The notes under the pieces were generated by a model. That model saw nothing but the letters and a program-made list of their open reading frames with translations. It was not told the DNA's origin and made no database searches. The position numbers were made by a program, and so were the translations under genes. A stretch of DNA of 64,000 bases from Gammaproteobacteria bacterium AqS3. GTDB taxonomy: Bacteria > Pseudomonadota > Gammaproteobacteria > MEIF01 > AqS3. Of the stretch, positions 1-64,000 are shown one piece after another (positions within the stretch are counted from its first letter, which is position 1; the number at the start of each line of letters is the position of its first letter). Where the stretch lies: positions 1-64,000 of the forward strand of contig MEIF01000013.1 of assembly GCA_001750645.1 (NCBI GenBank), written 5' to 3'.

Positions 1-675
1 GAGCCAAACGCCGTTGCGGTTCAGCTCGCCGTGCTCAAGATCGTCGCAATGCAGATTCCAGCGATGCAGCTGCCATAGTCCGCTGCGATGGCCATAGTTG
101 CGGCAGACCGTCCGCAGCCCTGGCCTCGGAACTCAACCGAGGCAATACCCTGCCCGACCGCTGCAATGCTGTTGCGGTGATGCTCGCCGCGCTGCAGATA
201 GATAAACCCTCATGGTGCGAGCTAATCTCCAGGCAGATGAAGGGCGCTCACACGCGCATCAAAAATATCGGGTCCGTGGAGTTTCCGGGTCGGTTTCCCG
301 GAGAGAAGGCTGTCTTTTCAAGCAGCCCTGGGCGGCGGGATGCACGGACAGCATTGCAGCTGAAGGCGGGACAAACAGGCACCGGAGATTGGCCAGGGGC
401 GCTGAGCAGCGATGGGATGCCGCACTTGCAGCCGTTCGGGCGGTGTTCTGGCATCACGGTCTGCCCCCCGGGATGCGTTCCACGCTGGAACCGCAACGCA
501 GCATTTCCCCTTCGCCTCGGGCCGTCCTCCAGTCCTCCATCTATATGTGTGCGCGCGCGCTGTTCAACGGTCAGCCGCTGCCGGCGACTGAGACTGGGAC
601 CAGGCAGATCAAGGTGTATTGCACAACATCCGGCATCCGACCGACCGCCCTGCCGGGGACGGGCATTCAGGCGCG

Positions 676-2240
676 CTAATCGCCGAGGTTTTTCTTCAGC
701 TCGAGGCCGATGCGCGAGGTGCCTCCCGGACCCTGACCCGTGCTGATTTCATTGAACAGCTTGGCTTCCAGATCCTCTCCGTCGGTAAAGCGCAGGCCGG
801 TGGTGTAGCGCGTCGAGGCGTAATCCCCCTGGGAGATCCGGTATTCGGTATACGGCGTCAGGAGGCCGCCGAACATGTCCATGCCGAAGCCGAAATTGGC
901 GGTGAGCGCACCCCGCTGCGCCTGATTGCGGTTCATCAGCCCTGTCCGATCAGGCCTGAAGGCTTCTTCCCGCTCCAGAGCGCCGTCCTGCAGGGCGCCC
1001 CACTCGGGACGAATGCCCAGCGACAGGCCGCGTCCCAGCGGATCCCTCGCCCTGAGCTGCATTTCCAGGCTGGCCCCGAATTCCTGCATGTCGTCTGCCG
1101 TGTGCGAGCCCAGCCAGCGCATGCTCAAATCGACATTGAACCGATCACCGGCGGCGAGTTTGGCCCCGGCAGTCAGCTCGATGCCGGTGCCGGTGATGCC
1201 GTCGCCGCTGTCCTGGCGCACCATCATTCCCAGACGCGGGTTGAAGTTCCAGAAGTCGCCGAAACCGCTTCTGTGGGACAGTTCAATCCCGCCCCGTATC
1301 AGTGTGCTGTCGACGCTCAGCCCGCTGATCGAGGCCGCCTCGGCGCTGCGCTCAACGGACAGCCTGCTGGACAGCACATTGGCGACCGTCATGACCGAGG
1401 TGTTGACGAAGTTGCCGACCGGCCAGTTCAGTGCGACCGACATCATGTCCATGCTCATGTCGGCCTTGCCGCTGTTGCCGCTGGTCTCGTCAATTTCGAC
1501 ATCGCCGTTGCCCCGCCCAAACATCATCTGTATGGAGCCGCCGGAATCCAGGCCAATCTCAAGGTATGGGAGCACGGTGTTCATGCGGGCGGTCAGGCTC
1601 GCCTCGTTGTTGAACAGCAGGTAGTCGGCCCCGCTGTTGCCCCGGGAGAAGGCGAGGCCGAGCAGCGTTCCCTCGCCCAGTTCACGGTCAAAGCCCAGCC
1701 ATAGGGCGATCTGATCGCCGTCGTACTCGGCGCCTATGGGATTGTCCTGATTGACCGGGTTGTCAATCTCACTGGTAAGGCCGGAGAAGTCGCGCATGTC
1801 ATAACGGCCCCAGAGCGTCCACGGCTGCCCCCCAGCCCCCGCTCCGACGGCGCTCATGGCATAGGTGAAGCTGCTGACAAACGGAAGCTCGCTGCCGATG
1901 AGGTCGGGCTGGGCAAGCGCCGGAGCCCCGTCTTTGAGCGCGATGCCTCCGAGCCAATCGACGCTCTGCCGGTCGACGCCAAACAGGGAGCCGTCAAAGC
2001 GCGAGGCGCCTGGATTGTTCCCGGCGCTTGCCATCGCGGCCGCCGCAAAGCCCGAGGCAATGTCCTGAACGGCTTTGCGGCTGAGCTCGACATCGTGGCC
2101 CGCGATGTTCGCCGTGCGCAGACCCGTTCCGGTTTGCAGCCGGTTGTTGATGACGTCGACGGTGCCGATCAGGGTTGTGCGGGCGATCTCCGCCAAAACC
2201 TGCTTCGCCACCATGCGTTCAATGTTGGGGTCGGCCCCCT
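676..2240 (-). other. Linker plus autotransporter-like beta-barrel domain of giant protein 1
   Basis: Repeat pattern stops at DPNIERMVAKQVLAEIARTT. Then VDWLGGIALKDG...LPFVSSFTYAMS...TLWGRYD...IALWLGFDRELGEGTLLGLAFSRG...GDGITGTGIELTAGA...GRGLSLGIRPEWG...FGGLLTPYTEYRIS. Homologous segments recur at the C-terminus of giant protein 2. Confidence 0.75.
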
Positions 2241-5200
2241 TGTCCTCGTCCAGAACGGTGACTGCAACGCTGGCGGTCAGGCCGGCATATTCGCCGCCGA
2301 GACCAGAGAGGGTGACGGTTGCCGATTCGTTGTCCCGGTCTGCGTCCTGCGTGCCCGTGACAATCACCAGCTGATCCACATTCCAGTTTTCTGCGGTAAA
2401 GATCAGCCTCGCCGGCGAGGTCGATGCCGCTTCCTGATCGTCGCTTGAAATCCTCAGCGTCACCTGTCTGCTGGGCTCGCTCATCAGGCTCACCCTGAAG
2501 GGAACGCTCTGACCCTCGGTCACGCTCAGGTCGGTCTGGGAGAGTCTGATTCCGGCTTCATCGTCGTCCAGAACAGAGACCAGAACCTCGGATCTCAGGG
2601 CTTCATAGCTCCCGCCGGCGGCGACCAGGGTCAGGGTCAGCGCCTCCTCATCGGAGATGTCGGGATCTTGGGCGCCCTCCAGTCCAATCTGCTGATCGGT
2701 GCTCCAGTTGGTGGGGGTGAAGGTCAGGGTCAGTCCCTCCCCTGGCGAGGCTGTGGCGCTCCCCTGGCTGATGATGACGGCCTCGTCGCTCATGCTGACG
2801 GACAGGGTCACATTTTCACTGGGCGGTGCTGCCAGCCGGACATCCAGATTTTCCGTTTCGCCCTCATTGACACTCACTTCGATCGCCGACAAGATCAGCC
2901 CCGGCGGGCGGTCATTGTCCGGTATGTCCACGGCCACGGTTGAGCTCACGCCGTCATATCCCGCACCCGCAGCCTTCAGGCTGATGAAGGCGAAGTTATC
3001 GTCTGGATCGCCATCCTCTCGGGCAGAGACCATGACGCTCTGTGCCTGATTCCAGGTGGTGTTGTCAAACGTCAGACTCTGCTTGGACAGCGTCGCAGAG
3101 GCGCCCCTGCTCATCAGCCGAACGGTCACAGTGCCGTTTGGAGGCGCTGTCAGTTTCACATCGAAGGTGGCGGAGGAGCCCTCGGTCACGGTCAGTGCGT
3201 CGATGGCCTCGTTGTTGACGGCAACATTCAGCTGGGCGGAGTTGAGATCCTCAATCAGAACCCTGATGCTGCCGGTTTTTCCAGCGTAGTCGCCCCCCGA
3301 AGCGGACAGGCTGATATTGGCCGTCTCATCCTCGGAATCCGCATCGCTTGAAGTGAATACGGCGACAGACTGCGCATCGGCCCAGTTGTCCTGCGTAAAG
3401 GTCAGGTCAACCGTCTGCAGCCTGTCCTGTGATGCCGGATCGAGGGCGAGACTCGCGAGGGTCGCCTGGTCGGTGCTGACCGAGACGGTCACATCGGCGC
3501 TCGGCTGCTGCGTCAAGGCGACCGTGAACGAGGACGCGCTCCCCTCTGCAACAGACAGAACCGGCGTCGACAGCTTCAGGTGGCTCGATTCGTCATCGTT
3601 GACATCCACACTGACCCGGTTTGTGCGCCCGGAATACTCGCCCCCGGATGCACTGAAGCGAATCTCGGTTTGAGCGTCTGTCGAATCGTCGTCCTGCTGT
3701 GCTGTCACGGTCAAAGGCTTGGCTTCGGTCCAATCATCCGGAGTGAAAATCAGCACCGTCGGGGAAACAGTCGCAATATCGAGATTGGCGGCGGTGACTG
3801 AAACCGTCACTCTCGAACTCGGCCGGCTCAGCGGCCGGGCCGTGAGGCTCGCCGCCTCGCCCTCAACCAGGGTCAAGTCCTGCAGCGACAGGCTCAGGCC
3901 GACCGTTTCGTCATCGTCAACAGTGACGTTGATGCTGCGATTGATCCCGGTATAGCCGCCGCCGGACGGAGCCAGGCTGAATATCACCCCGTCGTCTTTG
4001 GCGTCTTCATCCTCGCTTCCGGAGATGCTGAGCGACTGATCAACATTCCAGTTGTTCGGGGTAAAGACCAGGCTTAACGGGGTCGCCAGAGCGGCGGCGC
4101 TGTTGTTGGCGACGGAAACCGTCACATTGCCGGTGGGCTGGGAATTCAGCCGGACAGTCAGATTTTGGCTCTCGCCCTCGCCCACACTCAGCGTGTCGGC
4201 GGACAAAATCAGACGCGCATTGTTGGTGTCGGCAATGGAGACCGCAATGCTGCTGCTGATGCCGGTATAGCTGCCCCCATTGGCCGAGAAATTGAGCGTG
4301 ACGCGCTCATCGTCGGCATCGGCATCCTCCAGCGAGGTGACCGCAACGGTCTGAGGCGTATTCCAGTCGGCTGTCCCGAAAGTCAGCTGCCCGGGCAAGA
4401 CCGTTGCGGCCTGCTCATCGTCACTGGCTATCGTCAGGGTGACATTGCCTGTGGGCGGGCCGGGCAATCTCACCTGGAAGTTTTCAGAGCTGCCCTCATC
4501 GAGCGACAGCGACTGAACCGAAAACACCAGCTCAGAGACCTCGTCGTCCCGGATCAAGACGGGCAGCTGAATCATGACCCCGTCATAGCCCGACCCCGAT
4601 GTGGTCAGCGTCAGCGCTTCTCTTTCATCGAGGGCATTGACATCCTCCTCGGCCGTCAGGGTGATGTTCTGGGGGACGTTCCAGTCGAGTTCATCGAAGT
4701 CCAGCCGGGTGATCGAGAGCGTTGACACGACTGAATTGCTGTTTGCAATGTCAACCGTTACAGGGCCCTCGGGCTGCTGGGCCAGCCTGACTGAGAACGT
4801 ATTGTTGGCCCCCTCCGTCAGCACAATCTCCGATTCTGACAGGTCGAGGTTGGGACGGTTAAAGTCGGTGATCGTCGCCGTCAGGCTGGACGTTATCCCG
4901 CTGTAGCCCCCGCCCTGTGCCGCAAGCCTGATCGTGACCGTCTCATCATCCAGGTCGGCATCCTGCAGCGAGATCAGTGCGACCGCCCTGCCGAGATTCC
5001 AGTTTGTCGAGTTAAAGGTCAGGGCTTCGGGCTGCGCCGTTGCGGTTGTCTCATCGCTGCTGCGGACCGAGACCGTCACCGCCCCGCCGACTGGCGGGCT
5101 GGAAAGCCGCACGGTAAAGTCCGTCTCCCTGCCCTCTTTGATCAGCAGCGTGGATTCGGACAGCAGCAGCGCCGGAGTGTCTTTGTCCTCGACTTTTACG

Positions 5201-8200
5201 GTGACGATTTTTGAGACCCTGTCATAGTCGTCCCCGTCAGCCAAAACCGTGATCGACACATGCTCGTCGTGGGCATTGGCATCGCTGAGCGGTGTCAGCT
5301 CAATCAGCTGGGGCGTGTCCCAGTTTTGCCGGGTGAAGGTCAGGAGCTCGCCCTCTGTCACCTCGAGCGAGCTGGGTGCGCTGCTCCCGGATGAAATCAG
5401 CACATCTGAGCGGGGCTGGACACCCAGCCGCACCCTGAGATATCCGGCATTTCCGCCCTCAACAAAGGACAGCGAGGCCGGGGAGACGACGAGGTGCGGG
5501 GCATCCCTATCGGACACCTCGACGGCGAGCTCTGCCGAAACACCGCTGTAGCCCGAGCCGACCGCCGATACATTCAGGGTGGTGTTCTCGTTGAGCGTGT
5601 CATCGTCAACCGCGCCCGTAACGGTCACCGTGCGCGCGGTGTCCCAGTTGTCGCTGTCGAAGACCAGCGTGTTCGGTGCCGGGACCGCAGCGGCCGCATC
5701 GTCGCTGCGGATTTGCACCGTCACCGGACCGACCGGCTGGTGCGACAGTTTGATCGTAAAGGCGCCCGAGCCGCCCTCCGTCAGTGACAGTCCCACAGCC
5801 GACACGTCCAGCGCCAGCTCTTCAGAGTCATCAATCTCCAGGCCGACAGCAGCCGTCGCACCCTCATACTCGACTCCGCTGGCGACCAGATTAATCTGAA
5901 CCTGATCATCCTCGGCATCGCCATCGGGGTGACTGGTCACTGACACGGTCTGGGGCGTGTTCCAGTTGACGGCGGTAAAGCCAAGGGTTTTCGGCTCCAC
6001 GGGCACCGAGACCGAATTGCTCGTCAGGGCGACCGACACATCACCCGTGGGCAGGTTGGCCAGGCGCACCGTGAACGACGCAGAGGTGTCATCTCGCATT
6101 TCCAGGCTCAGCGCCGACACCCTCAGTTCAGCCAATTCGTCATCGTTGACGATTACGGTGACGGAGTCGCTGACATCGGCGTAGTCCGCCCCGGAGCCGG
6201 TCAGGGTCAGGGTCGTCCTCGCCTCTGCCGCATCTGCATCCTCCACCCCGACAATGGTGACCTCCTGCTCCTCATTCCAATTTTCAGAGGTGAAGTCCAG
6301 ATCGACGGGATCGAAAGTCACGGACGAGTTGGAACTCGTCAGTGTGACCGTCACATCGCCGGTCGGCTTCGTGTCGAGCCTCACCGCAAACGTTCCCTCC
6401 TCTCCCTCGACCACGGTGATGATCGAAGCCGAGAGGTCCAGCCCGACCTCATTGCTGTCGTCTATGTTGACCCGCAGCGTGGCGGTCACACCCGAATATT
6501 CGGCGCCGGACGCACTGAAATCAAGGGTTTCATTCTCGTCCGTGGCATCCTCATCGGACTGAGCCGTGATGCTGACCGACTTCGGAGTATCCCAATCCTC
6601 CGTGGAGAAGCTCAGGGAGGTCTGGCTGCCGTCGGCATCGGGGTTCGCGTCCACCACGAGGTCCGAGTTCTCCCCGACCGCAATGGCGACATCCACCGAG
6701 TCAGTGGGCCGGGTATTGAGCCGCACCGTAAACGCACCGCTCACCCCCTCGACCAGATCAACCGGACTGGGTGCAAGCGTCAATTCAACGGAGTCCTTTT
6801 CTCTCACCGTGACCGCCAGATCAGCGAAGACTTTGGGATCCTCATCCTCGTAGTCGGCCCCGGAAGCTGTGAACCTGATCGTGCCGGTGTCATTCACACC
6901 GTCAACATCGGGGAGGACGATGAGCGTCACCGTTTGCGGTGTGTCCCAGTTGTCCGAGGTAAAGGTCAGTTCGCCCTGATTGCCGTCGGTGGCGGCATCG
7001 GTGTCGGCCTGGATATCGGTGTTCTCCGACTGCGTCAGCGTCACCCTGACATCGCCCGTGGGCTGGGTGTCCAGAGCCACCGCAAAGGTGGTATTGACCT
7101 GATTGCCGTCAGCCGTATCCGGCTCGTTCACCGTCAGCGATGCGGGTGAAAGCGTCAAGCCTCGCTCATTGCCATCGGTGACCGTGATCGCAATGCTGGC
7201 GGTGGCTGCTTCATACCCCCCGTCGGAGGCGCTCAGATTGAATGTCGTCGTATCGTTCACCGCATCCGCATCAGCAATTGCCGAGACCGTCACTTCCTGC
7301 GTCTCATTCCAATCGTCGACAGTGAAGTCCAGCGTGTTCTGATTGCCGGCGGCAACGTCGTCCGTGTCGAGCGTGATGTCCGAGTTGACAGTCTGGGGAT
7401 CCTGCACCAGCGTGACCGTCACATCCCCGGTTGGCCTGGAATCCAGCTTAACCGTGAAGGTGCTGCTGCGGCCCTCGGTAAATTCCAGAGTGTCCCCGGA
7501 CAGCATCAGGTCAATGCTTTCATCATCGTCGACCTCGATTGTCAGCTGTCCCGTGATGCCGGCGTAATCCCCGCCTGCGGCGCTGAGCTGAATGTCCTCG
7601 GTGTCGTGCACGGCATCGGCATCCTGCGCCGCATCAACGCGCACCGACTGCGGGGTCTCCCAGTTTTGCTGGGTGAATTCCAGCACCAGTTGCCCGCCGT
7701 CCGCATCGGTGTCCGTGTCCAGCGTGATGTCTGTGTTGTCGGGCTGCACCAGGGAGACCGTCACGGACGAGCTGGGCTGGTTGTTCAGGCGAACGGTGAA
7801 CGAATTGTTGCCGCCCTCATCCACAACCAGCTTGTCTGCCGGCGACAGGATCAGCTGCGGGTCGTCGTCGTCATCCACAGTCACCCTGACACTGCTGGTC
7901 TGATTGTCGTACTCGGTCGTTCCCGAGGCAGTCATGGTGATGGTTGTGAGGTCATTTATGCCGTCGTCGTCATGTCTGGCAGAGACCGTCACCTGCTGCG
8001 GCGTATTCCAGTTGCCGGCATTGAATGTCAGTGCGTTCTGATTTCCGGGCACCGAGGGATTGGTGTCCAGCGTGATCTCCTCGTTGTTCGGCTGCTGCAA
8101 TCTGATCGAGACATCAGATGACGGGGCGTTGTCGATGCGAACCGTAAACACCCCGCTGGCACCCTCTGTGATCGTCAGCCTTGCCGGATCGACCCTGATG

Positions 8201-11200
8201 CCCGGCGGCTCGTTGTCGGTGACCTCAATCGTCAATCGTCCGGATGCCGCACCGTAGTCGGCTCCGGTGGCGGAGAGGCGGATCACCGCCTCATCGACCG
8301 CCCCGTCGGCGTCATCCACCGAGAAGGCGGTCACTGTCTGGGGCGTGTCCCAATTCGAGGCGGTGAATGTCAGCGTGTTCTGAAGGTTTGCGGTTCGGGC
8401 ATCCGTATCAACGGTCACGTCCGGATTGTCCGGCTGGGCCAGTGTCACGAGCACGCTGCCCCCGACCGGCTGCGATGACAGGCTGACACTGAATTGGATG
8501 CTCTGGTCCTCCGCCATCGTCAGCCTTGTCCCGGGCAGATCAAACCCGACGCGCTCATCCTCATTCACAGAAATGGACGTGCTGAAGGTCTGTCCCGCGT
8601 AATTCCCTCCGCTGGCCTGAATGCTGATGTTCGCCGTGTCAATGGCCGCATCGGCATCGTGCTTGGCGGAGACGTTCACGGTCTGGGCCTGATCCCATCT
8701 GAGGCGCGAGAACGTCAGCAGGGTCTGATTGCCCGATGAGGCCGCATTGGTATCCAGCGTGATATCCGAATTCTCCGGCTGCATCAGCGTCAGCGTTACA
8801 TTGGCGCTGGGCTGACTCCTGAGGGCAATGGAGAAGCTGGAACTGGCGCCCTCATCCAGGTCCAGCGATGACAGCCCGAATTTCAGGCCGACGGCGTCAT
8901 TGTCATTGAGCGAGACGGTGAGCTCGGCAGTCTCGCCGCTGTAATCGCCGCCAATGGCCACCAGGGAGATTTTCTCCTCATCGTCAACGGCGTTGGCGTC
9001 TTCAGCGGCTGTCAACCTGATGGTCTGTTCGGTCTGCCAATTGCCGGTGGTGAAATTCAGGGTGTTTTGGTTGCCCGCCAGCGTGGGATTGGTGTCCAGC
9101 TCGACATCTGAATTGCTCGACTGATTCAGCTCCACGCCGACACTGGCGCTCGGCTGCGTTCTCAGCCGCACCGTGATGGTGTCGGTCGCCCCCTCATCCA
9201 GGCTCAGGCTGGTTGCAGAGAGCACCAGAGCCGTCTGGTTGCTGTCGAGAACTTCCACTGCCAAGCTGCCGGTCTCGCCCTGGTAATCCGCACCGGTGGC
9301 GGACAGGGCAATCGTCACTGTGTCATCGAGGGCATCGGCGTCCTCGCCGGCGCTCAGCGTGACGGTCTGCCCGGCATTCCAATTGCCCGGCGTGAAAGTC
9401 AATTGATTTTGTGCACTGCCGCCGCCTGTGGCGATCTGCAGCCTGGTCCCGCCGAGGGCGCTCTGCGACAGCGAGACCTGCACATCGCCGCTCGGCTCGC
9501 TGTTCAGCCTGACGGTAAAGCTGACATCCGACCCCTCGGGAAGCTGCAGGCTGCTCTCCGAGAACAGGAACCCCGGCGTTTCAGTATCGGTGACCCGCAC
9601 CGACACGCTGGCGGCCTGCCCGGCATAGTTGCCCCCCTCGGCGCTGATCTGAACCCTCACGGCGGGGTCATCGATCGCATCGCTGTCAGGCTCTGCCGAG
9701 ACGGTCACTGTCTGATCGGTGGCCCACTCGTCGGGCTCAAAGATCAGCACCTCCTGGATGCCCGAAGCCTGAGCGTCGGTGTCCACAACCACATCCGATT
9801 CCCGGTAGCCGCTGAATGTCAGCCTGACGGTTTCGGACGGCTTGGAATTGAGGCGGATGTCGAAGGTCTCACTGGAGCCCTCGTCGACATCCACGGACCT
9901 GTCAGAAAGCACCAGACTCCTGGCGTCATCGTCCCTCACATTCACAGTCAGGGTCGTCTTTTCCAGGTTGGAGTAGCGGCCGCCTGCGGCAGTGATTTCA
10001 ATTGATCCGGTTTCTTCATTTTCTGCGTCATCGTCTCCGACCGCAGAAATGTAGGCTGTCTGAGCCACGCGCCAGTTGGCTGAATTGAAGCTGAGGGTCT
10101 GCTGGCCGCCGGTCACATTGAGGTCGGTGTCGACGCGAAGATCGGAGTCATTCGGCTGTTTGACTGTCACCGTCACAGGCAGATCCGGCTCGGTTGCCAG
10201 TCTGATTGTGATGCTGCCCCTCTGCCCCTCGCGTATGTTCAAAGTTGACTGGGACAGCACCAGGGCATCCTGGTCTTCGTCCACCACCGTGACCGGCAAT
10301 TCGGCGCTCTCGGAGAGATATTCAGCGGCGCCGGAGGAGGCGCTGATTGAAATGGCCCAGGATTCATCGGCCCCGTCTTCGTCCGCCGGTGCACTCACAG
10401 TCACCGTCTTTGCCACCCCTGAATTTGCGGGCGTGAAGGTCAGCGTGCCCTGATTGCCGCCGACGTCCGCATCGGCGTCAATCGTGAGGTTGCTGGTGGC
10501 CGGCGATTGGCTCAGCGTGAATGTCACACTATCTGTCGGCGGGGCGCTCAGCGACACTGCAAAGGTGGTTGCACCGCCCTCATCGACCGTCAGGGTGGTT
10601 TTTGAAAGGCTCAGGCCAATCGTTTCATCGTCATCGATGATCACTGCAATGGTGCTGGTCTCGCCCTCATAGCCGCCGCCCGCCGCAGTCAGTGAAAGCT
10701 CTTCGATCTCGTCGGCGCCGTCCTCATCCTGGCCGGCCGACACCGTCACCGTCTGCGGGCGGTTCCAGTTGTCATTTGTGAAGGTTATTGGGACACCCTG
10801 CAGGGAGAGGTCGGGATTGCTCGGATTGTTGGCGGCCATCGACACCTCAATATCGTTTCCGGCGCCGGGATCGCTGCCCAGCTGGATCGTGAAGGTCGCA
10901 TTGCTCCCCTCATTCACCGTCAATTCCGTGACCGAGAGCATCAGGCCCAGAGTGTCGGCGTCGGTTACCGATACATTCACAGTCGCCCGGGCGGCGTCAT
11001 AGCCGCCCCCGCTGGCGGTAAACCTAATCGCAGCGCCGTCACTGGTTGCGTCATCGTCCTGAATTGCGGAAACCGTGACGCTCTGGTCTTGATCCCAATT
11101 GCTGCTGGTGAAGGTCAGGGTGTTCTGATTGCCCGAGGCATTGCCATCGGTGTCCGCTGTGACATCTGTGTTGGCGGGCTGGGCCAGCGTCACAGTCACA

Positions 11201-14200
11201 TCGCCGCTGGGCTGAGCGGCCAGCTTGACCATGAGGTCTGCACTTCCGCCCTCCTGCACGGTCAGCGAGGTTCCGGACAGCGTCAGGTCGGCCGTGTCCG
11301 CATCCCCGATCGAGAGGCTCAGGCTGGCCGTCCTGCCCTGGTAATCGCCGCCGGCTGCGGACAGGTCAATCGTGGCATTCTCATCTGCGGCATCGCTGTC
11401 CGAGGCGACTGAGAGCGTGACGGTCTGTGCGACCTGCCAGTTGCTGTCGTCAAATTCCAATTCGCTGCTGCTGCCGCCCGGATTGTCCGCATCGGCCACC
11501 AGGCTGACGTCGGCATTGTCGGTCTGCCAGGTCACGGTGACGTCGTCGCTGGGTTCGGAGGCCAGCCTGACCGTAAAGGTTTGGCTCGTATCCTCGTTGA
11601 TCTGAATCGAATCTGTCGACAGCCGCAGTTCGACCGCATCGGCTTCCGTCACATTGACGCTCAGCGCCGTTCTCAGCCCCTGGTAATTGCCCCCTGAGGC
11701 ATTGAGGTCGATCGTGCCCGTGTCGGATTGGGCGTCATCGTCCTGGGCCGCAGAAACCGTCACGGTTTGAGCCGTGTCCCAGGTGGCCGCGGCAAACATC
11801 AGGGTCGCCTGATTCCCGGTCGCAACCGCATCGGTGTCGAAAGTGATGTCTGAGCTGCTGTCGTCAGACAGGCTCAAAGTCACCGTGACATCTTCGGTGG
11901 GCTCGGAGCTCAATTTGACTTCAAAGGTGGCGCTGGCGCTCTCCCGAACCCGCAGCACGCCGCTCTCCGACAGCGCCAGCCCCCGGGCGTCGTCGTCCTG
12001 GACTGTCAGCTCCAGGCTGCTGGAAATGCCGCCGTAATTGCCGCCCGATGCCCGCAGCGAGATCGTCAAAGCGCTGCCTTCGGCATTGCCGTCCTCAGCT
12101 GCGGCCAGGATCACGAATTGGTTGCGATCCCAGTTCGTCGAGGTAAAGGTCAGCTGATTCTGATTGCCGTTCATGCCCCTGTCGGTGTCCACCGACACCC
12201 CCGAACCGGCTGCCGGCTGATCAATGGTCACCGTGATATTGGCGCCGGGCTGTTTGGACAGGCGGACGCCAAAGCCGACCGTCTGCCCCTCCCTCACTGT
12301 CAGCCGGCTTTCGGTCAGCTGGATGCCGACATCGTCGTCGTCGTCAACCGACACGGACACGCTGGCCGTCACAGCGGCATAGTCCCCGCCGGCGGCGCTC
12401 AGCTCAATCGTCGCCGAGTCATCGAGACGGTCGGCGTCCTCGGCTGGGGAGACATTCACAGTCCGCGGAATATCCCAGTTTGCCGGGGTGAAACTCAGGG
12501 TGTTCTGATCGCCCGTCGCCCTGCCATCGGTGTCGACCCTGACATCGGCATTCGCCGGCTGCCTCAAGGTCACCGTGACATCGGCGCTCGGCCGGCTGTT
12601 CAGCGCCACGGTAAACGAATCCGCGCGGCCTTCGAACAGCTCCAGGGAGGCATCCGACAGGGCAAACCCGACGCTGTCGTTTTCAGCCACCGTCACCCTC
12701 AGGCTTGTTCTCCGCCCCGCGTAATTCCCGCCGTCCGCCACCAGGGACACCGCTGCCACATCGACAATGGCGTCCTCGTCCTCCCGGACAGAGACGGCAA
12801 TCGTCTGCTCCTGATTCCAGTTGGAGGCATTGAAGCTCAGCGTGGTCTGATTCCCCGGGATTGAGTCGTCCGCATCGAGCCCAATATCCGGATTCGGCGA
12901 GGACAGCTCGACAGTCACCCCGGCCGTCGGCAGCACGGTCAGTCTGATGGTGAATGAGCCGCTGCCGCCCTCGGTCACGACCATTGCCGTCTTGGACAGA
13001 TCCAGGCTGACATCGTCGTCATCATGGACGTCCACCAAAACGGAACCCGCCAGCCCCGCATAACCGCCGCCGCTCGCCGTCAAAACCAGCGTCGTCTGGG
13101 CGTCGATGTTGTCGGCATCCTCAACCCCGGCCACGGTCACGGTCTGGGCGTTCTGCCAGTTTTCGGCGGTAAAGGTCAGGCTCGCCGGGGTCGCCGCTGC
13201 AACCGAGCCCGAACTGCTGGAGACCGCAACCCTGACATTCCCGGTCGGCCGGGTGCCCAGGCTCACATCAAGGGCGCTGGTGCTGCCCTCGCTCACGGTC
13301 AATGCGGCGGAGGACAGCGTGAATGTCGGATCGTCGTCATCCTCGACATCCACCGTCAGAGTGCGGGAGACCCCCTCGTAATCGCCCCCTGCGGCGCGCA
13401 TTGCAATCGTCACCTCTTCATCGCCGACGTCCTCATCCGGGAATGCCACGACGTTCACGGTCTGTGCGATGCGGAATTCCGCAGGAGAAAACGTCAGGCT
13501 CGAGGGGGCAATCTGCACTGCACCGGTCTTGTCGCTGGCGAGCTCTATGGTGACGTTGGTGGTCGGGCGGCTGCCCAGCGCCACCGTGAAAGAGCCGGCG
13601 TTTCTCGTCGACGCCTCTGTCAGGGAAAGCAAATCGGTCGACAATTCCAGACCGACGTTTTTATCGTCGGTGACCGTCACCATGACACTCGCACTCTGAC
13701 CCGAATAACCGCCTCCCGAGCCGCTCAGGGCGACTGTGACCTGCTCATCGGCGAGATCAGAATCACCCACCGCCGACACCGTCACCGTCTGCATCTCACT
13801 CCAGTTGGCCGCAGTGAATGTCAGCTCGGCCGGCGCTGCGGTCACGGCATTTCGATCCGGGCTGATCACCGAAACCGTGACATCGGACGCCGGCTGCGTC
13901 CGCAGTGCCACCGTGAACGTGTCCGAATCGCTCTCGCCGAGCTGCTTCCTCGTCTCTGAAAGCCTGAAGCCAATGGCGTCGTCGTCGGTGACCGTCACCA
14001 CAACGCTGCCGCTCTGGCCGGAATAGCCGCCATCGCTGGCAGTCAGGCTGATCGTTGTGGTTTCGCCGCTGCCGTTGTCATCGTCGGCGGGGGCGACCAC
14101 CGTGACCGTCTGAGTGCTGTTCCAATCCGACGGAGTGAAGGTCAGCTCGGTCGGGGACACCGTCGCAGCAAGCGGGTTGGAATTGTTGATCGCAATCGAC

Positions 14201-17200
14201 ACATCGGCGGTTGGCTGGCTGTCCAGCAGCACCGTAAACGAGCCCTCCCTATTGCTGCCCTCGGCCAGCTCCAGGCTCGAAGCGGACAGCGTCAGACCGA
14301 TTGAATCGTTGTCATTGACCGAAACCGACACGCTCGCGCGGATGCTGTCATAGCCCCCGCCGGCCGCCGAGAGGGTGACCGACCCGGTTTCCCCCTCGCC
14401 ATTTTCGTCCTCGGCGGTGCGCACCGTGACGGTCTGGGCCGTGCCCCAGCTGGCGGTCGTGAAAGTCAGCGTGCTCTGATCTGCCGGTGTATTCGGGTCG
14501 GTGTCGGCAATCGTCACACCGCCGGCGCCGGTGACCGCCAGCGTCACCACCACGGCGGCGCTGGGCTGGCGGCGCAATTTCACGCTGAATGTCGCACTGT
14601 CGTCCTCGTCGACCTCGAGGGCGGTGTGCGACAGGCTCAGACCGGAAATGTCGTCGTCTTCAATGTCCACCGAGACGACGCCGCTGACGACGTCGTAGTC
14701 CGCACCCGACGCCGAAATCGTAATCGTGCCGGTTTCATCATCGGCATCGCCGTCCTGCGAGGTCGTGATGGTGAAGCTCTGATCCTCATCCCAATCCGCT
14801 GCGGGGAAGACCAGGGTGTCTTGGCCGCCCGCCGTGTCCGCATCGGTGTCAATTTCAATGTCGCTGTTGTTCGAGCGCAGCGTCAGCGTGACCTGGGCAT
14901 CTGCGGCCGGTGCGCTCGCCAGGCGAACACTGATGGAGCCGGCGGCGCCCTCAATCAGCCTCAGCGAATCCGCCGACAATTGCAGACCTGCGGTTTCGTC
15001 ATCGGCGACCGACACCGCCACGCTGCCGGTCACATCATCGTAGTTTCCGCCGGAGGCCGCCAGGCTGATGGACGCGCCGGCGTCCAGGGCGTCCTCGTCC
15101 TGCGGCGCCGCCAGTGCGAAAGCCTGCGGGGTGCTCCAGTTGGCCGCAGTGAATGTCAGCTCGGCCGGTGCGACGGTGGCCGCCGTCTCAGCGTCGCTGG
15201 TCAGGTCCAGGCTCACCTCTTCCGTGGGCGGTGCGGTCAAGCTCACCATCAGGCTCTGTGTCGCCCCCTCGTCCAGGGAGACCCGCGTGCGGGAAATATT
15301 CAGGCCCGGCATGTCGCCGTCCTCAACGTCGACATCCACCGTGCCCCTGACATTGACATACCCCCCGCCCGAAGCCTCCAGGGTGATGACCGCCTCTGCA
15401 TCAGCTGAGTCGGCGTCGCTGATCGAGGTCACCGTCACGCTCTGCGGGGCATTCCAGTTGATCGAGTTGAATTCCAGGCTGGACGGGCTCAGGCTCACCG
15501 CCGAGGGGTTGTCATTGGTCATCGTCACAGCCACATCGTCGGACGGCTTCGACGACAGCCTCACCGAGAGCATTGCCGCCGATCCCTCGTTCAATGCAAG
15601 GGAGCCGGGTGACAGCACCAGCCCCAGGCGGTCATCGTCAGTCACCGACACCGCCACGCTCGCCGTCACGTCGCCGTAGCCGCCCCCCGAGGCGCTGACG
15701 TTGAGCGTCACTGACTCATCAGCGGCATCGGCATCCGAGAAGGCCACCACCGTTACCGTCTGCTGCACGTTCCAATCTGACGGAGTGAAGGTCAGGCTGG
15801 AGGGCGAGGTCGCAACTGCCCCCTCCTCACTGCTTGACAGGGTCAGCTCAACGGAAGCCTTGGGCTGGGTTGCCAGCAGCAGCGTGAAGCTGCCGAAATT
15901 CCCCGGGGCGTTTTCGGTCAGCTCCAGCTCATCGATTGATGCCGTCACCCCGTTCGTGTCGTTGTCGTCAACCGTCACCGAGACGCTGCCCCTCTGCCCC
16001 GTGTATTTGCCCCCGGAGGCGGAGAGGTGTATCGCGACGGTTTCATCGGTTGCATCGGTGTCGTTGAGGCCGGTGACGGTCACCGTCTGGACATCCGACC
16101 AATCGCTATCGTCAAACGTCAGGCTGTCTGGGGACAGGCGCACCGCAGCGGAATCGGCATTGTCAAGCGTCACCGTGACCGCTTCGCCGGGCTCCGTCGC
16201 AAGCTTCACGGTGAAGTCCCCTGAGGCGCCCTGCTCGATCAGCTGGACTGCTGTGGCCGACAGCACCAGCGCCCGAGCATCATCGTCGGTGACTGAAACG
16301 GCAATGCTGTCCTCTTGGCCCTCGTAATCGTCGCCCGTTGAGGCCGAGGTGACTTTGACCTCAAAAGCCTGATCATCACCATCATCGTCAGAACGCGCCG
16401 TGAAAGAGACAGCTCGCGGATCATCCCAGTTGGCGGTTGTGAAATTCAGTGTTTTTTCATCGCTATTGGGAGTGCTGGGGTCGGTATCAATAACCAAGTA
16501 ATCCTTATGGACTTCATCAGGGTCAAATGTAACGCTGACTGTTCTGCTGGGCTGGCTCGCAAGTCTTATCGTCACAGTCTCGGCAGCGGCAGCGCCCTCG
16601 GTCAACGCCACCGTCTTGGACGCCGGGGTCAGCACAAACCCCGTCCTGTCATTTTCCTCCACCGATATCTCGATGCTGTCGGTCACGCCGGCATAGCCGC
16701 CGCCAAATGCCGTCAGGCTGATCGTCCCCTCATCGGGGATGGAATCGTCATCATCGGCAGCGGTGACGAGAACGCTCTGGGGTATCGACCAATTGGAAAC
16801 CGTGAATGTCAGGCGGTTTTGCCTGTCCTCTGCGGTTTCATCGGTATCGACCTCGATATCGTCGGTGTTGCTCGGCTGGTCCAGCCTGATCGTGACATCG
16901 CCGCTGGGCGGCCGATTCAGCTGAACAGTGAAGTAATCGCTGTCCCCCTCCTCAATGGTCAGATCGTTTGACGACAGACCCAGCCCGGCCACGTCGTTGT
17001 CATCAATGACAACCGTAACGCTCACAGGGGTCGAATTGGTGTAGGCGGAAACCAGATTAAGGGTCACGGTGTCGTCTGTCTGATCGTCATCCTCCGCCGC
17101 AGTCACCGTGACCGTTCGGACTTCTTCCCACTCCGAGGAGGGAAAGGTGATGTCACCCTGCTGGCCCGACACGCTGCTGTCGAGATCGACCGAGAGATCG

Positions 17201-20200
17201 GTGCTGTCCGTCCCGGTCACCTCAACCGTGATATCGGGGCTGGCGTCATACGATGCGGACAGCCGGAATGTAAAGGACGCAGAGCTGCCCTCAGTCACCC
17301 TGACCGAGGTGATTGAGTGCACGATGGTTCGGACATCGTTGTCCAGCACCCTCGCCGTCACCGCACCGGTGACATCGACGTAACCGCCGCCGGCGGCGGA
17401 CAGCGTCACGCCCGCATTTGAGCTGTCGATATCGTCGTCATCCTCGCTGGCCAGCACCGCCACAGACTGGGGCGTATGCCAGTTGCTTGAATCGAACCGC
17501 AGCTCCTCCTGGGCGGACTCAAGCCCGGAGGAAAAAACCAATGTGACAGTCACCTCGGCCGTCGGCTCCGCAGAGAGCGCCACTGTGAAGTCGAGCGTGT
17601 CACCTTCCCGGATGTCCCCCAGGGATGTTCTCGACAGGATCAGGGCATTCGATTCATCGTCCGCAATGTTCACCGTGATGCCGCCCCTGAGGCCATCGTA
17701 ATTGCCGCCCGCGGCGAGCAGGTCGATCCCGGTTTCCTTATCCACCGCGTCAGGATCGTGAACCGGGCTGGCCGTCACCGACCTGGGGATGTTCCAGTTT
17801 GAGGAGCTGAATGCGAGGGATGTCGGGCTGACTGTCAGGCTGCCCGCATCCCGGCTGGAAATGGACACCGAGACATCGGCCAGCGGCCGCGTCGCCAGCT
17901 GCACGGTAAAGCTGCCGTCGACAGATTCATTCAGCGCCAGCGTCTCGGACGACAGAACCAGTGCGACGACATCGTCATCGGAAATCGAGACATCCGCACT
18001 GGCGGAGGTGTTGTCATAGCCCCCGCCCGAGGCCGTCAGGTTGATCGTCGCAGTTTCATTGTCGGCATTGGCGTCGTGCAGGGCCAACACCGACACGGCC
18101 TGGGGGATGTTCCAGTTGCCCGAAGTGAAGGTCAGCGCCTCCCCGGCTGACACCGATGCCAGGGCGGGTTTGGAGCTCTGTGCGCGCACCACCACACTGC
18201 CGATGGGAACGCTTGACAGGGCCACATTGAACTGCCTGGCAGACCCGCCCTCGGTGAGTTTCAGCGGGGCTCCGGTGACTCTCAGGACGGCGGCGGACAG
18301 GTCGTCGTCTCGAACCGAGACGGCCACCTGCCCCGTCGGTGCGGAGGAGTAGCCCCCGCCGGAGGTGCTGACGGAGATGGTCACAGATTCACCGACTGCA
18401 TCGGCGTCCTCGGCTGCGGAGAGCGTCACAACCTGCGCCACATTCCAGTTTTCCGGAGTAAAAATCAGCCAGTTCTGGATCCCGGGGTCAGCCGGGCGGG
18501 TGTCATCGACTGAGACGGTGCTGCCGCCCGACACGGAAAGAAACAGGGTGACATCCTCCGACGGCGCCACACCCTTCAGACTGACGTTGAAGGACAGGCT
18601 TTCGCCCTCCTCCACGGTCAGCGAGGCCGGCGGCAGGTTCAGCGACGGGACGTCGTCATCGGCGACATTGACCGATATCGTCTGGGTCTGATCGTTTTGA
18701 TCCCCGCCTCTGATCGAAAGCGTGACATTGATATTCTCATCGCTGCCATCGGAATCGTCCAGCGCCCTCACCGTAATGGTCTGGCGCAGCGACTGATAGT
18801 TGCCGATTCCGTAGAGGATGGCCTGGGGCGACACCCGAAGCTTGCCGGGGTCGTCGCTTCTCAGCACGATCTGCGCGCTCGCCGTATTCGGGTTCAGCCG
18901 GGTTCTGACGACAAAAGTCCCCTCGCCCTCCTCGGCAATGGACAGCTCATTTGAGGACAGGTAGAGCGGCTGAGTCAGGCTGTTGTCGAGCACCTCGACC
19001 GTGCGCGCGGCGCTGACGTTGGCATAACCGCCGCCCGATGCCGTCAGGCTGACCGAAACCGAGTTGTCCTCGCTGTCGGCGTCGCTGCCGGCGCTGAGCT
19101 TGACGCTCTGCGGGACGTTCCAGTTTGAGGGCGTGAAGGTCAGCGACTCCCCCTCGGCCACGGCGAGCCTGGTCGAGTCAGCCGAGGCGGCGGCAAGCGT
19201 CACAGCACCGTCCGGCTGTGCTGACAGCGACACCATCAGGCTCCCGCTGGAATCCTCAAACAGTTCAAGGCTCGCCGGCGTCACCAGCAGTTCGGGCTCG
19301 AGCACCTCGACCGTGATCCGCGCATAGGCGTCGTCATAGCCCCCGCCTGCGGCGCTCAGGAAGAGGGTCGCGGCATCGGCGATGGAGTCTGCATCGCGCG
19401 CCGCGGCGATCCGAACCGTCTGCGGGCTATTCCAGTCGGCGACAGTGAATCTCAGAACATTTTGATTGCCGGCGGCCACCGGGTCGGTATCCAGCTGCAC
19501 GTCGGAGACGGCCGGCTGCACCAGCGTCAGCGTCACATCGTCGCTGGGCGGAACCAGCAGCTGGACGCTGAAGGTGTCCGTCCCGCCCTCGGTCAGCGAA
19601 ATCGAGCTCGGCACGTTGAACGAGGGGGAATCGCCGTCCTGGACACGAACCGTGACGGCGGCGTCAAAGCCGCTGTAATTCCCGCTCGAGGGGATCAGGC
19701 GGACGGCCACCTGCTCATCGGCGGGGTCCCTGTCTGCAACGGGGGCCACGGTAACCGTCTGGTTCAGGTACCAGTTGTTTCTGGTGAAGTCCAGCGAGCT
19801 GGGGGAGACGCTCACGGCGCCGCTGTCCTGGCTGACGAGCGACACCGTCATCGTGTTGGTGGTGGGCCGGGTTCTCAGGCGGACCTCAAAGTCGGCCGAG
19901 TCGCCGCCCTCCTGGAGGGAGATCTCGGTGGACGAGAGCAGCAGCTTGGGCCCCTCATCATCCTCAATCGACAGTCCGAGATCCCTCTCGATGCCCGTGT
20001 AGGAACCGCCCGAAGCCCTCAGCGTGACGACAACCTCCTCTCCGTCCGAATCGATGTCCTGGATTCCGGAAATCGTCATGATCTGGGGGACATTCCAGTT
20101 CCCCGCCGTAAAACTCATGCTGCTCGGGGAAATGTTCGTCTTGGAGGGGGCGGAGCTCTGAGGTTCAATGGTGACGGCGGCGCTCGGCGACGAATTCAGC

Positions 20201-23200
20201 CGGACGGTGAGGCTCGCACTCCGCCCCTCGGCAACCTGCAGGCTCGAGCGGGACAGCACCAGCTGCTCGTCGTCCCGCACCAGCACCTGCAGGCGGTCGG
20301 CCTGGGTAAAGCCGCCCCTGGCAAACACCTCCAGAACCGTGGATTCATCGCCGCCGCCGTCGTCGTGCACTCCGGAGACTGTCACCGTCTGGGGCGTCGA
20401 CCAGTTGTCCGCATCAAAGGTGATCCGGCTGGGCGATGGCAGGGCGACGCCGGCATCCTTGCTGGCGATGACGACGGTCACGCCGCTGCTCGGCTGCCGC
20501 CTGAGCCGTATTGAGAAGGTGTCGGAGTCGCCCTCATCGACGATCAATGCGGTCTTCGAAAGCACAAAGTCCTCGTCATCCCGAACCGAAACCGCAATGC
20601 TGACCGGCTCGGCGTCGTCGTAGTCGCCGCCCGAGGCGCTCAGCCTGATGGAGGTGCTCTCGTCCTGTCCCCCCATGTCCTCGACCCCGGTGACGATGAC
20701 CCGCTGCGGCGTCTGCCAGTTGACGCTGTTGAATGTCAGGCTGCTCAGCGATATCGATGCCGCATCCGGATCCAGGCTGGCAATGGTCACTTTTACGGTT
20801 CCCGCGGGGCGGAAGCGCAGCCTCACGGTGAAGGTTTCCTCCTCCCCCTCATTCATGGTCAGCTCGCTTCTCGACACCACCAGCCCGGCCAGATCGTCCT
20901 GGACGCTCACCGGTATGGCGAGGTTCAGATAATCTCCCTGGGCTGTGCTGACGTTGATCGTCGCGGCTGCATTGCCCGAGTCGACATCCTGCACGGGGGT
21001 CACCGTCACAATGGCGGGATGGGCATCGTCCGAGCGCCACGGCACCGTTGCCGGCGAGACCGTGACGACGCTGGTGTCGGAGCTTTCAAATCGGATGGTA
21101 TTGCGCGGCTGTGCAACCGCCCCCTCCAGCACGATGTGCGCGATCTGTGCACCGCCGCTTTCGAGCAGCTTCAGCGATGCGGGGATTGAGCGGATCATCT
21201 GCGCCCCCCGCTGCCCGGCGCCGTCGAGCAGAAGGACATCAAAGCGGTGCACCAAGCCGTCGTAGTCGGCGCCGGCCGCCGTCAGGGTCACCGTGGCGTC
21301 GAGATCCTCCGAGATGCTGTCGCGGGCGTGGCTGAGCGTCAGGAGTGCCGGCTGATTCCAGGTGGACGGCGTGAATGTGTGGGTTTGATGGGCGCTCGGC
21401 ACCATGATGATGTCGGGTGCGGTGCTGGCCGCCGTCACGGTCACGTTGCCGGTCGGCTGAGTGGTCAGCCTGTAGCGCGCATACAGGCTGCCTATGGGGT
21501 GATTCTCATAAACCGCCAGGCGCGATTCGCCGGCAACGACGACGATCGCCGGCGACGAGGCGTCCCGCCCTCTGTCATCGTCGCGCACATCGACCCTCAC
21601 GCTGCCGGTGGCGCTGTCGTAGCCGCCGCCCGCCGCCGACAAGTTGATGATGGCGGTCTCATCGTCGGCGTCGCCGTCCTCGGCGACGTTGACCGTGACG
21701 ATCCGTGCCGTGTTCCAGTTGGCGCTGGTGAAGTTCAGCGCGGTCTGGTAGCCGGCGGCGCCGGCATCGGCGTCCACCTTCACGTCGGCGTTGGAGGGCT
21801 GCCTCAGGGTGACCGTGACGTTCCCGCTCGGCGCCGAGCCCAGCTTGACCGTGAATGTATCTCCATTGCCCTCCTCAAGGGACAGCGTGGTCGCTGACAG
21901 GTCCAGCCTTGAGACGCCGTCGTCGGTGACGGTGACCGCCACACTGCCGCTGACGCTGTCGTAGCCCCCGCCCGCACCCGACAGGACAATGCTGTCGGTG
22001 TCATTGACGGCGTCGGCGTCCAGGCCGGCGGTGACGGTGACGGTCTGGTCTGCGCGCCAGTTGTTCCTGGTGAATGTCATCGTGGTCTGGTCGCCCGCCT
22101 GACTCGAATCGGCGTCCACCGTCAGGTCGCTGTTCGACGACGGCGTCAGGGTCACCCTGACATCCCCGTTCGGCTGTGCCCCCAGCCGCGCGGTGAACGT
22201 GGCAAAGCCGCCCTCGTCCATGGTCAGCGATGTCGGCGTCAGGCTCATGGTCGGGGTTTCGTCATCGTCGACGGTGACTGTCAGGCTGTCGGTGATGCCC
22301 GCGTAGTTGCCGCCCGAGGCCGACAGGGTGATGCCGGCGGTGTCATCGCAGCAGTCGGCGTCCTGGGACGCACTCACCGTGACGCTCTGTGCGTCATTCC
22401 AGTTGCCGGCGGTGAAGCGCAGCTCGGTCTGGTTGTTGGCGGCGCTGGTGTCGGTGTCGACCGTCACATCGGTGTTCGACGGCTGCCTCAGGGCCACCGT
22501 CACATTGGCAGTTGGCCGCACCGCCAGCCTGACGGTGAAGGCGTTGCTGCCGCCCTCGGGTACGGTCAGCTCCGTCGGCGTCAGGATCAGCCCCGGCGGA
22601 ATGTCGTCGTCAATGATCTGGACCGGGATGGTGCCACTGAACCCAGAGTAGTTAATGCCACTGGGAGTACCGCTGGGGGCGGCAATGTTTACTGTGGCGT
22701 GTTTGACGGCGCTGGTGAATGCACTGTCATCGACCGGCGCAATGGTCAGCGCCTGACTCACATCCCACCTTCTCTGGCTGCCTGCGGAACCGTCAAATTC
22801 CATAACGCTCGGACTGACTGTGAACACGCTTGAGTCGGATGAGCTGACCTCAAACCTGACACTGACACCTGTGCCTTGAAACGATATCGTCTCCGACAGC
22901 CGCACATCCACCGTCACCGCCCCGCCGTCCTCGCGGGCCACCACCGGCGAGCGCGACGGGATGATGTTCGGGGAGGAGGTGTCGATGACCCTGACGCCGT
23001 AGCCGGCGGTGGCCCCGGCGAAGCCGCCGCCCGAGGCGCTCAGCGTGATGCTGGCGCTGTCGTTGGCGCCGTCCGAGTCGTCACCGAGGACGGTGTGGAA
23101 GGTCTGGGCGGTGTTCCAGTTGCTGCGCGTGAAGCTCAGCGAGGTGATGGCGGTGCTGCCGGCGGCGTCCGAGGCAAAGGTGATGTCGGAGTTGTCCGAT

Positions 23201-25359
23201 CTCAGGGCGACCGTGACGTTGCCGGTGGGCCGGCGGGACAGGGCAATGCTGCGCGCCACCACCGAGCCCTCGACGCCCGAGATGCCGGCCAGCGCCGCGG
23301 GATTGAAGCCCGCCACCCCCCCGTCGATGTCCCGCACCTTGATCGCAACGCTGCCGATGATGCCGGCGTAGTCGCCGCCCGAGGCGGTCAGGGCAATGCT
23401 GGCGGTTTCATCGCTGTCGTCGGCGTCATCGGCCACGCGCACCCTGACGGTCTGCACCGTTCTCCAGTTGGCAGTCGTGAACGTCAGCGAGGTTTGGTTG
23501 AGCGTCACGTCGGAGTTGGCGGCGCCGGCGGGCTGCCCCAGCGCCACCGTCACAGTCCCGCTCGGCAGACTGGCCAGCCGCACTGTGAATGTGTCGCTGC
23601 CGCCCTCGTCCAGGTTCAGCCCTGTCTCGGACAGGACCAGCCCCGGCGGCCGGTCGTCGTCCCTGACCTGGACGGGGATGGTGAAGGCTCCGTTAGAACT
23701 TCTGTAATTATTTGCTGCGAGGTTAGCCAAAGGAATAACTTCTATCCTGGCGTTTTTGATGGCGCTGGTGAGTGTGCTGTCATTGACCGGCGTAATGGTC
23801 AGGATTTGGTCAACATTCCATAAGTCGCTGTTGTTATTGTCAGAATTGGAATCAAAAAGCAATGTGCCAGGGCTGACTGTGAACACACCTGTGTCAGATG
23901 AAGCTACACGAAATTCAAAACCATCCAACTCCGTAGTACCCACTTTCGGCTTCTCCGACAGCCTCACCCCCACCGTCACCGCCCCGCCATCCTCGTCGAG
24001 CACCACCGGCGAGAAGGACGGGATGATGGTTGGCTTGTCGTCGTCGATGATGGTGACGCTGTAGCTGGCGGTGACCCCGTCAAAGCCGCCGCCCGAGGCC
24101 GTCAGCGTGACGGTGGCGGTGTCGTTGTTCGAGTCTGAGTCGCTAGCCAGAAAGTTGAGGAATATCTGGAAGTCGTCCCAGTTGTCCTCGGTGAAGGTCA
24201 GCTCGGTGATGGCGGTGGAAACGTCGGAGTCCAGGGCAAAGGTGATGTCGGGGTTGTCCGTGCTCAGGGCGACCGTGACATCGTCGTCGGGCTGGCGGGA
24301 CAGGGCGATGCGGCGGGTGAGGCTCAAGCCCTCGACCTGGGTGATGCTGGGCACGATCAGGGGGTTGAAATGCGCCGTGCCCCTGTCGGTGTCCCGCAAG
24401 GTGAGTATGACGCTGCCGGTGACACCCGCATAGCTGTAGTCGCCCGCCCCGCCGCCCGAGGCCGACAGCTCGATGCCCACTCTGGAGTGGTCGTCATCGG
24501 CATCCTCTTCCGTGCTGATGTATACCGTCTGCACCGTGCCCCAGTTGGCGCCGGTGAAGGTCAGGGTGTTCTGGTTGCCGGTCGCGTTCAGGTCGGTGTC
24601 GATCGTCACCCCGCTGGACAACGGCGGCTGGGCAATGGTCACCGTCACGTCGTCATCGCCGCTGTTTTCCTCGGGCGAGGTGGTCAGCCTGACGGTGAAC
24701 TGGCCGGAGGCGCCCTCATCCAGCGTGAGGTCTTGGGGAAGATCCCTGAAGCCGGCGTCGAGCTTGTCTGTATAACCCAGCACCACAGACCCGGAAAGCG
24801 GATAGCGGGCCTCGACCGAGTTGTCGGGGCAGGCCTTGTAGCCGGAGTCCCGCTGCGTGTCTTCATCGTTGTACTCAATGCAGGCATTGATGTTGCCGCT
24901 TGTGATAAGGAAGCTGCTGCCGACACGAGTTATCTTGCTTGGTTGATACCTTATTGACGTGCCAAAGGGCCCGCCTTGCCGCCCCACAAGACGGATCGCA
25001 CCTGAGCAGCTGTTGTTTGTCACACGAGTGCCCGATATCGTGACGCAGTCGGCGATCGGCTTGACCGTCTGGGCTGCTGCTGTTGGGGATTGCCCGGCGA
25101 TGGCGATGACGGCGATGACGAGCAGGGCTGCGGCCACTGCCCCGCCGAGTTTTTTATTCAGCGCCGGAGCACCCGCCGGCGACTGCCCCTGCAGCCCCCG
25201 GGGGTCAAGAGCAGACAGCGGCCTGAAAAACCTCAGCAAGGCTGAAAAAAATTGTCGGCTGAAAACCCATCCCGATGCCGGGAGGGAATGCGATTGGAGT
25301 GGGGGGAGATGATTGCAGAGGGGATGCGTAGACCGGGTGCGAAACCCCCGGTGCGACAA
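676..25359 (-). CDS. Giant Calx-beta-like tandem-repeat surface protein with C-terminal autotransporter-type beta-barrel (up to 8227 aa; exact start uncertain)
   Basis: Single uninterrupted ORF. Signal-peptide-like NKKLGGAVAAALLVIAVIAIAGQSPTAAAQ; about 67 repeats of the form L-S-x3-L-x-V-x-E-G-x4-FTVxL-x3-P-x3-VTV ... LTFTxxNWxxxQTVTV ... D-x-D ... ASGGxYxG ... VxVxDDD; C-terminal ~500 aa with amphipathic barrel-like strands. Listed start at 25359 is TTG. Confidence 0.9.
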   Translation of the reverse strand: MSHRGFRTRSTHPLCNHLPPLQSHSLPASGWVFSRQFFSALLRFFRPLSALDPRGLQGQSPAGAPALNKKLGGAVAAALLVIAVIAIAGQSPTAAAQTVKPIADCVTISGTRVTNNSCSGAIRLVGRQGGPFGTSIRYQPSKITRVGSSFLITSGNINACIEYNDEDTQRDSGYKACPDNSVEARYPLSGSVVLGYTDKLDAGFRDLPQDLTLDEGASGQFTVRLTTSPEENSGDDDVTVTIAQPPLSSGVTIDTDLNATGNQNTLTFTGANWGTVQTVYISTEEDADDDHSRVGIELSASGGGAGDYSYAGVTGSVILTLRDTDRGTAHFNPLIVPSITQVEGLSLTRRIALSRQPDDDVTVALSTDNPDITFALDSDVSTAITELTFTEDNWDDFQIFLNFLASDSDSNNDTATVTLTASGGGFDGVTASYSVTIIDDDKPTIIPSFSPVVLDEDGGAVTVGVRLSEKPKVGTTELDGFEFRVASSDTGVFTVSPGTLLFDSNSDNNNSDLWNVDQILTITPVNDSTLTSAIKNARIEVIPLANLAANNYRSSNGAFTIPVQVRDDDRPPGLVLSETGLNLDEGGSDTFTVRLASLPSGTVTVALGQPAGAANSDVTLNQTSLTFTTANWRTVQTVRVRVADDADDSDETASIALTASGGDYAGIIGSVAIKVRDIDGGVAGFNPAALAGISGVEGSVVARSIALSRRPTGNVTVALRSDNSDITFASDAAGSTAITSLSFTRSNWNTAQTFHTVLGDDSDGANDSASITLSASGGGFAGATAGYGVRVIDTSSPNIIPSRSPVVAREDGGAVTVDVRLSETISFQGTGVSVRFEVSSSDSSVFTVSPSVMEFDGSAGSQRRWDVSQALTIAPVDDSAFTSAVKHATVNIAAPSGTPSGINYSGFSGTIPVQIIDDDIPPGLILTPTELTVPEGGSNAFTVRLAVRPTANVTVALRQPSNTDVTVDTDTSAANNQTELRFTAGNWNDAQSVTVSASQDADCCDDTAGITLSASGGNYAGITDSLTVTVDDDETPTMSLTPTSLTMDEGGFATFTARLGAQPNGDVRVTLTPSSNSDLTVDADSSQAGDQTTMTFTRNNWRADQTVTVTAGLDADAVNDTDSIVLSGAGGGYDSVSGSVAVTVTDDGVSRLDLSATTLSLEEGNGDTFTVKLGSAPSGNVTVTLRQPSNADVKVDADAGAAGYQTALNFTSANWNTARIVTVNVAEDGDADDETAIINLSAAGGGYDSATGSVRVDVRDDDRGRDASSPAIVVVAGESRLAVYENHPIGSLYARYRLTTQPTGNVTVTAASTAPDIIMVPSAHQTHTFTPSTWNQPALLTLSHARDSISEDLDATVTLTAAGADYDGLVHRFDVLLLDGAGQRGAQMIRSIPASLKLLESGGAQIAHIVLEGAVAQPRNTIRFESSDTSVVTVSPATVPWRSDDAHPAIVTVTPVQDVDSGNAAATINVSTAQGDYLNLAIPVSVQDDLAGLVVSRSELTMNEGEEETFTVRLRFRPAGTVKVTIASLDPDAASISLSSLTFNSVNWQTPQRVIVTGVEDMGGQDESTSIRLSASGGDYDDAEPVSIAVSVRDDEDFVLSKTALIVDEGDSDTFSIRLRRQPSSGVTVVIASKDAGVALPSPSRITFDADNWSTPQTVTVSGVHDDGGGDESTVLEVFARGGFTQADRLQVLVRDDEQLVLSRSSLQVAEGRSASLTVRLNSSPSAAVTIEPQSSAPSKTNISPSSMSFTAGNWNVPQIMTISGIQDIDSDGEEVVVTLRASGGSYTGIERDLGLSIEDDEGPKLLLSSTEISLQEGGDSADFEVRLRTRPTTNTMTVSLVSQDSGAVSVSPSSLDFTRNNWYLNQTVTVAPVADRDPADEQVAVRLIPSSGNYSGFDAAVTVRVQDGDSPSFNVPSSISLTEGGTDTFSVQLLVPPSDDVTLTLVQPAVSDVQLDTDPVAAGNQNVLRFTVADWNSPQTVRIAAARDADSIADAATLFLSAAGGGYDDAYARITVEVLEPELLVTPASLELFEDSSGSLMVSLSAQPDGAVTLAAASADSTRLAVAEGESLTFTPSNWNVPQSVKLSAGSDADSEDNSVSVSLTASGGGYANVSAARTVEVLDNSLTQPLYLSSNELSIAEEGEGTFVVRTRLNPNTASAQIVLRSDDPGKLRVSPQAILYGIGNYQSLRQTITVRALDDSDGSDENINVTLSIRGGDQNDQTQTISVNVADDDVPSLNLPPASLTVEEGESLSFNVSLKGVAPSEDVTLFLSVSGGSTVSVDDTRPADPGIQNWLIFTPENWNVAQVVTLSAAEDADAVGESVTISVSTSGGGYSSAPTGQVAVSVRDDDLSAAVLRVTGAPLKLTEGGSARQFNVALSSVPIGSVVVRAQSSKPALASVSAGEALTFTSGNWNIPQAVSVLALHDANADNETATINLTASGGGYDNTSASADVSISDDDVVALVLSSETLALNESVDGSFTVQLATRPLADVSVSISSRDAGSLTVSPTSLAFSSSNWNIPRSVTASPVHDPDAVDKETGIDLLAAGGNYDGLRGGITVNIADDESNALILSRTSLGDIREGDTLDFTVALSAEPTAEVTVTLVFSSGLESAQEELRFDSSNWHTPQSVAVLASEDDDDIDSSNAGVTLSAAGGGYVDVTGAVTARVLDNDVRTIVHSITSVRVTEGSSASFTFRLSASYDASPDITVEVTGTDSTDLSVDLDSSVSGQQGDITFPSSEWEEVRTVTVTAAEDDDQTDDTVTLNLVSAYTNSTPVSVTVVIDDNDVAGLGLSSNDLTIEEGDSDYFTVQLNRPPSGDVTIRLDQPSNTDDIEVDTDETAEDRQNRLTFTVSNWSIPQSVLVTAADDDDSIPDEGTISLTAFGGGYAGVTDSIEISVEENDRTGFVLTPASKTVALTEGAAAAETVTIRLASQPSRTVSVTFDPDEVHKDYLVIDTDPSTPNSDEKTLNFTTANWDDPRAVSFTARSDDDGDDQAFEVKVTSASTGDDYEGQEDSIAVSVTDDDARALVLSATAVQLIEQGASGDFTVKLATEPGEAVTVTLDNADSAAVRLSPDSLTFDDSDWSDVQTVTVTGLNDTDATDETVAIHLSASGGKYTGQRGSVSVTVDDNDTNGVTASIDELELTENAPGNFGSFTLLLATQPKASVELTLSSSEEGAVATSPSSLTFTPSDWNVQQTVTVVAFSDADAADESVTLNVSASGGGYGDVTASVAVSVTDDDRLGLVLSPGSLALNEGSAAMLSVRLSSKPSDDVAVTMTNDNPSAVSLSPSSLEFNSINWNAPQSVTVTSISDADSADAEAVITLEASGGGYVNVRGTVDVDVEDGDMPGLNISRTRVSLDEGATQSLMVSLTAPPTEEVSLDLTSDAETAATVAPAELTFTAANWSTPQAFALAAPQDEDALDAGASISLAASGGNYDDVTGSVAVSVADDETAGLQLSADSLRLIEGAAGSISVRLASAPAADAQVTLTLRSNNSDIEIDTDADTAGGQDTLVFPAADWDEDQSFTITTSQDGDADDETGTITISASGADYDVVSGVVSVDIEDDDISGLSLSHTALEVDEDDSATFSVKLRRQPSAAVVVTLAVTGAGGVTIADTDPNTPADQSTLTFTTASWGTAQTVTVRTAEDENGEGETGSVTLSAAGGGYDSIRASVSVSVNDNDSIGLTLSASSLELAEGSNREGSFTVLLDSQPTADVSIAINNSNPLAATVSPTELTFTPSDWNSTQTVTVVAPADDDNGSGETTTISLTASDGGYSGQSGSVVVTVTDDDAIGFRLSETRKQLGESDSDTFTVALRTQPASDVTVSVISPDRNAVTAAPAELTFTAANWSEMQTVTVSAVGDSDLADEQVTVALSGSGGGYSGQSASVMVTVTDDKNVGLELSTDLLSLTEASTRNAGSFTVALGSRPTTNVTIELASDKTGAVQIAPSSLTFSPAEFRIAQTVNVVAFPDEDVGDEEVTIAMRAAGGDYEGVSRTLTVDVEDDDDPTFTLSSAALTVSEGSTSALDVSLGTRPTGNVRVAVSSSSGSVAAATPASLTFTAENWQNAQTVTVAGVEDADNIDAQTTLVLTASGGGYAGLAGSVLVDVHDDDDVSLDLSKTAMVVTEGGSGSFTIRLTVLPTAGVTVELSSPNPDIGLDADDSIPGNQTTLSFNASNWNQEQTIAVSVREDEDAIVDVAAVSLVADGGNYAGRRTSLRVTVAENDSVGFALSDASLELFEGRADSFTVALNSRPSADVTVTLRQPANADVRVDTDGRATGDQNTLSFTPANWDIPRTVNVSPAEDADRLDDSATIELSAAGGDYAAVTASVSVSVDDDDDVGIQLTESRLTVREGQTVGFGVRLSKQPGANITVTIDQPAAGSGVSVDTDRGMNGNQNQLTFTSTNWDRNQFVILAAAEDGNAEGSALTISLRASGGNYGGISSSLELTVQDDDARGLALSESGVLRVRESASATFEVKLSSEPTEDVTVTLSLSDDSSSDITFDTDAVATGNQATLMFAAATWDTAQTVTVSAAQDDDAQSDTGTIDLNASGGNYQGLRTALSVNVTEADAVELRLSTDSIQINEDTSQTFTVRLASEPSDDVTVTWQTDNADVSLVADADNPGGSSSELEFDDSNWQVAQTVTLSVASDSDAADENATIDLSAAGGDYQGRTASLSLSIGDADTADLTLSGTSLTVQEGGSADLMVKLAAQPSGDVTVTLAQPANTDVTADTDGNASGNQNTLTFTSSNWDQDQSVTVSAIQDDDATSDGAAIRFTASGGGYDAARATVNVSVTDADTLGLMLSVTELTVNEGSNATFTIQLGSDPGAGNDIEVSMAANNPSNPDLSLQGVPITFTNDNWNRPQTVTVSAGQDEDGADEIEELSLTAAGGGYEGETSTIAVIIDDDETIGLSLSKTTLTVDEGGATTFAVSLSAPPTDSVTFTLSQSPATSNLTIDADADVGGNQGTLTFTPANSGVAKTVTVSAPADEDGADESWAISISASSGAAEYLSESAELPVTVVDEDQDALVLSQSTLNIREGQRGSITIRLATEPDLPVTVTVKQPNDSDLRVDTDLNVTGGQQTLSFNSANWRVAQTAYISAVGDDDAENEETGSIEITAAGGRYSNLEKTTLTVNVRDDDARSLVLSDRSVDVDEGSSETFDIRLNSKPSETVRLTFSGYRESDVVVDTDAQASGIQEVLIFEPDEWATDQTVTVSAEPDSDAIDDPAVRVQISAEGGNYAGQAASVSVRVTDTETPGFLFSESSLQLPEGSDVSFTVRLNSEPSGDVQVSLSQSALGGTRLQIATGGGSAQNQLTFTPGNWNAGQTVTLSAGEDADALDDTVTIALSATGADYQGETGSLAVEVLDSNQTALVLSATSLSLDEGATDTITVRLRTQPSASVGVELNQSSNSDVELDTNPTLAGNQNTLNFTTGNWQTEQTIRLTAAEDANAVDDEEKISLVAIGGDYSGETAELTVSLNDNDAVGLKFGLSSLDLDEGASSSFSIALRSQPSANVTLTLMQPENSDITLDTNAASSGNQTLLTFSRLRWDQAQTVNVSAKHDADAAIDTANISIQASGGNYAGQTFSTSISVNEDERVGFDLPGTRLTMAEDQSIQFSVSLSSQPVGGSVLVTLAQPDNPDVTVDTDARTANLQNTLTFTASNWDTPQTVTAFSVDDADGAVDEAVIRLSATGADYGAASGRLTIEVTDNEPPGIRVDPARLTITEGASGVFTVRIDNAPSSDVSIRLQQPNNEEITLDTNPSVPGNQNALTFNAGNWNTPQQVTVSARHDDDGINDLTTITMTASGTTEYDNQTSSVRVTVDDDDDPQLILSPADKLVVDEGGNNSFTVRLNNQPSSSVTVSLVQPDNTDITLDTDTDADGGQLVLEFTQQNWETPQSVRVDAAQDADAVHDTEDIQLSAAGGDYAGITGQLTIEVDDDESIDLMLSGDTLEFTEGRSSTFTVKLDSRPTGDVTVTLVQDPQTVNSDITLDTDDVAAGNQNTLDFTVDDWNETQEVTVSAIADADAVNDTTTFNLSASDGGYEAATASIAITVTDGNERGLTLSPASLTVNEPDTADGNQVNTTFAVALDTQPTGDVRVTLTQSENTDIQADTDAATDGNQGELTFTSDNWDTPQTVTLIVLPDVDGVNDTGTIRFTASGADYEDEDPKVFADLAVTVREKDSVELTLAPSPVDLVEGVSGAFTVRLNTRPTDSVDVAIAVGENSDLVVDANPDADGSQTSLSFSTEDWDTPKSVSITAQSDEDATDENETLDFSASGAEYSGVTATLRVNIDDSNEVGLDLSASIITVVEGEEGTFAVRLDTKPTGDVTVTLTSSNSSVTFDPVDLDFTSENWNEEQEVTIVGVEDADAAEARTTLTLTGSGADYADVSDSVTVIVNDDELAELRVSALSLEMRDDTSASFTVRLANLPTGDVSVALTSNSVSVPVEPKTLGFTAVNWNTPQTVSVTSHPDGDAEDDQVQINLVASGVEYEGATAAVGLEIDDSEELALDVSAVGLSLTEGGSGAFTIKLSHQPVGPVTVQIRSDDAAAAVPAPNTLVFDSDNWDTARTVTVTGAVDDDTLNENTTLNVSAVGSGYSGVSAELAVEVSDRDAPHLVVSPASLSFVEGGNAGYLRVRLGVQPRSDVLISSGSSAPSSLEVTEGELLTFTRQNWDTPQLIELTPLSDANAHDEHVSITVLADGDDYDRVSKIVTVKVEDKDTPALLLSESTLLIKEGRETDFTVRLSSPPVGGAVTVSVRSSDETTATAQPEALTFNSTNWNLGRAVALISLQDADLDDETVTIRLAAQGGGYSGITSSLTATITDFNRPNLDLSESEIVLTEGANNTFSVRLAQQPEGPVTVDIANSNSVVSTLSITRLDFDELDWNVPQNITLTAEEDVNALDEREALTLTTSGSGYDGVMIQLPVLIRDDEVSELVFSVQSLSLDEGSSENFQVRLPGPPTGNVTLTIASDDEQAATVLPGQLTFGTADWNTPQTVAVTSLEDADADDERVTLNFSANGGSYTGISSSIAVSIADTNNARLILSADTLSVGEGESQNLTVRLNSQPTGNVTVSVANNSAAALATPLSLVFTPNNWNVDQSLSISGSEDEDAKDDGVIFSLAPSGGGYTGINRSINVTVDDDETVGLSLSLQDLTLVEGEAASLTARPLSRPSSRVTVSVTAANLDIATVSPTVLIFTPDDWTEAKPLTVTAQQDDDSTDAQTEIRFSASGGEYSGRTNRVSVDVNDDESSHLKLSTPVLSVAEGSASSFTVALTQQPSADVTVSVSTDQATLASLALDPASQDRLQTVDLTFTQDNWADAQSVAVFTSSDADSEDETANISLSASGGDYAGKTGSIRVLIEDLNSAQLNVAVNNEAIDALTVTEGSSATFDVKLTAPPNGTVTVRLMSRGASATLSKQSLTFDNTTWNQAQSVMVSAREDGDPDDNFAFISLKAAGAGYDGVSSTVAVDIPDNDRPPGLILSAIEVSVNEGETENLDVRLAAPPSENVTLSVSMSDEAVIISQGSATASPGEGLTLTFTPTNWSTDQQIGLEGAQDPDISDEEALTLTLVAAGGSYEALRSEVLVSVLDDDEAGIRLSQTDLSVTEGQSVPFRVSLMSEPSRQVTLRISSDDQEAASTSPARLIFTAENWNVDQLVIVTGTQDADRDNESATVTLSGLGGEYAGLTASVAVTVLDEDKGADPNIERMVAKQVLAEIARTTLIGTVDVINNRLQTGTGLRTANIAGHDVELSRKAVQDIASGFAAAAMASAGNNPGASRFDGSLFGVDRQSVDWLGGIALKDGAPALAQPDLIGSELPFVSSFTYAMSAVGAGAGGQPWTLWGRYDMRDFSGLTSEIDNPVNQDNPIGAEYDGDQIALWLGFDRELGEGTLLGLAFSRGNSGADYLLFNNEASLTARMNTVLPYLEIGLDSGGSIQMMFGRGNGDVEIDETSGNSGKADMSMDMMSVALNWPVGNFVNTSVMTVANVLSSRLSVERSAEAASISGLSVDSTLIRGGIELSHRSGFGDFWNFNPRLGMMVRQDSGDGITGTGIELTAGAKLAAGDRFNVDLSMRWLGSHTADDMQEFGASLEMQLRARDPLGRGLSLGIRPEWGALQDGALEREEAFRPDRTGLMNRNQAQRGALTANFGFGMDMFGGLLTPYTEYRISQGDYASTRYTTGLRFTDGEDLEAKLFNEISTGQGPGGTSRIGLELKKNLGD
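2245..24745 (-). repeat. Array of about 67 tandem Calx-beta-like domains (roughly 300-340 bp each)
   Basis: Counted by hand using the E-G...(F/L)xVxL...P motif, supported by one conserved NW motif per unit. Confidence 0.85.
22600..24745 (-). repeat. Duplicated 3-domain module at the N-terminus of giant protein 1
   Basis: Domains 1-3 and 4-6 share non-generic segments: HFNPLIVPSITQVEGLSLTRRIALSRQP / GFNPAALAGISGVEGSVVARSIALSRRP; IIPSFSPVVLDEDGGAVTVGVRLSE / IIPSRSPVVAREDGGAVTVDVRLSE; IPVQVRDDDRPPGLVLS / IPVQIIDDDIPPGLILT. Confidence 0.85.
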
Positions 25360-25601
25360 CTGGCCTGAACAGTGTCATAAGCCTGCCTTGTGCTATCCAT
25401 CCCGCTAATATTCCGTCTTGTGCCGCCCAGCACAGGCTGCGTTGCTAAATGGTATCACTTCTTGGCCTCTTTTTGAGCGAACTGCATATTCACCGGGTAT
25501 TTCAACAACACGCAAAACGGCCGCAAAAAAATAACCGCCGCCCCCCGGCTTACCTGTGGAGAAACTCGGCAAAAGCACACCAGCCCGATCATTCTGCCGA
25601 C

Positions 25602-27323
25602 TCAATTTGAGGGGCTCTTGCGTATGCGGTGCAGCGCTCTTCGCTCCCGATCGACCCTGGCGCTGTAGACAAAAATGTCATTCTTGATCTCATGCCTGAG
25701 CGATATCAGCGCAAACAGGTTGGGCAGCACCATCAGGGGCTGTATCGCCAGAGCCACCATCCAGACGATTGTGGTCTCGGCAATTCCCCCGATGAATGTG
25801 ATGGCCAGGTAGATCACCTGATAGGCCCGCTGAATGATGCGGTTGCCCCCCGTGACGTAGTTCAGCGAACGGTTGCCGTAATACTCCCAGGTCACCATCG
25901 TGCTGAAGGCGAACAGCATCAGGGGAAAAGTCACCATAAAGCCGCCGAAGGCACCCAGGACGCTCTCAAACGCCTTGATCGTCAGCGGCACCGAGTGAAC
26001 CAGCGAGCGCCCCTGCAGAAAGGGCGGACCCTGCGGGCTGATCGAATCGTTCAGGATGCCGTCCTCGATGTAGATGCTGCCGCTCCAGAGGTTGTTATCC
26101 GAGTCGTAAAACCGCACATCCTCGGCGATCGAGCGGGCGTGCAGGATGGTCAGCTCCTTGGAGCGCTCCTGCTGCAGCACGCCGTCCTTGACCCGGTAAG
26201 CCCCCGAGGCGCGGATCACATCGCTGTCATTGCCGGCGATCCAGTCCCTCAGCGCCTGGGTGTCCTCGAGCAGGTCGTCGCGATACTGACCCAGCAAAAA
26301 TCGGGTCTCGACCTCTGAAAATTCGACCTGGTGCTTTTGGTGCCAGACCCCGCTGGCCAGTATCGCCAGGCCGGTCAGCGTGCAGATGATCAGCGTGTCG
26401 ATCATCGGCTCGAGCAGGGCGACCACGCCCTCGTCTACCGACTCATCGGTGCGCGCCATGGCGTGGGCGATCGGCGCCGACCCCATGCCGGCCTCGTTGG
26501 AGAACAGCCCGCGCGCCACCCCGTAGTTGAAAGCCTGTGCAAAAGTCGCCCCGAGAAATCCCCCGACCGCCGAGTTGACGCTGAATATGTCGCTGAAAAT
26601 CAGGACGAACGAGGGAATGATGTTTTCGGCATTGATGATGATGACGAGCGAGGCCCCGCCGATGTAGAGCAGCGACATGCTCGGCACCAGATAGGTCGAC
26701 ACCTGGGCAATGCGCCTGCCCCCGCCGATGATGGCCACCGCCAAAAATGCCGCCACCACCAGGCTGGTGATCCAGAAATCAATGCCCACGGTCGCATGCA
26801 CGCTGTCGGTGATGCTGCGCATCTGCGTCATGGTGCCGGCGCCGATGACGGTGGCGCCGGTGGCGATGGCAAACAGAATGCCCAGCCAGCGCATGTTCAT
26901 GCCCTTGTCGAGCACGTACATCGGCCCGCCCGAGAAGGTCCCGTCGGGCAGCCGCTGCCGGTACTTGTGCGCCAGCGTCACCTCGGCCATCTTGGTGGCC
27001 ATGCCGACGAAGGCCGTCATCCACATCCAGAACAGTGCCGCAGGCCCGCCGAGGAAGAGCGCAAAGGCCACCCCGCCGATGTTGCCGGTGCCGATGGTTC
27101 CGGACAGCGCCGTGGTCAGCGAGCCAAAGGTGTTGGCGTCGCCCTCGCCGCGGATGCGGTTGGCGCGCATCAGCATGGTCACGCCGCGGCCGAACAGCCG
27201 GAATTGCGGGAGCTTCAGGGCAATGGTGAAGTAGAGCCCGGTCAGCAGCAGCACTGCGGCAAACCAGGAGGACGAGCCGAAGTAGCCGTCGATCAGGTTG
27301 AGAAAATCCATCAGCTGCTGCAC
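25602..27323 (-). CDS. Sodium:alanine/glycine symporter (AGCS family)-like, with ~120-aa insertion
   Basis: GLYFTIALKLPQFRLFGRG, LSGTIGTGNIGGVAFALFLGGPAALFWMWMTAFVGMATKMAEV, FSNEAGMGSAPIAHA, FAFSTMVTWEYYGNRS. Confidence 0.9.
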   Translation of the reverse strand: MQQLMDFLNLIDGYFGSSSWFAAVLLLTGLYFTIALKLPQFRLFGRGVTMLMRANRIRGEGDANTFGSLTTALSGTIGTGNIGGVAFALFLGGPAALFWMWMTAFVGMATKMAEVTLAHKYRQRLPDGTFSGGPMYVLDKGMNMRWLGILFAIATGATVIGAGTMTQMRSITDSVHATVGIDFWITSLVVAAFLAVAIIGGGRRIAQVSTYLVPSMSLLYIGGASLVIIINAENIIPSFVLIFSDIFSVNSAVGGFLGATFAQAFNYGVARGLFSNEAGMGSAPIAHAMARTDESVDEGVVALLEPMIDTLIICTLTGLAILASGVWHQKHQVEFSEVETRFLLGQYRDDLLEDTQALRDWIAGNDSDVIRASGAYRVKDGVLQQERSKELTILHARSIAEDVRFYDSDNNLWSGSIYIEDGILNDSISPQGPPFLQGRSLVHSVPLTIKAFESVLGAFGGFMVTFPLMLFAFSTMVTWEYYGNRSLNYVTGGNRIIQRAYQVIYLAITFIGGIAETTIVWMVALAIQPLMVLPNLFALISLRHEIKNDIFVYSARVDRERRALHRIRKSPSN

Positions 27324-27357
27324 GTCTTATCCTCCCTCGCTATTCCGAAAAACCCGA

Positions 27358-29055
27358 TTACTTCTTCGCCGGCGGGGGCGCCTGCCTGAGCTCACTGCTG
27401 TAGGCCTCAATATCCTCGCGTATCTCGCGGCGCAGCATGATCATGCAGAACAGGTTGGGCAGGGTCATCAGCGCCTGGGTGACCGTCGACAGCGTCCAGA
27501 CCAGCTTGGTGTCGGCAATCCCCCCGACAAAGCAGCACCCCATGAAAGTGAGCTGCCATATTCGCGCGGCGAGTTTATTGTCCTTGAACAGATACCGGGT
27601 CGAGCGATCCCCGTAATACTGCCAGGTCAGCAGCGTGCTGAAGGCGAACAGCAGCAGCGGCAGCGTCACCAGCAGGCTGCCATAGCTGCCGTAGCTCTGC
27701 TCAAACATCCGGATGGTCAGCGGCACCGAGTGGGTCAGCGATCGCCCCCGCAGACTGGGGGCATTGCCCGAGGCCGACAATCGCCCGTCATCGAGGGCGA
27801 GCTCGCCGCTCCAAGGTTCGCCGGCCGCATCCAGGAAGACCACGTCCTCGGCCAGCGAGCGGGAGTGCAGGATGCTGATCGGGGCGCTGCCGTCTTCGTT
27901 CAGCTGCAGCTTGCCCTCGACCACGGCATAGCGCCCCGAGGCCGGCTGCACGCCGCCGCCGTCCTCGGCAATCCAGGCGCTGAGCGCCTCGAGGTGCTCG
28001 GGGTTGTCCTGGCGGTACTCGCCCTGGACGTACTCGGTCTCCAGCGGTGCGAAATTGACCTCGTGCTTCTGGCTCCAGGCGCCGCTGGCCAGCAGCGCCA
28101 GCCCCGTCAGGGAGCAGATGATGAGAGTGTCGATCATCGGCTCGAGCAGCGCCACCACGCCCTCGTCCGCAGACTTTTCGGTGCGCGCCATGGCGTGTGC
28201 CATCGGCGCCGAGCCCTGCCCCGCCTCGTTCGAGAACAGGCCTCGGGCGACGCCGGACTGAAAGGCCTGGGCAATTCCGGCGCCCAGAAAGCCGCCGACC
28301 ACGGCAGTCCCCGTGAAGACGTCGCCGATGATCGAGGCAATCGCCCCGGGCAGGTTTTCGGCGTTGAAGATGATGATTCCCGAAGTCCCGATGATGTAGA
28401 AGATCGCCATGCTGGGGACCATGTAGGTGGCCACCTGGGTGATGCGGCGCACCCCGCCGATGATGACCACCCCCAGCAGGGCGACCCCGGCCAGGCTGCT
28501 GACCCAGACATCGATGTTAAAAGTCTCCTCGATGCTGGTCGAGATCGTGCGCATCTGGATCATGCCGCCCGAGCCGATGACCGTCAGGATGGTCATCACC
28601 GCAAAAACGCCGCCCAGAAACGGCATGCCGAGGCGGCGGCTGAGCACGTACATCGTCCCGCCGGCAAAGGTGCCGTCGGCGAGCTGATCGCGATATTTAT
28701 GCACCATGGTGACCTCGACCATCTTGCTCGCCATGCCGAGGAAGGCCGTCGCCCACATCCAGAACAGGGCGGCGGGACCGCCCAGGAAGAGCGCAAAGGC
28801 GACACCGCCGACATTGCCGGTGCCGATGGTGCCCGACAGCGCCGTGCTCAGCGCCCCGACCGTGTTGGCGTCGCCCTCGCCCTTGTCGCGGTTGGCCTTG
28901 CTCAGCATGCTCATCCCGCGCCCGAACAGCCGGAACTGCGGGAGCTTCAGGGCAATGGTGAAATACAGCCCGGTGCCCAGCAGACAGGCGGCAAACCAAC
29001 TCGCCGAGCCCAGCACGCTGTCCAGGTTGTTGAGAATGTCGGTAATCATCTGCAT
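27358..29055 (-). CDS. Sodium:alanine/glycine symporter (AGCS family)-like, tandem paralog with matching insertion
   Basis: Same core motifs as the preceding gene (LSGTIGTGNVGGVAFALFLGGPAALFWMW, FSNEAGQGSAPMAHAMART). ORF extends to 29247, but ATG at 29055 (MQMITDILNNLDSVLGSASWF) aligns with the paralog start. Confidence 0.9.
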   Translation of the reverse strand: MQMITDILNNLDSVLGSASWFAACLLGTGLYFTIALKLPQFRLFGRGMSMLSKANRDKGEGDANTVGALSTALSGTIGTGNVGGVAFALFLGGPAALFWMWATAFLGMASKMVEVTMVHKYRDQLADGTFAGGTMYVLSRRLGMPFLGGVFAVMTILTVIGSGGMIQMRTISTSIEETFNIDVWVSSLAGVALLGVVIIGGVRRITQVATYMVPSMAIFYIIGTSGIIIFNAENLPGAIASIIGDVFTGTAVVGGFLGAGIAQAFQSGVARGLFSNEAGQGSAPMAHAMARTEKSADEGVVALLEPMIDTLIICSLTGLALLASGAWSQKHEVNFAPLETEYVQGEYRQDNPEHLEALSAWIAEDGGGVQPASGRYAVVEGKLQLNEDGSAPISILHSRSLAEDVVFLDAAGEPWSGELALDDGRLSASGNAPSLRGRSLTHSVPLTIRMFEQSYGSYGSLLVTLPLLLFAFSTLLTWQYYGDRSTRYLFKDNKLAARIWQLTFMGCCFVGGIADTKLVWTLSTVTQALMTLPNLFCMIMLRREIREDIEAYSSELRQAPPPAKK

Positions 29056-29098
29056 TTGATTATCTGTCCCCCTTGATATGCCCTGTGTCTGCGCTCTG

Positions 29099-30460
29099 CT
29101 AGGTGGCTGTTGCGCCCTGCAGGGGCTCGCGCAGTGTGACCAGCTCCTCCGCCGCCGTCGGGTGAATGCCGATGGTGCCGTCGAGCTGCGACTTGGTGAC
29201 GCCCGCCCGGACTGCCGCTGCAAATCCCTGGACGATTTCGCCCGCATCTAGCCCCACGACGTGCACCGCCAGCACGACATCCGTGCTGCGCCGGACAATC
29301 AGCTTCATCATGGTGCGCTCCTCCGAGCCGCTGAGCGTGTGCTTGAGGTGGCGAAATTCGGTTCTGTAGATGTCGATGTCCTCGCCCAGCATCTCTCTCG
29401 CCTCGGCCTCGGTCGGCCCGGCGGTGCCGACCGATGGCTGGGTGAATACTGCCGTCGGGATATTGGCATAGTCGAGCTCTTCGGTTGAGCCGCCGTAGGC
29501 GCGCTCGGCGAAGTTCATCGCCTCGGCAATGGCCACCGGCGTCAGCTCGGGGCCCTCGATGATGTCGCCGAGGGCGTAGAGGTGGGGAATCGAGGTTGCG
29601 AAATCGGCGTCGACTGCGACCTTGCCGGTTTCGGTCAGCGCCAGCTCGCCGGCCCCGGCTGCAATGGCCCCGAGGCGGGGAGCACGGCCGGTCGCGCACA
29701 GCACCTGCTCAAAGGTCTCGGCGTCCCCGCCGGCAAAGCTGACGCGGTGCAGGTGTCCCTCTGGATCGAGCCGCTCGATGTCGCAGTTCAGTCGGACGCT
29801 GACGCCGCTGCGCCGCAGCTCCGCCAGCACGCAGCGCGAGATGTCGGCGTCAAAGTGCCGCAGCAGGGTCCCGCCGCGGTAGCTCAGCACAACCTCGGAT
29901 CCCAGCGCCGCAAAGATCGAGGCAAATTCAACGGCGATGTAGCCCCCGCCGATGATGAGCAGCCGCTCGGGCAGCTCGTCGAGCTCAAACAGATCATCGG
30001 AAATCAGCGCCCGCTCGCTGCCGGGAAAGTCGGGAACCTGGGGGGCGCCGCCGGTCGCCAGCAATACGCGCTCTGCGGTGTGCTCGGCGCCGTCGACCAG
30101 GTGCAGGTGTTTCGGGGCGGTCAGCTCGGCTCTCTGGGGGTGGATGTCGACGCCGGCCGAATTCAGCAGATTCTCGTAGATCCCGTTGAGGCGCCGAACC
30201 TCGGCGGCCTGGTTGTTGCGCAGAATCCGCCAGTCAAAGCTCATGTCACCGCTCCAGCCGAAGCCCCGGGACTCCTCAATGGAGTGGGCGTGATGCGCCC
30301 CGTAGTAAAAAAGTTTTTTGGGGATGCACCCGACATTTACACAGGTTCCCCCCAGAAATCGTTCCTCGGCTATCGCCACTTTTGCCCCCAAGCGACTGGC
30401 CCAGCGAGCCGCGCGAACCCCGCCCGAACCAGCCCCGATGACGAACAGGTCGTAATCCAA
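29099..30460 (-). CDS. gor: Glutathione-disulfide reductase
   Basis: FAD motif VIGAGSGGVRAARWASRLGAKVAIAE; redox CVNVGC in GGTCVNVGCIPKKLFYYG; second GGGYIAVEFA; C-terminal GIHPTAAEELVTLREP. Probable TTG start at 30460. Confidence 0.9.
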   Translation of the reverse strand: MDYDLFVIGAGSGGVRAARWASRLGAKVAIAEERFLGGTCVNVGCIPKKLFYYGAHHAHSIEESRGFGWSGDMSFDWRILRNNQAAEVRRLNGIYENLLNSAGVDIHPQRAELTAPKHLHLVDGAEHTAERVLLATGGAPQVPDFPGSERALISDDLFELDELPERLLIIGGGYIAVEFASIFAALGSEVVLSYRGGTLLRHFDADISRCVLAELRRSGVSVRLNCDIERLDPEGHLHRVSFAGGDAETFEQVLCATGRAPRLGAIAAGAGELALTETGKVAVDADFATSIPHLYALGDIIEGPELTPVAIAEAMNFAERAYGGSTEELDYANIPTAVFTQPSVGTAGPTEAEAREMLGEDIDIYRTEFRHLKHTLSGSEERTMMKLIVRRSTDVVLAVHVVGLDAGEIVQGFAAAVRAGVTKSQLDGTIGIHPTAAEELVTLREPLQGATAT

Positions 30461-30525
30461 TGTTTGCAGGCCCCCGTTTGGGGCGGCAAGTATACTGGAC
30501 GGCTTTTTGAGCAGAGAGCACCCCA

Positions 30526-31290
30526 ATGTCCTTATTTGATATGCACGGCCAGAATGTTTTGCTGACCGGATCGTCCAAGGGAATCGGCAAGGCAATCGCC
30601 CAGCAGATGGCGCGCCTCGGAGCCAACGTCGTCATCTCAAGCCGCAAGGGCGATGTCTGCAGGGCGGTGGCCGATGAAATCAACGCCGAGGGGGGCGGTC
30701 GGGCAGTCGACATTCCCTGCAATATCTCCGATGTCGACCAGCTGAAGATGCTGGTCGCAAAAACCCGGGAGGCGCTCGGCGATATTCACGTCCTGATCTG
30801 CAACGCTGCCGTCAACCCCTACTTCGGCCCCTCGATCGACCTGCCCGAAAGCGCCTTTGAAAAAATCCTCCGCGTCAATGTGATGTCCAACCAGTGGCTC
30901 TGCAATCTCGTCGTCCCCGAGATGCGCACCCGCAAGGACGGCAGCATCATCGTGGTGTCCTCGATCGCCGCCTTCCACGGCAGCACCGACCTGGGCGCCT
31001 ACGCCATCTCCAAGGCGGCCGACCTGGCGCTGGTGCGCAACCTCGCCGTCGAATACGGCCCCGACAACATCCGCGTCAACGCGATCTGCCCCGGGCTGGT
31101 CAAAACCGACTTCGCCCGCGCCCTCTGGGAAAACCCGGAAATCCTCAAAGGCGCCACTTCCGGCGCCCCGCTGCGCCGCATCGGCGAGCCCGATGAAATC
31201 GCCGGCGCCGCCATCCTGCTGGCCAGCCGCGCCGGGACGTTCCTGACCGGCCAGGCGATCACCGTCGACGGCGGGCGCTGCGCGGTCTGA
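30526..31290 (+). CDS. Short-chain dehydrogenase/reductase (SDR family)
   Basis: TGSSKGIGKAIA cofactor motif, NAAVN, catalytic YAISK, NAICPGLVKTDF. Confidence 0.9.
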   Translation: MSLFDMHGQNVLLTGSSKGIGKAIAQQMARLGANVVISSRKGDVCRAVADEINAEGGGRAVDIPCNISDVDQLKMLVAKTREALGDIHVLICNAAVNPYFGPSIDLPESAFEKILRVNVMSNQWLCNLVVPEMRTRKDGSIIVVSSIAAFHGSTDLGAYAISKAADLALVRNLAVEYGPDNIRVNAICPGLVKTDFARALWENPEILKGATSGAPLRRIGEPDEIAGAAILLASRAGTFLTGQAITVDGGRCAV

Positions 31291-31418
31291 AGCCGTGGAG
31301 CTGAGGCACCCGGCCGCACCCCGCCCCGGAGCGCAGGTTCCGGCGGGCGCCGAGCTGGTCGAGTTCCAGTCCCGCCCTGCGCTGGGGCGACTGGAGCGAC
31401 GCCTCAGCCCCGCTGGCG

Positions 31419-32237
31419 GTGTGCGTGCACGGCTTCCCCGACGAGCCCGGCGGGTTCAGACCCCAGGCCGACTGGCTGGTGCAGCGGGGTCATCGCGTGC
31501 TGGCGCCCTATCTGCCAGGCTATTACGCCGCTGAGAGCTGCACCGAGTGGTGCAGCGGCGGCGGTGCACTCGGCGCCGAGGTGGCGCTGTCCTGCTGGCA
31601 GATGCTCGACGCCCTGGGCGAGCCTCGCATCCACCTGCTGATCGGCCACGACTGGGGGGCGCTGGTGAGCTACTCCATGGTTGTCGCCCGTCCCGACAGC
31701 GTCGACAGGCTCGTCGCTGCGGCAGTCCCCTACGGCGGACGGATGGTGGAGGCGTTTTTGACGGACCCGGCCCAGCAATTGCGCTCCTGGTACATGTTCT
31801 TCTTTCAGATGCCCTTTGCCGAGCTCGCCGTGGGGCACGACAACTTCGCCTTCATCGACAGGCTCTGGCGGGTCTGGTCGCCCTCCTGGAACTACGCCGC
31901 CGCCGACATCGACGCCGTCAAATCGCTGTTTGCCCAGCCCGAGGCGCTGAGCGCCGCACTGACCTACTACCGGCTCAACCTCAATCCCGCCGCCCCCGCC
32001 GCCAGCGAGGCCGGCGCCGAGCTGCGGGGGCGGGTCGGCTCCGCCCCGCTGCCCTGCCCGACCCTCTACGTCCACGGTGCGGAGGACGGCTGCATCGGCG
32101 CCGAATACGCCGAGCAGGACGCCTCGCTGTATCCGACCGGGCTGTCGGTTCAGATCCTCCCGAAGGCCGGGCACTTCGTGCACCGGGAGGCGCCGGCCGC
32201 CTTCAACCAGGCCGTCGGGGACTGGCTCGACCGCTAG
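31419..32237 (+). CDS. Alpha/beta hydrolase; start uncertain
   Basis: VHGFPDEPGGF oxyanion region, GHDWGALVSY nucleophile-elbow region, C-terminal KAGHFVHREAPAAFNQAV. GTG at 31419 is the first conventional start in frame after an upstream stop near 31302. Confidence 0.8.
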   Translation: MCVHGFPDEPGGFRPQADWLVQRGHRVLAPYLPGYYAAESCTEWCSGGGALGAEVALSCWQMLDALGEPRIHLLIGHDWGALVSYSMVVARPDSVDRLVAAAVPYGGRMVEAFLTDPAQQLRSWYMFFFQMPFAELAVGHDNFAFIDRLWRVWSPSWNYAAADIDAVKSLFAQPEALSAALTYYRLNLNPAAPAASEAGAELRGRVGSAPLPCPTLYVHGAEDGCIGAEYAEQDASLYPTGLSVQILPKAGHFVHREAPAAFNQAVGDWLDR

Positions 32238-33103
32238 TTTTCGCCCCCCTGCCGGGCTCCGGCTCCGCCGGGGTCGGCGGCAATGACCTGCCAGGCAGCC
32301 GCGCGAACACCCTGGAGCTGAATCTCGGCATTGAGATTGTTGGTGCGCACCAGCTCGTCCAGGGTCTGCACCCGCACCAGCACCTCGCTCAGCCTCGCCC
32401 GCTGCGACAGCCCCAGATTCTCACCTCGCAGCAGCCCGGACAGATGCCTTGCCAGACACTGAAAGATCAGGGGAACGCTGTGCTCGCGCACCAGCTGGCC
32501 GGTGGTGTCCCGGTTGCGCTCAAACCACTCGCCCACGGCTCTCTGGACGCTGACCTGCTGCGAGAGCCCCTCATCGCCCCGCTGCGCAAGCCAAGCCCGG
32601 TGCGCCTCGGCGTCCACCTGGCGCAGGTCGTAGACGACGGTGCGGCTGCGAATGGTCGGCAGCAGCTTGCCAATGCCCTGGCTCAGCAGCAGGATGTGCA
32701 TGCCCGAGGGCGGCTCCTCAAGGGTCTTGAGCAGCGCGTTCTGCGCCGGCGGCTTCATGGTCTCGGCCCCGAAGAGCATGGCGACGCGGCGCCCGCCCTG
32801 GTGGGCGTGCAGCTGGGTGAACTCCTGAAGTGCGCGGATCTGGTCAATCGCGATGACCGGCTTGTCCTCCGGGCCGGGAATGCGCATCAGGTCGGGCATG
32901 TTGCCGGCGGCGAGCAGGGCGCAGTTCGGGCAGTCTTGGCAGGCGCCCTCGGCGAGCGGGGTGCGGCACAGCAGCCAGTGCGCAAAGCGCTCGGCAAACT
33001 CGGTCAGGGCGTATCCCGGCGGGGCGTGCAGCAGATAGCTGGCGCTGTCGTGTCCCGCAGCGGTGATGCGCTGCCACAGCGGCATCTGCCAGCTCGGAAT
33101 CAA
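32234..33103 (-). CDS. holB: DNA polymerase III delta prime subunit
   Basis: CxxCxxC zinc region CQDCPNCALLAAGNMPDL, KPPAQNALLKTLEEPP, IRSRTVVYDLR; lies next to tmk. Confidence 0.9.
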   Translation of the reverse strand: MIPSWQMPLWQRITAAGHDSASYLLHAPPGYALTEFAERFAHWLLCRTPLAEGACQDCPNCALLAAGNMPDLMRIPGPEDKPVIAIDQIRALQEFTQLHAHQGGRRVAMLFGAETMKPPAQNALLKTLEEPPSGMHILLLSQGIGKLLPTIRSRTVVYDLRQVDAEAHRAWLAQRGDEGLSQQVSVQRAVGEWFERNRDTTGQLVREHSVPLIFQCLARHLSGLLRGENLGLSQRARLSEVLVRVQTLDELVRTNNLNAEIQLQGVRAAAWQVIAADPGGAGARQGGEN

Positions 33104-33708
33104 GACAGCCGCTCCGACAGCGCGGCCTCAAGACAGCCGCTGACTTGCTTCAGGGGGGCGTTGGCGTCGATGACGACGTAGCGCTCGGCATGGCGCCGGC
33201 TGAGATCCAGAAACGCCTCGCGGATGCGCCGCTGAAAGGCGAGGCCGGCGTTGTCGAGGTGATCATCGTCCAGCAGATCCGGCTGCGACAGGCGCGGGTG
33301 CTGCGGGTCGAGGTCCATCAGGATGGTCAGTTCGGGCTCCGGCAGGTCGAGCGCGCTGCGCAGGTTCTCAACCAGGCCGGCATCGAGCCCGCGGGCGCCG
33401 ACCTGATAGGCCAGCGTCGAGTCCCAGTAGCGATCGCAGATCACATCGCATCCGGCGGCGAGCGCCGGTGCGACCGTGTGGACGATGTTTTCAACGCGGG
33501 CCGCGACGAATAGCAGCAGCTCCGCGCGCGGCTCGATCTGGCTCTTCAGCAGCAGGCTGCGCAGCTCCTCGGCCGTCGGGCTGCCGCCGGGTTCCCGGGT
33601 TTGCTCCACGCTGCGCCCCTGCTTCCTGAGCCACGCAGCGGCGAAGCTGCAGGCGGTGGTCTTGCCGCTGCCGTCGATGCCTTCGAAAGTGATGAAGCGG
33701 CCGCTCAA
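33100..33708 (-). CDS. tmk: Thymidylate kinase
   Basis: FITFEGIDGSGKTT P-loop, TREPGG, DRYWDSTLAYQ. TTG start overlapping the mltG stop (TTGA). Confidence 0.95.
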   Translation of the reverse strand: MSGRFITFEGIDGSGKTTACSFAAAWLRKQGRSVEQTREPGGSPTAEELRSLLLKSQIEPRAELLLFVAARVENIVHTVAPALAAGCDVICDRYWDSTLAYQVGARGLDAGLVENLRSALDLPEPELTILMDLDPQHPRLSQPDLLDDDHLDNAGLAFQRRIREAFLDLSRRHAERYVVIDANAPLKQVSGCLEAALSERLS

Positions 33709-34754
33709 CGTGAATTTTTTTTGCTGCGGCGGCGCTTCTGCAATCTTAGCATCTCGCGCACTGCGGCCCGGTGCTCGGCGTAGGTGACCGAGAAGCGATG
33801 CCGGCCGCTGTCATCCCCTATGGCCACGAAGTACAGCGTCTCGCCCTCGGCCGGGTGCATGACCGCCTCGATGGCATGCAGTCCCGGCAGTGCGATCGGG
33901 GTCGGCGGCAGGCCCGAAATGGTGTAGGTGTTGTAGGGCGTTCGGGCGTCGAGGTGGCGGCGCGTGATGTTGTTTTTATAGGCATCCCCCAGCCCGTAGA
34001 TGACCGTCGGGTCGCTCTGCAGGCGCATGCGCCGCTGCAGCCGGCGCACAAAGACCCCGGCAATCTCGGCGCGCTCGCTCTGCACGGCGCTCTCCTTCTC
34101 AACGATCGAGGCCAGGGTCAGCGCCTCGTAGGGGGTTTTCAGCGGCAGGCCGTCGGCGCGCCCGGCCCAGAGCCGCTCGAGGATCTCCCGCTGCTGCCTG
34201 AGCGCCAGCCGCAGAATGTCGATGTCGCTGGTGCCGGCGCTGTAGACGTAGGTGTCGGGCGCCAGCCAGCCCTCGAGGTGCTCGATGCCCAGGCGCCGGG
34301 CAATGTCCTCCGGGCTCTCGCCCCTCAGCGTGACGGCGATGTGATCGGCACGCTGCAGGATGTCGATGAAGTCGCGCGCGCGCAGGCCCTCCGGGACGGT
34401 GAAGCGGTAGAAGATCTGATCCCCCCTGATCAGCCGGTCGAGCAGGTCAAAGGCGGTGTCACGGGGCTGGATTCGGTAGCGCCCCCGCACCAGGGGGTCG
34501 AGATCCGCCAGCCGGGCATAGGCCTTGATTAGCAGCCCCCGGGGACCGTCCTCGCCGAGGCGGATCAGCACCGAGCTCAGACCCTCGCCGGGGTGCACCT
34601 CGAACTCCCTGAAATCGACGCCGAGCGGCGCCGTCAGGCGGCCGGCGATGAGGCTGAGCACAAACAGGGCGCACAGCACCAGCCCCGGCAGCGCCGAGGC
34701 GCCCCAATCCAAAACACGGCCCAGAGCGGAGGTGCTGCCCCTGGCCCCATCCAC
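33705..34754 (-). CDS. mltG: Endolytic transglycosylase MltG (YceG family)
   Basis: EGLSSVLIRLGEDG, LEGWLAPDTYVYSAG, LTLASIVEKESA, YNTYTISGLPPTPIALPG. The reported ORF runs upstream into fabF; GTG at 34754 just after the fabF stop is the likely start. Confidence 0.9.
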   Translation of the reverse strand: MDGARGSTSALGRVLDWGASALPGLVLCALFVLSLIAGRLTAPLGVDFREFEVHPGEGLSSVLIRLGEDGPRGLLIKAYARLADLDPLVRGRYRIQPRDTAFDLLDRLIRGDQIFYRFTVPEGLRARDFIDILQRADHIAVTLRGESPEDIARRLGIEHLEGWLAPDTYVYSAGTSDIDILRLALRQQREILERLWAGRADGLPLKTPYEALTLASIVEKESAVQSERAEIAGVFVRRLQRRMRLQSDPTVIYGLGDAYKNNITRRHLDARTPYNTYTISGLPPTPIALPGLHAIEAVMHPAEGETLYFVAIGDDSGRHRFSVTYAEHRAAVREMLRLQKRRRSKKNSR

Positions 34755-34758
34755 CCCA

Positions 34759-36000
34759 TCAACCGGCGGGCCGCCGGAAAACCAGGCTGGCATTGGTGCC
34801 GCCAAAGCCGAAGGAGTTCGACAGTGCGCATTCCAGCGCCACCGGGCGCTCGCTCCCGGGAACGCAGTCGAGGTCGCAGTCGGGGTCCGGCTGCTCGAGG
34901 TTGAGGGTCGGGTGCACCACCTGATCGCGCAGGGAGAGGGCGCAGACCACCGCCTCAAATGCCCCGGCCGCCCCCAGGGTGTGGCCGATCATCGATTTGG
35001 TCGAGCTGATGCACAGGTCATCGGCCGCGGCGCCGAAGACCCGGCGAATGGCGCGCAGCTCGGCAATGTCGCCCAGCGGCGTCGAGGTTCCGTGCGCATT
35101 GATGTATCCGATCTGGGACGGCTCGATGCCGGCGTCCCGCAGCGCCCCGGCCATGGCCAGCGACGGGCCTCTGCCATCCTCCTCGGGCTGGGTGATGTGA
35201 TGGGCGTCGGCGCTGAGCCCGAAGCCGGACAGTTCGGCGACAATCTCGGCGCCTCGAGCCTCGGCGTGCGCCCAGTCCTCCAGCACCAGAACGGCGGCAC
35301 CGGCACCCATGACAAAGCCGTCGCGCTCGATGTCCCACGGGCAGCTGGCGCGCTCGGGCGGCGTCTGGCGGCGCGACAGCGCCTTCATGTTGGCAAACGT
35401 TGACAGCATCAGGCTGCTGAGAATCATTTCGGAGCCGCCGGCCAGCACGACATCGGCGTCGCCGGCGGCGATCAGACGGGCACCCAGGCCGATGCAGTGA
35501 CTGCCCGTGGCACAGGCGCTGACCACGGCGGCGTTGGGACCCCGGTAGCCGAACTGCATCGCCACCTGCCCCCCGACCATGTTGGCGATGCTGCCGGGAA
35601 CCAGCATCGGCGAGACCCGCCGGGCGCCCGACTGCTTCAGGGTCAGCGCCCCGGCTTCGATGAAGTCCACCCCGCCCAGCCCGGTGCCGATCAGGACGCC
35701 GATGCGCTCGGGTCGATCTTCACATTGAGACAGATTGGCACTCTCCCGTGCCAGGGATGCGGCGGCGGCGCCGTAGTGGATGAATGCGTCGTAGCGACGG
35801 GCTTCCCGGGGCGAGAGGTAGTCGCCGACATCAAAGCCCCGAACCGGGGCGCCAATGCGAACGGGGGTGTCTTCGGGCAGATCGGGCAGTTCCGAGACCG
35901 CGCTGCGCCCGGCTCTCAGCGCGCTCCAGTAATCCTCCAAGACACTGCCGTAGGGCGAGACAACTCCGAGACCGGTAACCGCAATGCGCGCCCCGCGCAA
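34759..36000 (-). CDS. fabF: 3-oxoacyl-[ACP] synthase II
   Basis: VTGLGVVSPYG, active-site VVSACATGSHCIG, NAHGTSTPLGD, KSMIGHTLGAAGAFE, SNSFGFGGTNASLVF. TTG start at 36000. Confidence 0.95.
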   Translation of the reverse strand: MRGARIAVTGLGVVSPYGSVLEDYWSALRAGRSAVSELPDLPEDTPVRIGAPVRGFDVGDYLSPREARRYDAFIHYGAAAASLARESANLSQCEDRPERIGVLIGTGLGGVDFIEAGALTLKQSGARRVSPMLVPGSIANMVGGQVAMQFGYRGPNAAVVSACATGSHCIGLGARLIAAGDADVVLAGGSEMILSSLMLSTFANMKALSRRQTPPERASCPWDIERDGFVMGAGAAVLVLEDWAHAEARGAEIVAELSGFGLSADAHHITQPEEDGRGPSLAMAGALRDAGIEPSQIGYINAHGTSTPLGDIAELRAIRRVFGAAADDLCISSTKSMIGHTLGAAGAFEAVVCALSLRDQVVHPTLNLEQPDPDCDLDCVPGSERPVALECALSNSFGFGGTNASLVFRRPAG

Positions 36001-36016
36001 GTTTCTCTACCTCAAG

Positions 36017-36265
36017 TTAGATGCCTTTCTTGTCAGCGATGTAGTCAATCGCTGACTGAACCGTGGTGATGCTCTCGGCATCCTCATCGGGAATTTCGAG
36101 GTCAAAATTTTCCTCAAGATTCATCACCAATTCAACGGTATCAAGTGAGTCGGCGTCCAGATCCTCGATGAAGTTTGCATTGGGCTTGACGTCCTCCTTG
36201 GGGACGTTGAGCTGTTCGCAGACTATCTTGATGACCTGTTCGGCAACCTCTTCTTTGGTCGACAT
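36017..36265 (-). CDS. acpP: Acyl carrier protein
   Basis: [21 protein letters not shown] ... [30 protein letters not shown], with phosphopantetheine Ser in DSLD. Confidence 0.98.
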
Positions 36266-36346
36266 AACCAAGTACCTCCCATTTCAAGAGCAGCTGCCCA
36301 ATTCGGCAGCGGCGCATTGTACTCATTTAATCCGACACAAACGCCC

Positions 36347-37069
36347 TCAGACGTGCATGCCGCCGTTGACGTGCAGCACCTGTCCGGTGATGTAGGCGGC
36401 ATCGTCCGAGCAGAGAAACTGCACGCAGTGGGCGACCTCTTCGGGGGTCCCGAAGCGCCCCAGCAGCACGCGACTGAGCATGGCGCCCCGCTGCTCCTCG
36501 CTCAGCCCTGCGGTCATGTCGGTCTCGATGAAGCCGGGCGCCACCGCGTTGACGGTGATGCCGCGCGAGCCCAGCTCGGCGGCCAGCGTGCGCGTCACGG
36601 CCTCGATGCCGGCCTTGCTGGCCGCGTAGTTGGCCTGGCCCGGGTTGGCGATCGAGCCGACCACCGAGGAAATGTTGACGATGCGCCCCCAGCGGGCCTT
36701 GATCATGCCCCGCAGCGCCATGCGCGTCAGGGCGAAGGTGCCGTTGAGGTTGACCTCGATCACGCTGCGCCACTTCTCGGGGCGCAGCCGCATGGCCAGG
36801 TCGTCGTCGGTGATGGCGGCGTTGTTGATCAGCACGTCAAACGGTCCGGCGCGCTCGGAGAGCTCGGCAAACTGGGACTCCAGCGCCGCCGCATCGCCCA
36901 GCTGCAGCACGCCGCCGGTGCAGCCCCGCTCGGCAATGGCCTCGGCCCCGGCCTGGGAGGTCGCCGTGCCCGTGACGGTGCAGCCGGCGGCCTTCAGTGC
37001 CTCGGCGATTGACCGGCCGATGCCGCGGCTGGCCCCGGTCACCAGGGCTCTGTGCTGCTGTTCACTCAT
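36347..37069 (-). CDS. fabG: 3-oxoacyl-[ACP] reductase
   Basis: VTGASRGIGRSIAE, NNAAITDD, VNISSVVGSIANPGQANYAASKAG, VAPGFIETDMT. Confidence 0.95.
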   Translation of the reverse strand: MSEQQHRALVTGASRGIGRSIAEALKAAGCTVTGTATSQAGAEAIAERGCTGGVLQLGDAAALESQFAELSERAGPFDVLINNAAITDDDLAMRLRPEKWRSVIEVNLNGTFALTRMALRGMIKARWGRIVNISSVVGSIANPGQANYAASKAGIEAVTRTLAAELGSRGITVNAVAPGFIETDMTAGLSEEQRGAMLSRVLLGRFGTPEEVAHCVQFLCSDDAAYITGQVLHVNGGMHV

Positions 37070-37988
37070 GGGTTTCCTCCAGTGCGGCAACGACCCCGTC
37101 GATATCGCCCGCCTGGGAGACATTGAGGTGGGTCAAATCCGGTGCGATGCGCCGGTTCAGGCCGCTGAGCACCTTGCCCGGGCCGATCTCAACGATGCTG
37201 CGAACGCCCATCGCCTGGATGCGCCCGACGCTCTCGACCCAGCGCACCGGGGCGGTCAGCTGCTCGGTCAGGTTGGCGGCGATCTCATCGGACGACTGAT
37301 GCGGGGCGGCGGTGCTGTTCTGGATGATCGGCGTCGATGCGGGCCGCAGCGACACCCCGGCAATGGCCTCCGAGAACGGCGCGCGCACCGGCTCCATCAG
37401 CGGGCTGTGCGAGGGGACGCTGACGGGAAGCAGCAGCGCCCGGCGCGCCCCGCCCTGCTTGCAGAGTGCGCAGACGGCTTCGACCGCAGCGCGCTCGCCG
37501 GAGATGACGGTCTGCCCGGGGGCATTGAGGTTGGCCGCAACCACTGCGCCCCCGGCCTGTCGACAAAAATCGCCGATGACCTCGGCCTCAAGCCCCAGGA
37601 TGGCGGCCATGGCCCCCTCGCCCTCGCCGAGGGACTGCTGCATCAGCCTGCCGCGCAGCTGCACCAGATGCACCGCGTCCTCAAAGTCGAGCGCCCCGCC
37701 GGCCACCAGCGCCGAGTACTCGCCGAGGCTGTGGCCCGCGAGACAGGCCGGCTCGGCGCCGTGCCGCTCCCGCCAGAGACGGTGCAGGGCGATGCTGGTG
37801 CACAGCAGCGCCGGCTGGGTGAATTCGGTTGAGTTGAGTTGTGCCTCGGGGCCTTCGGAGATCAGCTTCCAAAGGTCGTAGCCGAGGACTTCTGAGGCCT
37901 GGGAAAAGGTGTGGAGAACGGCGCCCTCGCTGGCGCTGAGCATTCCGACCGACTGCGATCCCTGCCCCGGAAACACCAAGGCGAACAC
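37062..37988 (-). CDS. fabD: Malonyl CoA-[ACP] transacylase
   Basis: VFPGQGSQSVGM, active-site LAGHSLGEYSALVAGGAL, IEIGPGKVLSGLNRR. GTG start. Confidence 0.95.
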   Translation of the reverse strand: MFALVFPGQGSQSVGMLSASEGAVLHTFSQASEVLGYDLWKLISEGPEAQLNSTEFTQPALLCTSIALHRLWRERHGAEPACLAGHSLGEYSALVAGGALDFEDAVHLVQLRGRLMQQSLGEGEGAMAAILGLEAEVIGDFCRQAGGAVVAANLNAPGQTVISGERAAVEAVCALCKQGGARRALLLPVSVPSHSPLMEPVRAPFSEAIAGVSLRPASTPIIQNSTAAPHQSSDEIAANLTEQLTAPVRWVESVGRIQAMGVRSIVEIGPGKVLSGLNRRIAPDLTHLNVSQAGDIDGVVAALEETHE

Positions 37989-37992
37989 GGTG

Positions 37993-38187
37993 TCAGCGCC
38001 CTTCTTTTCGGTCGCGCCGGGTCTTGACGACCTTGCGTCCGCGGTAGAAGCCGTCCTCGGTGACGCGGTGCCTTAGGTGGACTTCGCCGCTGAGCTCGTC
38101 TATCGATACAGCCGGATTGGCGAGTTTTTGGTGGGTGCGCCGCTTATTGCGGCGCGAGCGGGTTTTTTTGCTCTTTTGTACAGCCAT
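37993..38187 (-). CDS. rpmF: 50S ribosomal protein L32
   Basis: [25 protein letters not shown]. Confidence 0.95.
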
Positions 38188-38193
38188 AAGGCT

Positions 38194-38703
38194 CTACCCC
38201 CTTTCAATCAGGCCCTTAAGATCCGCAAAAGCGCGGTAAGTGGCCGTGTCTTCAGCCGGGATCGGCTGCTCAAGGCAGGGCGCATTATGCGTCAAAATGG
38301 CGGGCAGCTCCATGATGAGCTCGTCCCGCACCAGGGCGCGCAGATCCAGCCGGCCGTCGTCGGGCGGCGTGATCCAGTCGTCCTCCGGCAGCCGCTCGGG
38401 ATCGGGCATGACCGGCGCCGTGCCGATCATCCAGCGCACCGAGATGTCGAAGTCGATCAGCAATTCGTCCAGGCACCTCTGGCAGACCCCGCCGATTTTG
38501 GTGCGGATCGAGCCCTCGACGCACACCGCCCCGCCGCCGCACTGGCTGGCCCTCAGCTCGGCCTCGACCTCGCCCTCGCTGTGCTGCTTAAGCGCCCGCA
38601 GGTAATCGCACCAGCCGTGCAGCTCGCCGGCCTGAAAGCTCGCCCGGCGAATCCCGCCCGACAGCGCCCACTGCCGGTAGTCGATCTCATGCAGGCCGCT
38701 CAC
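38194..38703 (-). CDS. yceD: YceD/DUF177 family protein
   Basis: CQRCL motif, RDELIMELPAIL, position directly upstream of rpmF. Confidence 0.85.
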   Translation of the reverse strand: MSGLHEIDYRQWALSGGIRRASFQAGELHGWCDYLRALKQHSEGEVEAELRASQCGGGAVCVEGSIRTKIGGVCQRCLDELLIDFDISVRWMIGTAPVMPDPERLPEDDWITPPDDGRLDLRALVRDELIMELPAILTHNAPCLEQPIPAEDTATYRAFADLKGLIERG

Positions 38704-39578
38704 AAATCAAACTCGTCGTCGCCAAAACCGAATTCATCGTCGCCCTCCTCGTCGCTGTTCTTGTCGTTTGAGTTCTGCCTGGAGCTGGTGTGCGCCTCGC
38801 GCATGAAGACGTAGGGATCGCCGATGATGGCGCGCTCCAGCGGCAGCAGCTCGGCGCGCGTGTCGACCGAGTTCAGCAGGGTCAATCCCAGGGCGACCGA
38901 GGTCGGCTCGATGAAGAACTGCGGGGTCAGCATGGCGTCCCCCATCAGCCCCAGCAGGTAGCGCACGTCGGTCGGGCCGCGGAAGGGCACCACGATGTAG
39001 GTGCCGGTCTTCATGCCCCACTTCGCCAGCGTGTCGTCAAAGCCGGTGTAGTCCCGGTAGATGCGCATGCGCGTGGCCGGGTCGAACAGCCCCGCCAGCC
39101 CGACGGTGCCGTTGATGAGAAAGCGCGACAGGCTGGTGAACACCCCCTTGAGGTCGCCCTGCAGGCCGTTGTTGACGGCATTGCCCGGCTCCCTCAGCCA
39201 GTGAAAGAAATTGTTGACCCGGCGGCGCACCGGGCCGGGGACGATGCGGTCATAGCCGACCGCCACCGGCTTGAGCATGCCGCGGTCGACTCCGGAGTTA
39301 AAGGCGAACACCGCCCGGTTGACGCGCTCGAGCCGGTCTTTTTCCTCTTCTGTCAGCGGCTCCTCGCCGGCGGCCTGCCCCTCTGCCGCCGCGGGCTGAT
39401 CTGCCTCGGCGCCCACCTCCGCCTGGGTCTGCGGCGCCCCAGCCTCGACAGCGGCGGGGACTTCCTGAAGCGGCGGCGGTTCCTGGACCGCCGCAGAGTC
39501 GGCGCTGCGGTTCGATGCGCAGCCGGACGCCAGCAGCAGCGCCGCCCCGAACAGCCCGGCGAGCATCCAGGCCCTCAC
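38700..39578 (-). CDS. mlaA: MlaA/VacJ-like outer-membrane lipoprotein
   Basis: Lipobox LLASGC; DPLEGFNR-like region DRLERVNRAVFAFNSGVDRGMLKPVAVGYDRIVPGPVRRRVNNFFHWLREPGNAVNNGLQGD; acidic C-terminus. GTG at 39578 overlaps the mrp stop (GTGA). Confidence 0.9.
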   Translation of the reverse strand: MRAWMLAGLFGAALLLASGCASNRSADSAAVQEPPPLQEVPAAVEAGAPQTQAEVGAEADQPAAAEGQAAGEEPLTEEEKDRLERVNRAVFAFNSGVDRGMLKPVAVGYDRIVPGPVRRRVNNFFHWLREPGNAVNNGLQGDLKGVFTSLSRFLINGTVGLAGLFDPATRMRIYRDYTGFDDTLAKWGMKTGTYIVVPFRGPTDVRYLLGLMGDAMLTPQFFIEPTSVALGLTLLNSVDTRAELLPLERAIIGDPYVFMREAHTSSRQNSNDKNSDEEGDDEFGFGDDEFDL

Positions 39579-40681
39579 GACAGCTCCACCGCTTCGGGCA
39601 GCGGGCGAAGGTGCAGCTGCCACGCGGTCTGCACGGCGATCTGCCGCAGCTGCGGGGCGCTGGGAATGTCCGCCCCCAGCAGCTCGCCGCCGGAGTCGAG
39701 GGCTCTCTGCAGCGCCGCATCCAGCGGGACGCTGCCGAGCAGGGGGGCGCTGAGTTCGGCGGCCAGGCTGGCGCCGCCGCCGCTGCCGAAGGGGTGCTCC
39801 GTGGCGCCGCAGTGTGCGCAGGTATAGCCCGCCATGTTTTCGACCACGCCCAGCAGCGGCACCTTCAGCTGGAGAAACATATTGGCGGCATGCCGCACGT
39901 CGTCAAGCGCCAGATCCGCCGGAGTCGTCACCAGCACCGCACCGCTGATGGGGATTTGCTGGGCCAAGGTTAGCTGAATGTCGCCGGTTCCCGGCGGCAT
40001 GTCGACGAGGAGGTAGTCGAGCTCGCCCCACAGGGTGCGCTCCAGCATCTGCTTGAGGGCGCCCGAGGCCATGGGGCCGCGCCACATCAGCGGCCTGCCC
40101 GCCGGGGCGAGCTGACCCATCGACATGCAGGGCATGCCGCGCGCACTGGCGGGGACGAACCGGCTCTCATCGCGAATCCCCGGGGCCTCCTGGAGATTCA
40201 GCAGGCGCACCAGGCTGGGGCCGTAGATGTCGGCGTCGAGCAGGCCGACGCGCGCACCCAGGGACTGCAGGGACGAGGCCAGCGCCACCGCCATCGCCGA
40301 CTTGCCGACCCCGCCCTTGCCCGAGCCCACCGCGATCAGGTTGCGCACACCGGCGAGCCCCTCGGCGGCGACCGCCGTCAGGTGGTGCGGCGTGGCAAGT
40401 GTGATGCGAAGGGATTTGACCGGGTTTTCAGCCCCGAACTCGGCGCCGCAGGTGCGCAGGATTTCATTTTCGAGGGCTGGTGCGTCCACCGGAACGGGGA
40501 GGCGGATGTGAAGGGCGCCATCGGTGTTCAGCTTGAGATCATCCTGCGCAAAATCGAGCCCGCCGCCCCAGTCAATCTCAGGATTGAGATGGCTCAGGCT
40601 CGCCCGAACGAGGGCGTTCAAATCGGCGGTTTTGACAGTCTCCACGGCGAAAGGTGTGCCTCTCGGGTGCAGGGTCGTCAT
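39575..40681 (-). CDS. Mrp/ApbC family iron-sulfur cluster carrier P-loop ATPase
   Basis: AVGSGKGGVGKSAMAVALA deviant Walker A, DADIYGPS, DMPPGTGDIQLTLAQ, ENMAGYTCAHCG (CxxC). Confidence 0.95.
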   Translation of the reverse strand: MTTLHPRGTPFAVETVKTADLNALVRASLSHLNPEIDWGGGLDFAQDDLKLNTDGALHIRLPVPVDAPALENEILRTCGAEFGAENPVKSLRITLATPHHLTAVAAEGLAGVRNLIAVGSGKGGVGKSAMAVALASSLQSLGARVGLLDADIYGPSLVRLLNLQEAPGIRDESRFVPASARGMPCMSMGQLAPAGRPLMWRGPMASGALKQMLERTLWGELDYLLVDMPPGTGDIQLTLAQQIPISGAVLVTTPADLALDDVRHAANMFLQLKVPLLGVVENMAGYTCAHCGATEHPFGSGGGASLAAELSAPLLGSVPLDAALQRALDSGGELLGADIPSAPQLRQIAVQTAWQLHLRPLPEAVELS

Positions 40682-40687
40682 TATAAT
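40682..40687 (+). promoter_or_regulatory. Candidate -10 element for metG in the 36-bp mrp-metG divergent gap
   Basis: TATAAT about 30 bp upstream of the metG ATG; no convincing -35 at 17 bp spacing. Confidence 0.35.
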
Positions 40688-40717
40688 TGCCGCCGCCGAT
40701 TCGCCGGGTGCGGACTG

Positions 40718-42382
40718 ATGCCAAGTGCCCCTCGCCGCATCGCGATCACCAACGCCCTGCCCTACGCCAACGGCGACATCCACCTGGGTCACCTGCTCGA
40801 AGTCGTCCAGTGCGACATCTGGGCGCGTTTTCAGCGCCTCCGGGGTCACGAGGTGCTCTACGTCTGCGCCGACGACGCCCACGGCAGCCCGGTCATGCTG
40901 CGCGCCGAGCGGGAGGGCATCAGCCCGGAGGCCTTCATCGACGGCATGCGCACCCGGCACCTGAGCGATTTTCAGGCCTTCGGCATCAGCTATGACAACT
41001 ACCACTCGACCCACTCCGAGGAAAACCGTGAGCTGGTCGAGCGCATCTATGCCGCCGTCGGCGACCACATCCGGCGCCGCGAGATCTCCCAGCTCTACGA
41101 CACCCAGCGCCAGGCGTTCCTCTCCGACCGCTATGTCAAGGGCGCCTGCCCCCGCTGCGGCGCCGCCGAGCAGTACGGCGACCACTGCGAGGCCTGCGGG
41201 GCGACCTACAGCGCCGAGGAGCTGATCGACCCGGTCTCAATCCTCAGCGACAGCCGCCCCGAGCAGCGCCGCAGCGAGCACTATTTCTTCGACCTGCCGG
41301 CCTTCACCGAGGTCCTGCGCCAATGGGTCGATGAGCGCATCGTCCAGGAGGCCGTGGTGCACAAGCTGCAGGAGTGGTTCGACGCCGGGCTGCAGCAGTG
41401 GGACATCAGCCGCGACGCCCCCTACTTCGGCTTCACCATCCCGGGCGAGACCCGGAAGTATTTCTACGTCTGGCTGGATGCGCCGATCGGCTACATGGCC
41501 AGCCAGCTGAACCACCTGAAAAACCGGGGCCGGGAGCAGGAATTTGAGGATATATGGAAGCCCGACAGCGACCATGAGGTCTATCACTTCATCGGCAAGG
41601 ACATCGCCAATTTCCACACCCTGTTCTGGCCGGCGCTGCTGCACGCCGCCGACATGCGCATGCCCTCGGGGGTATTCGTGCACGGGTTTCTCACCGTCAA
41701 CGGCGAGAAGATGTCCAAGACCAAGGGCACCTTCATCCTCGCCAGGACCTACGCCGAGCATCTCGATCCCGAGTATCTGCGCTACTTCTTTGCCGCGCGC
41801 CTGGGCGCCGGCGTCGAGGACATCGACCTCAACCTCGGCGATTTTGCCCAGCTCATCAACTCCGACCTGATCGGCAAGCTGGTCAACATCGCCAGCCGCT
41901 GCGCCGGCCTGCTGCACAGGTGGGGCGGCGGCGAGATCAGCGAGTCGCTCCACGACCCGGAACTCTGGGCGCGCATCCAGGCCGAGGGCGCCGGCATTGC
42001 CGAGTGCTACGAGCAGCGCCAGTACGCCGCGGCGGTGCGGCGCATCATGGCCTGCACCGACGCCACCAATGAGTTCATCCAGAGGCACGCCCCGTGGCAG
42101 CTGGCCAGGGAGCCGGGCGGGGGCGCCGAGGCGGCCTCGATCTGCAGCCAGGGGCTGAACCTCTACCGCCTGTTCATCCTCTGGCTGAAGCCGGCGCTGC
42201 CGAAGCTCGCCGAGCGCAGCGAGCGCCTGCTGAACATTCCCCCGATGCAGTGGTGCGACGGCGAGGCGCCCCTGAAATCGCACCGCATTCGCCCATTCGA
42301 GCCGCTGCTGGTGCGCATTGCTCCCGAGCAGATCGACACCCTGCTGGAGCGCTCCAGGGAAGACCTCCTGCGCACCGCCTGA
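40718..42382 (+). CDS. metG: Methionyl-tRNA synthetase (catalytic plus anticodon domains, 554 aa)
   Basis: [19 protein letters not shown], Zn knuckle [23 protein letters not shown]-like motif KMSKT. Confidence 0.95.
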
Positions 42383-42960
42383 TGGACGAGCTGACCCTGC
42401 TGCTGGGCGCCATCCTGGTCTACAACTTCGCCCTCGTGCAGTTTCTCGGCCTGTGCCCGTTCATGGGGGTGTCGGGGCAGCTCGAGGGCGCCATTGGCAT
42501 GTCGCTGGCGACCGCCTTTGTGCTGACGCTGTCATCGAGCGTCAGCTACGCCGTCTACCACTGGGCGCTGGTGCCGCTCCAGGTCGAATTCCTGCGCACC
42601 ATTGCCTTCATCATCACCATTGCCGCCCTGGTGCAGCTGACCGAGATGACGGTGCGCCGCCTGAGCCCGCTGCTGCACCGGATCCTGGGGCTGTTCCTGC
42701 CGCTGATCACCAGCAACTGCGCGGTGCTGGGGGTCGCCCTGCTGAACACCTACCGGCCTGAGAACGACACGCTGCTCAAGGCCACGCTCTACGGCTTCGG
42801 CGCCGCCGTCGGGTTCTCGCTGGTGCTGATCCTGATGGCGGCGCTGCGGGAGCGCCTGCTGGCGGCCAACGTCCCCCACCCGTTTCGGGGGGCGCCGCTG
42901 GGGCTGATCAGCGCCGGCCTGATGGCGCTGACATTTGCCGGTTTCGCCGGCATGGTCTGA
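42382..42960 (+). CDS. rsxA: Electron transport complex subunit RsxA/RnfA
   Basis: [32 protein letters not shown]. Confidence 0.95.
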
Positions 42961-42962
42961 GG

Positions 42963-43547
42963 GTGGACGTCCTGATTGCGCAGCCCTGGATTGCCGCGGT
43001 CCTGGTGCTGGGGCTGCTGGGAGTGCTCATCGGCGCCCTGCTGGGGGTGCTGGCCGAGCGCCTCAAGACCGACGACGACTCCCTGGTCGAGCAGATCAAC
43101 GCCATCCTGCCGCAGACGCAGTGCGGCCAGTGCGGCTACCCGGGCTGCCGCCCCTATGCCACCGCCATCGCCGAGGCCGGCGAAAGCATCAACAAGTGCC
43201 CGCCCGGCGGGGCCGCCGGGATCGCCAAGCTGGCCGAGCTGCTGGGGGTTGCACCCGAGCCGCTGGACGCCGAACACGGGGTCGAGGACGTCGCGCGCGT
43301 GGCCTACATCAGGGAGGACGAGTGCATCGGCTGCACCAAGTGCATCCAGGCCTGCCCGGTCGACGCCATTCTCGGATCCGCACAGCTTATGCACACCGTT
43401 ATCGCCGATGAATGCACAGGCTGCGACCTGTGCGTCGAGCCCTGCCCGGTCGACTGCATCGACATGATCGAGGCGCCGGTGACGCTGGAGCGCTGGGTGC
43501 CCGAAAACCCGAAAAACCTGATCGCCTCGGACCGGGGGCGCTGGTGA
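42963..43547 (+). CDS. rsxB: Electron transport complex subunit RsxB/RnfB
   Basis: [16 protein letters not shown]...NKCPPGG; two 4Fe-4S motifs [12 protein letters not shown] and [12 protein letters not shown]. Confidence 0.95.
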
Positions 43548-45310
43548 GCCTGGTGCGCATCGAGCCGGTGCGGCCGCTGCGGGGGATTGCCATGCCCGGG
43601 CACAAGGAGCGCTCGCTGACCCGGCCGATCGAGCTGCTCGAGGCTCCGGGGCGGCTCTATCTGCGGGTCGATCCCGAGACGGTGTGCGTCGACCTCGAGG
43701 GCGCCGTGCTGGGCGGGGAATTGCTGGGGCGGTGTCAGGGCGTCGGGGTTCACGCCCCGACCTCGGGGCGCATCCTGGCCATCGCCGAGGCGCCGATGTG
43801 CCACCCCGCGCAACTGCCCTCCCCGCACCTGGTGCTGGAGCCGGACGGGCGGGATGCGTTTCGCCGCAGCGAGCCGTGGACCCGGCTGCCGGAGCCCGCG
43901 GAGATATTCCGGCGCATCGAGTCGGCCGGGCTGGCCGGGCTGGGCGGGGCCGGCTTTCCGACTGCGCTCAAGCTGAAAAGCGGGGCGCAGCGCACCGAGG
44001 CGCTGATCGTCAATGCCGTCGAGTGCGAGCCGCACATCACCGCCGACGCCGCCCTGCTGAGGGAGCACTCCGACACGGTGCTGCGGGGAGCCGCCCTGGT
44101 GCGCCGGCTGCTGGGCGCCCGGGACATCATCATCGCCGTCGAGAACTCGATGCCCGAGGCCATCGCCGCCATCGAGCGCACCGCGCGGGACTTCGACGAG
44201 GACTTCCGGCTCTGCGTGCTGCCGGCGCTCTACCCCGCCGGCAGCGAAAAGCAGCTGACCGAGGCGCTGCTGGGCAGGGAGATCCCCGCGGGCGGGCTGC
44301 CGGCCGACATCGGCGCGCTCTGCCTCAACGTCGGCACGCTGGCGGCGCTGGCCACTGCGGTGTATCAGGACGCCCCGCTGACGCACCGCATCACGACCAT
44401 CACCGGCAGCGCCGTTCCCCGCCCGGGGAACTACTGCATTCCCATCGGCGCCCCGATAGAGGACCTGCTGTGCAGCGCCGGCTGTGCACCCGAAGACGTC
44501 GCCCGGCTCATCGTCGGCGGCTCGATGATGGGCTATGCCATCAGCGATCTCAGAACGCCGGCCAGCAAGACCGTCAACTGCCTGATCGCCGATGACGCCG
44601 GGGCCGTCGCACCGCAGCCGCCACAGCAGCCCTGCATTCGCTGCGGCTTCTGCGTCGAGGTCTGCCCGGTCTCGCTGCTGCCGCAGCAGCTCTACGCCTA
44701 CAGCCACTCCCAGCAGTATGAGCGCCTGGAGCAGCACCGCCTGGCCGACTGCATCGAGTGCGGGGCCTGCTCCTGGGTCTGCCCCAGCAAGATCCCGCTG
44801 GTCGAGTACTACCGCCAGGCCAAGCGCCACCTGCACAGCGCCGAGCGGGAGCGCCTGGCCTCGGACGCCGCGCGGGTGCGCTTTGAGTCCCGCAACGAGC
44901 GCCTCAGCGCCCTGGCACAGGCGCGCGAGGCCGAGCTGCTGGAGCGCCGCCGGGCGCGCAAACTCAGCCATGCGGATCGCAGCGCCATTGCCGAGGCGCA
45001 GCAGCGCGCATCGGCTGCGGCTGCGGCTGCGGACGGGGATGGGGATGGGGATGCGGCGGCCGAGCCGCCCCAGCCGGCGGGCGATGTCAACCAGCTCGGC
45101 ATCGCCCTGAGGCAGGCCCAGGTGCAGCTGGCCGAGCTGCAGCGGCGCCAGGCGCCCGAGCGGGACATCCAGCACATTCAGGGGCAGATCGAGGCACTCG
45201 GCGAGCGGCTTCGCAGCGCCGCCTCAGAGTCGGAATCGGGGTCGGGGTCTGAACCAAAGCCGGAATCGGGGTCTGAGCCGAAGTCAAAGTCAAAATCGGG
45301 GTCGTCCTGA
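43544..45310 (+). CDS. rsxC: Electron transport complex subunit RsxC/RnfC
   Basis: [25 protein letters not shown], two 4Fe-4S motifs [12 protein letters not shown] and [15 protein letters not shown] start overlapping the rsxB stop (GTGA). Confidence 0.95.
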
Positions 45311-46335
45311 TGCTGCAAAAGACCTCGGCCCCGCACGTCAGCGCCCCGGGCGGGATCAGCCGCGTCATGCTCTGGGTCGCCGCCGCCCTGGTCCCCGGGG
45401 TGCTGGGGCAGCTCTGGTGGTTCGGCCCCGGCGTGCTGATCCAGCTCGCCTGGTGCGTTCTGATCGCCCTGGCCGCCGAGGCGCTGGCGCTGAGGCTGCG
45501 CGGCCAGCCGGTCGAGGTCGGCCTGGGCGACTGCAGCGTGCTGATCTGCGCGCTGCTGCTGGGGCTGACGCTGCCGGGCCACGCCCCCTGGTACGTCGGC
45601 CTGACCGCCACGCTGTCGGCGGTGCTGCTGGGCAAGCACGTCTACGGCGGCCTCGGCCACAACCCGTTCAACCCGGCGATGATCGGCTACGTCGTGGCGC
45701 TCATCGGCTTTCCGATCGAAATGACGCGCTGGACGCACCCGGACGCCGCCGTCCCCCTGGCCGAGGTCTGGGCCGCCTTCAGCGGCGCCCTGCTGCCGGA
45801 TCAGTGGACCGCCGCCACCGCCCTGGAGGTCTTCAAGCTCGAGCGGGGCGGCATGTACGAGGCCGAGTTCAAGGCCTCGCGCGACATCTTCGGGCTGTTC
45901 GGGGGGCGCGGGGTGGAGTGGGTCAACGCGCTGTTCCTGGCCGGCGGGCTGCTGCTGCTGCTGCGCGGCATCATCACCTGGCACGGGCCGCTCGGACTGT
46001 TGGGCGCGCTGGGGCTGTGCGCCCTGATCGGCTGGGACGGCGGCAGCTCCGAGGGGCATGGCTCGGCGCTGCTGCACTGGTTCAGCGGCGCCACGATGCT
46101 GGGGGCGTGGTTCATCCTGACCGACCCGGTCAGCACCTCGGCGACGCCCTGGGGGCGCTTCGTCTGCGGGGCGCTCGCCGGCGTCGTGACCTACTGCATC
46201 CGGGTCTGGGGAACCTACCCCGACGCCATCGCCTTCGGCGTGCTGCTGAGCAACTTCGCCGCCCCGCTGATCGACTACTACCTGCGCCCCAGGGTCTACG
46301 GCCACGGCCGGGGCGCAGGCCGGGCAGATGAATAA
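45310..46335 (+). CDS. rsxD: Electron transport complex subunit RsxD/RnfD
   Basis: GHNPFNPAMIGYV, FMN-attachment-type SGATMLGAWFILTDPVSTSATPWGR. Confidence 0.95.
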   Translation: MLQKTSAPHVSAPGGISRVMLWVAAALVPGVLGQLWWFGPGVLIQLAWCVLIALAAEALALRLRGQPVEVGLGDCSVLICALLLGLTLPGHAPWYVGLTATLSAVLLGKHVYGGLGHNPFNPAMIGYVVALIGFPIEMTRWTHPDAAVPLAEVWAAFSGALLPDQWTAATALEVFKLERGGMYEAEFKASRDIFGLFGGRGVEWVNALFLAGGLLLLLRGIITWHGPLGLLGALGLCALIGWDGGSSEGHGSALLHWFSGATMLGAWFILTDPVSTSATPWGRFVCGALAGVVTYCIRVWGTYPDAIAFGVLLSNFAAPLIDYYLRPRVYGHGRGAGRADE

Positions 46336-47005
46336 CCCCGTCCGCGCCCTGCTCGGCCTGAGCGGCTTCGCCCTGGTGTGCGCCGGGCTGCTCGGCGGCA
46401 TTGACTACATGACCCGGGAGCGCATCGCCGAGAACATCGAGCAGGCGCGCAAGCTCAAGCTGCTGGAGGTTGTCGGCGCCGTCGTCGCCCCGCCGGTGGA
46501 GATCGGCGAGCTGACCCTCGAGGGCTTCGGATATGCCGAGCCCAGAACCGGCCACGTCATCGCCCAGGACGGGGCGGTGCGGGCCTATGTGCTGCCGGTG
46601 CGCGCCCCCGACGGCTACTCGGGCGCCATTGACCTGCTGGTGGCGGTGTCGCCCGATGCCGAGCCCGTCGTCTTCGGGGTGCGCACCGTCCAGCACAGGG
46701 AGACCCCCGGCCTGGGCGACGGCATTGAGCGGGCGAAATCCGACTGGATCCTCAGCTTCGACGGCGCCACCCTCGAGCAGCCGGCCGACTGGCGCGTGCG
46801 GCGGGACGGCGGCGACTTCGACCAGCTCACCGGGGCGACGATCACCCCGCGCGCGGTGGTCTCGGCGGTGCACCGGGCGCTGCTGCAGTACCGCCGGCAG
46901 CACGGCGAGCTGCAGGGCCGTCCGGTGCTCTGGGAAGACGCCGGCGAAGACGCCGGCAAAGACACCGGCGACAATGCCGGCGCCGCCGGCGCTCCGAGAC
47001 GATGA
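46328..47005 (+). CDS. rsxG: Electron transport complex subunit RsxG/RnfG
   Basis: [16 protein letters not shown]-attachment-type [17 protein letters not shown]. Confidence 0.95.
46934..46990 (+). repeat. 12-bp tandem repeat (GAAGACGCCGGC-like, about 4.5 copies) at the 3' end of rsxG
   Basis: gaagacgccggc gaagacgccggc aaagacaccggc gacaatgccggc gccgccggc, encoding [16 protein letters not shown]. Confidence 0.85.
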
Positions 47006-47682
47006 CGATGACGACCCGGCCCGCCGACGGCCTGTGGCACAGCAACCCCGCCCTGGTGCAGCTGCTGGGGCTGTGCCCGCTGCTGGCGGTGTCGAACTCC
47101 CTGGTCAACGCCGCCGGCATGGCGGTTGCGACTCTTGCCGTGCTGATGATCTCCAGCGTGCTGGTGGCGCTGCTGCGCCCGCTGATACCCCAGGCGGTGC
47201 GGCTGCCGGCCTTCGTGCTGATCATCGCCTCGACCACCACCGGCATCGAGCTGCTGATGCAGGCCTACGCCCTGCCGCTCTACCAGGCGCTGGGGATATT
47301 CATCCCGCTGATCGTCACCAACTGCCTGATTCTGGGGCGCGCCGAGGCCTTTGCCGTGCGCACCACGCCGGCGGCGGCGCTCGCCGACGCCCTCTGGATG
47401 GGGCTGGGCTTTGCCGCGGTGCTGCTGGTCCTGGGGGCGGTGCGGGAGCTGCTCGGCGCCGGGACGCTGGGCGACGGCCTTGCGCTGCTGGGGCTGGGCT
47501 CGGGGCTGCGGCTGGCCGACTCAGGCTTTCTGCCGCTGCTGCTGCCCGCCGGCGCCTTTGTCAGCCTCGGGCTGCTCATCGCCGGCCGCAATGCCCTGGA
47601 CGAAATCTGGCGGCGCAGAAAGACCCCCGAGATTGTCCCCGGCGCCCGCCGGGTTCGGGTCACCTCTGTTGATCCCGGCTGA
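47002..47682 (+). CDS. rsxE: Electron transport complex subunit RsxE/RnfE
   Basis: [41 protein letters not shown]. Confidence 0.95.
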
Positions 47683-47746
47683 CCCCATCAATCCCGGCTG
47701 ACCCTGTCTATCCCGGCTGACCCTGTCTATCCCAGCTGACTCTGCG
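47672..47746. repeat. 19-bp tandem repeat, about 4 copies (consensus ATCCCGGCTGACCCTGTCT)
   Basis: Units begin at 47672, 47691, 47710 and 47729; the first unit contains the rsxE stop codon. Confidence 0.9.
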
Positions 47747-47766
47747 GGCGACCCCCGCGCACCCTG

Positions 47767-47780
47767 TCCCGCGCGCGGGA
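47767..47780. other. 14-bp perfect palindrome TCCCGCGCGCGGGA just downstream of the giant gene 2 stop
   Basis: The sequence equals its own reverse complement; lies in the convergent rsxE / giant gene 2 intergenic region. Confidence 0.6.
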
Positions 47781-47790
47781 TCAAACACCG

Positions 47791-49370
47791 CTAATACATC
47801 TTGCGCTGCAATTCCAGCCGGGTCCTGCGGATCTCCTCGCTGTTCTGATAGCTCTGCCGCTCGCTGAACAGGCGGAACTCCAGCCCGCCCCTGCTGCGGA
47901 AGCGCAGCCCGTTGGTCAGCTGATCCGAGGGCATGTCGCCATCGACGAGGGTGTATTCAACGTAGGGGGTCAGCATGCCGCCGAAGGCGTCAAAGCCGTA
48001 GCCGGCGCTGCCGCCCAGCGCCGTGCGCCGGATCTGCTGCGTCTGCAGCGCCGCCGGACCCGAGCGGCCAAAGGCCTCCTCCCGCTCCAGCACGCGGTCC
48101 AGGCGCGGCCCCCACTCCGGCCCCAGCGCCAGCGACAGGCCGCGCCCGGCGGAGTCCCTCGACTTCAGCCTCAGCTCGAGGGTGGCGCCCCATTCCTCCA
48201 GGGCGTCGGCGGAGTGGACGCCCAGCCACTGCATCGAGGCGTTCAGGCTGAGCCGACGCTCGGGGAAGCACAGGTTGGCGGCGCCGGTGAGCTCCACGCC
48301 GGTTCCGGTGATCCCGTCGCCGGCGTCCTCGCGCAGCGAGATCCCCAGCCTCGGCGAGACCTGCACCGCCTCGCCGAGGCCGACGTGCGAGAGCTCGACG
48401 CCCGCGCGCAGCTGCTGCACCGCGACGCTCAGATTGGCGAAGGCCGGCGCCGGGCTGTTTTCGGTCTCAAAGCGGCTGGTTCCGGCGCTGCCGACGGCGG
48501 AGAGCCTCAGGCTGCCCAGCCGCGCCAGCGGCCAGCTGCCGCCCAGCGAGGCCATCTCAAAGGTCAGGCCGGTGCGCTCCCTGCGCCCGAGGGCATCAAG
48601 GCTCTGGACACTGCCGGCGCCCAGCCCCAGCATCATGTGCAGCGAGCCGCTGCCGAGCTTCAGGTCCATGTAGGGCAGCAGCGTGGTCAGGCTGGTGTCG
48701 AGGGCGGTCTCGCGGTCGAGCACGCTGTAGCGCGCCTCGCCGCCGCTCTGCCCCAGCGCCAGGCCGAACAGCGAGCTGTTGGGCGTGCGCTGATCAAAGC
48801 CCAGCCACATCGAGTCCTGGGCGCCGTCGTAGCTGAACGCCCCGCCGAGGGAGCCGCCCACGAAGTCGCCCACGGAGCCGTTGAAGCGGCGCTGATCGTG
48901 GCTGCCCCACAGCGTCCGGCCGGCCAGGTGCGAATCCACGTCGCCGGCCATTGCGTAGGAGAAGCTGGTGATGAAGGGCAGGTTGATCGAGGCTGCGGTG
49001 CGGGCCTGATCGGCGAATGCCGGCCTGCCCTCCTTCAGTGCGACCCCGCCGAGCCAGTCGGCGTCCATGCGGTCCAGGCCGAACCAGCCGAGGCGGTAGC
49101 GCTCGGCGCCGGCGAGCCGGCGGTTCTGATCTTCCTCGACTGCGCGCAGCCGGTAGGCCGCCAGCAGTGCGGCCGGATCACGCTCATCATCAGAGGCGCC
49201 GAGGCCGACCTGGCGCCCGCCGACCGTCATCGTGCGCGCACCGGCGGCGGCGTCAAAGCGCCGGCCGATGACCTCGCGCGAGCTGGAGAGCATCGCGCGG
49301 CCCAGCTCGGCCAGGGCGTGCCTGGCTGCGGCGCGCTCGGCGCGGGCCAGCGCCAGCCCCTCATCGTCCT
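47791..49370 (-). other. Linker plus autotransporter-like beta-barrel domain of giant protein 2
   Basis: ADWLGGVALKEGRPAFADQ...LPFITSFSYAM...DSMWLGFDQRTPNSSLFGLALGQSGG...EDAGDGITGTGVELTGAA...GRGLSLALGPEWG...FGGMLTPYVEYTLV aligns segment by segment with giant protein 1. Confidence 0.75.
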
Positions 49371-52300
49371 GAATCGCCAGGGTGAGCTCGCCGGTCACGC
49401 CCTCGTATTCGGCGCCCGAGGCGCGCAGCCGGAGGCTGACCGTCTCGTCGTCGTAGTCGTCGTCGTGCAGGGCGCTGACGGTCACGACCTGACCCGTGCC
49501 CCAGTTTTCCGCCGTGAAGGTCAGGCGGGCGGGGGCGACCGAGGCGGCAGCGCCGTCGCCGCTCTCGATCACCACGGACACCTCGACCGTCGGCTGCGAC
49601 AGCAGCTTGACGGAGAACTCGGCGCCGGCGCCCTCGACCAGCTCGAGCACCTCGGCCGAGAGCTCCAGACCGGCGTATTCGTCGTCGATCAGGTTCACGC
49701 CCAGCTCGGCCGTGACCCCGTCATACCCGCCGCCCGCCGCCTTCAGGCTGATGGTGGCGGCGAGATCCGCGGCGTCCTCGTCCTGGCCGCCCTCGAGCAG
49801 CACGCTCTGCGGGGTGTCCCAATCCTCGGGCGTGAAGGTCAGCTCCTGCGGTGCGATCGCAATGGCGGGGTCGCTGCTGCTGAGCGTCACCGTGACCTCC
49901 GCCAGCGGCTGGAGCTCCAGCTGGACATCAAAGCTGCCGGTGCCGCCCTCGTCAAAAGTCAGCTCCTCGACCGACAGGCTCAGCGCCGCCCCATCCAGCT
50001 GCTCGATGTCCGGGGTCAGGCTGGTGTTGTTGTCCGTCACGTATATGGTGATGTTTTTGACTTTCCCCTCGTATTCGAATCCGGAGGTCGCCAGCTGCAG
50101 CGAGGTCGTTTCATGTCTCGAATCGCTGTCCCGCACCCCCGACACCGTCAGATTTTGCTGGACGTTCCAGTTGGTCGCATCAAATGTCAGCGTCGCCGGA
50201 GAGACTGTGGCGATCGTGGTGTTGGCGATGGTCGCAGTCAGGGTCGTGCTTCTGTGGGGCGCCGAGAGCAGCGTCACCCCGAAGCTGCCCGTGCCGGTTT
50301 CCTGCACGGTCAGCTCTGAGTTTGAGGTGTAAATGCCCGCGACATCGTTGTCGTAGACGCTGATGCTGCCGGTGACCACCTGACCGTCGTAATCGGCCCC
50401 GGCCGCCTCGTATCGCACGGAGAGCACTTCGCTGAGGGCGTTGTCGTCCTGCAGCGCCCGGATGCTGAAGTGCTGGCGATCGCGCCAGTCTTCGGGGGAG
50501 ATGACCACCCTGTCGGGAATCGCCCTCAGTTTTGTGCTGTCTGTGAATGTGATGCTCACGACCACGTCGTCCTCCGGTATCGAATTCAGCGAGAAATAGC
50601 CGGTGTGGTCAGCCCCGCCCTCGCGCGCAATCCCGCTGGGATCGTTGACCAGCAGGCCCTCGCTGTCGTTATCGAGCACCCTCACGACAACGCTCTCGGA
50701 CTCGGAGGAATATCCACCGCCTGTGGCCGCCAGGTTTACCGTCTCGATATCGTCAGATGTGGTCAATCCATTCCTGGCCCAGATTGTGAAGACCTGCGGG
50801 GTCTGCCAGTTTGAAGTCGTGAATTCCATCTTGTCGTAGGGCTGCACAGTCAGCACCTGTTTGTCGCTGAGGGTCGGGATGACCGTCACCTTGCTCGTGG
50901 GACGGGTCGCCAGGCTGACCCTGAAGGTTTCGAATTCGCCCTCCTCAAGGATTAGCGAGCGCCTCGACAGCACCAGCGACGGGGCGTCGTCGTCGGCAAC
51001 CGTCACGGACAGGACCGCCTCGGCAGAGGAGTAGTCGCTCGTGGCATTCAGCGTGATGGTCGTGCTCTCGTCGATGATGTCGGAATCCTGGAAGGCGATG
51101 ACCGTGACGCTCTGCGGCTGGCTCCAGTTGGCGCCGGTAAAGACCAGGCTGGCCGGTGATACCGAGACATCCCCGCCGCCGCTGACAACCGTCACGCTGA
51201 CACTGGATGCGGGCTGGGAATTGAGCTTCACAGAGAAGTTTTGGCTGGACCCCTCTTCGAGCGCCATCGTCGAGGACGACAGGGTCAGGCCCGCGGCATC
51301 GTCGTCGCTCACATTGATCGCAACGGCCCGGGTCACCCGGCTGTAGCCGCCGCCCAGCGCCCGGATGTTCACCTGCGCACTCTCGGACACCGTATCGCTG
51401 TCCTGCACCCCATGGATCGTGATGTTCTGCGCGATGTCCCAATTGCCCAGATCAAAGAGCAGGCTCGAGGTCGAGAGCCGCAGGTCTGCGGACGTGCTGG
51501 AAACGGTGACCGCAACCGGCGCCGTCGGCCGCGCGTTCAGCCTGATCGCCAACTGCCCGCTGGAGCCCTCGCCTATCGTCAGCTGGCTGGCCGAGACCTC
51601 GATGGTGTATGGGTCATCGTCAATGATCCACATCGGAAGCTCGTAATCACTGAAGACCCTGGTGCGCGTGCGGAACAGCAGCGCATCCGTGTCGTCGACC
51701 CCGTCGGCGTCGTGGAGGGCCGTGAAGTTGTAGGTCTGCGGCTCATTCCAGTTGTCCTTGTTGAAGTAGAAGTAGGTGCCCCCCGGAGGCGACAGCCCCT
51801 CCTTGTGGGTGAATATGCGCACGGACTCCACTGTGTCGCCGGGCGACTGGGAGAGGGCGACCGTCACCGAACCCTGCTGGCCCTCGACGATCCTCAGGCT
51901 CGACGTGCGCACGATCACCTGGGCCCCGTCATCATCCAGCACCTCCGTATCGACATACCGCACCAGATCGTCGTAACCGCCGCCGAGGGCGGAAATTTTG
52001 ATCTTCACAGAGCGCTGCCCGCTTGTGTTGCTGTCTTCAACCCCGTTGATCACAAATTTCTGCGGAACATTCCAGTTGCCGGTGGTGAAGGTCAGCTGGC
52101 TCGTCGGGAGCGACACCAGGGTTGATGTGGTGCTCGCCGACAACGTCACATTGGCAGACGGCCGCGTGGCCAGCCTGACAGTGAACTCGGTGCTGCTTCC
52201 CTCAAGAACGGGCAGGCGGACGTCGTTCAGGCCGTTCTCGGAGAAGATCAGCTCCGGATCATCATCATCCACCACGGTCAGGCGAATCTTTCTGGCGAGG

Positions 52301-55300
52301 TCGGAATAGTTGCCGCCCGAGGAGCTGACGCTGATCAGGGCGAGCCGGTCGCCGGTGGTGGTGCTGTCGTTCGATGCCGACACCCACACCCCCTGCATCG
52401 TATTCCAGTTGCTCCTGGAGAAGCTCAGGCTCGTGGCCGAGAGCGAGGCGAAAGCGCTGTCGCTGCTCAGCGAGACCACGACATCGCTCGAGGGCCGATT
52501 CGCCAGCCGCACGGTGAAGTAGGCCGTCTGACCCTCCTGCACCCTCATCAGGGTGTCCGACAGAGCCAGACGGGGATGCAGCTCCTCCTCCTCAATGTCG
52601 ACGGCGTAATCCTTGACAAAACCCTCGTAACTTTCGCCGGTGGCGTTGAAGCGGATCGATCCCGCACCGGTCTCCCCGTCGCCCGCCTGCCCCAGTGAAT
52701 AGAACCGGACATCCCTCCACCGATTCCAGGTGTGCGGATAGAACCGGAAGACCGTATCCCGAACCGCCAGCAGTGAATTTCCGCTGCCCACCGTGACCTT
52801 GACCCGGTTGGTCGGCGGTGTGGCCAGCCTAAATCTGATCAATGTGGTGCCGCCTTTCTTGATCCTTTTCGTGCTGGGATCAATCTCAATATCGGGGTCT
52901 TCGTCGTCGTAGATCGTCACCGCCACCCTCTGGGTCGATGAGGGGAAGCCGCCACCGGATGAGACCAGCGTGATGGTGGCGCTGCCGTCATTGGAATCGC
53001 TGTCGTGGCTTGCCGTGAAATTGACCGTCCGGACATTGCTCCAGTTGCTCGACGTGAAGGTCAGGCTGGAGCTGGAGACGCTCAGCACGGTGCTGCTGCT
53101 GCTGGCGATGTTCACCGTCACATCGGAATCGGGCTGGGTATTGAGGCTGACCCTGAAAGAGCCCGTGCTGTTTTCATTGACGGTTCGGGTGGTATTCCAC
53201 ACCTTCACGCCGGGGGCGTCATCATCGATCAGACTCACCGCAATGCTCTGGGTCTGATTGTTGTAGGCGCCGCCGCTGCTGCTGAGCTGCACGGTCGCCG
53301 AACCGTCGAGGGCATCGGCGTCCTGGGCGGCCATGACATCGACGGACTGCAGGGTGTTCCAGTTGGAGGGGGTGAAGGTCAGGCTTGAAGTCGAGAGGGT
53401 CGAGGTGCCGTCGACGCTCACCGCCACAGTCACCTGCGTCACGGCCGGCTTGGAGGACAGCCGCACCGAAAAGGTCGCCTTGCCGCCCTCGTGCACGGTC
53501 AGGCTCGAGGGCGCCACGACGATGTCGTAGGTGTCCAGATCCGTCACGACCACCTGGACGCTGGTCGTGACCCCCTCGTAATCGCCGCCGGAAGCCGCCA
53601 CGGTGAGGGTGGCCTCATTGTCGAGCGCATCGGCATCATTGAGCCCGGCGATCTGGATGACGTACTGCTGATTCGGCCACGCGCTTCTCCGGAACTCCAC
53701 ACGCCCCTTGGAGGCGCTCACCCACGGCGAGCTGCTGGTAATGCTCACCCACACATCAGACGAGGGCCTGGTGTTCATGCTGAGGGTCAGCTCGCCGTAG
53801 CTGCCCTCATTCACGGTGATCTTCGAGGCCGACATCGTCAGTCCCACGGTGTCGTTGTCATCAATCGATACGACGACATTGGCCGCCAGGCCGTCGTAGC
53901 TGCCCCCCGTGGCGGCCAGCTGAATGTGCGCGGTGTTATCGACGGAATCGCCGTCCTCAAGCGCCCGCACCGTCACCGTCTGCGCCGTATTCCAGTTTGC
54001 GGCGGTGAAGAGCAGGCTGGCGGACGACAGCTCTGCTCCGGTGTGCCCGCTTGTGATCCCCACCGTCACATTGCCTGGCGGCTGCGTTTTCAGGCGCACC
54101 GTGAAGCTGCCGGAGGAGCCCTCGTCGATGCTCAGGCTCTCGGTCGACACCACCAATCCGAACGCCTCATCGTCGACCACGGTCACCGACAGGCTGGTGG
54201 TGGCGCTGGAATACCCGCCGCCCGAGGCGGCCAGGCCGATGATGGCCTGGTCATTGATGTTGTCGCTGTCCTCGACGCCGACGAGCGTCACCGTCTGCGG
54301 CGTGCCCCAATTGTCCGCAGTGAAGGTCAGGCTGGAGGTCTGCAGCGTCACCGCCGCCGTCGAGTGGTTGGTCAGTGCAACGCTGACATTTCCGGTGGGC
54401 TGGGTGTTGAGCTTCACGGTGAAGGTTCCCGAACGCCCCTCGTGTATCACCACGGTCGATGACGAGAACGTGAAGCCGATCATGTCGTCGTCATCCACCT
54501 GGACCGAAACGTCCGCCAACAGCCCCTGGTAGTCGCCGCCCGAGGCGCTCAGGCTGATGGTCGTGCTGGCATCGTCGGAGTTGTCGTCCTCGACCCCTGA
54601 GACCGTCACGGTCTGCCAGGTGTTCCAGTTGCCGGCGGTAAAGGTCAGGGTCGAGGTCGACAGCGACACCACGCCGGCGGCAGCCACTGCGAGGTCGATC
54701 TGAACCGATGCACTCGGCTGGGTGGTCAGCTTGAGGTCAAAGCTGCCGCTGCCGCCCTCGCCCACCGTCATGCTCGAGGCCGACAGCTGCAGCGACGGCG
54801 TGTCGTCGTCCCTGACATAGAGCAGCACCTGCGCCCGCTGCGAGGCGTATTCGACGGCGCCCGAGGCGGCGATGCTGATCTGCGTGCTGATATCGGAGGA
54901 ATCGGTGTCCTGAGCGCCGGTGACGGTCGCGGTCTGCGGCGTGCTCCAGGTTTCGGTGTTGAAGTTCAGCACCGCCGGGGAGATGCTCGCCCCGACGTTT
55001 CCGCTGGTCAGCGAGAGCGCCACGGCGGCACTCGGTGCGACATTGAGGCGCACGGTGAAGACACCCGAGGCGCCCTCGTGCACCGTCAGGGTTGAGGACG
55101 ACAGCGTCAGGCCAACGGCCTCATCATCGGTCACGGACATCTGCAGGCCCGTCGAGACCCCGGCATAGTCGCCGCCCGAGGCGGTCATGCTGATCAGGGC
55201 GCTTTCCGGGTCGGAGTCGGCGTCCTGGGTGCCCCTGATGGTCAGCTGCTTGGCGACGCTCCAGTTCTGCACCGTGAAGCTCAGGCTGGCGGCAGACAGC

Positions 55301-58300
55301 GAGACCGCCGTGCTGTTGCTCGTGATCTGCACCGTGACATTGGCAGACGGCTTGCTGGCGAGCCTGACGGAGACGACGGCGCTGGAGCCCTCGCCGATGG
55401 TCAGCCTGCTCGCCGACAGCTGGATCCCGGCCGTCTCATCGTCCGTCACCGTCACATTGAGGCTGCCCTTGATCCCGGCGTAGGCCCCGCCCGAGGCGGT
55501 CAGTGCAATGCTGGTTGTGATCGACCGGGCGTCGTCGTCCTCGACGCCCCTGATCGTCACGCTCTGGGGCGTGCTCCAGTTGCCCGAGGTGAACGCCAGG
55601 CTTGTGCTCGACAGCGAAACCCCGGCATCGCCGCTGACCAGTGCAACCGTCACGTCATGGGTGGGCACGATGCTCAGGCGCACGGTGAAGCTGCGGGTCT
55701 CGCCCTCCTCGACCGTCAGCGCCGAGGCCGACAGCATCAGATTGGCGGCCTCATCGTCCTGCACCGTCACTGCGATGCTGCCGGTGACGTCGTCGTAATC
55801 CCCGCCGGCAGCCGCCAGCGTGATGGCGGCCTGCCCGTCGGCGGCATCGGCGTCGTCGCTGCCGTGCACCGTCACCGTCTGGGCGACATTCCAATTGCCG
55901 GTGGTGAACGTCAGGCTCTGGGTCGACAGCGTCGCCGCAGCGTCGCTGCTCGACAGGGTGACCGTCACATTGACGCTGGGCCGGCTGGTCAGCTTCACGG
56001 TGAAGTCGCCGCTCAGCCCCTCGTGCACCGTCAGCCGGTCGCTCGACAGCGCCAGGCCGGCCCGCTCATCGTCGTCGACCGAAATCGCCACGGCGCTGCT
56101 CAGGCCGGCGTAGTTGCCGCCCGAGGAGCTGAGGGTCAGGGTCGTGCTCTCATCGACGGCGTCGCTGTCCTGGACGGTGGAAATCCTCAGCGTCTGGGCT
56201 GTGCTCCATTCATCCGTGTCAAACACCAGGGTCGCCGGGGTGACCGTCGCAGCTGCGGTGTTGGCGATCGACGCCGACACGGTGACCTGGGCGGTCGGCT
56301 GAATGTTGAGGCTCACCGTCAGGTTCTGGCCATCGCCCTCATTGATCGTCAGCGTCGGGGACGACAGCCTCAGGCCGGCGACCTCGTCGTCGTTGACCCG
56401 CACATTGATGCTGTGCGAGGCTCCCGAGTACTCGCCGCCCGCGGCGCTCAGCCTGATGACCGTGTCCTCGTGGGTGGTGTTCAGGTCCTGGACGCCGGTG
56501 AACTGAACCGTCTGCGGTGTGCTCCAGTTCTGCGGGGTGAAGTTGAGGCTCGAGACCGAAACCGACACGGCCGCCGTGTTGTCGCTGGAAACCGACACGG
56601 CGACGTTCTGGGTCGGAACGGCGCTCAGACGCACCGTGAAGCTGCCGCTGCTGCCCTCGCCGATCTGCACGGTGCTCAGCGACACATCCAGGGCGGCGGT
56701 CTCATCGTCGCTGACGGTCACCTGCACGCTCTCGGACGCATTGTTGTAATTGCCCCCCTGGGCGGTCAGGTTGATCCGGGTGCTGCCGTTGACGGCGTTG
56801 TCATCCTGGGTGCCGCTGATCGTCACCGTCTGGGCGGTGTTCCAGTCTGAGGTCGTAAAGCTCAGGCTCGCCGGGGCCGCCGTTGCGACCTGTGCACTGG
56901 CGCTGCCGACCGAGACCGTCACAGCCTCGCTGGGCCGGTTGAAGAGCCTGACCGTGAAGCTTCCGGTGCCGCCCTCCGAGAGGCTCACCGACTCGGGCGA
57001 GACCCGCAGCCCGACCGCCTCATCGTCCCGGATCGTCACCGGGACGCTCCTGCTCAGCCCGGAGTAGTCGCCGCCGGCGGCATTCAGGCTGACGCTCAGC
57101 GTTTCGGAGTTCGAGTCGGAGTCCTCGACGCCCCCGACCGTCACGCTCTGGGAGAGGCTCCAGTTGGTCTGGGTGAACGTGAGGCTCTGCGGCGAGACCG
57201 TCGCCGAGTCGCTGCTGGCTGCGACCGAGACCACCACCGTCGCACTCGGGCGGCTGCTGAGCCGGGCGGCGAAGATGCCGGACTCGCCCTCGATGATCTT
57301 CAGCGAGGCGGGATTCACATTGATCCTGGCGACATCGTCGTCGGTCACCGTCAGTGCGACCGTTGCACTGAGGCTCTGGTACTGGGTGTCGCCCGAGGTC
57401 GTCAGGGTGATGACGGCGCTCTCGTCGACCGCGTCCGGATCCTGGACCCCGGTCACCGTCACGGTCTGATCCGCATTCCAGGTGGCGGCTGAGAAGCTCA
57501 GGCTGGCGGTCGACAGCGTCGCAGCGCCGCTGCTGAGCGAGAGCGACACCGACACGGGCTGGGACGGCTGCAGCGTCAGGCGCACCGAGAAGGTGGCGGT
57601 GCCGCCCTCGGCAACGCTCAGCGCCGGGGTCGAGCGCCTCAGCCCCGGGGCCTCATCGTCGCTGACGGTCACCTGCACGCTGTCGGTGATGCCCTCGTAG
57701 TTGCCGCCCGCCGCCGTCAGGGTGATGCTGGTGCTCTCGTGGGCGCTGTCGGCGTCCTCGGCGCCGGTCACCGTGACGGTCTGCGGTTCATTCCAGTTGC
57801 CGGCATTGAAGGCCAGGCTCGACACCGAAGCCGACGCCGCAGAGGTGTCGGCGCTGACAACCGAAACCGTCACCGCGGCGCTGGGCTGGCTGGTCAGCCG
57901 CAGGGTGAAGCTGCCGCTGTTGCCCTCGTCGATCGCCAGCGTCGAGGGCGACAGCATCAGCCCGGTGCTCTGCCCGTCCCTCACAGTCACCGCAACAACG
58001 GACGAGCGGTTTTCGAAGCCGCCGCCCGCGGCGGACACGGTGACGCTCGACACGAGATCCTCGGCGTCCGCATCCCGCACCGCCGACAGGGTCACCGTCT
58101 GCACCGTGCTCCAGTTCGAGGTTGTGAAGCTGAGGCTCGAGGGCAGGGCGCTCAGCGCCGCCAGCGCCGGCGTGATCGTCACCGAGACCGGCCCGATCGG
58201 CTCGACGTTGAGCCGCACCGTGAAGTTGGCGGTGCCGCCCTCGTTCATCGTGATGCTGCCGGCGCTCAGCACCAGGCTGGCCGAGTCGTTGTCCCACACC

Positions 58301-61300
58301 GTCACATCGATGCGCTTCACCAGCCCGTCGTAGCCGCTGCCCGAGGCCGTCAGGGTGACCGTCTCGCTCTCCTGCAGGGTGTCCTCGTCGTCGACGCCGT
58401 TGACCATCAGCGTCTGGGCAATATTCCAGTTGGATGGCGAGAACTGCATCGTCGCCTGGGACGTCGACACCGCGGTCGCATCGCTGCTGGCAATGGCCAC
58501 CGACACCGTCCCCTCCGGCTGGGCGCTCAGCCTGACGGTGACCTGGGAGCTGGCGCTCTCGGTCACCGTCAGGCTTGCGGCCGAGACGATCAGGTCAAAG
58601 CCCTCGTCGTCCTGCACCACCACGGTGACGGCGTCGGTCACGCCGGCAAAGTTGGCGCCCGAGGCGCTCAGGTTGATCTGGGTGCTGCCGTTGTCCGAGT
58701 CGGCGTCCTGCACCCCGGTCACGCTCACCGTCTGCACCGTGCTCCAGTTGCCGCTGTTGAAGGACAGGCTGGCGACCGATGTGGTCGCGACCGAGACGTC
58801 GGCGCTGGCGACCGAGACCATCACCGGGGCGCTCGGCTGCCTGTTGAGCCGCACGGTGAAGCTGCCTGTGCTGCCCTCCTGCACCGACACGAGCGATGCG
58901 CTCAGCGCCAGGCCGACGGCCTCGTCGTCCTTGATCGTCACCGACAGCGACTCGCTGATCCCGGCGTAGTCGCCGCCGGCGGCGCTGATGCTGACGGTTG
59001 CGGTCTCGTGATCGGAATCGGCGTCCTGGGATGCGGTCAGCTCGACCGTCTGCTGGGTGTTCCAGTTCTGGGCGGTGAAGCTCAGGCTGCTGCTCGACAG
59101 GCTCAGCGCCCCGCCGCCGCTGCCGCCGCTGGAGAGCCTCAGCGTCACGGTTGCGGTCGGCTCGCTGGCGAGGCGAACCATAAAGCGGCTGGCGCTGCCC
59201 TCCCCGAGCGTCAGCGTTCTGGACGAGAGCGCCAGCCCGGCCGTGTCGCTGTCGATCACCTGCACCGACAGCTCCCGCTGCACGCTGGAGTAGGGGCCGC
59301 CGATGGCTATGATTCGAATCGCCAGGATCTCGCTGACGGCATTGGCATCCTCAACCCCGGTGACGGTCACCGTCTGCGGCGTGCTCCAATTGAGCTGCGA
59401 GAAGCTCATGCTGTGCGGCGCCAGCGTCACCGCCGTGCCGCTGGTCCCCATCATCAGGCTCACCGGGGTCTGCGGGATGGTATTCAGGCGCACCGTGAAG
59501 CTGGTCGTGCCGCCCTCCCGAACCGTCAGGGTCGAGGACGACAGCGTCAGGCCGATCGCCTCGTCGTCCTCGACGAGCACCGACAGGCCGCCGACGACGC
59601 CGTTGTATTCGGCTCCGGAGGCGGGCAGCCCGATGGACACGCGCTCGGGCTGCGCATCGATGTCCTGGACCCCTGAGACCGTCACGCTCTGGGGCGCGCT
59701 CCAGTTGTCTGCGGTGAACGTCAGGCTCTGGGGCGTCACTGTGATCGCACCGCCGTCGCTGACCCAGACCGGCACCGTCACGCTGGTGCTCGGGCGGGTA
59801 TTCAGGCGAACAGTGAACGCCCCCGAGGAGGCCTCGCCGATCGTCAGGGCGAAGGCCGACAGATTCAGGCGCGGCATGTCGTCATCGACCACCGTCACCT
59901 GGGCGCCGGCGCTGATCGTCCCGTAGCCGCCTCCGGAGGCATTGAGATTCACCGCCGCCCGGTTGTCGACGCCATCGTCGTCCTCGACGCCGGTCAAAAC
60001 CACCGTCTGCGGCGTGCCCCAATTCGCACGGGTAAAGCTCAGCCGGCTCGGCGCCACCCCGACCGCAGCGGCGCTGCTGCTGGCAACCGAGACGCTCACC
60101 GGCCCCGACGGCTGGACATTGAGGCGCACCGTCAGATTCTGGTTGGCCCCCTCGCCGACGGTCAGCGTCGAGGACGACAGCGTCAGGCCGACGGCCTCGT
60201 CGTCGGTCACCGTCACCTGAAACGCCCCGGTCACGCCGTCGTAGCCGCCGCCCAGCGCCGACAGGCTGATGGTCGAGCTGCCGGAGGCGGAGTCCGCATC
60301 CTGGACGCCGGTGACCGTGATGGTCTGCGGCTGGTTCCAGTTGGTCGCCGTGAAGCTCAGCGCCGTCGTCGAGACCTGCGCCGCGGCGGTGTTGCCGCTG
60401 GCGACCGACACCGCCACGGGGCCGCTGGGACGGCTGGCCAGCCGGACGGTGAAGCTGCCGCTGGAGCCCTCGCCGATCGTCAGGCTCAGGAGCGACAGCT
60501 CCAGCTCTGCGGTTTCATCGTCGATCACGGTGACCTGCACGAACCCGGTCACGCCGGCGTAGTTGCCGCCCGAGGCGGTCATGTTGATGCGATTGCTGTT
60601 GTTGTCGGCGTCGTCGTCCTGCGTCCCGGTGACCGTCACAGTCTGTTCGGTCGACCAGTTCGAGCGGGTAAAGTTCAGGGTCCCCGGTGCGACCGCCGAA
60701 ATCGAATGGTCGCTGCTGGAGAGCCGCACACTGACGTCATGCGTCGGCCGGGTGGCGAGGCTCACGGTGAACGTCCCGGTGGCGCCCTCCTGAACCGACA
60801 CCGAGGGCACGGAGCGCCGCAGGCCCACCGCCTCGTCGTCCCGGACCGTCACCTGCACGCTCTGCCCCAGCCCGGTGTAGTCGCCGCCCACCGCCCTGAG
60901 ATTGACCGTCACCGTCTCGGTGTTCGAATCCGCGTCCTGAACCCCCGTGACCGTCACGCTCTGGGCGGTGCTCCAGCTGGCTGCGGTGAACGTCAGGCTC
61001 GCCGACGAGACGGTCGCCTTGCCGCTGTCGCTGGCGACCGACAGCGTCACCGCCGCACTCGGCTGGCTGGTGAGCTGGACGGTGAAGCTGCCGGTTTCGC
61101 CCTCCTGCACGGTGAGCTCGCCGGGCAGCGCCTTGATCCCGAGCTCCTCGTCGTCGTCCACCGTCACCGCCACCGTCGAGCTGAGGTCGGCGTATTCGCT
61201 GTCGCCCGACGCCGTCAGGGTCGCCGTGACGCTGGCGTCAGCGGCATCGGCGTCCTGGACTCCGGTGACGGTCAGCGTCTGGGGGGCGCTCCAGTTGTCG

Positions 61301-64000
61301 GTCGTGAAGCTCAGGCTGCCCGGCGACAGCGTCGCGGCGCTGCCGGAAATCGCGGCCGCCACCGTCACGGCCGAGGCCGGCTGAATGTTGAGGCGCACCG
61401 TAAGGGTTTCGGAGGCGCCCTCGGCGACGGTCAGCGTCGAGCTCGACAGCTTCAGGCCCGGCGCATCGTCGTCGCTGACATCCACAGATATGCTGGCGTT
61501 GATCCCCTGGTAGTTGCCGCCCGACGCCGTCAGCCGGACGTGGGTGCTCTCGTGGTCGGCGTCGGCGTCCTGGGCGCCGGTCAGCGTCACGCTCTGCGGC
61601 GTGCTCCAGTTGCCGGTGCTGAACGCCAGGCTGGTGGTCGCCACCGACACAGAGGCATCATCGCTGGCCACGGACACCGTCACCGCCTGGGTGGGCTGGC
61701 TGGAGAGCTGGACGGTGAAGCTGCCGCTCGAGCCCTCCTCGATCGCCAGCGACGCCGCCGACAGCGTCAGCCCGGTCGCGACCCCGTCGACAACCGTCAC
61801 CTCGACGCTCCTGGAAATGCCCGCATAGCCCCCGCCCGAGGCCGCCAGGGTGATGGTCGCACTGCCGTTGACCGAATCCGCATCCCGCACCCCGGCCACC
61901 GTCACGGTCTGCACCGTGTCCCAGTTCGAGGTCGTGAAGCTCAGGCTCGCCGGCGACACCGTCGCCGCCGCCGAGGAGCTGCTCAGCGACACCGACACCG
62001 TCCCGGCCGGGACGGTGTTGAGGCGCACCGTGAAGCTGCCCGTGGCCCCCTCCTGAATCGACAGCGTCGCAGCGGACACGCCCAGGCCGGCGGCCTCGTC
62101 GTCCCAGACCGTCACCTGGACACTCTTGACCAGCCCCTCGTAGCCGCCGCCCGTAGCCGTCAGATCGATGCGCGATCTGGATTCAAGGGCGTCGCTGTCG
62201 TCAACCCCCGAAACCGTGATGGTCTGCGGGGTATTCCAGTTCGAGGTCGTGAAGCTCAGGCTGGCGGCCGAGAGCGAGGCCGCAGCCGTGTTGCTGCTCA
62301 CTGCGGCGACCGTCACCGCAGCCATCGGCCGGTTTCTCAGCCTCACGGTGAAGTCGCCGCTGCCGCTCTCGCCGATGGTCAGGCTCGATTCCGACACCAT
62401 CAGGTCGGGGGCCTCGTCGTCCCGGACCGCGACCACGACGCTGTCGCTGACGCCGGCGAAGTTGCCGCCCGAGGCTCTCAGGCTGATCACCGCACTGCCA
62501 TTGGCCGCATCGGCGTCCTGGACACCCGACACGGTGATCGCCTGCGGGGTGCTCCAGTTGCCGCCGGTAAATGCCAGCGAGGCGACCGACACCGTCGCCA
62601 CCGAGCCGTTGCCGCTGCTGACCGAGAGGGTCACCGGGCTGGTCGGCTGGGTGTTGAGCTTGACCGTGAAGCTCTCGCTCTCACCCTCCTGAACGGTCAG
62701 CTCCGAGGACGAGAGCGCCAGCCCGACCGCCTCGTCGTCCTTGATCGTCACGTCGACCCTGTCGCTCATTCCGGCGTAGTCGCCGCCCGCGGCGCTGAGG
62801 CTGACAGTCGCGGTGTCGTCCCTGGAATCGGCGTCCTGCAGGCTGGTCAGGATCACCGTCTGCGGCGTGTTCCAGTTGAGGGCGCTGAAGGTCAGGGCGG
62901 AGGGCGCCAGGGTCAGCGCACCGGTGCCGCTGCTCGACAGGCTGACCGTCACCGCGGCGCTGGGCTGGCTGTTGAGATGCACCGTCAGGCGGCTGATGCC
63001 GCCCTCGCCGATCCTCAGATCATCCGACGAGAGCGCCAGCCCGCGGCGCTCGTCGTCGACCACCGACACCGAAAACTCCCTGCCCGAACCGGAATAGCCC
63101 CCGCCCGCGGCGGTGATGCGAACCGTGGCATTCTCGTTGTCGGCGTCGGGGTCATGAACCGCCTGAATCGTCACCGTCTGGAATGATTCCCAGTTGGCGG
63201 TGTTGAAGCTCAGGCTGCTCTGCAGCAGTCTCGCCGCGGAGTCGCTGCTCACCAGGGAGAGCGTGACAGGCCCGCTCGGCTCGATGTTGAGACGCACCTT
63301 GGCATTGATCGTCGCACCCTCCAGCACCGTCAGCGTCGAGGACGCCAGCGTCAGGCCGATGCCCTCGTCGTCCTCCACGGTCACGGCCGTGCGGCCCGTG
63401 ACGCCGCCGTAGTCGCCGCCTGTGGCGCTGAACCGGATCTCAACTCGCTCCTCATTCGAGTCGTCGTCCTGAACCCCCTGAACCGTCACGCTCTGGGGGA
63501 TGTTCCAGTCGCCCGGGGGGAAGGTCAGATTCGACGGGGTCACCGTCGCGGCGCCGCCGTCGCTGCTGGACACGTTCAGCGTCACGCTGGCGCTCGGGCG
63601 GCTGCTCAGGCGAACACTCAAACTGCCCTGCGAGCTCTCGCCGATCCTCAGCGTCTGGGACGACAGTCTCAGGGTGCGCCTGTCGTCATCGACCACCGTC
63701 ACCTGCACGCTGACGCTGACGCCCCCGTATCCGCCCCCGGCGGCATTCAGGCTGACCACTGCGGTCTCGTCGACGGCGTCGTCATCCTCGGCTCCGGTCA
63801 GCACCACGGTCTTCGGCGTGCTCCAGTCGGTCTGGGTGAAGCTCAGGCTGGTCAGCTCGGACACGGTCGCGACGCCGCTGTTGCTGACCACCGACACGCT
63901 CACCGGCCCGGTCGGCTGGAGGTTGAGGCGGGCCGTGAAGGCCGTCCGGCCGCCCTCGGGCACATTGACGGTGGAGGAGGACAGCGTCAGGCCGACGGCA
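47791..64000 (-). CDS. Giant Calx-beta-like tandem-repeat surface protein with C-terminal autotransporter-type beta-barrel (5' end beyond window)
   Basis: ORF of 5390 aa to 63963. The reading frame stays open to 64000 (AVGLTLSSSTVNVPEGG), so the listed GTG start is internal. About 46 visible domains, then a barrel ending ...RLELQRKMY. Confidence 0.9.
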   Translation of the reverse strand, partial: AVGLTLSSSTVNVPEGGRTAFTARLNLQPTGPVSVSVVSNSGVATVSELTSLSFTQTDWSTPKTVVLTGAEDDDAVDETAVVSLNAAGGGYGGVSVSVQVTVVDDDRRTLRLSSQTLRIGESSQGSLSVRLSSRPSASVTLNVSSSDGGAATVTPSNLTFPPGDWNIPQSVTVQGVQDDDSNEERVEIRFSATGGDYGGVTGRTAVTVEDDEGIGLTLASSTLTVLEGATINAKVRLNIEPSGPVTLSLVSSDSAARLLQSSLSFNTANWESFQTVTIQAVHDPDADNENATVRITAAGGGYSGSGREFSVSVVDDERRGLALSSDDLRIGEGGISRLTVHLNSQPSAAVTVSLSSSGTGALTLAPSALTFSALNWNTPQTVILTSLQDADSRDDTATVSLSAAGGDYAGMSDRVDVTIKDDEAVGLALSSSELTVQEGESESFTVKLNTQPTSPVTLSVSSGNGSVATVSVASLAFTGGNWSTPQAITVSGVQDADAANGSAVISLRASGGNFAGVSDSVVVAVRDDEAPDLMVSESSLTIGESGSGDFTVRLRNRPMAAVTVAAVSSNTAAASLSAASLSFTTSNWNTPQTITVSGVDDSDALESRSRIDLTATGGGYEGLVKSVQVTVWDDEAAGLGVSAATLSIQEGATGSFTVRLNTVPAGTVSVSLSSSSAAATVSPASLSFTTSNWDTVQTVTVAGVRDADSVNGSATITLAASGGGYAGISRSVEVTVVDGVATGLTLSAASLAIEEGSSGSFTVQLSSQPTQAVTVSVASDDASVSVATTSLAFSTGNWSTPQSVTLTGAQDADADHESTHVRLTASGGNYQGINASISVDVSDDDAPGLKLSSSTLTVAEGASETLTVRLNIQPASAVTVAAAISGSAATLSPGSLSFTTDNWSAPQTLTVTGVQDADAADASVTATLTASGDSEYADLSSTVAVTVDDDEELGIKALPGELTVQEGETGSFTVQLTSQPSAAVTLSVASDSGKATVSSASLTFTAASWSTAQSVTVTGVQDADSNTETVTVNLRAVGGDYTGLGQSVQVTVRDDEAVGLRRSVPSVSVQEGATGTFTVSLATRPTHDVSVRLSSSDHSISAVAPGTLNFTRSNWSTEQTVTVTGTQDDDADNNSNRINMTASGGNYAGVTGFVQVTVIDDETAELELSLLSLTIGEGSSGSFTVRLASRPSGPVAVSVASGNTAAAQVSTTALSFTATNWNQPQTITVTGVQDADSASGSSTISLSALGGGYDGVTGAFQVTVTDDEAVGLTLSSSTLTVGEGANQNLTVRLNVQPSGPVSVSVASSSAAAVGVAPSRLSFTRANWGTPQTVVLTGVEDDDGVDNRAAVNLNASGGGYGTISAGAQVTVVDDDMPRLNLSAFALTIGEASSGAFTVRLNTRPSTSVTVPVWVSDGGAITVTPQSLTFTADNWSAPQSVTVSGVQDIDAQPERVSIGLPASGAEYNGVVGGLSVLVEDDEAIGLTLSSSTLTVREGGTTSFTVRLNTIPQTPVSLMMGTSGTAVTLAPHSMSFSQLNWSTPQTVTVTGVEDANAVSEILAIRIIAIGGPYSSVQRELSVQVIDSDTAGLALSSRTLTLGEGSASRFMVRLASEPTATVTLRLSSGGSGGGALSLSSSSLSFTAQNWNTQQTVELTASQDADSDHETATVSISAAGGDYAGISESLSVTIKDDEAVGLALSASLVSVQEGSTGSFTVRLNRQPSAPVMVSVASADVSVATTSVASLSFNSGNWSTVQTVSVTGVQDADSDNGSTQINLSASGANFAGVTDAVTVVVQDDEGFDLIVSAASLTVTESASSQVTVRLSAQPEGTVSVAIASSDATAVSTSQATMQFSPSNWNIAQTLMVNGVDDEDTLQESETVTLTASGSGYDGLVKRIDVTVWDNDSASLVLSAGSITMNEGGTANFTVRLNVEPIGPVSVTITPALAALSALPSSLSFTTSNWSTVQTVTLSAVRDADAEDLVSSVTVSAAGGGFENRSSVVAVTVRDGQSTGLMLSPSTLAIDEGNSGSFTLRLTSQPSAAVTVSVVSADTSAASASVSSLAFNAGNWNEPQTVTVTGAEDADSAHESTSITLTAAGGNYEGITDSVQVTVSDDEAPGLRRSTPALSVAEGGTATFSVRLTLQPSQPVSVSLSLSSGAATLSTASLSFSAATWNADQTVTVTGVQDPDAVDESAVITLTTSGDTQYQSLSATVALTVTDDDVARINVNPASLKIIEGESGIFAARLSSRPSATVVVSVAASSDSATVSPQSLTFTQTNWSLSQSVTVGGVEDSDSNSETLSVSLNAAGGDYSGLSRSVPVTIRDDEAVGLRVSPESVSLSEGGTGSFTVRLFNRPSEAVTVSVGSASAQVATAAPASLSFTTSDWNTAQTVTISGTQDDNAVNGSTRINLTAQGGNYNNASESVQVTVSDDETAALDVSLSTVQIGEGSSGSFTVRLSAVPTQNVAVSVSSDNTAAVSVSVSSLNFTPQNWSTPQTVQFTGVQDLNTTHEDTVIRLSAAGGEYSGASHSINVRVNDDEVAGLRLSSPTLTINEGDGQNLTVSLNIQPTAQVTVSASIANTAAATVTPATLVFDTDEWSTAQTLRISTVQDSDAVDESTTLTLSSSGGNYAGLSSAVAISVDDDERAGLALSSDRLTVHEGLSGDFTVKLTSRPSVNVTVTLSSSDAAATLSTQSLTFTTGNWNVAQTVTVHGSDDADAADGQAAITLAAAGGDYDDVTGSIAVTVQDDEAANLMLSASALTVEEGETRSFTVRLSIVPTHDVTVALVSGDAGVSLSSTSLAFTSGNWSTPQSVTIRGVEDDDARSITTSIALTASGGAYAGIKGSLNVTVTDDETAGIQLSASRLTIGEGSSAVVSVRLASKPSANVTVQITSNSTAVSLSAASLSFTVQNWSVAKQLTIRGTQDADSDPESALISMTASGGDYAGVSTGLQMSVTDDEAVGLTLSSSTLTVHEGASGVFTVRLNVAPSAAVALSLTSGNVGASISPAVLNFNTETWSTPQTATVTGAQDTDSSDISTQISIAASGAVEYASQRAQVLLYVRDDDTPSLQLSASSMTVGEGGSGSFDLKLTTQPSASVQIDLAVAAAGVVSLSTSTLTFTAGNWNTWQTVTVSGVEDDNSDDASTTISLSASGGDYQGLLADVSVQVDDDDMIGFTFSSSTVVIHEGRSGTFTVKLNTQPTGNVSVALTNHSTAAVTLQTSSLTFTADNWGTPQTVTLVGVEDSDNINDQAIIGLAASGGGYSSATTSLSVTVVDDEAFGLVVSTESLSIDEGSSGSFTVRLKTQPPGNVTVGITSGHTGAELSSASLLFTAANWNTAQTVTVRALEDGDSVDNTAHIQLAATGGSYDGLAANVVVSIDDNDTVGLTMSASKITVNEGSYGELTLSMNTRPSSDVWVSITSSSPWVSASKGRVEFRRSAWPNQQYVIQIAGLNDADALDNEATLTVAASGGDYEGVTTSVQVVVTDLDTYDIVVAPSSLTVHEGGKATFSVRLSSKPAVTQVTVAVSVDGTSTLSTSSLTFTPSNWNTLQSVDVMAAQDADALDGSATVQLSSSGGAYNNQTQSIAVSLIDDDAPGVKVWNTTRTVNENSTGSFRVSLNTQPDSDVTVNIASSSSTVLSVSSSSLTFTSSNWSNVRTVNFTASHDSDSNDGSATITLVSSGGGFPSSTQRVAVTIYDDEDPDIEIDPSTKRIKKGGTTLIRFRLATPPTNRVKVTVGSGNSLLAVRDTVFRFYPHTWNRWRDVRFYSLGQAGDGETGAGSIRFNATGESYEGFVKDYAVDIEEEELHPRLALSDTLMRVQEGQTAYFTVRLANRPSSDVVVSLSSDSAFASLSATSLSFSRSNWNTMQGVWVSASNDSTTTGDRLALISVSSSGGNYSDLARKIRLTVVDDDDPELIFSENGLNDVRLPVLEGSSTEFTVRLATRPSANVTLSASTTSTLVSLPTSQLTFTTGNWNVPQKFVINGVEDSNTSGQRSVKIKISALGGGYDDLVRYVDTEVLDDDGAQVIVRTSSLRIVEGQQGSVTVALSQSPGDTVESVRIFTHKEGLSPPGGTYFYFNKDNWNEPQTYNFTALHDADGVDDTDALLFRTRTRVFSDYELPMWIIDDDPYTIEVSASQLTIGEGSSGQLAIRLNARPTAPVAVTVSSTSADLRLSTSSLLFDLGNWDIAQNITIHGVQDSDTVSESAQVNIRALGGGYSRVTRAVAINVSDDDAAGLTLSSSTMALEEGSSQNFSVKLNSQPASSVSVTVVSGGGDVSVSPASLVFTGANWSQPQSVTVIAFQDSDIIDESTTITLNATSDYSSAEAVLSVTVADDDAPSLVLSRRSLILEEGEFETFRVSLATRPTSKVTVIPTLSDKQVLTVQPYDKMEFTTSNWQTPQVFTIWARNGLTTSDDIETVNLAATGGGYSSESESVVVRVLDNDSEGLLVNDPSGIAREGGADHTGYFSLNSIPEDDVVVSITFTDSTKLRAIPDRVVISPEDWRDRQHFSIRALQDDNALSEVLSVRYEAAGADYDGQVVTGSISVYDNDVAGIYTSNSELTVQETGTGSFGVTLLSAPHRSTTLTATIANTTIATVSPATLTFDATNWNVQQNLTVSGVRDSDSRHETTSLQLATSGFEYEGKVKNITIYVTDNNTSLTPDIEQLDGAALSLSVEELTFDEGGTGSFDVQLELQPLAEVTVTLSSSDPAIAIAPQELTFTPEDWDTPQSVLLEGGQDEDAADLAATISLKAAGGGYDGVTAELGVNLIDDEYAGLELSAEVLELVEGAGAEFSVKLLSQPTVEVSVVIESGDGAAASVAPARLTFTAENWGTGQVVTVSALHDDDYDDETVSLRLRASGAEYEGVTGELTLAIQDDEGLALARAERAAARHALAELGRAMLSSSREVIGRRFDAAAGARTMTVGGRQVGLGASDDERDPAALLAAYRLRAVEEDQNRRLAGAERYRLGWFGLDRMDADWLGGVALKEGRPAFADQARTAASINLPFITSFSYAMAGDVDSHLAGRTLWGSHDQRRFNGSVGDFVGGSLGGAFSYDGAQDSMWLGFDQRTPNSSLFGLALGQSGGEARYSVLDRETALDTSLTTLLPYMDLKLGSGSLHMMLGLGAGSVQSLDALGRRERTGLTFEMASLGGSWPLARLGSLRLSAVGSAGTSRFETENSPAPAFANLSVAVQQLRAGVELSHVGLGEAVQVSPRLGISLREDAGDGITGTGVELTGAANLCFPERRLSLNASMQWLGVHSADALEEWGATLELRLKSRDSAGRGLSLALGPEWGPRLDRVLEREEAFGRSGPAALQTQQIRRTALGGSAGYGFDAFGGMLTPYVEYTLVDGDMPSDQLTNGLRFRSRGGLEFRLFSERQSYQNSEEIRRTRLELQRKMY
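49371..64000 (-). repeat. Array of about 46 visible tandem Calx-beta-like domains (~310-320 bp each)
   Basis: Manual count by E-G...FTVxL...P and NW motifs; array runs off the window. Confidence 0.85.
56380..63999 (-). repeat. Tandem 12-domain super-repeat: copy A about 60196-63999, copy B about 56380-60195
   Basis: Domains 1-12 pair in order with domains 13-24 through unit-specific segments. Offset between equivalent AVGL/VAGL positions is 3804 bp, then 3816 bp. Confidence 0.85.

Follow-up and report, generated by a model that had tools for sequence, protein, structure and literature searches.

A 12-domain block, probably duplicated once in tandem, within a giant Ig-like-domain gene of Gammaproteobacteria bacterium AqS3

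In the middle of giant gene 2 of this genome, two adjoining blocks of 12 domains match each other domain by domain, and we put at roughly 90% the probability that the gene encodes a giant surface protein in which one 12-domain block was duplicated once in tandem and subsequently diverged. The window analyzed here covers bases 1-64000 of C34, a contig of 77,176 bases in a repeat-rich 3.16-Mb draft genome of 234 contigs. A first-pass annotation of the window had already proposed a block duplication of 12 domains followed by divergence, and this proposal is borne out by the lag spectrum, a DNA tree, an excess of agreement at synonymous sites, the spacing of the domains and a whole-genome search.

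Results

Architecture of gene 2

Gene 2 is encoded on the minus strand, with its stop at 47791. Its frame is uninterrupted and open to contig position 76764, the first ATG being at 76728, which gives approximately 9,645 codons, with 12.7 kb of the gene lying past the window edge. The repeat was thus rightly located inside gene 2 in the first-pass annotation, but the gene itself does not end with the window. With a domain profile derived from the gene's own protein, we find 84 tandem domains of about 106 residues (d1-d84), two of them weak or partial. The window contains d39-d84, and the domains numbered 1 and 24 earlier are d39 and d62 here. The features discussed below are as follows.

47791..63999, minus strand: part of gene 2 within the window, 5,402 codons, d39-d84 and the predicted C-terminal barrel; the gene runs on to contig 76728
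60514..63996, minus strand: copy 1, d39-d49 within the window; its first domain, d38, lies outside it at contig 64000-64314
56701..60510, minus strand: copy 2, d50-d61, lag-12 partner of d38-d49
62095..62409, minus strand: d44, with the rare shared marker ...GLVKSVQVTVWDDE
58285..58596, minus strand: d56, partner of d44, with the marker ...GLVKRIDVTVWDND
61786..62091, minus strand: d45, ending in the unusual VVDG, not DDE
57976..58281, minus strand: d57, partner of d45, ending in VRDG, not DDE
56383..56697, minus strand: d62, outside the block with the possible exception of its N-terminal part, in which the likeness of d50/d62 is about equal to that of d38/d50
49360..56697, minus strand: remaining array d62-d84, without the lag-12 repeat and without the A/B alternation described below
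47794..49356, minus strand: C-terminal 521 residues, modeled as an alpha-helix followed by an outer-membrane beta-barrel similar to the translocators of type Va autotransporters; last residue Tyr

An AlphaFold model of a domain pair consists of two Ig-like beta-sandwiches (pLDDT 97), whose nearest solved folds are generic Ig-like sandwiches, including cadherins and Leptospira LigA, at low overall TM-scores. A search of the PDB by sequence gave no match. The domains match fn3_6, in one place above its cut-off. Calx-beta (PF03160) was considered as the family and rejected, the best score in the genome being 22.1 bits against a cut-off of 27, with no match in gene 2.

The C-terminal 521 residues have no match in Pfam and no significant one in NCBIfam. 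They recur at dozens of places in the genome, the near-full-length copies being 34-42% identical, and almost all copies read end, as gene 2 does, in Phe or Tyr. Their model, of moderate confidence (pLDDT 69), comprises a helix and a barrel of more than 12 strands, and its best Foldseek matches are autotransporter beta-domains (Hbp, EspP, NalP, BrkA), with TM-scores (target) mostly at 0.60-0.71. What is more, gene 2 has a hydrophobic signal-like segment ahead of its first domain, as have most of the long paralogues whose start is included, the start codon being uncertain. Judging from sequence and models, the product of gene 2 is likely a surface fibre anchored by a barrel of the autotransporter type: an N-terminal signal-like segment would be followed by a long stalk or fibre of 84 Ig-like domains, and the C-terminal barrel would sit in the outer membrane.

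The lag-12 repeat and its limits

The first-pass annotation had claimed an in-register excess at lag 12 over lags 1-11 in the domain identity matrix, and such an excess is what we find. Namely, the mean amino-acid identity among d39-d62 is 0.567 at lag 12, while it lies between 0.41 and 0.48 at every other lag from 1 to 23. Once row and column means are subtracted, the diagonal run that stands out most in d26-d73 consists of 12 pairs at lag 12, starting from d38, and the best run of 8 pairs, likewise at lag 12, has an excess of 0.125, compared with a maximum of 0.084 among 2,000 shuffles of the domain order. Over the whole array this run is the sole significant diagonal in gene 2, and in a comparison of arrays with 100 shuffles its z is 14.6. 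Within d38-d49/d50-d61, paired domains are each other's best or near-best partners; for 9 of the 12 domains of copy 1, the best-partner tables rank the lag-12 partner first to third. The two copies adjoin, on the same strand and in the same frame.

The block begins one domain earlier than had been thought. Domains 1-12 and 13-24 of the earlier numbering do match in register, but the true frame is d38-d49/d50-d61. Similarly, the span given before, 56380-63999, covers most of the block, but copy 2 ends at 56701, and copy 1, with a total span of contig 60514-64314, starts 314 bases outside the window edge. Four of the five example pairs offered earlier (6/18, 7-8/19-20, 9/21 and 11/23) stand; only 13/25, i.e. 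d51/d63, needed correction, as it is a local match outside the block with an overall identity of 0.44, a rank of 26 and an excess in the first quarter only. The flanking pairs drop out, with d37/d49 at an identity of 0.34 before the block and d51/d63 after it. Resolved by domain quarters, the excess spans d38 to d49, is negative at d37/d49 and is confined to the first half at d50/d62, the last of which fits a tandem duplication with its junction inside a domain. The junction would lie in or near the N-terminal part of d38, d50 and d62, but a window-by-window comparison of their DNA does not fix its exact base.

Descent and age of the two copies

The likeness extends to DNA, and it does so at positions that leave the protein unchanged. 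Among d38-d61, lag 12 gives a DNA identity of 0.702, compared with 0.58-0.63 for other lags, and third codon positions agree at 0.656 against 0.55-0.59 at the other lags computed. Where two domains share a residue, they use the same codon at a frequency of 0.726 at lag 12, while lags 1-11 give 0.61-0.66. For four-fold degenerate third bases, the agreement is 0.671 at lag 12 and 0.55-0.63 at lags 1-11. This agreement in codons and at four-fold sites argues for descent, since convergence of protein sequence would not yield it. In a maximum-likelihood DNA tree of d22-d73, lag-12 pairs are sisters in 10 of 12 cases, nine of them with bootstrap values of 91-100; d43/d55 and d46/d58 form no clean sister grouping. 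The spacing of the conserved Trp is identical in 10 of the 12 pairs, and the blocks measure 1,268 and 1,271 residues.

Could the 12-domain periodicity instead be functional, a ruler or a set of binding sites at fixed positions in the manner of titin, with selection or convergence maintaining the in-register likeness? The super-repeats of the titin A-band do reflect filament architecture (PMC10665226), and rare residues and unusual linkers, such as the VVDG/VRDG of d45/d57, are indeed common in register to both copies. Nevertheless, common descent would be needed in any case to account for the greater likeness of synonymous positions at lag 12. In addition, there are two copies only, lag 12 is absent in d1-d37 and in d62-d84, and an arrangement of more than two copies with position-specific sites was not found. 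Finally, the per-pair identity ranges from 0.49 to 0.65 along the block without any fall-off and is not concentrated at fixed positions. For these reasons, we regard such a functional periodicity as very unlikely. The evenness of identity is, on the other hand, what one would expect of a single duplication event.

An artefact of assembly deserves mention in a draft of this many contigs and repeats. However, a DNA identity of only 70% is much too low for a single sequence that was assembled twice, and the copies lie in one uninterrupted frame; chance, in turn, is excluded by the permutation test. Together, artefact and chance carry a practically negligible probability.

Returning to tandem duplication, we envisage that a 3.8-kb unit, d38-d49, was copied once in mid-gene to give d50-d61, presumably through unequal recombination or replication slippage between the domain repeats of about 318 bp, and that point changes and a few small indels then came to separate the copies. 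The outcome would be a stalk longer by 12 domains, rather than a unit serving a separate function. The duplication is old: the four-fold excess is modest and synonymous sites are near saturation, i.e. nearly randomized. That said, d36 clusters with d48 and d60 in the DNA tree (support 99/74), and the history directly upstream may therefore be more complicated than one event. A third copy upstream was considered on this account and rejected, as it would comprise one domain only, d37/d49 being without a match.

A two-domain alternation beneath the block

In d22-d61, even lags lie systematically above odd ones; for d38-d61, the difference, even minus odd, is 0.026, with a null standard deviation of 0.006. 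The domains alternate between a type A, '...IGEGSSGSFTVRLSSQP...', and a type B, '...VQEGGTASFTVRLNTQP...', over a region that covers 56701-64000 of the window and continues on the contig to about 69,500, while the even/odd difference is absent in d62-d84. The 12-domain block consequently looks like six A/B pairs, and the alternation itself, as read from the sequences, looks like the trace of an older two-domain unit. It is significant also in an array on another contig, C177, and more weakly in one on C125. A six-domain half-unit within the ancestral block was also considered and rejected, lag 6 not rising above the A/B alternation (p 0.15).

Other arrays in the genome

When copy 1 (d39-d49) is compared with the whole genome, copy 2 is found at 57% identity over all 1,161 residues and 1,228 bits, whereas the next-best place anywhere reaches 560 bits at 42% identity. 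This bears on the idea that one of the blocks originated in a paralogous giant gene and arrived by gene conversion or transfer. The genome does contain dozens of paralogous arrays, and there are cases of separate genes being alike in register. On contig C171, two neighboring giant genes (2-9854 and 10056-19116) have arrays that match in register over about 6 kb at 71% DNA identity, and contigs C164 and C171 have 3.6 kb in common at 78%. Array similarity in this genome is hence found between genes, and not only within them. Yet nowhere in the assembled genome searched is there an array that matches one block better than the copies match each other, the closest falling far short at 560 versus 1,228 bits, and the two copies are directly adjacent. 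We thus hold import to be highly improbable, and the duplication most likely took place within gene 2.

Gene 2 is only one of many such genes. At least 53 frames carry three or more domains, totaling 1,252 domains and 157,344 residues, or 14.9% of the 3.16-Mb genome; these figures are a lower bound, as they come from 36 contigs or contig stretches, and further contigs also have matches. The longest such frame has 10,469 codons. About a dozen of the 44 arrays with at least 11 domains contain in-register repeats clearly above all 100 shuffles, while many others contain none, and block duplication is by this measure a recurring mode of array growth. A 3,866-codon frame on C186 has a lag of 11 over 12 pairs (z 7.3, identity 0.49 versus 0.36 for its array), and a 3,923-codon frame on C185 has a five-domain block (lag 5) in a 10-pair run at 73% identity, which is clearly younger than the block of gene 2. 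Shorter in-register lags are 4 (C125, C178), 3 (C168 and giant gene 1), 2 (C177) and 1 (several arrays). Giant gene 1, at 676-25359 on the minus strand of the window, has 8,227 codons, 67 domains and the same C-terminal barrel as gene 2; apart from a short lag-3 repeat near its start, a long super-repeat was not found in it. The 12-domain unit of gene 2 is the largest and clearest among the arrays read.

With a 12-domain duplication, an older A/B alternation and, in paralogues, younger repeats of 1-5 domains and one of 11, the arrays are seen at several stages, and the steps of their growth can be ordered. One may speculate, and we do so tentatively, that a repertoire of giant fibres is expanding here, with lengths and surfaces continually rebuilt by duplication of blocks of 1 to 12 domains, such that remodeling, and not point mutation alone, would drive surface diversity; the repeat of gene 2 would then be a fossil of this process, possibly laid down on an older A/B unit.

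Comparison with known systems

The best-known parallel is the titin A-band, with super-repeats of 7 domains in the D-zone and 11 in the C-zone (PMC10665226). As in gene 2, blocks of many beta-sandwich domains have been duplicated there as units, equal positions are more alike than neighbors, and growth took place in mid-chain. Titin differs, however, in combining Ig and FnIII domains in a fixed pattern, in having 6 and 11 copies and in its thick-filament role, whereas gene 2 has one domain family, two copies and a product that is probably a bacterial surface protein. Nebulin expanded in steps of seven domains (Bjorklund et al. 2006, PMC1553488), again with several domains per duplication, often in mid-array, as found by a similar lag analysis. 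The survey in the same paper reported few repeat proteins in prokaryotes (PMC1553488), whereas gene 2 is a bacterial case with a unit of 12 domains.

With the type Va autotransporters, gene 2 shares a barrel model that is closest to theirs in the PDB, a terminal aromatic residue and an N-terminal hydrophobic segment. Their barrel, preceded by a helix, has about 12 strands, while the gene 2 model, at its pLDDT of 69, has more; moreover, the passenger of gene 2 would be a chain of Ig-like sandwiches and not a beta-helix, and its C-terminal region is about 500 residues long. Very long extracellular proteins built from repeats are also known as giant adhesins: one of Mobiluncus mulieris has 51 Ig domains in 7,651 residues (PMC10619420), Giant1-5 of Apilactobacillus kunkeei take up 6% of the genome (PMC12863079), and BapP of P. 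tunicata has Calx-beta-like sandwich repeats of 108-141 residues (PMC12153261). These are, however, Gram-positive or type 1 secreted, while gene 2 has an autotransporter-like barrel (by its model), more domains, and a genome with at least 53 array-bearing frames around it.

Block growth of domain arrays and giant Ig-domain adhesins were thus already known, and gene 2 is a new, well-preserved bacterial instance: a clean case of titin-style growth that can be traced pair by pair. The more unusual fact is arguably the share of the genome, at least 15% of 3.16 Mb, that is given to array genes, which raises the question of what this large investment in surface fibres is for.

Relatives in other genomes and surroundings of the gene

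For the C-terminus, BLAST against 35 genomes of the same class returned no relatives, nor did a first scan of named genomes. Profile scans found a sole named relative, from a metagenome-assembled genome titled Alphaproteobacteria, and one to four short, distant relatives in each of 10 of the 368 other same-class genomes sampled. The repeat domain is present, at lower scores, in 28 of the 273 other genomes sampled from the class. A plasmid search gave two weak matches and a phage search none.

Within the window, no RNA families or tRNAs were found. Between giant genes 1 and 2, at 25602-47682, lie ordinary core genes, namely two Na/Ala symporters, a pyridine nucleotide-disulphide oxidoreductase, a DNA polymerase III delta'-like protein, YceG, an acyltransferase-domain protein, a NUBPL/ParA-type ATPase and RnfC- and RnfD-like genes. 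Opposite both giant genes, the plus strand of the window carries long antisense open frames of up to 826 codons that mirror the repeat arrays; they are most likely a by-product of high GC content and codon use, and not genes.
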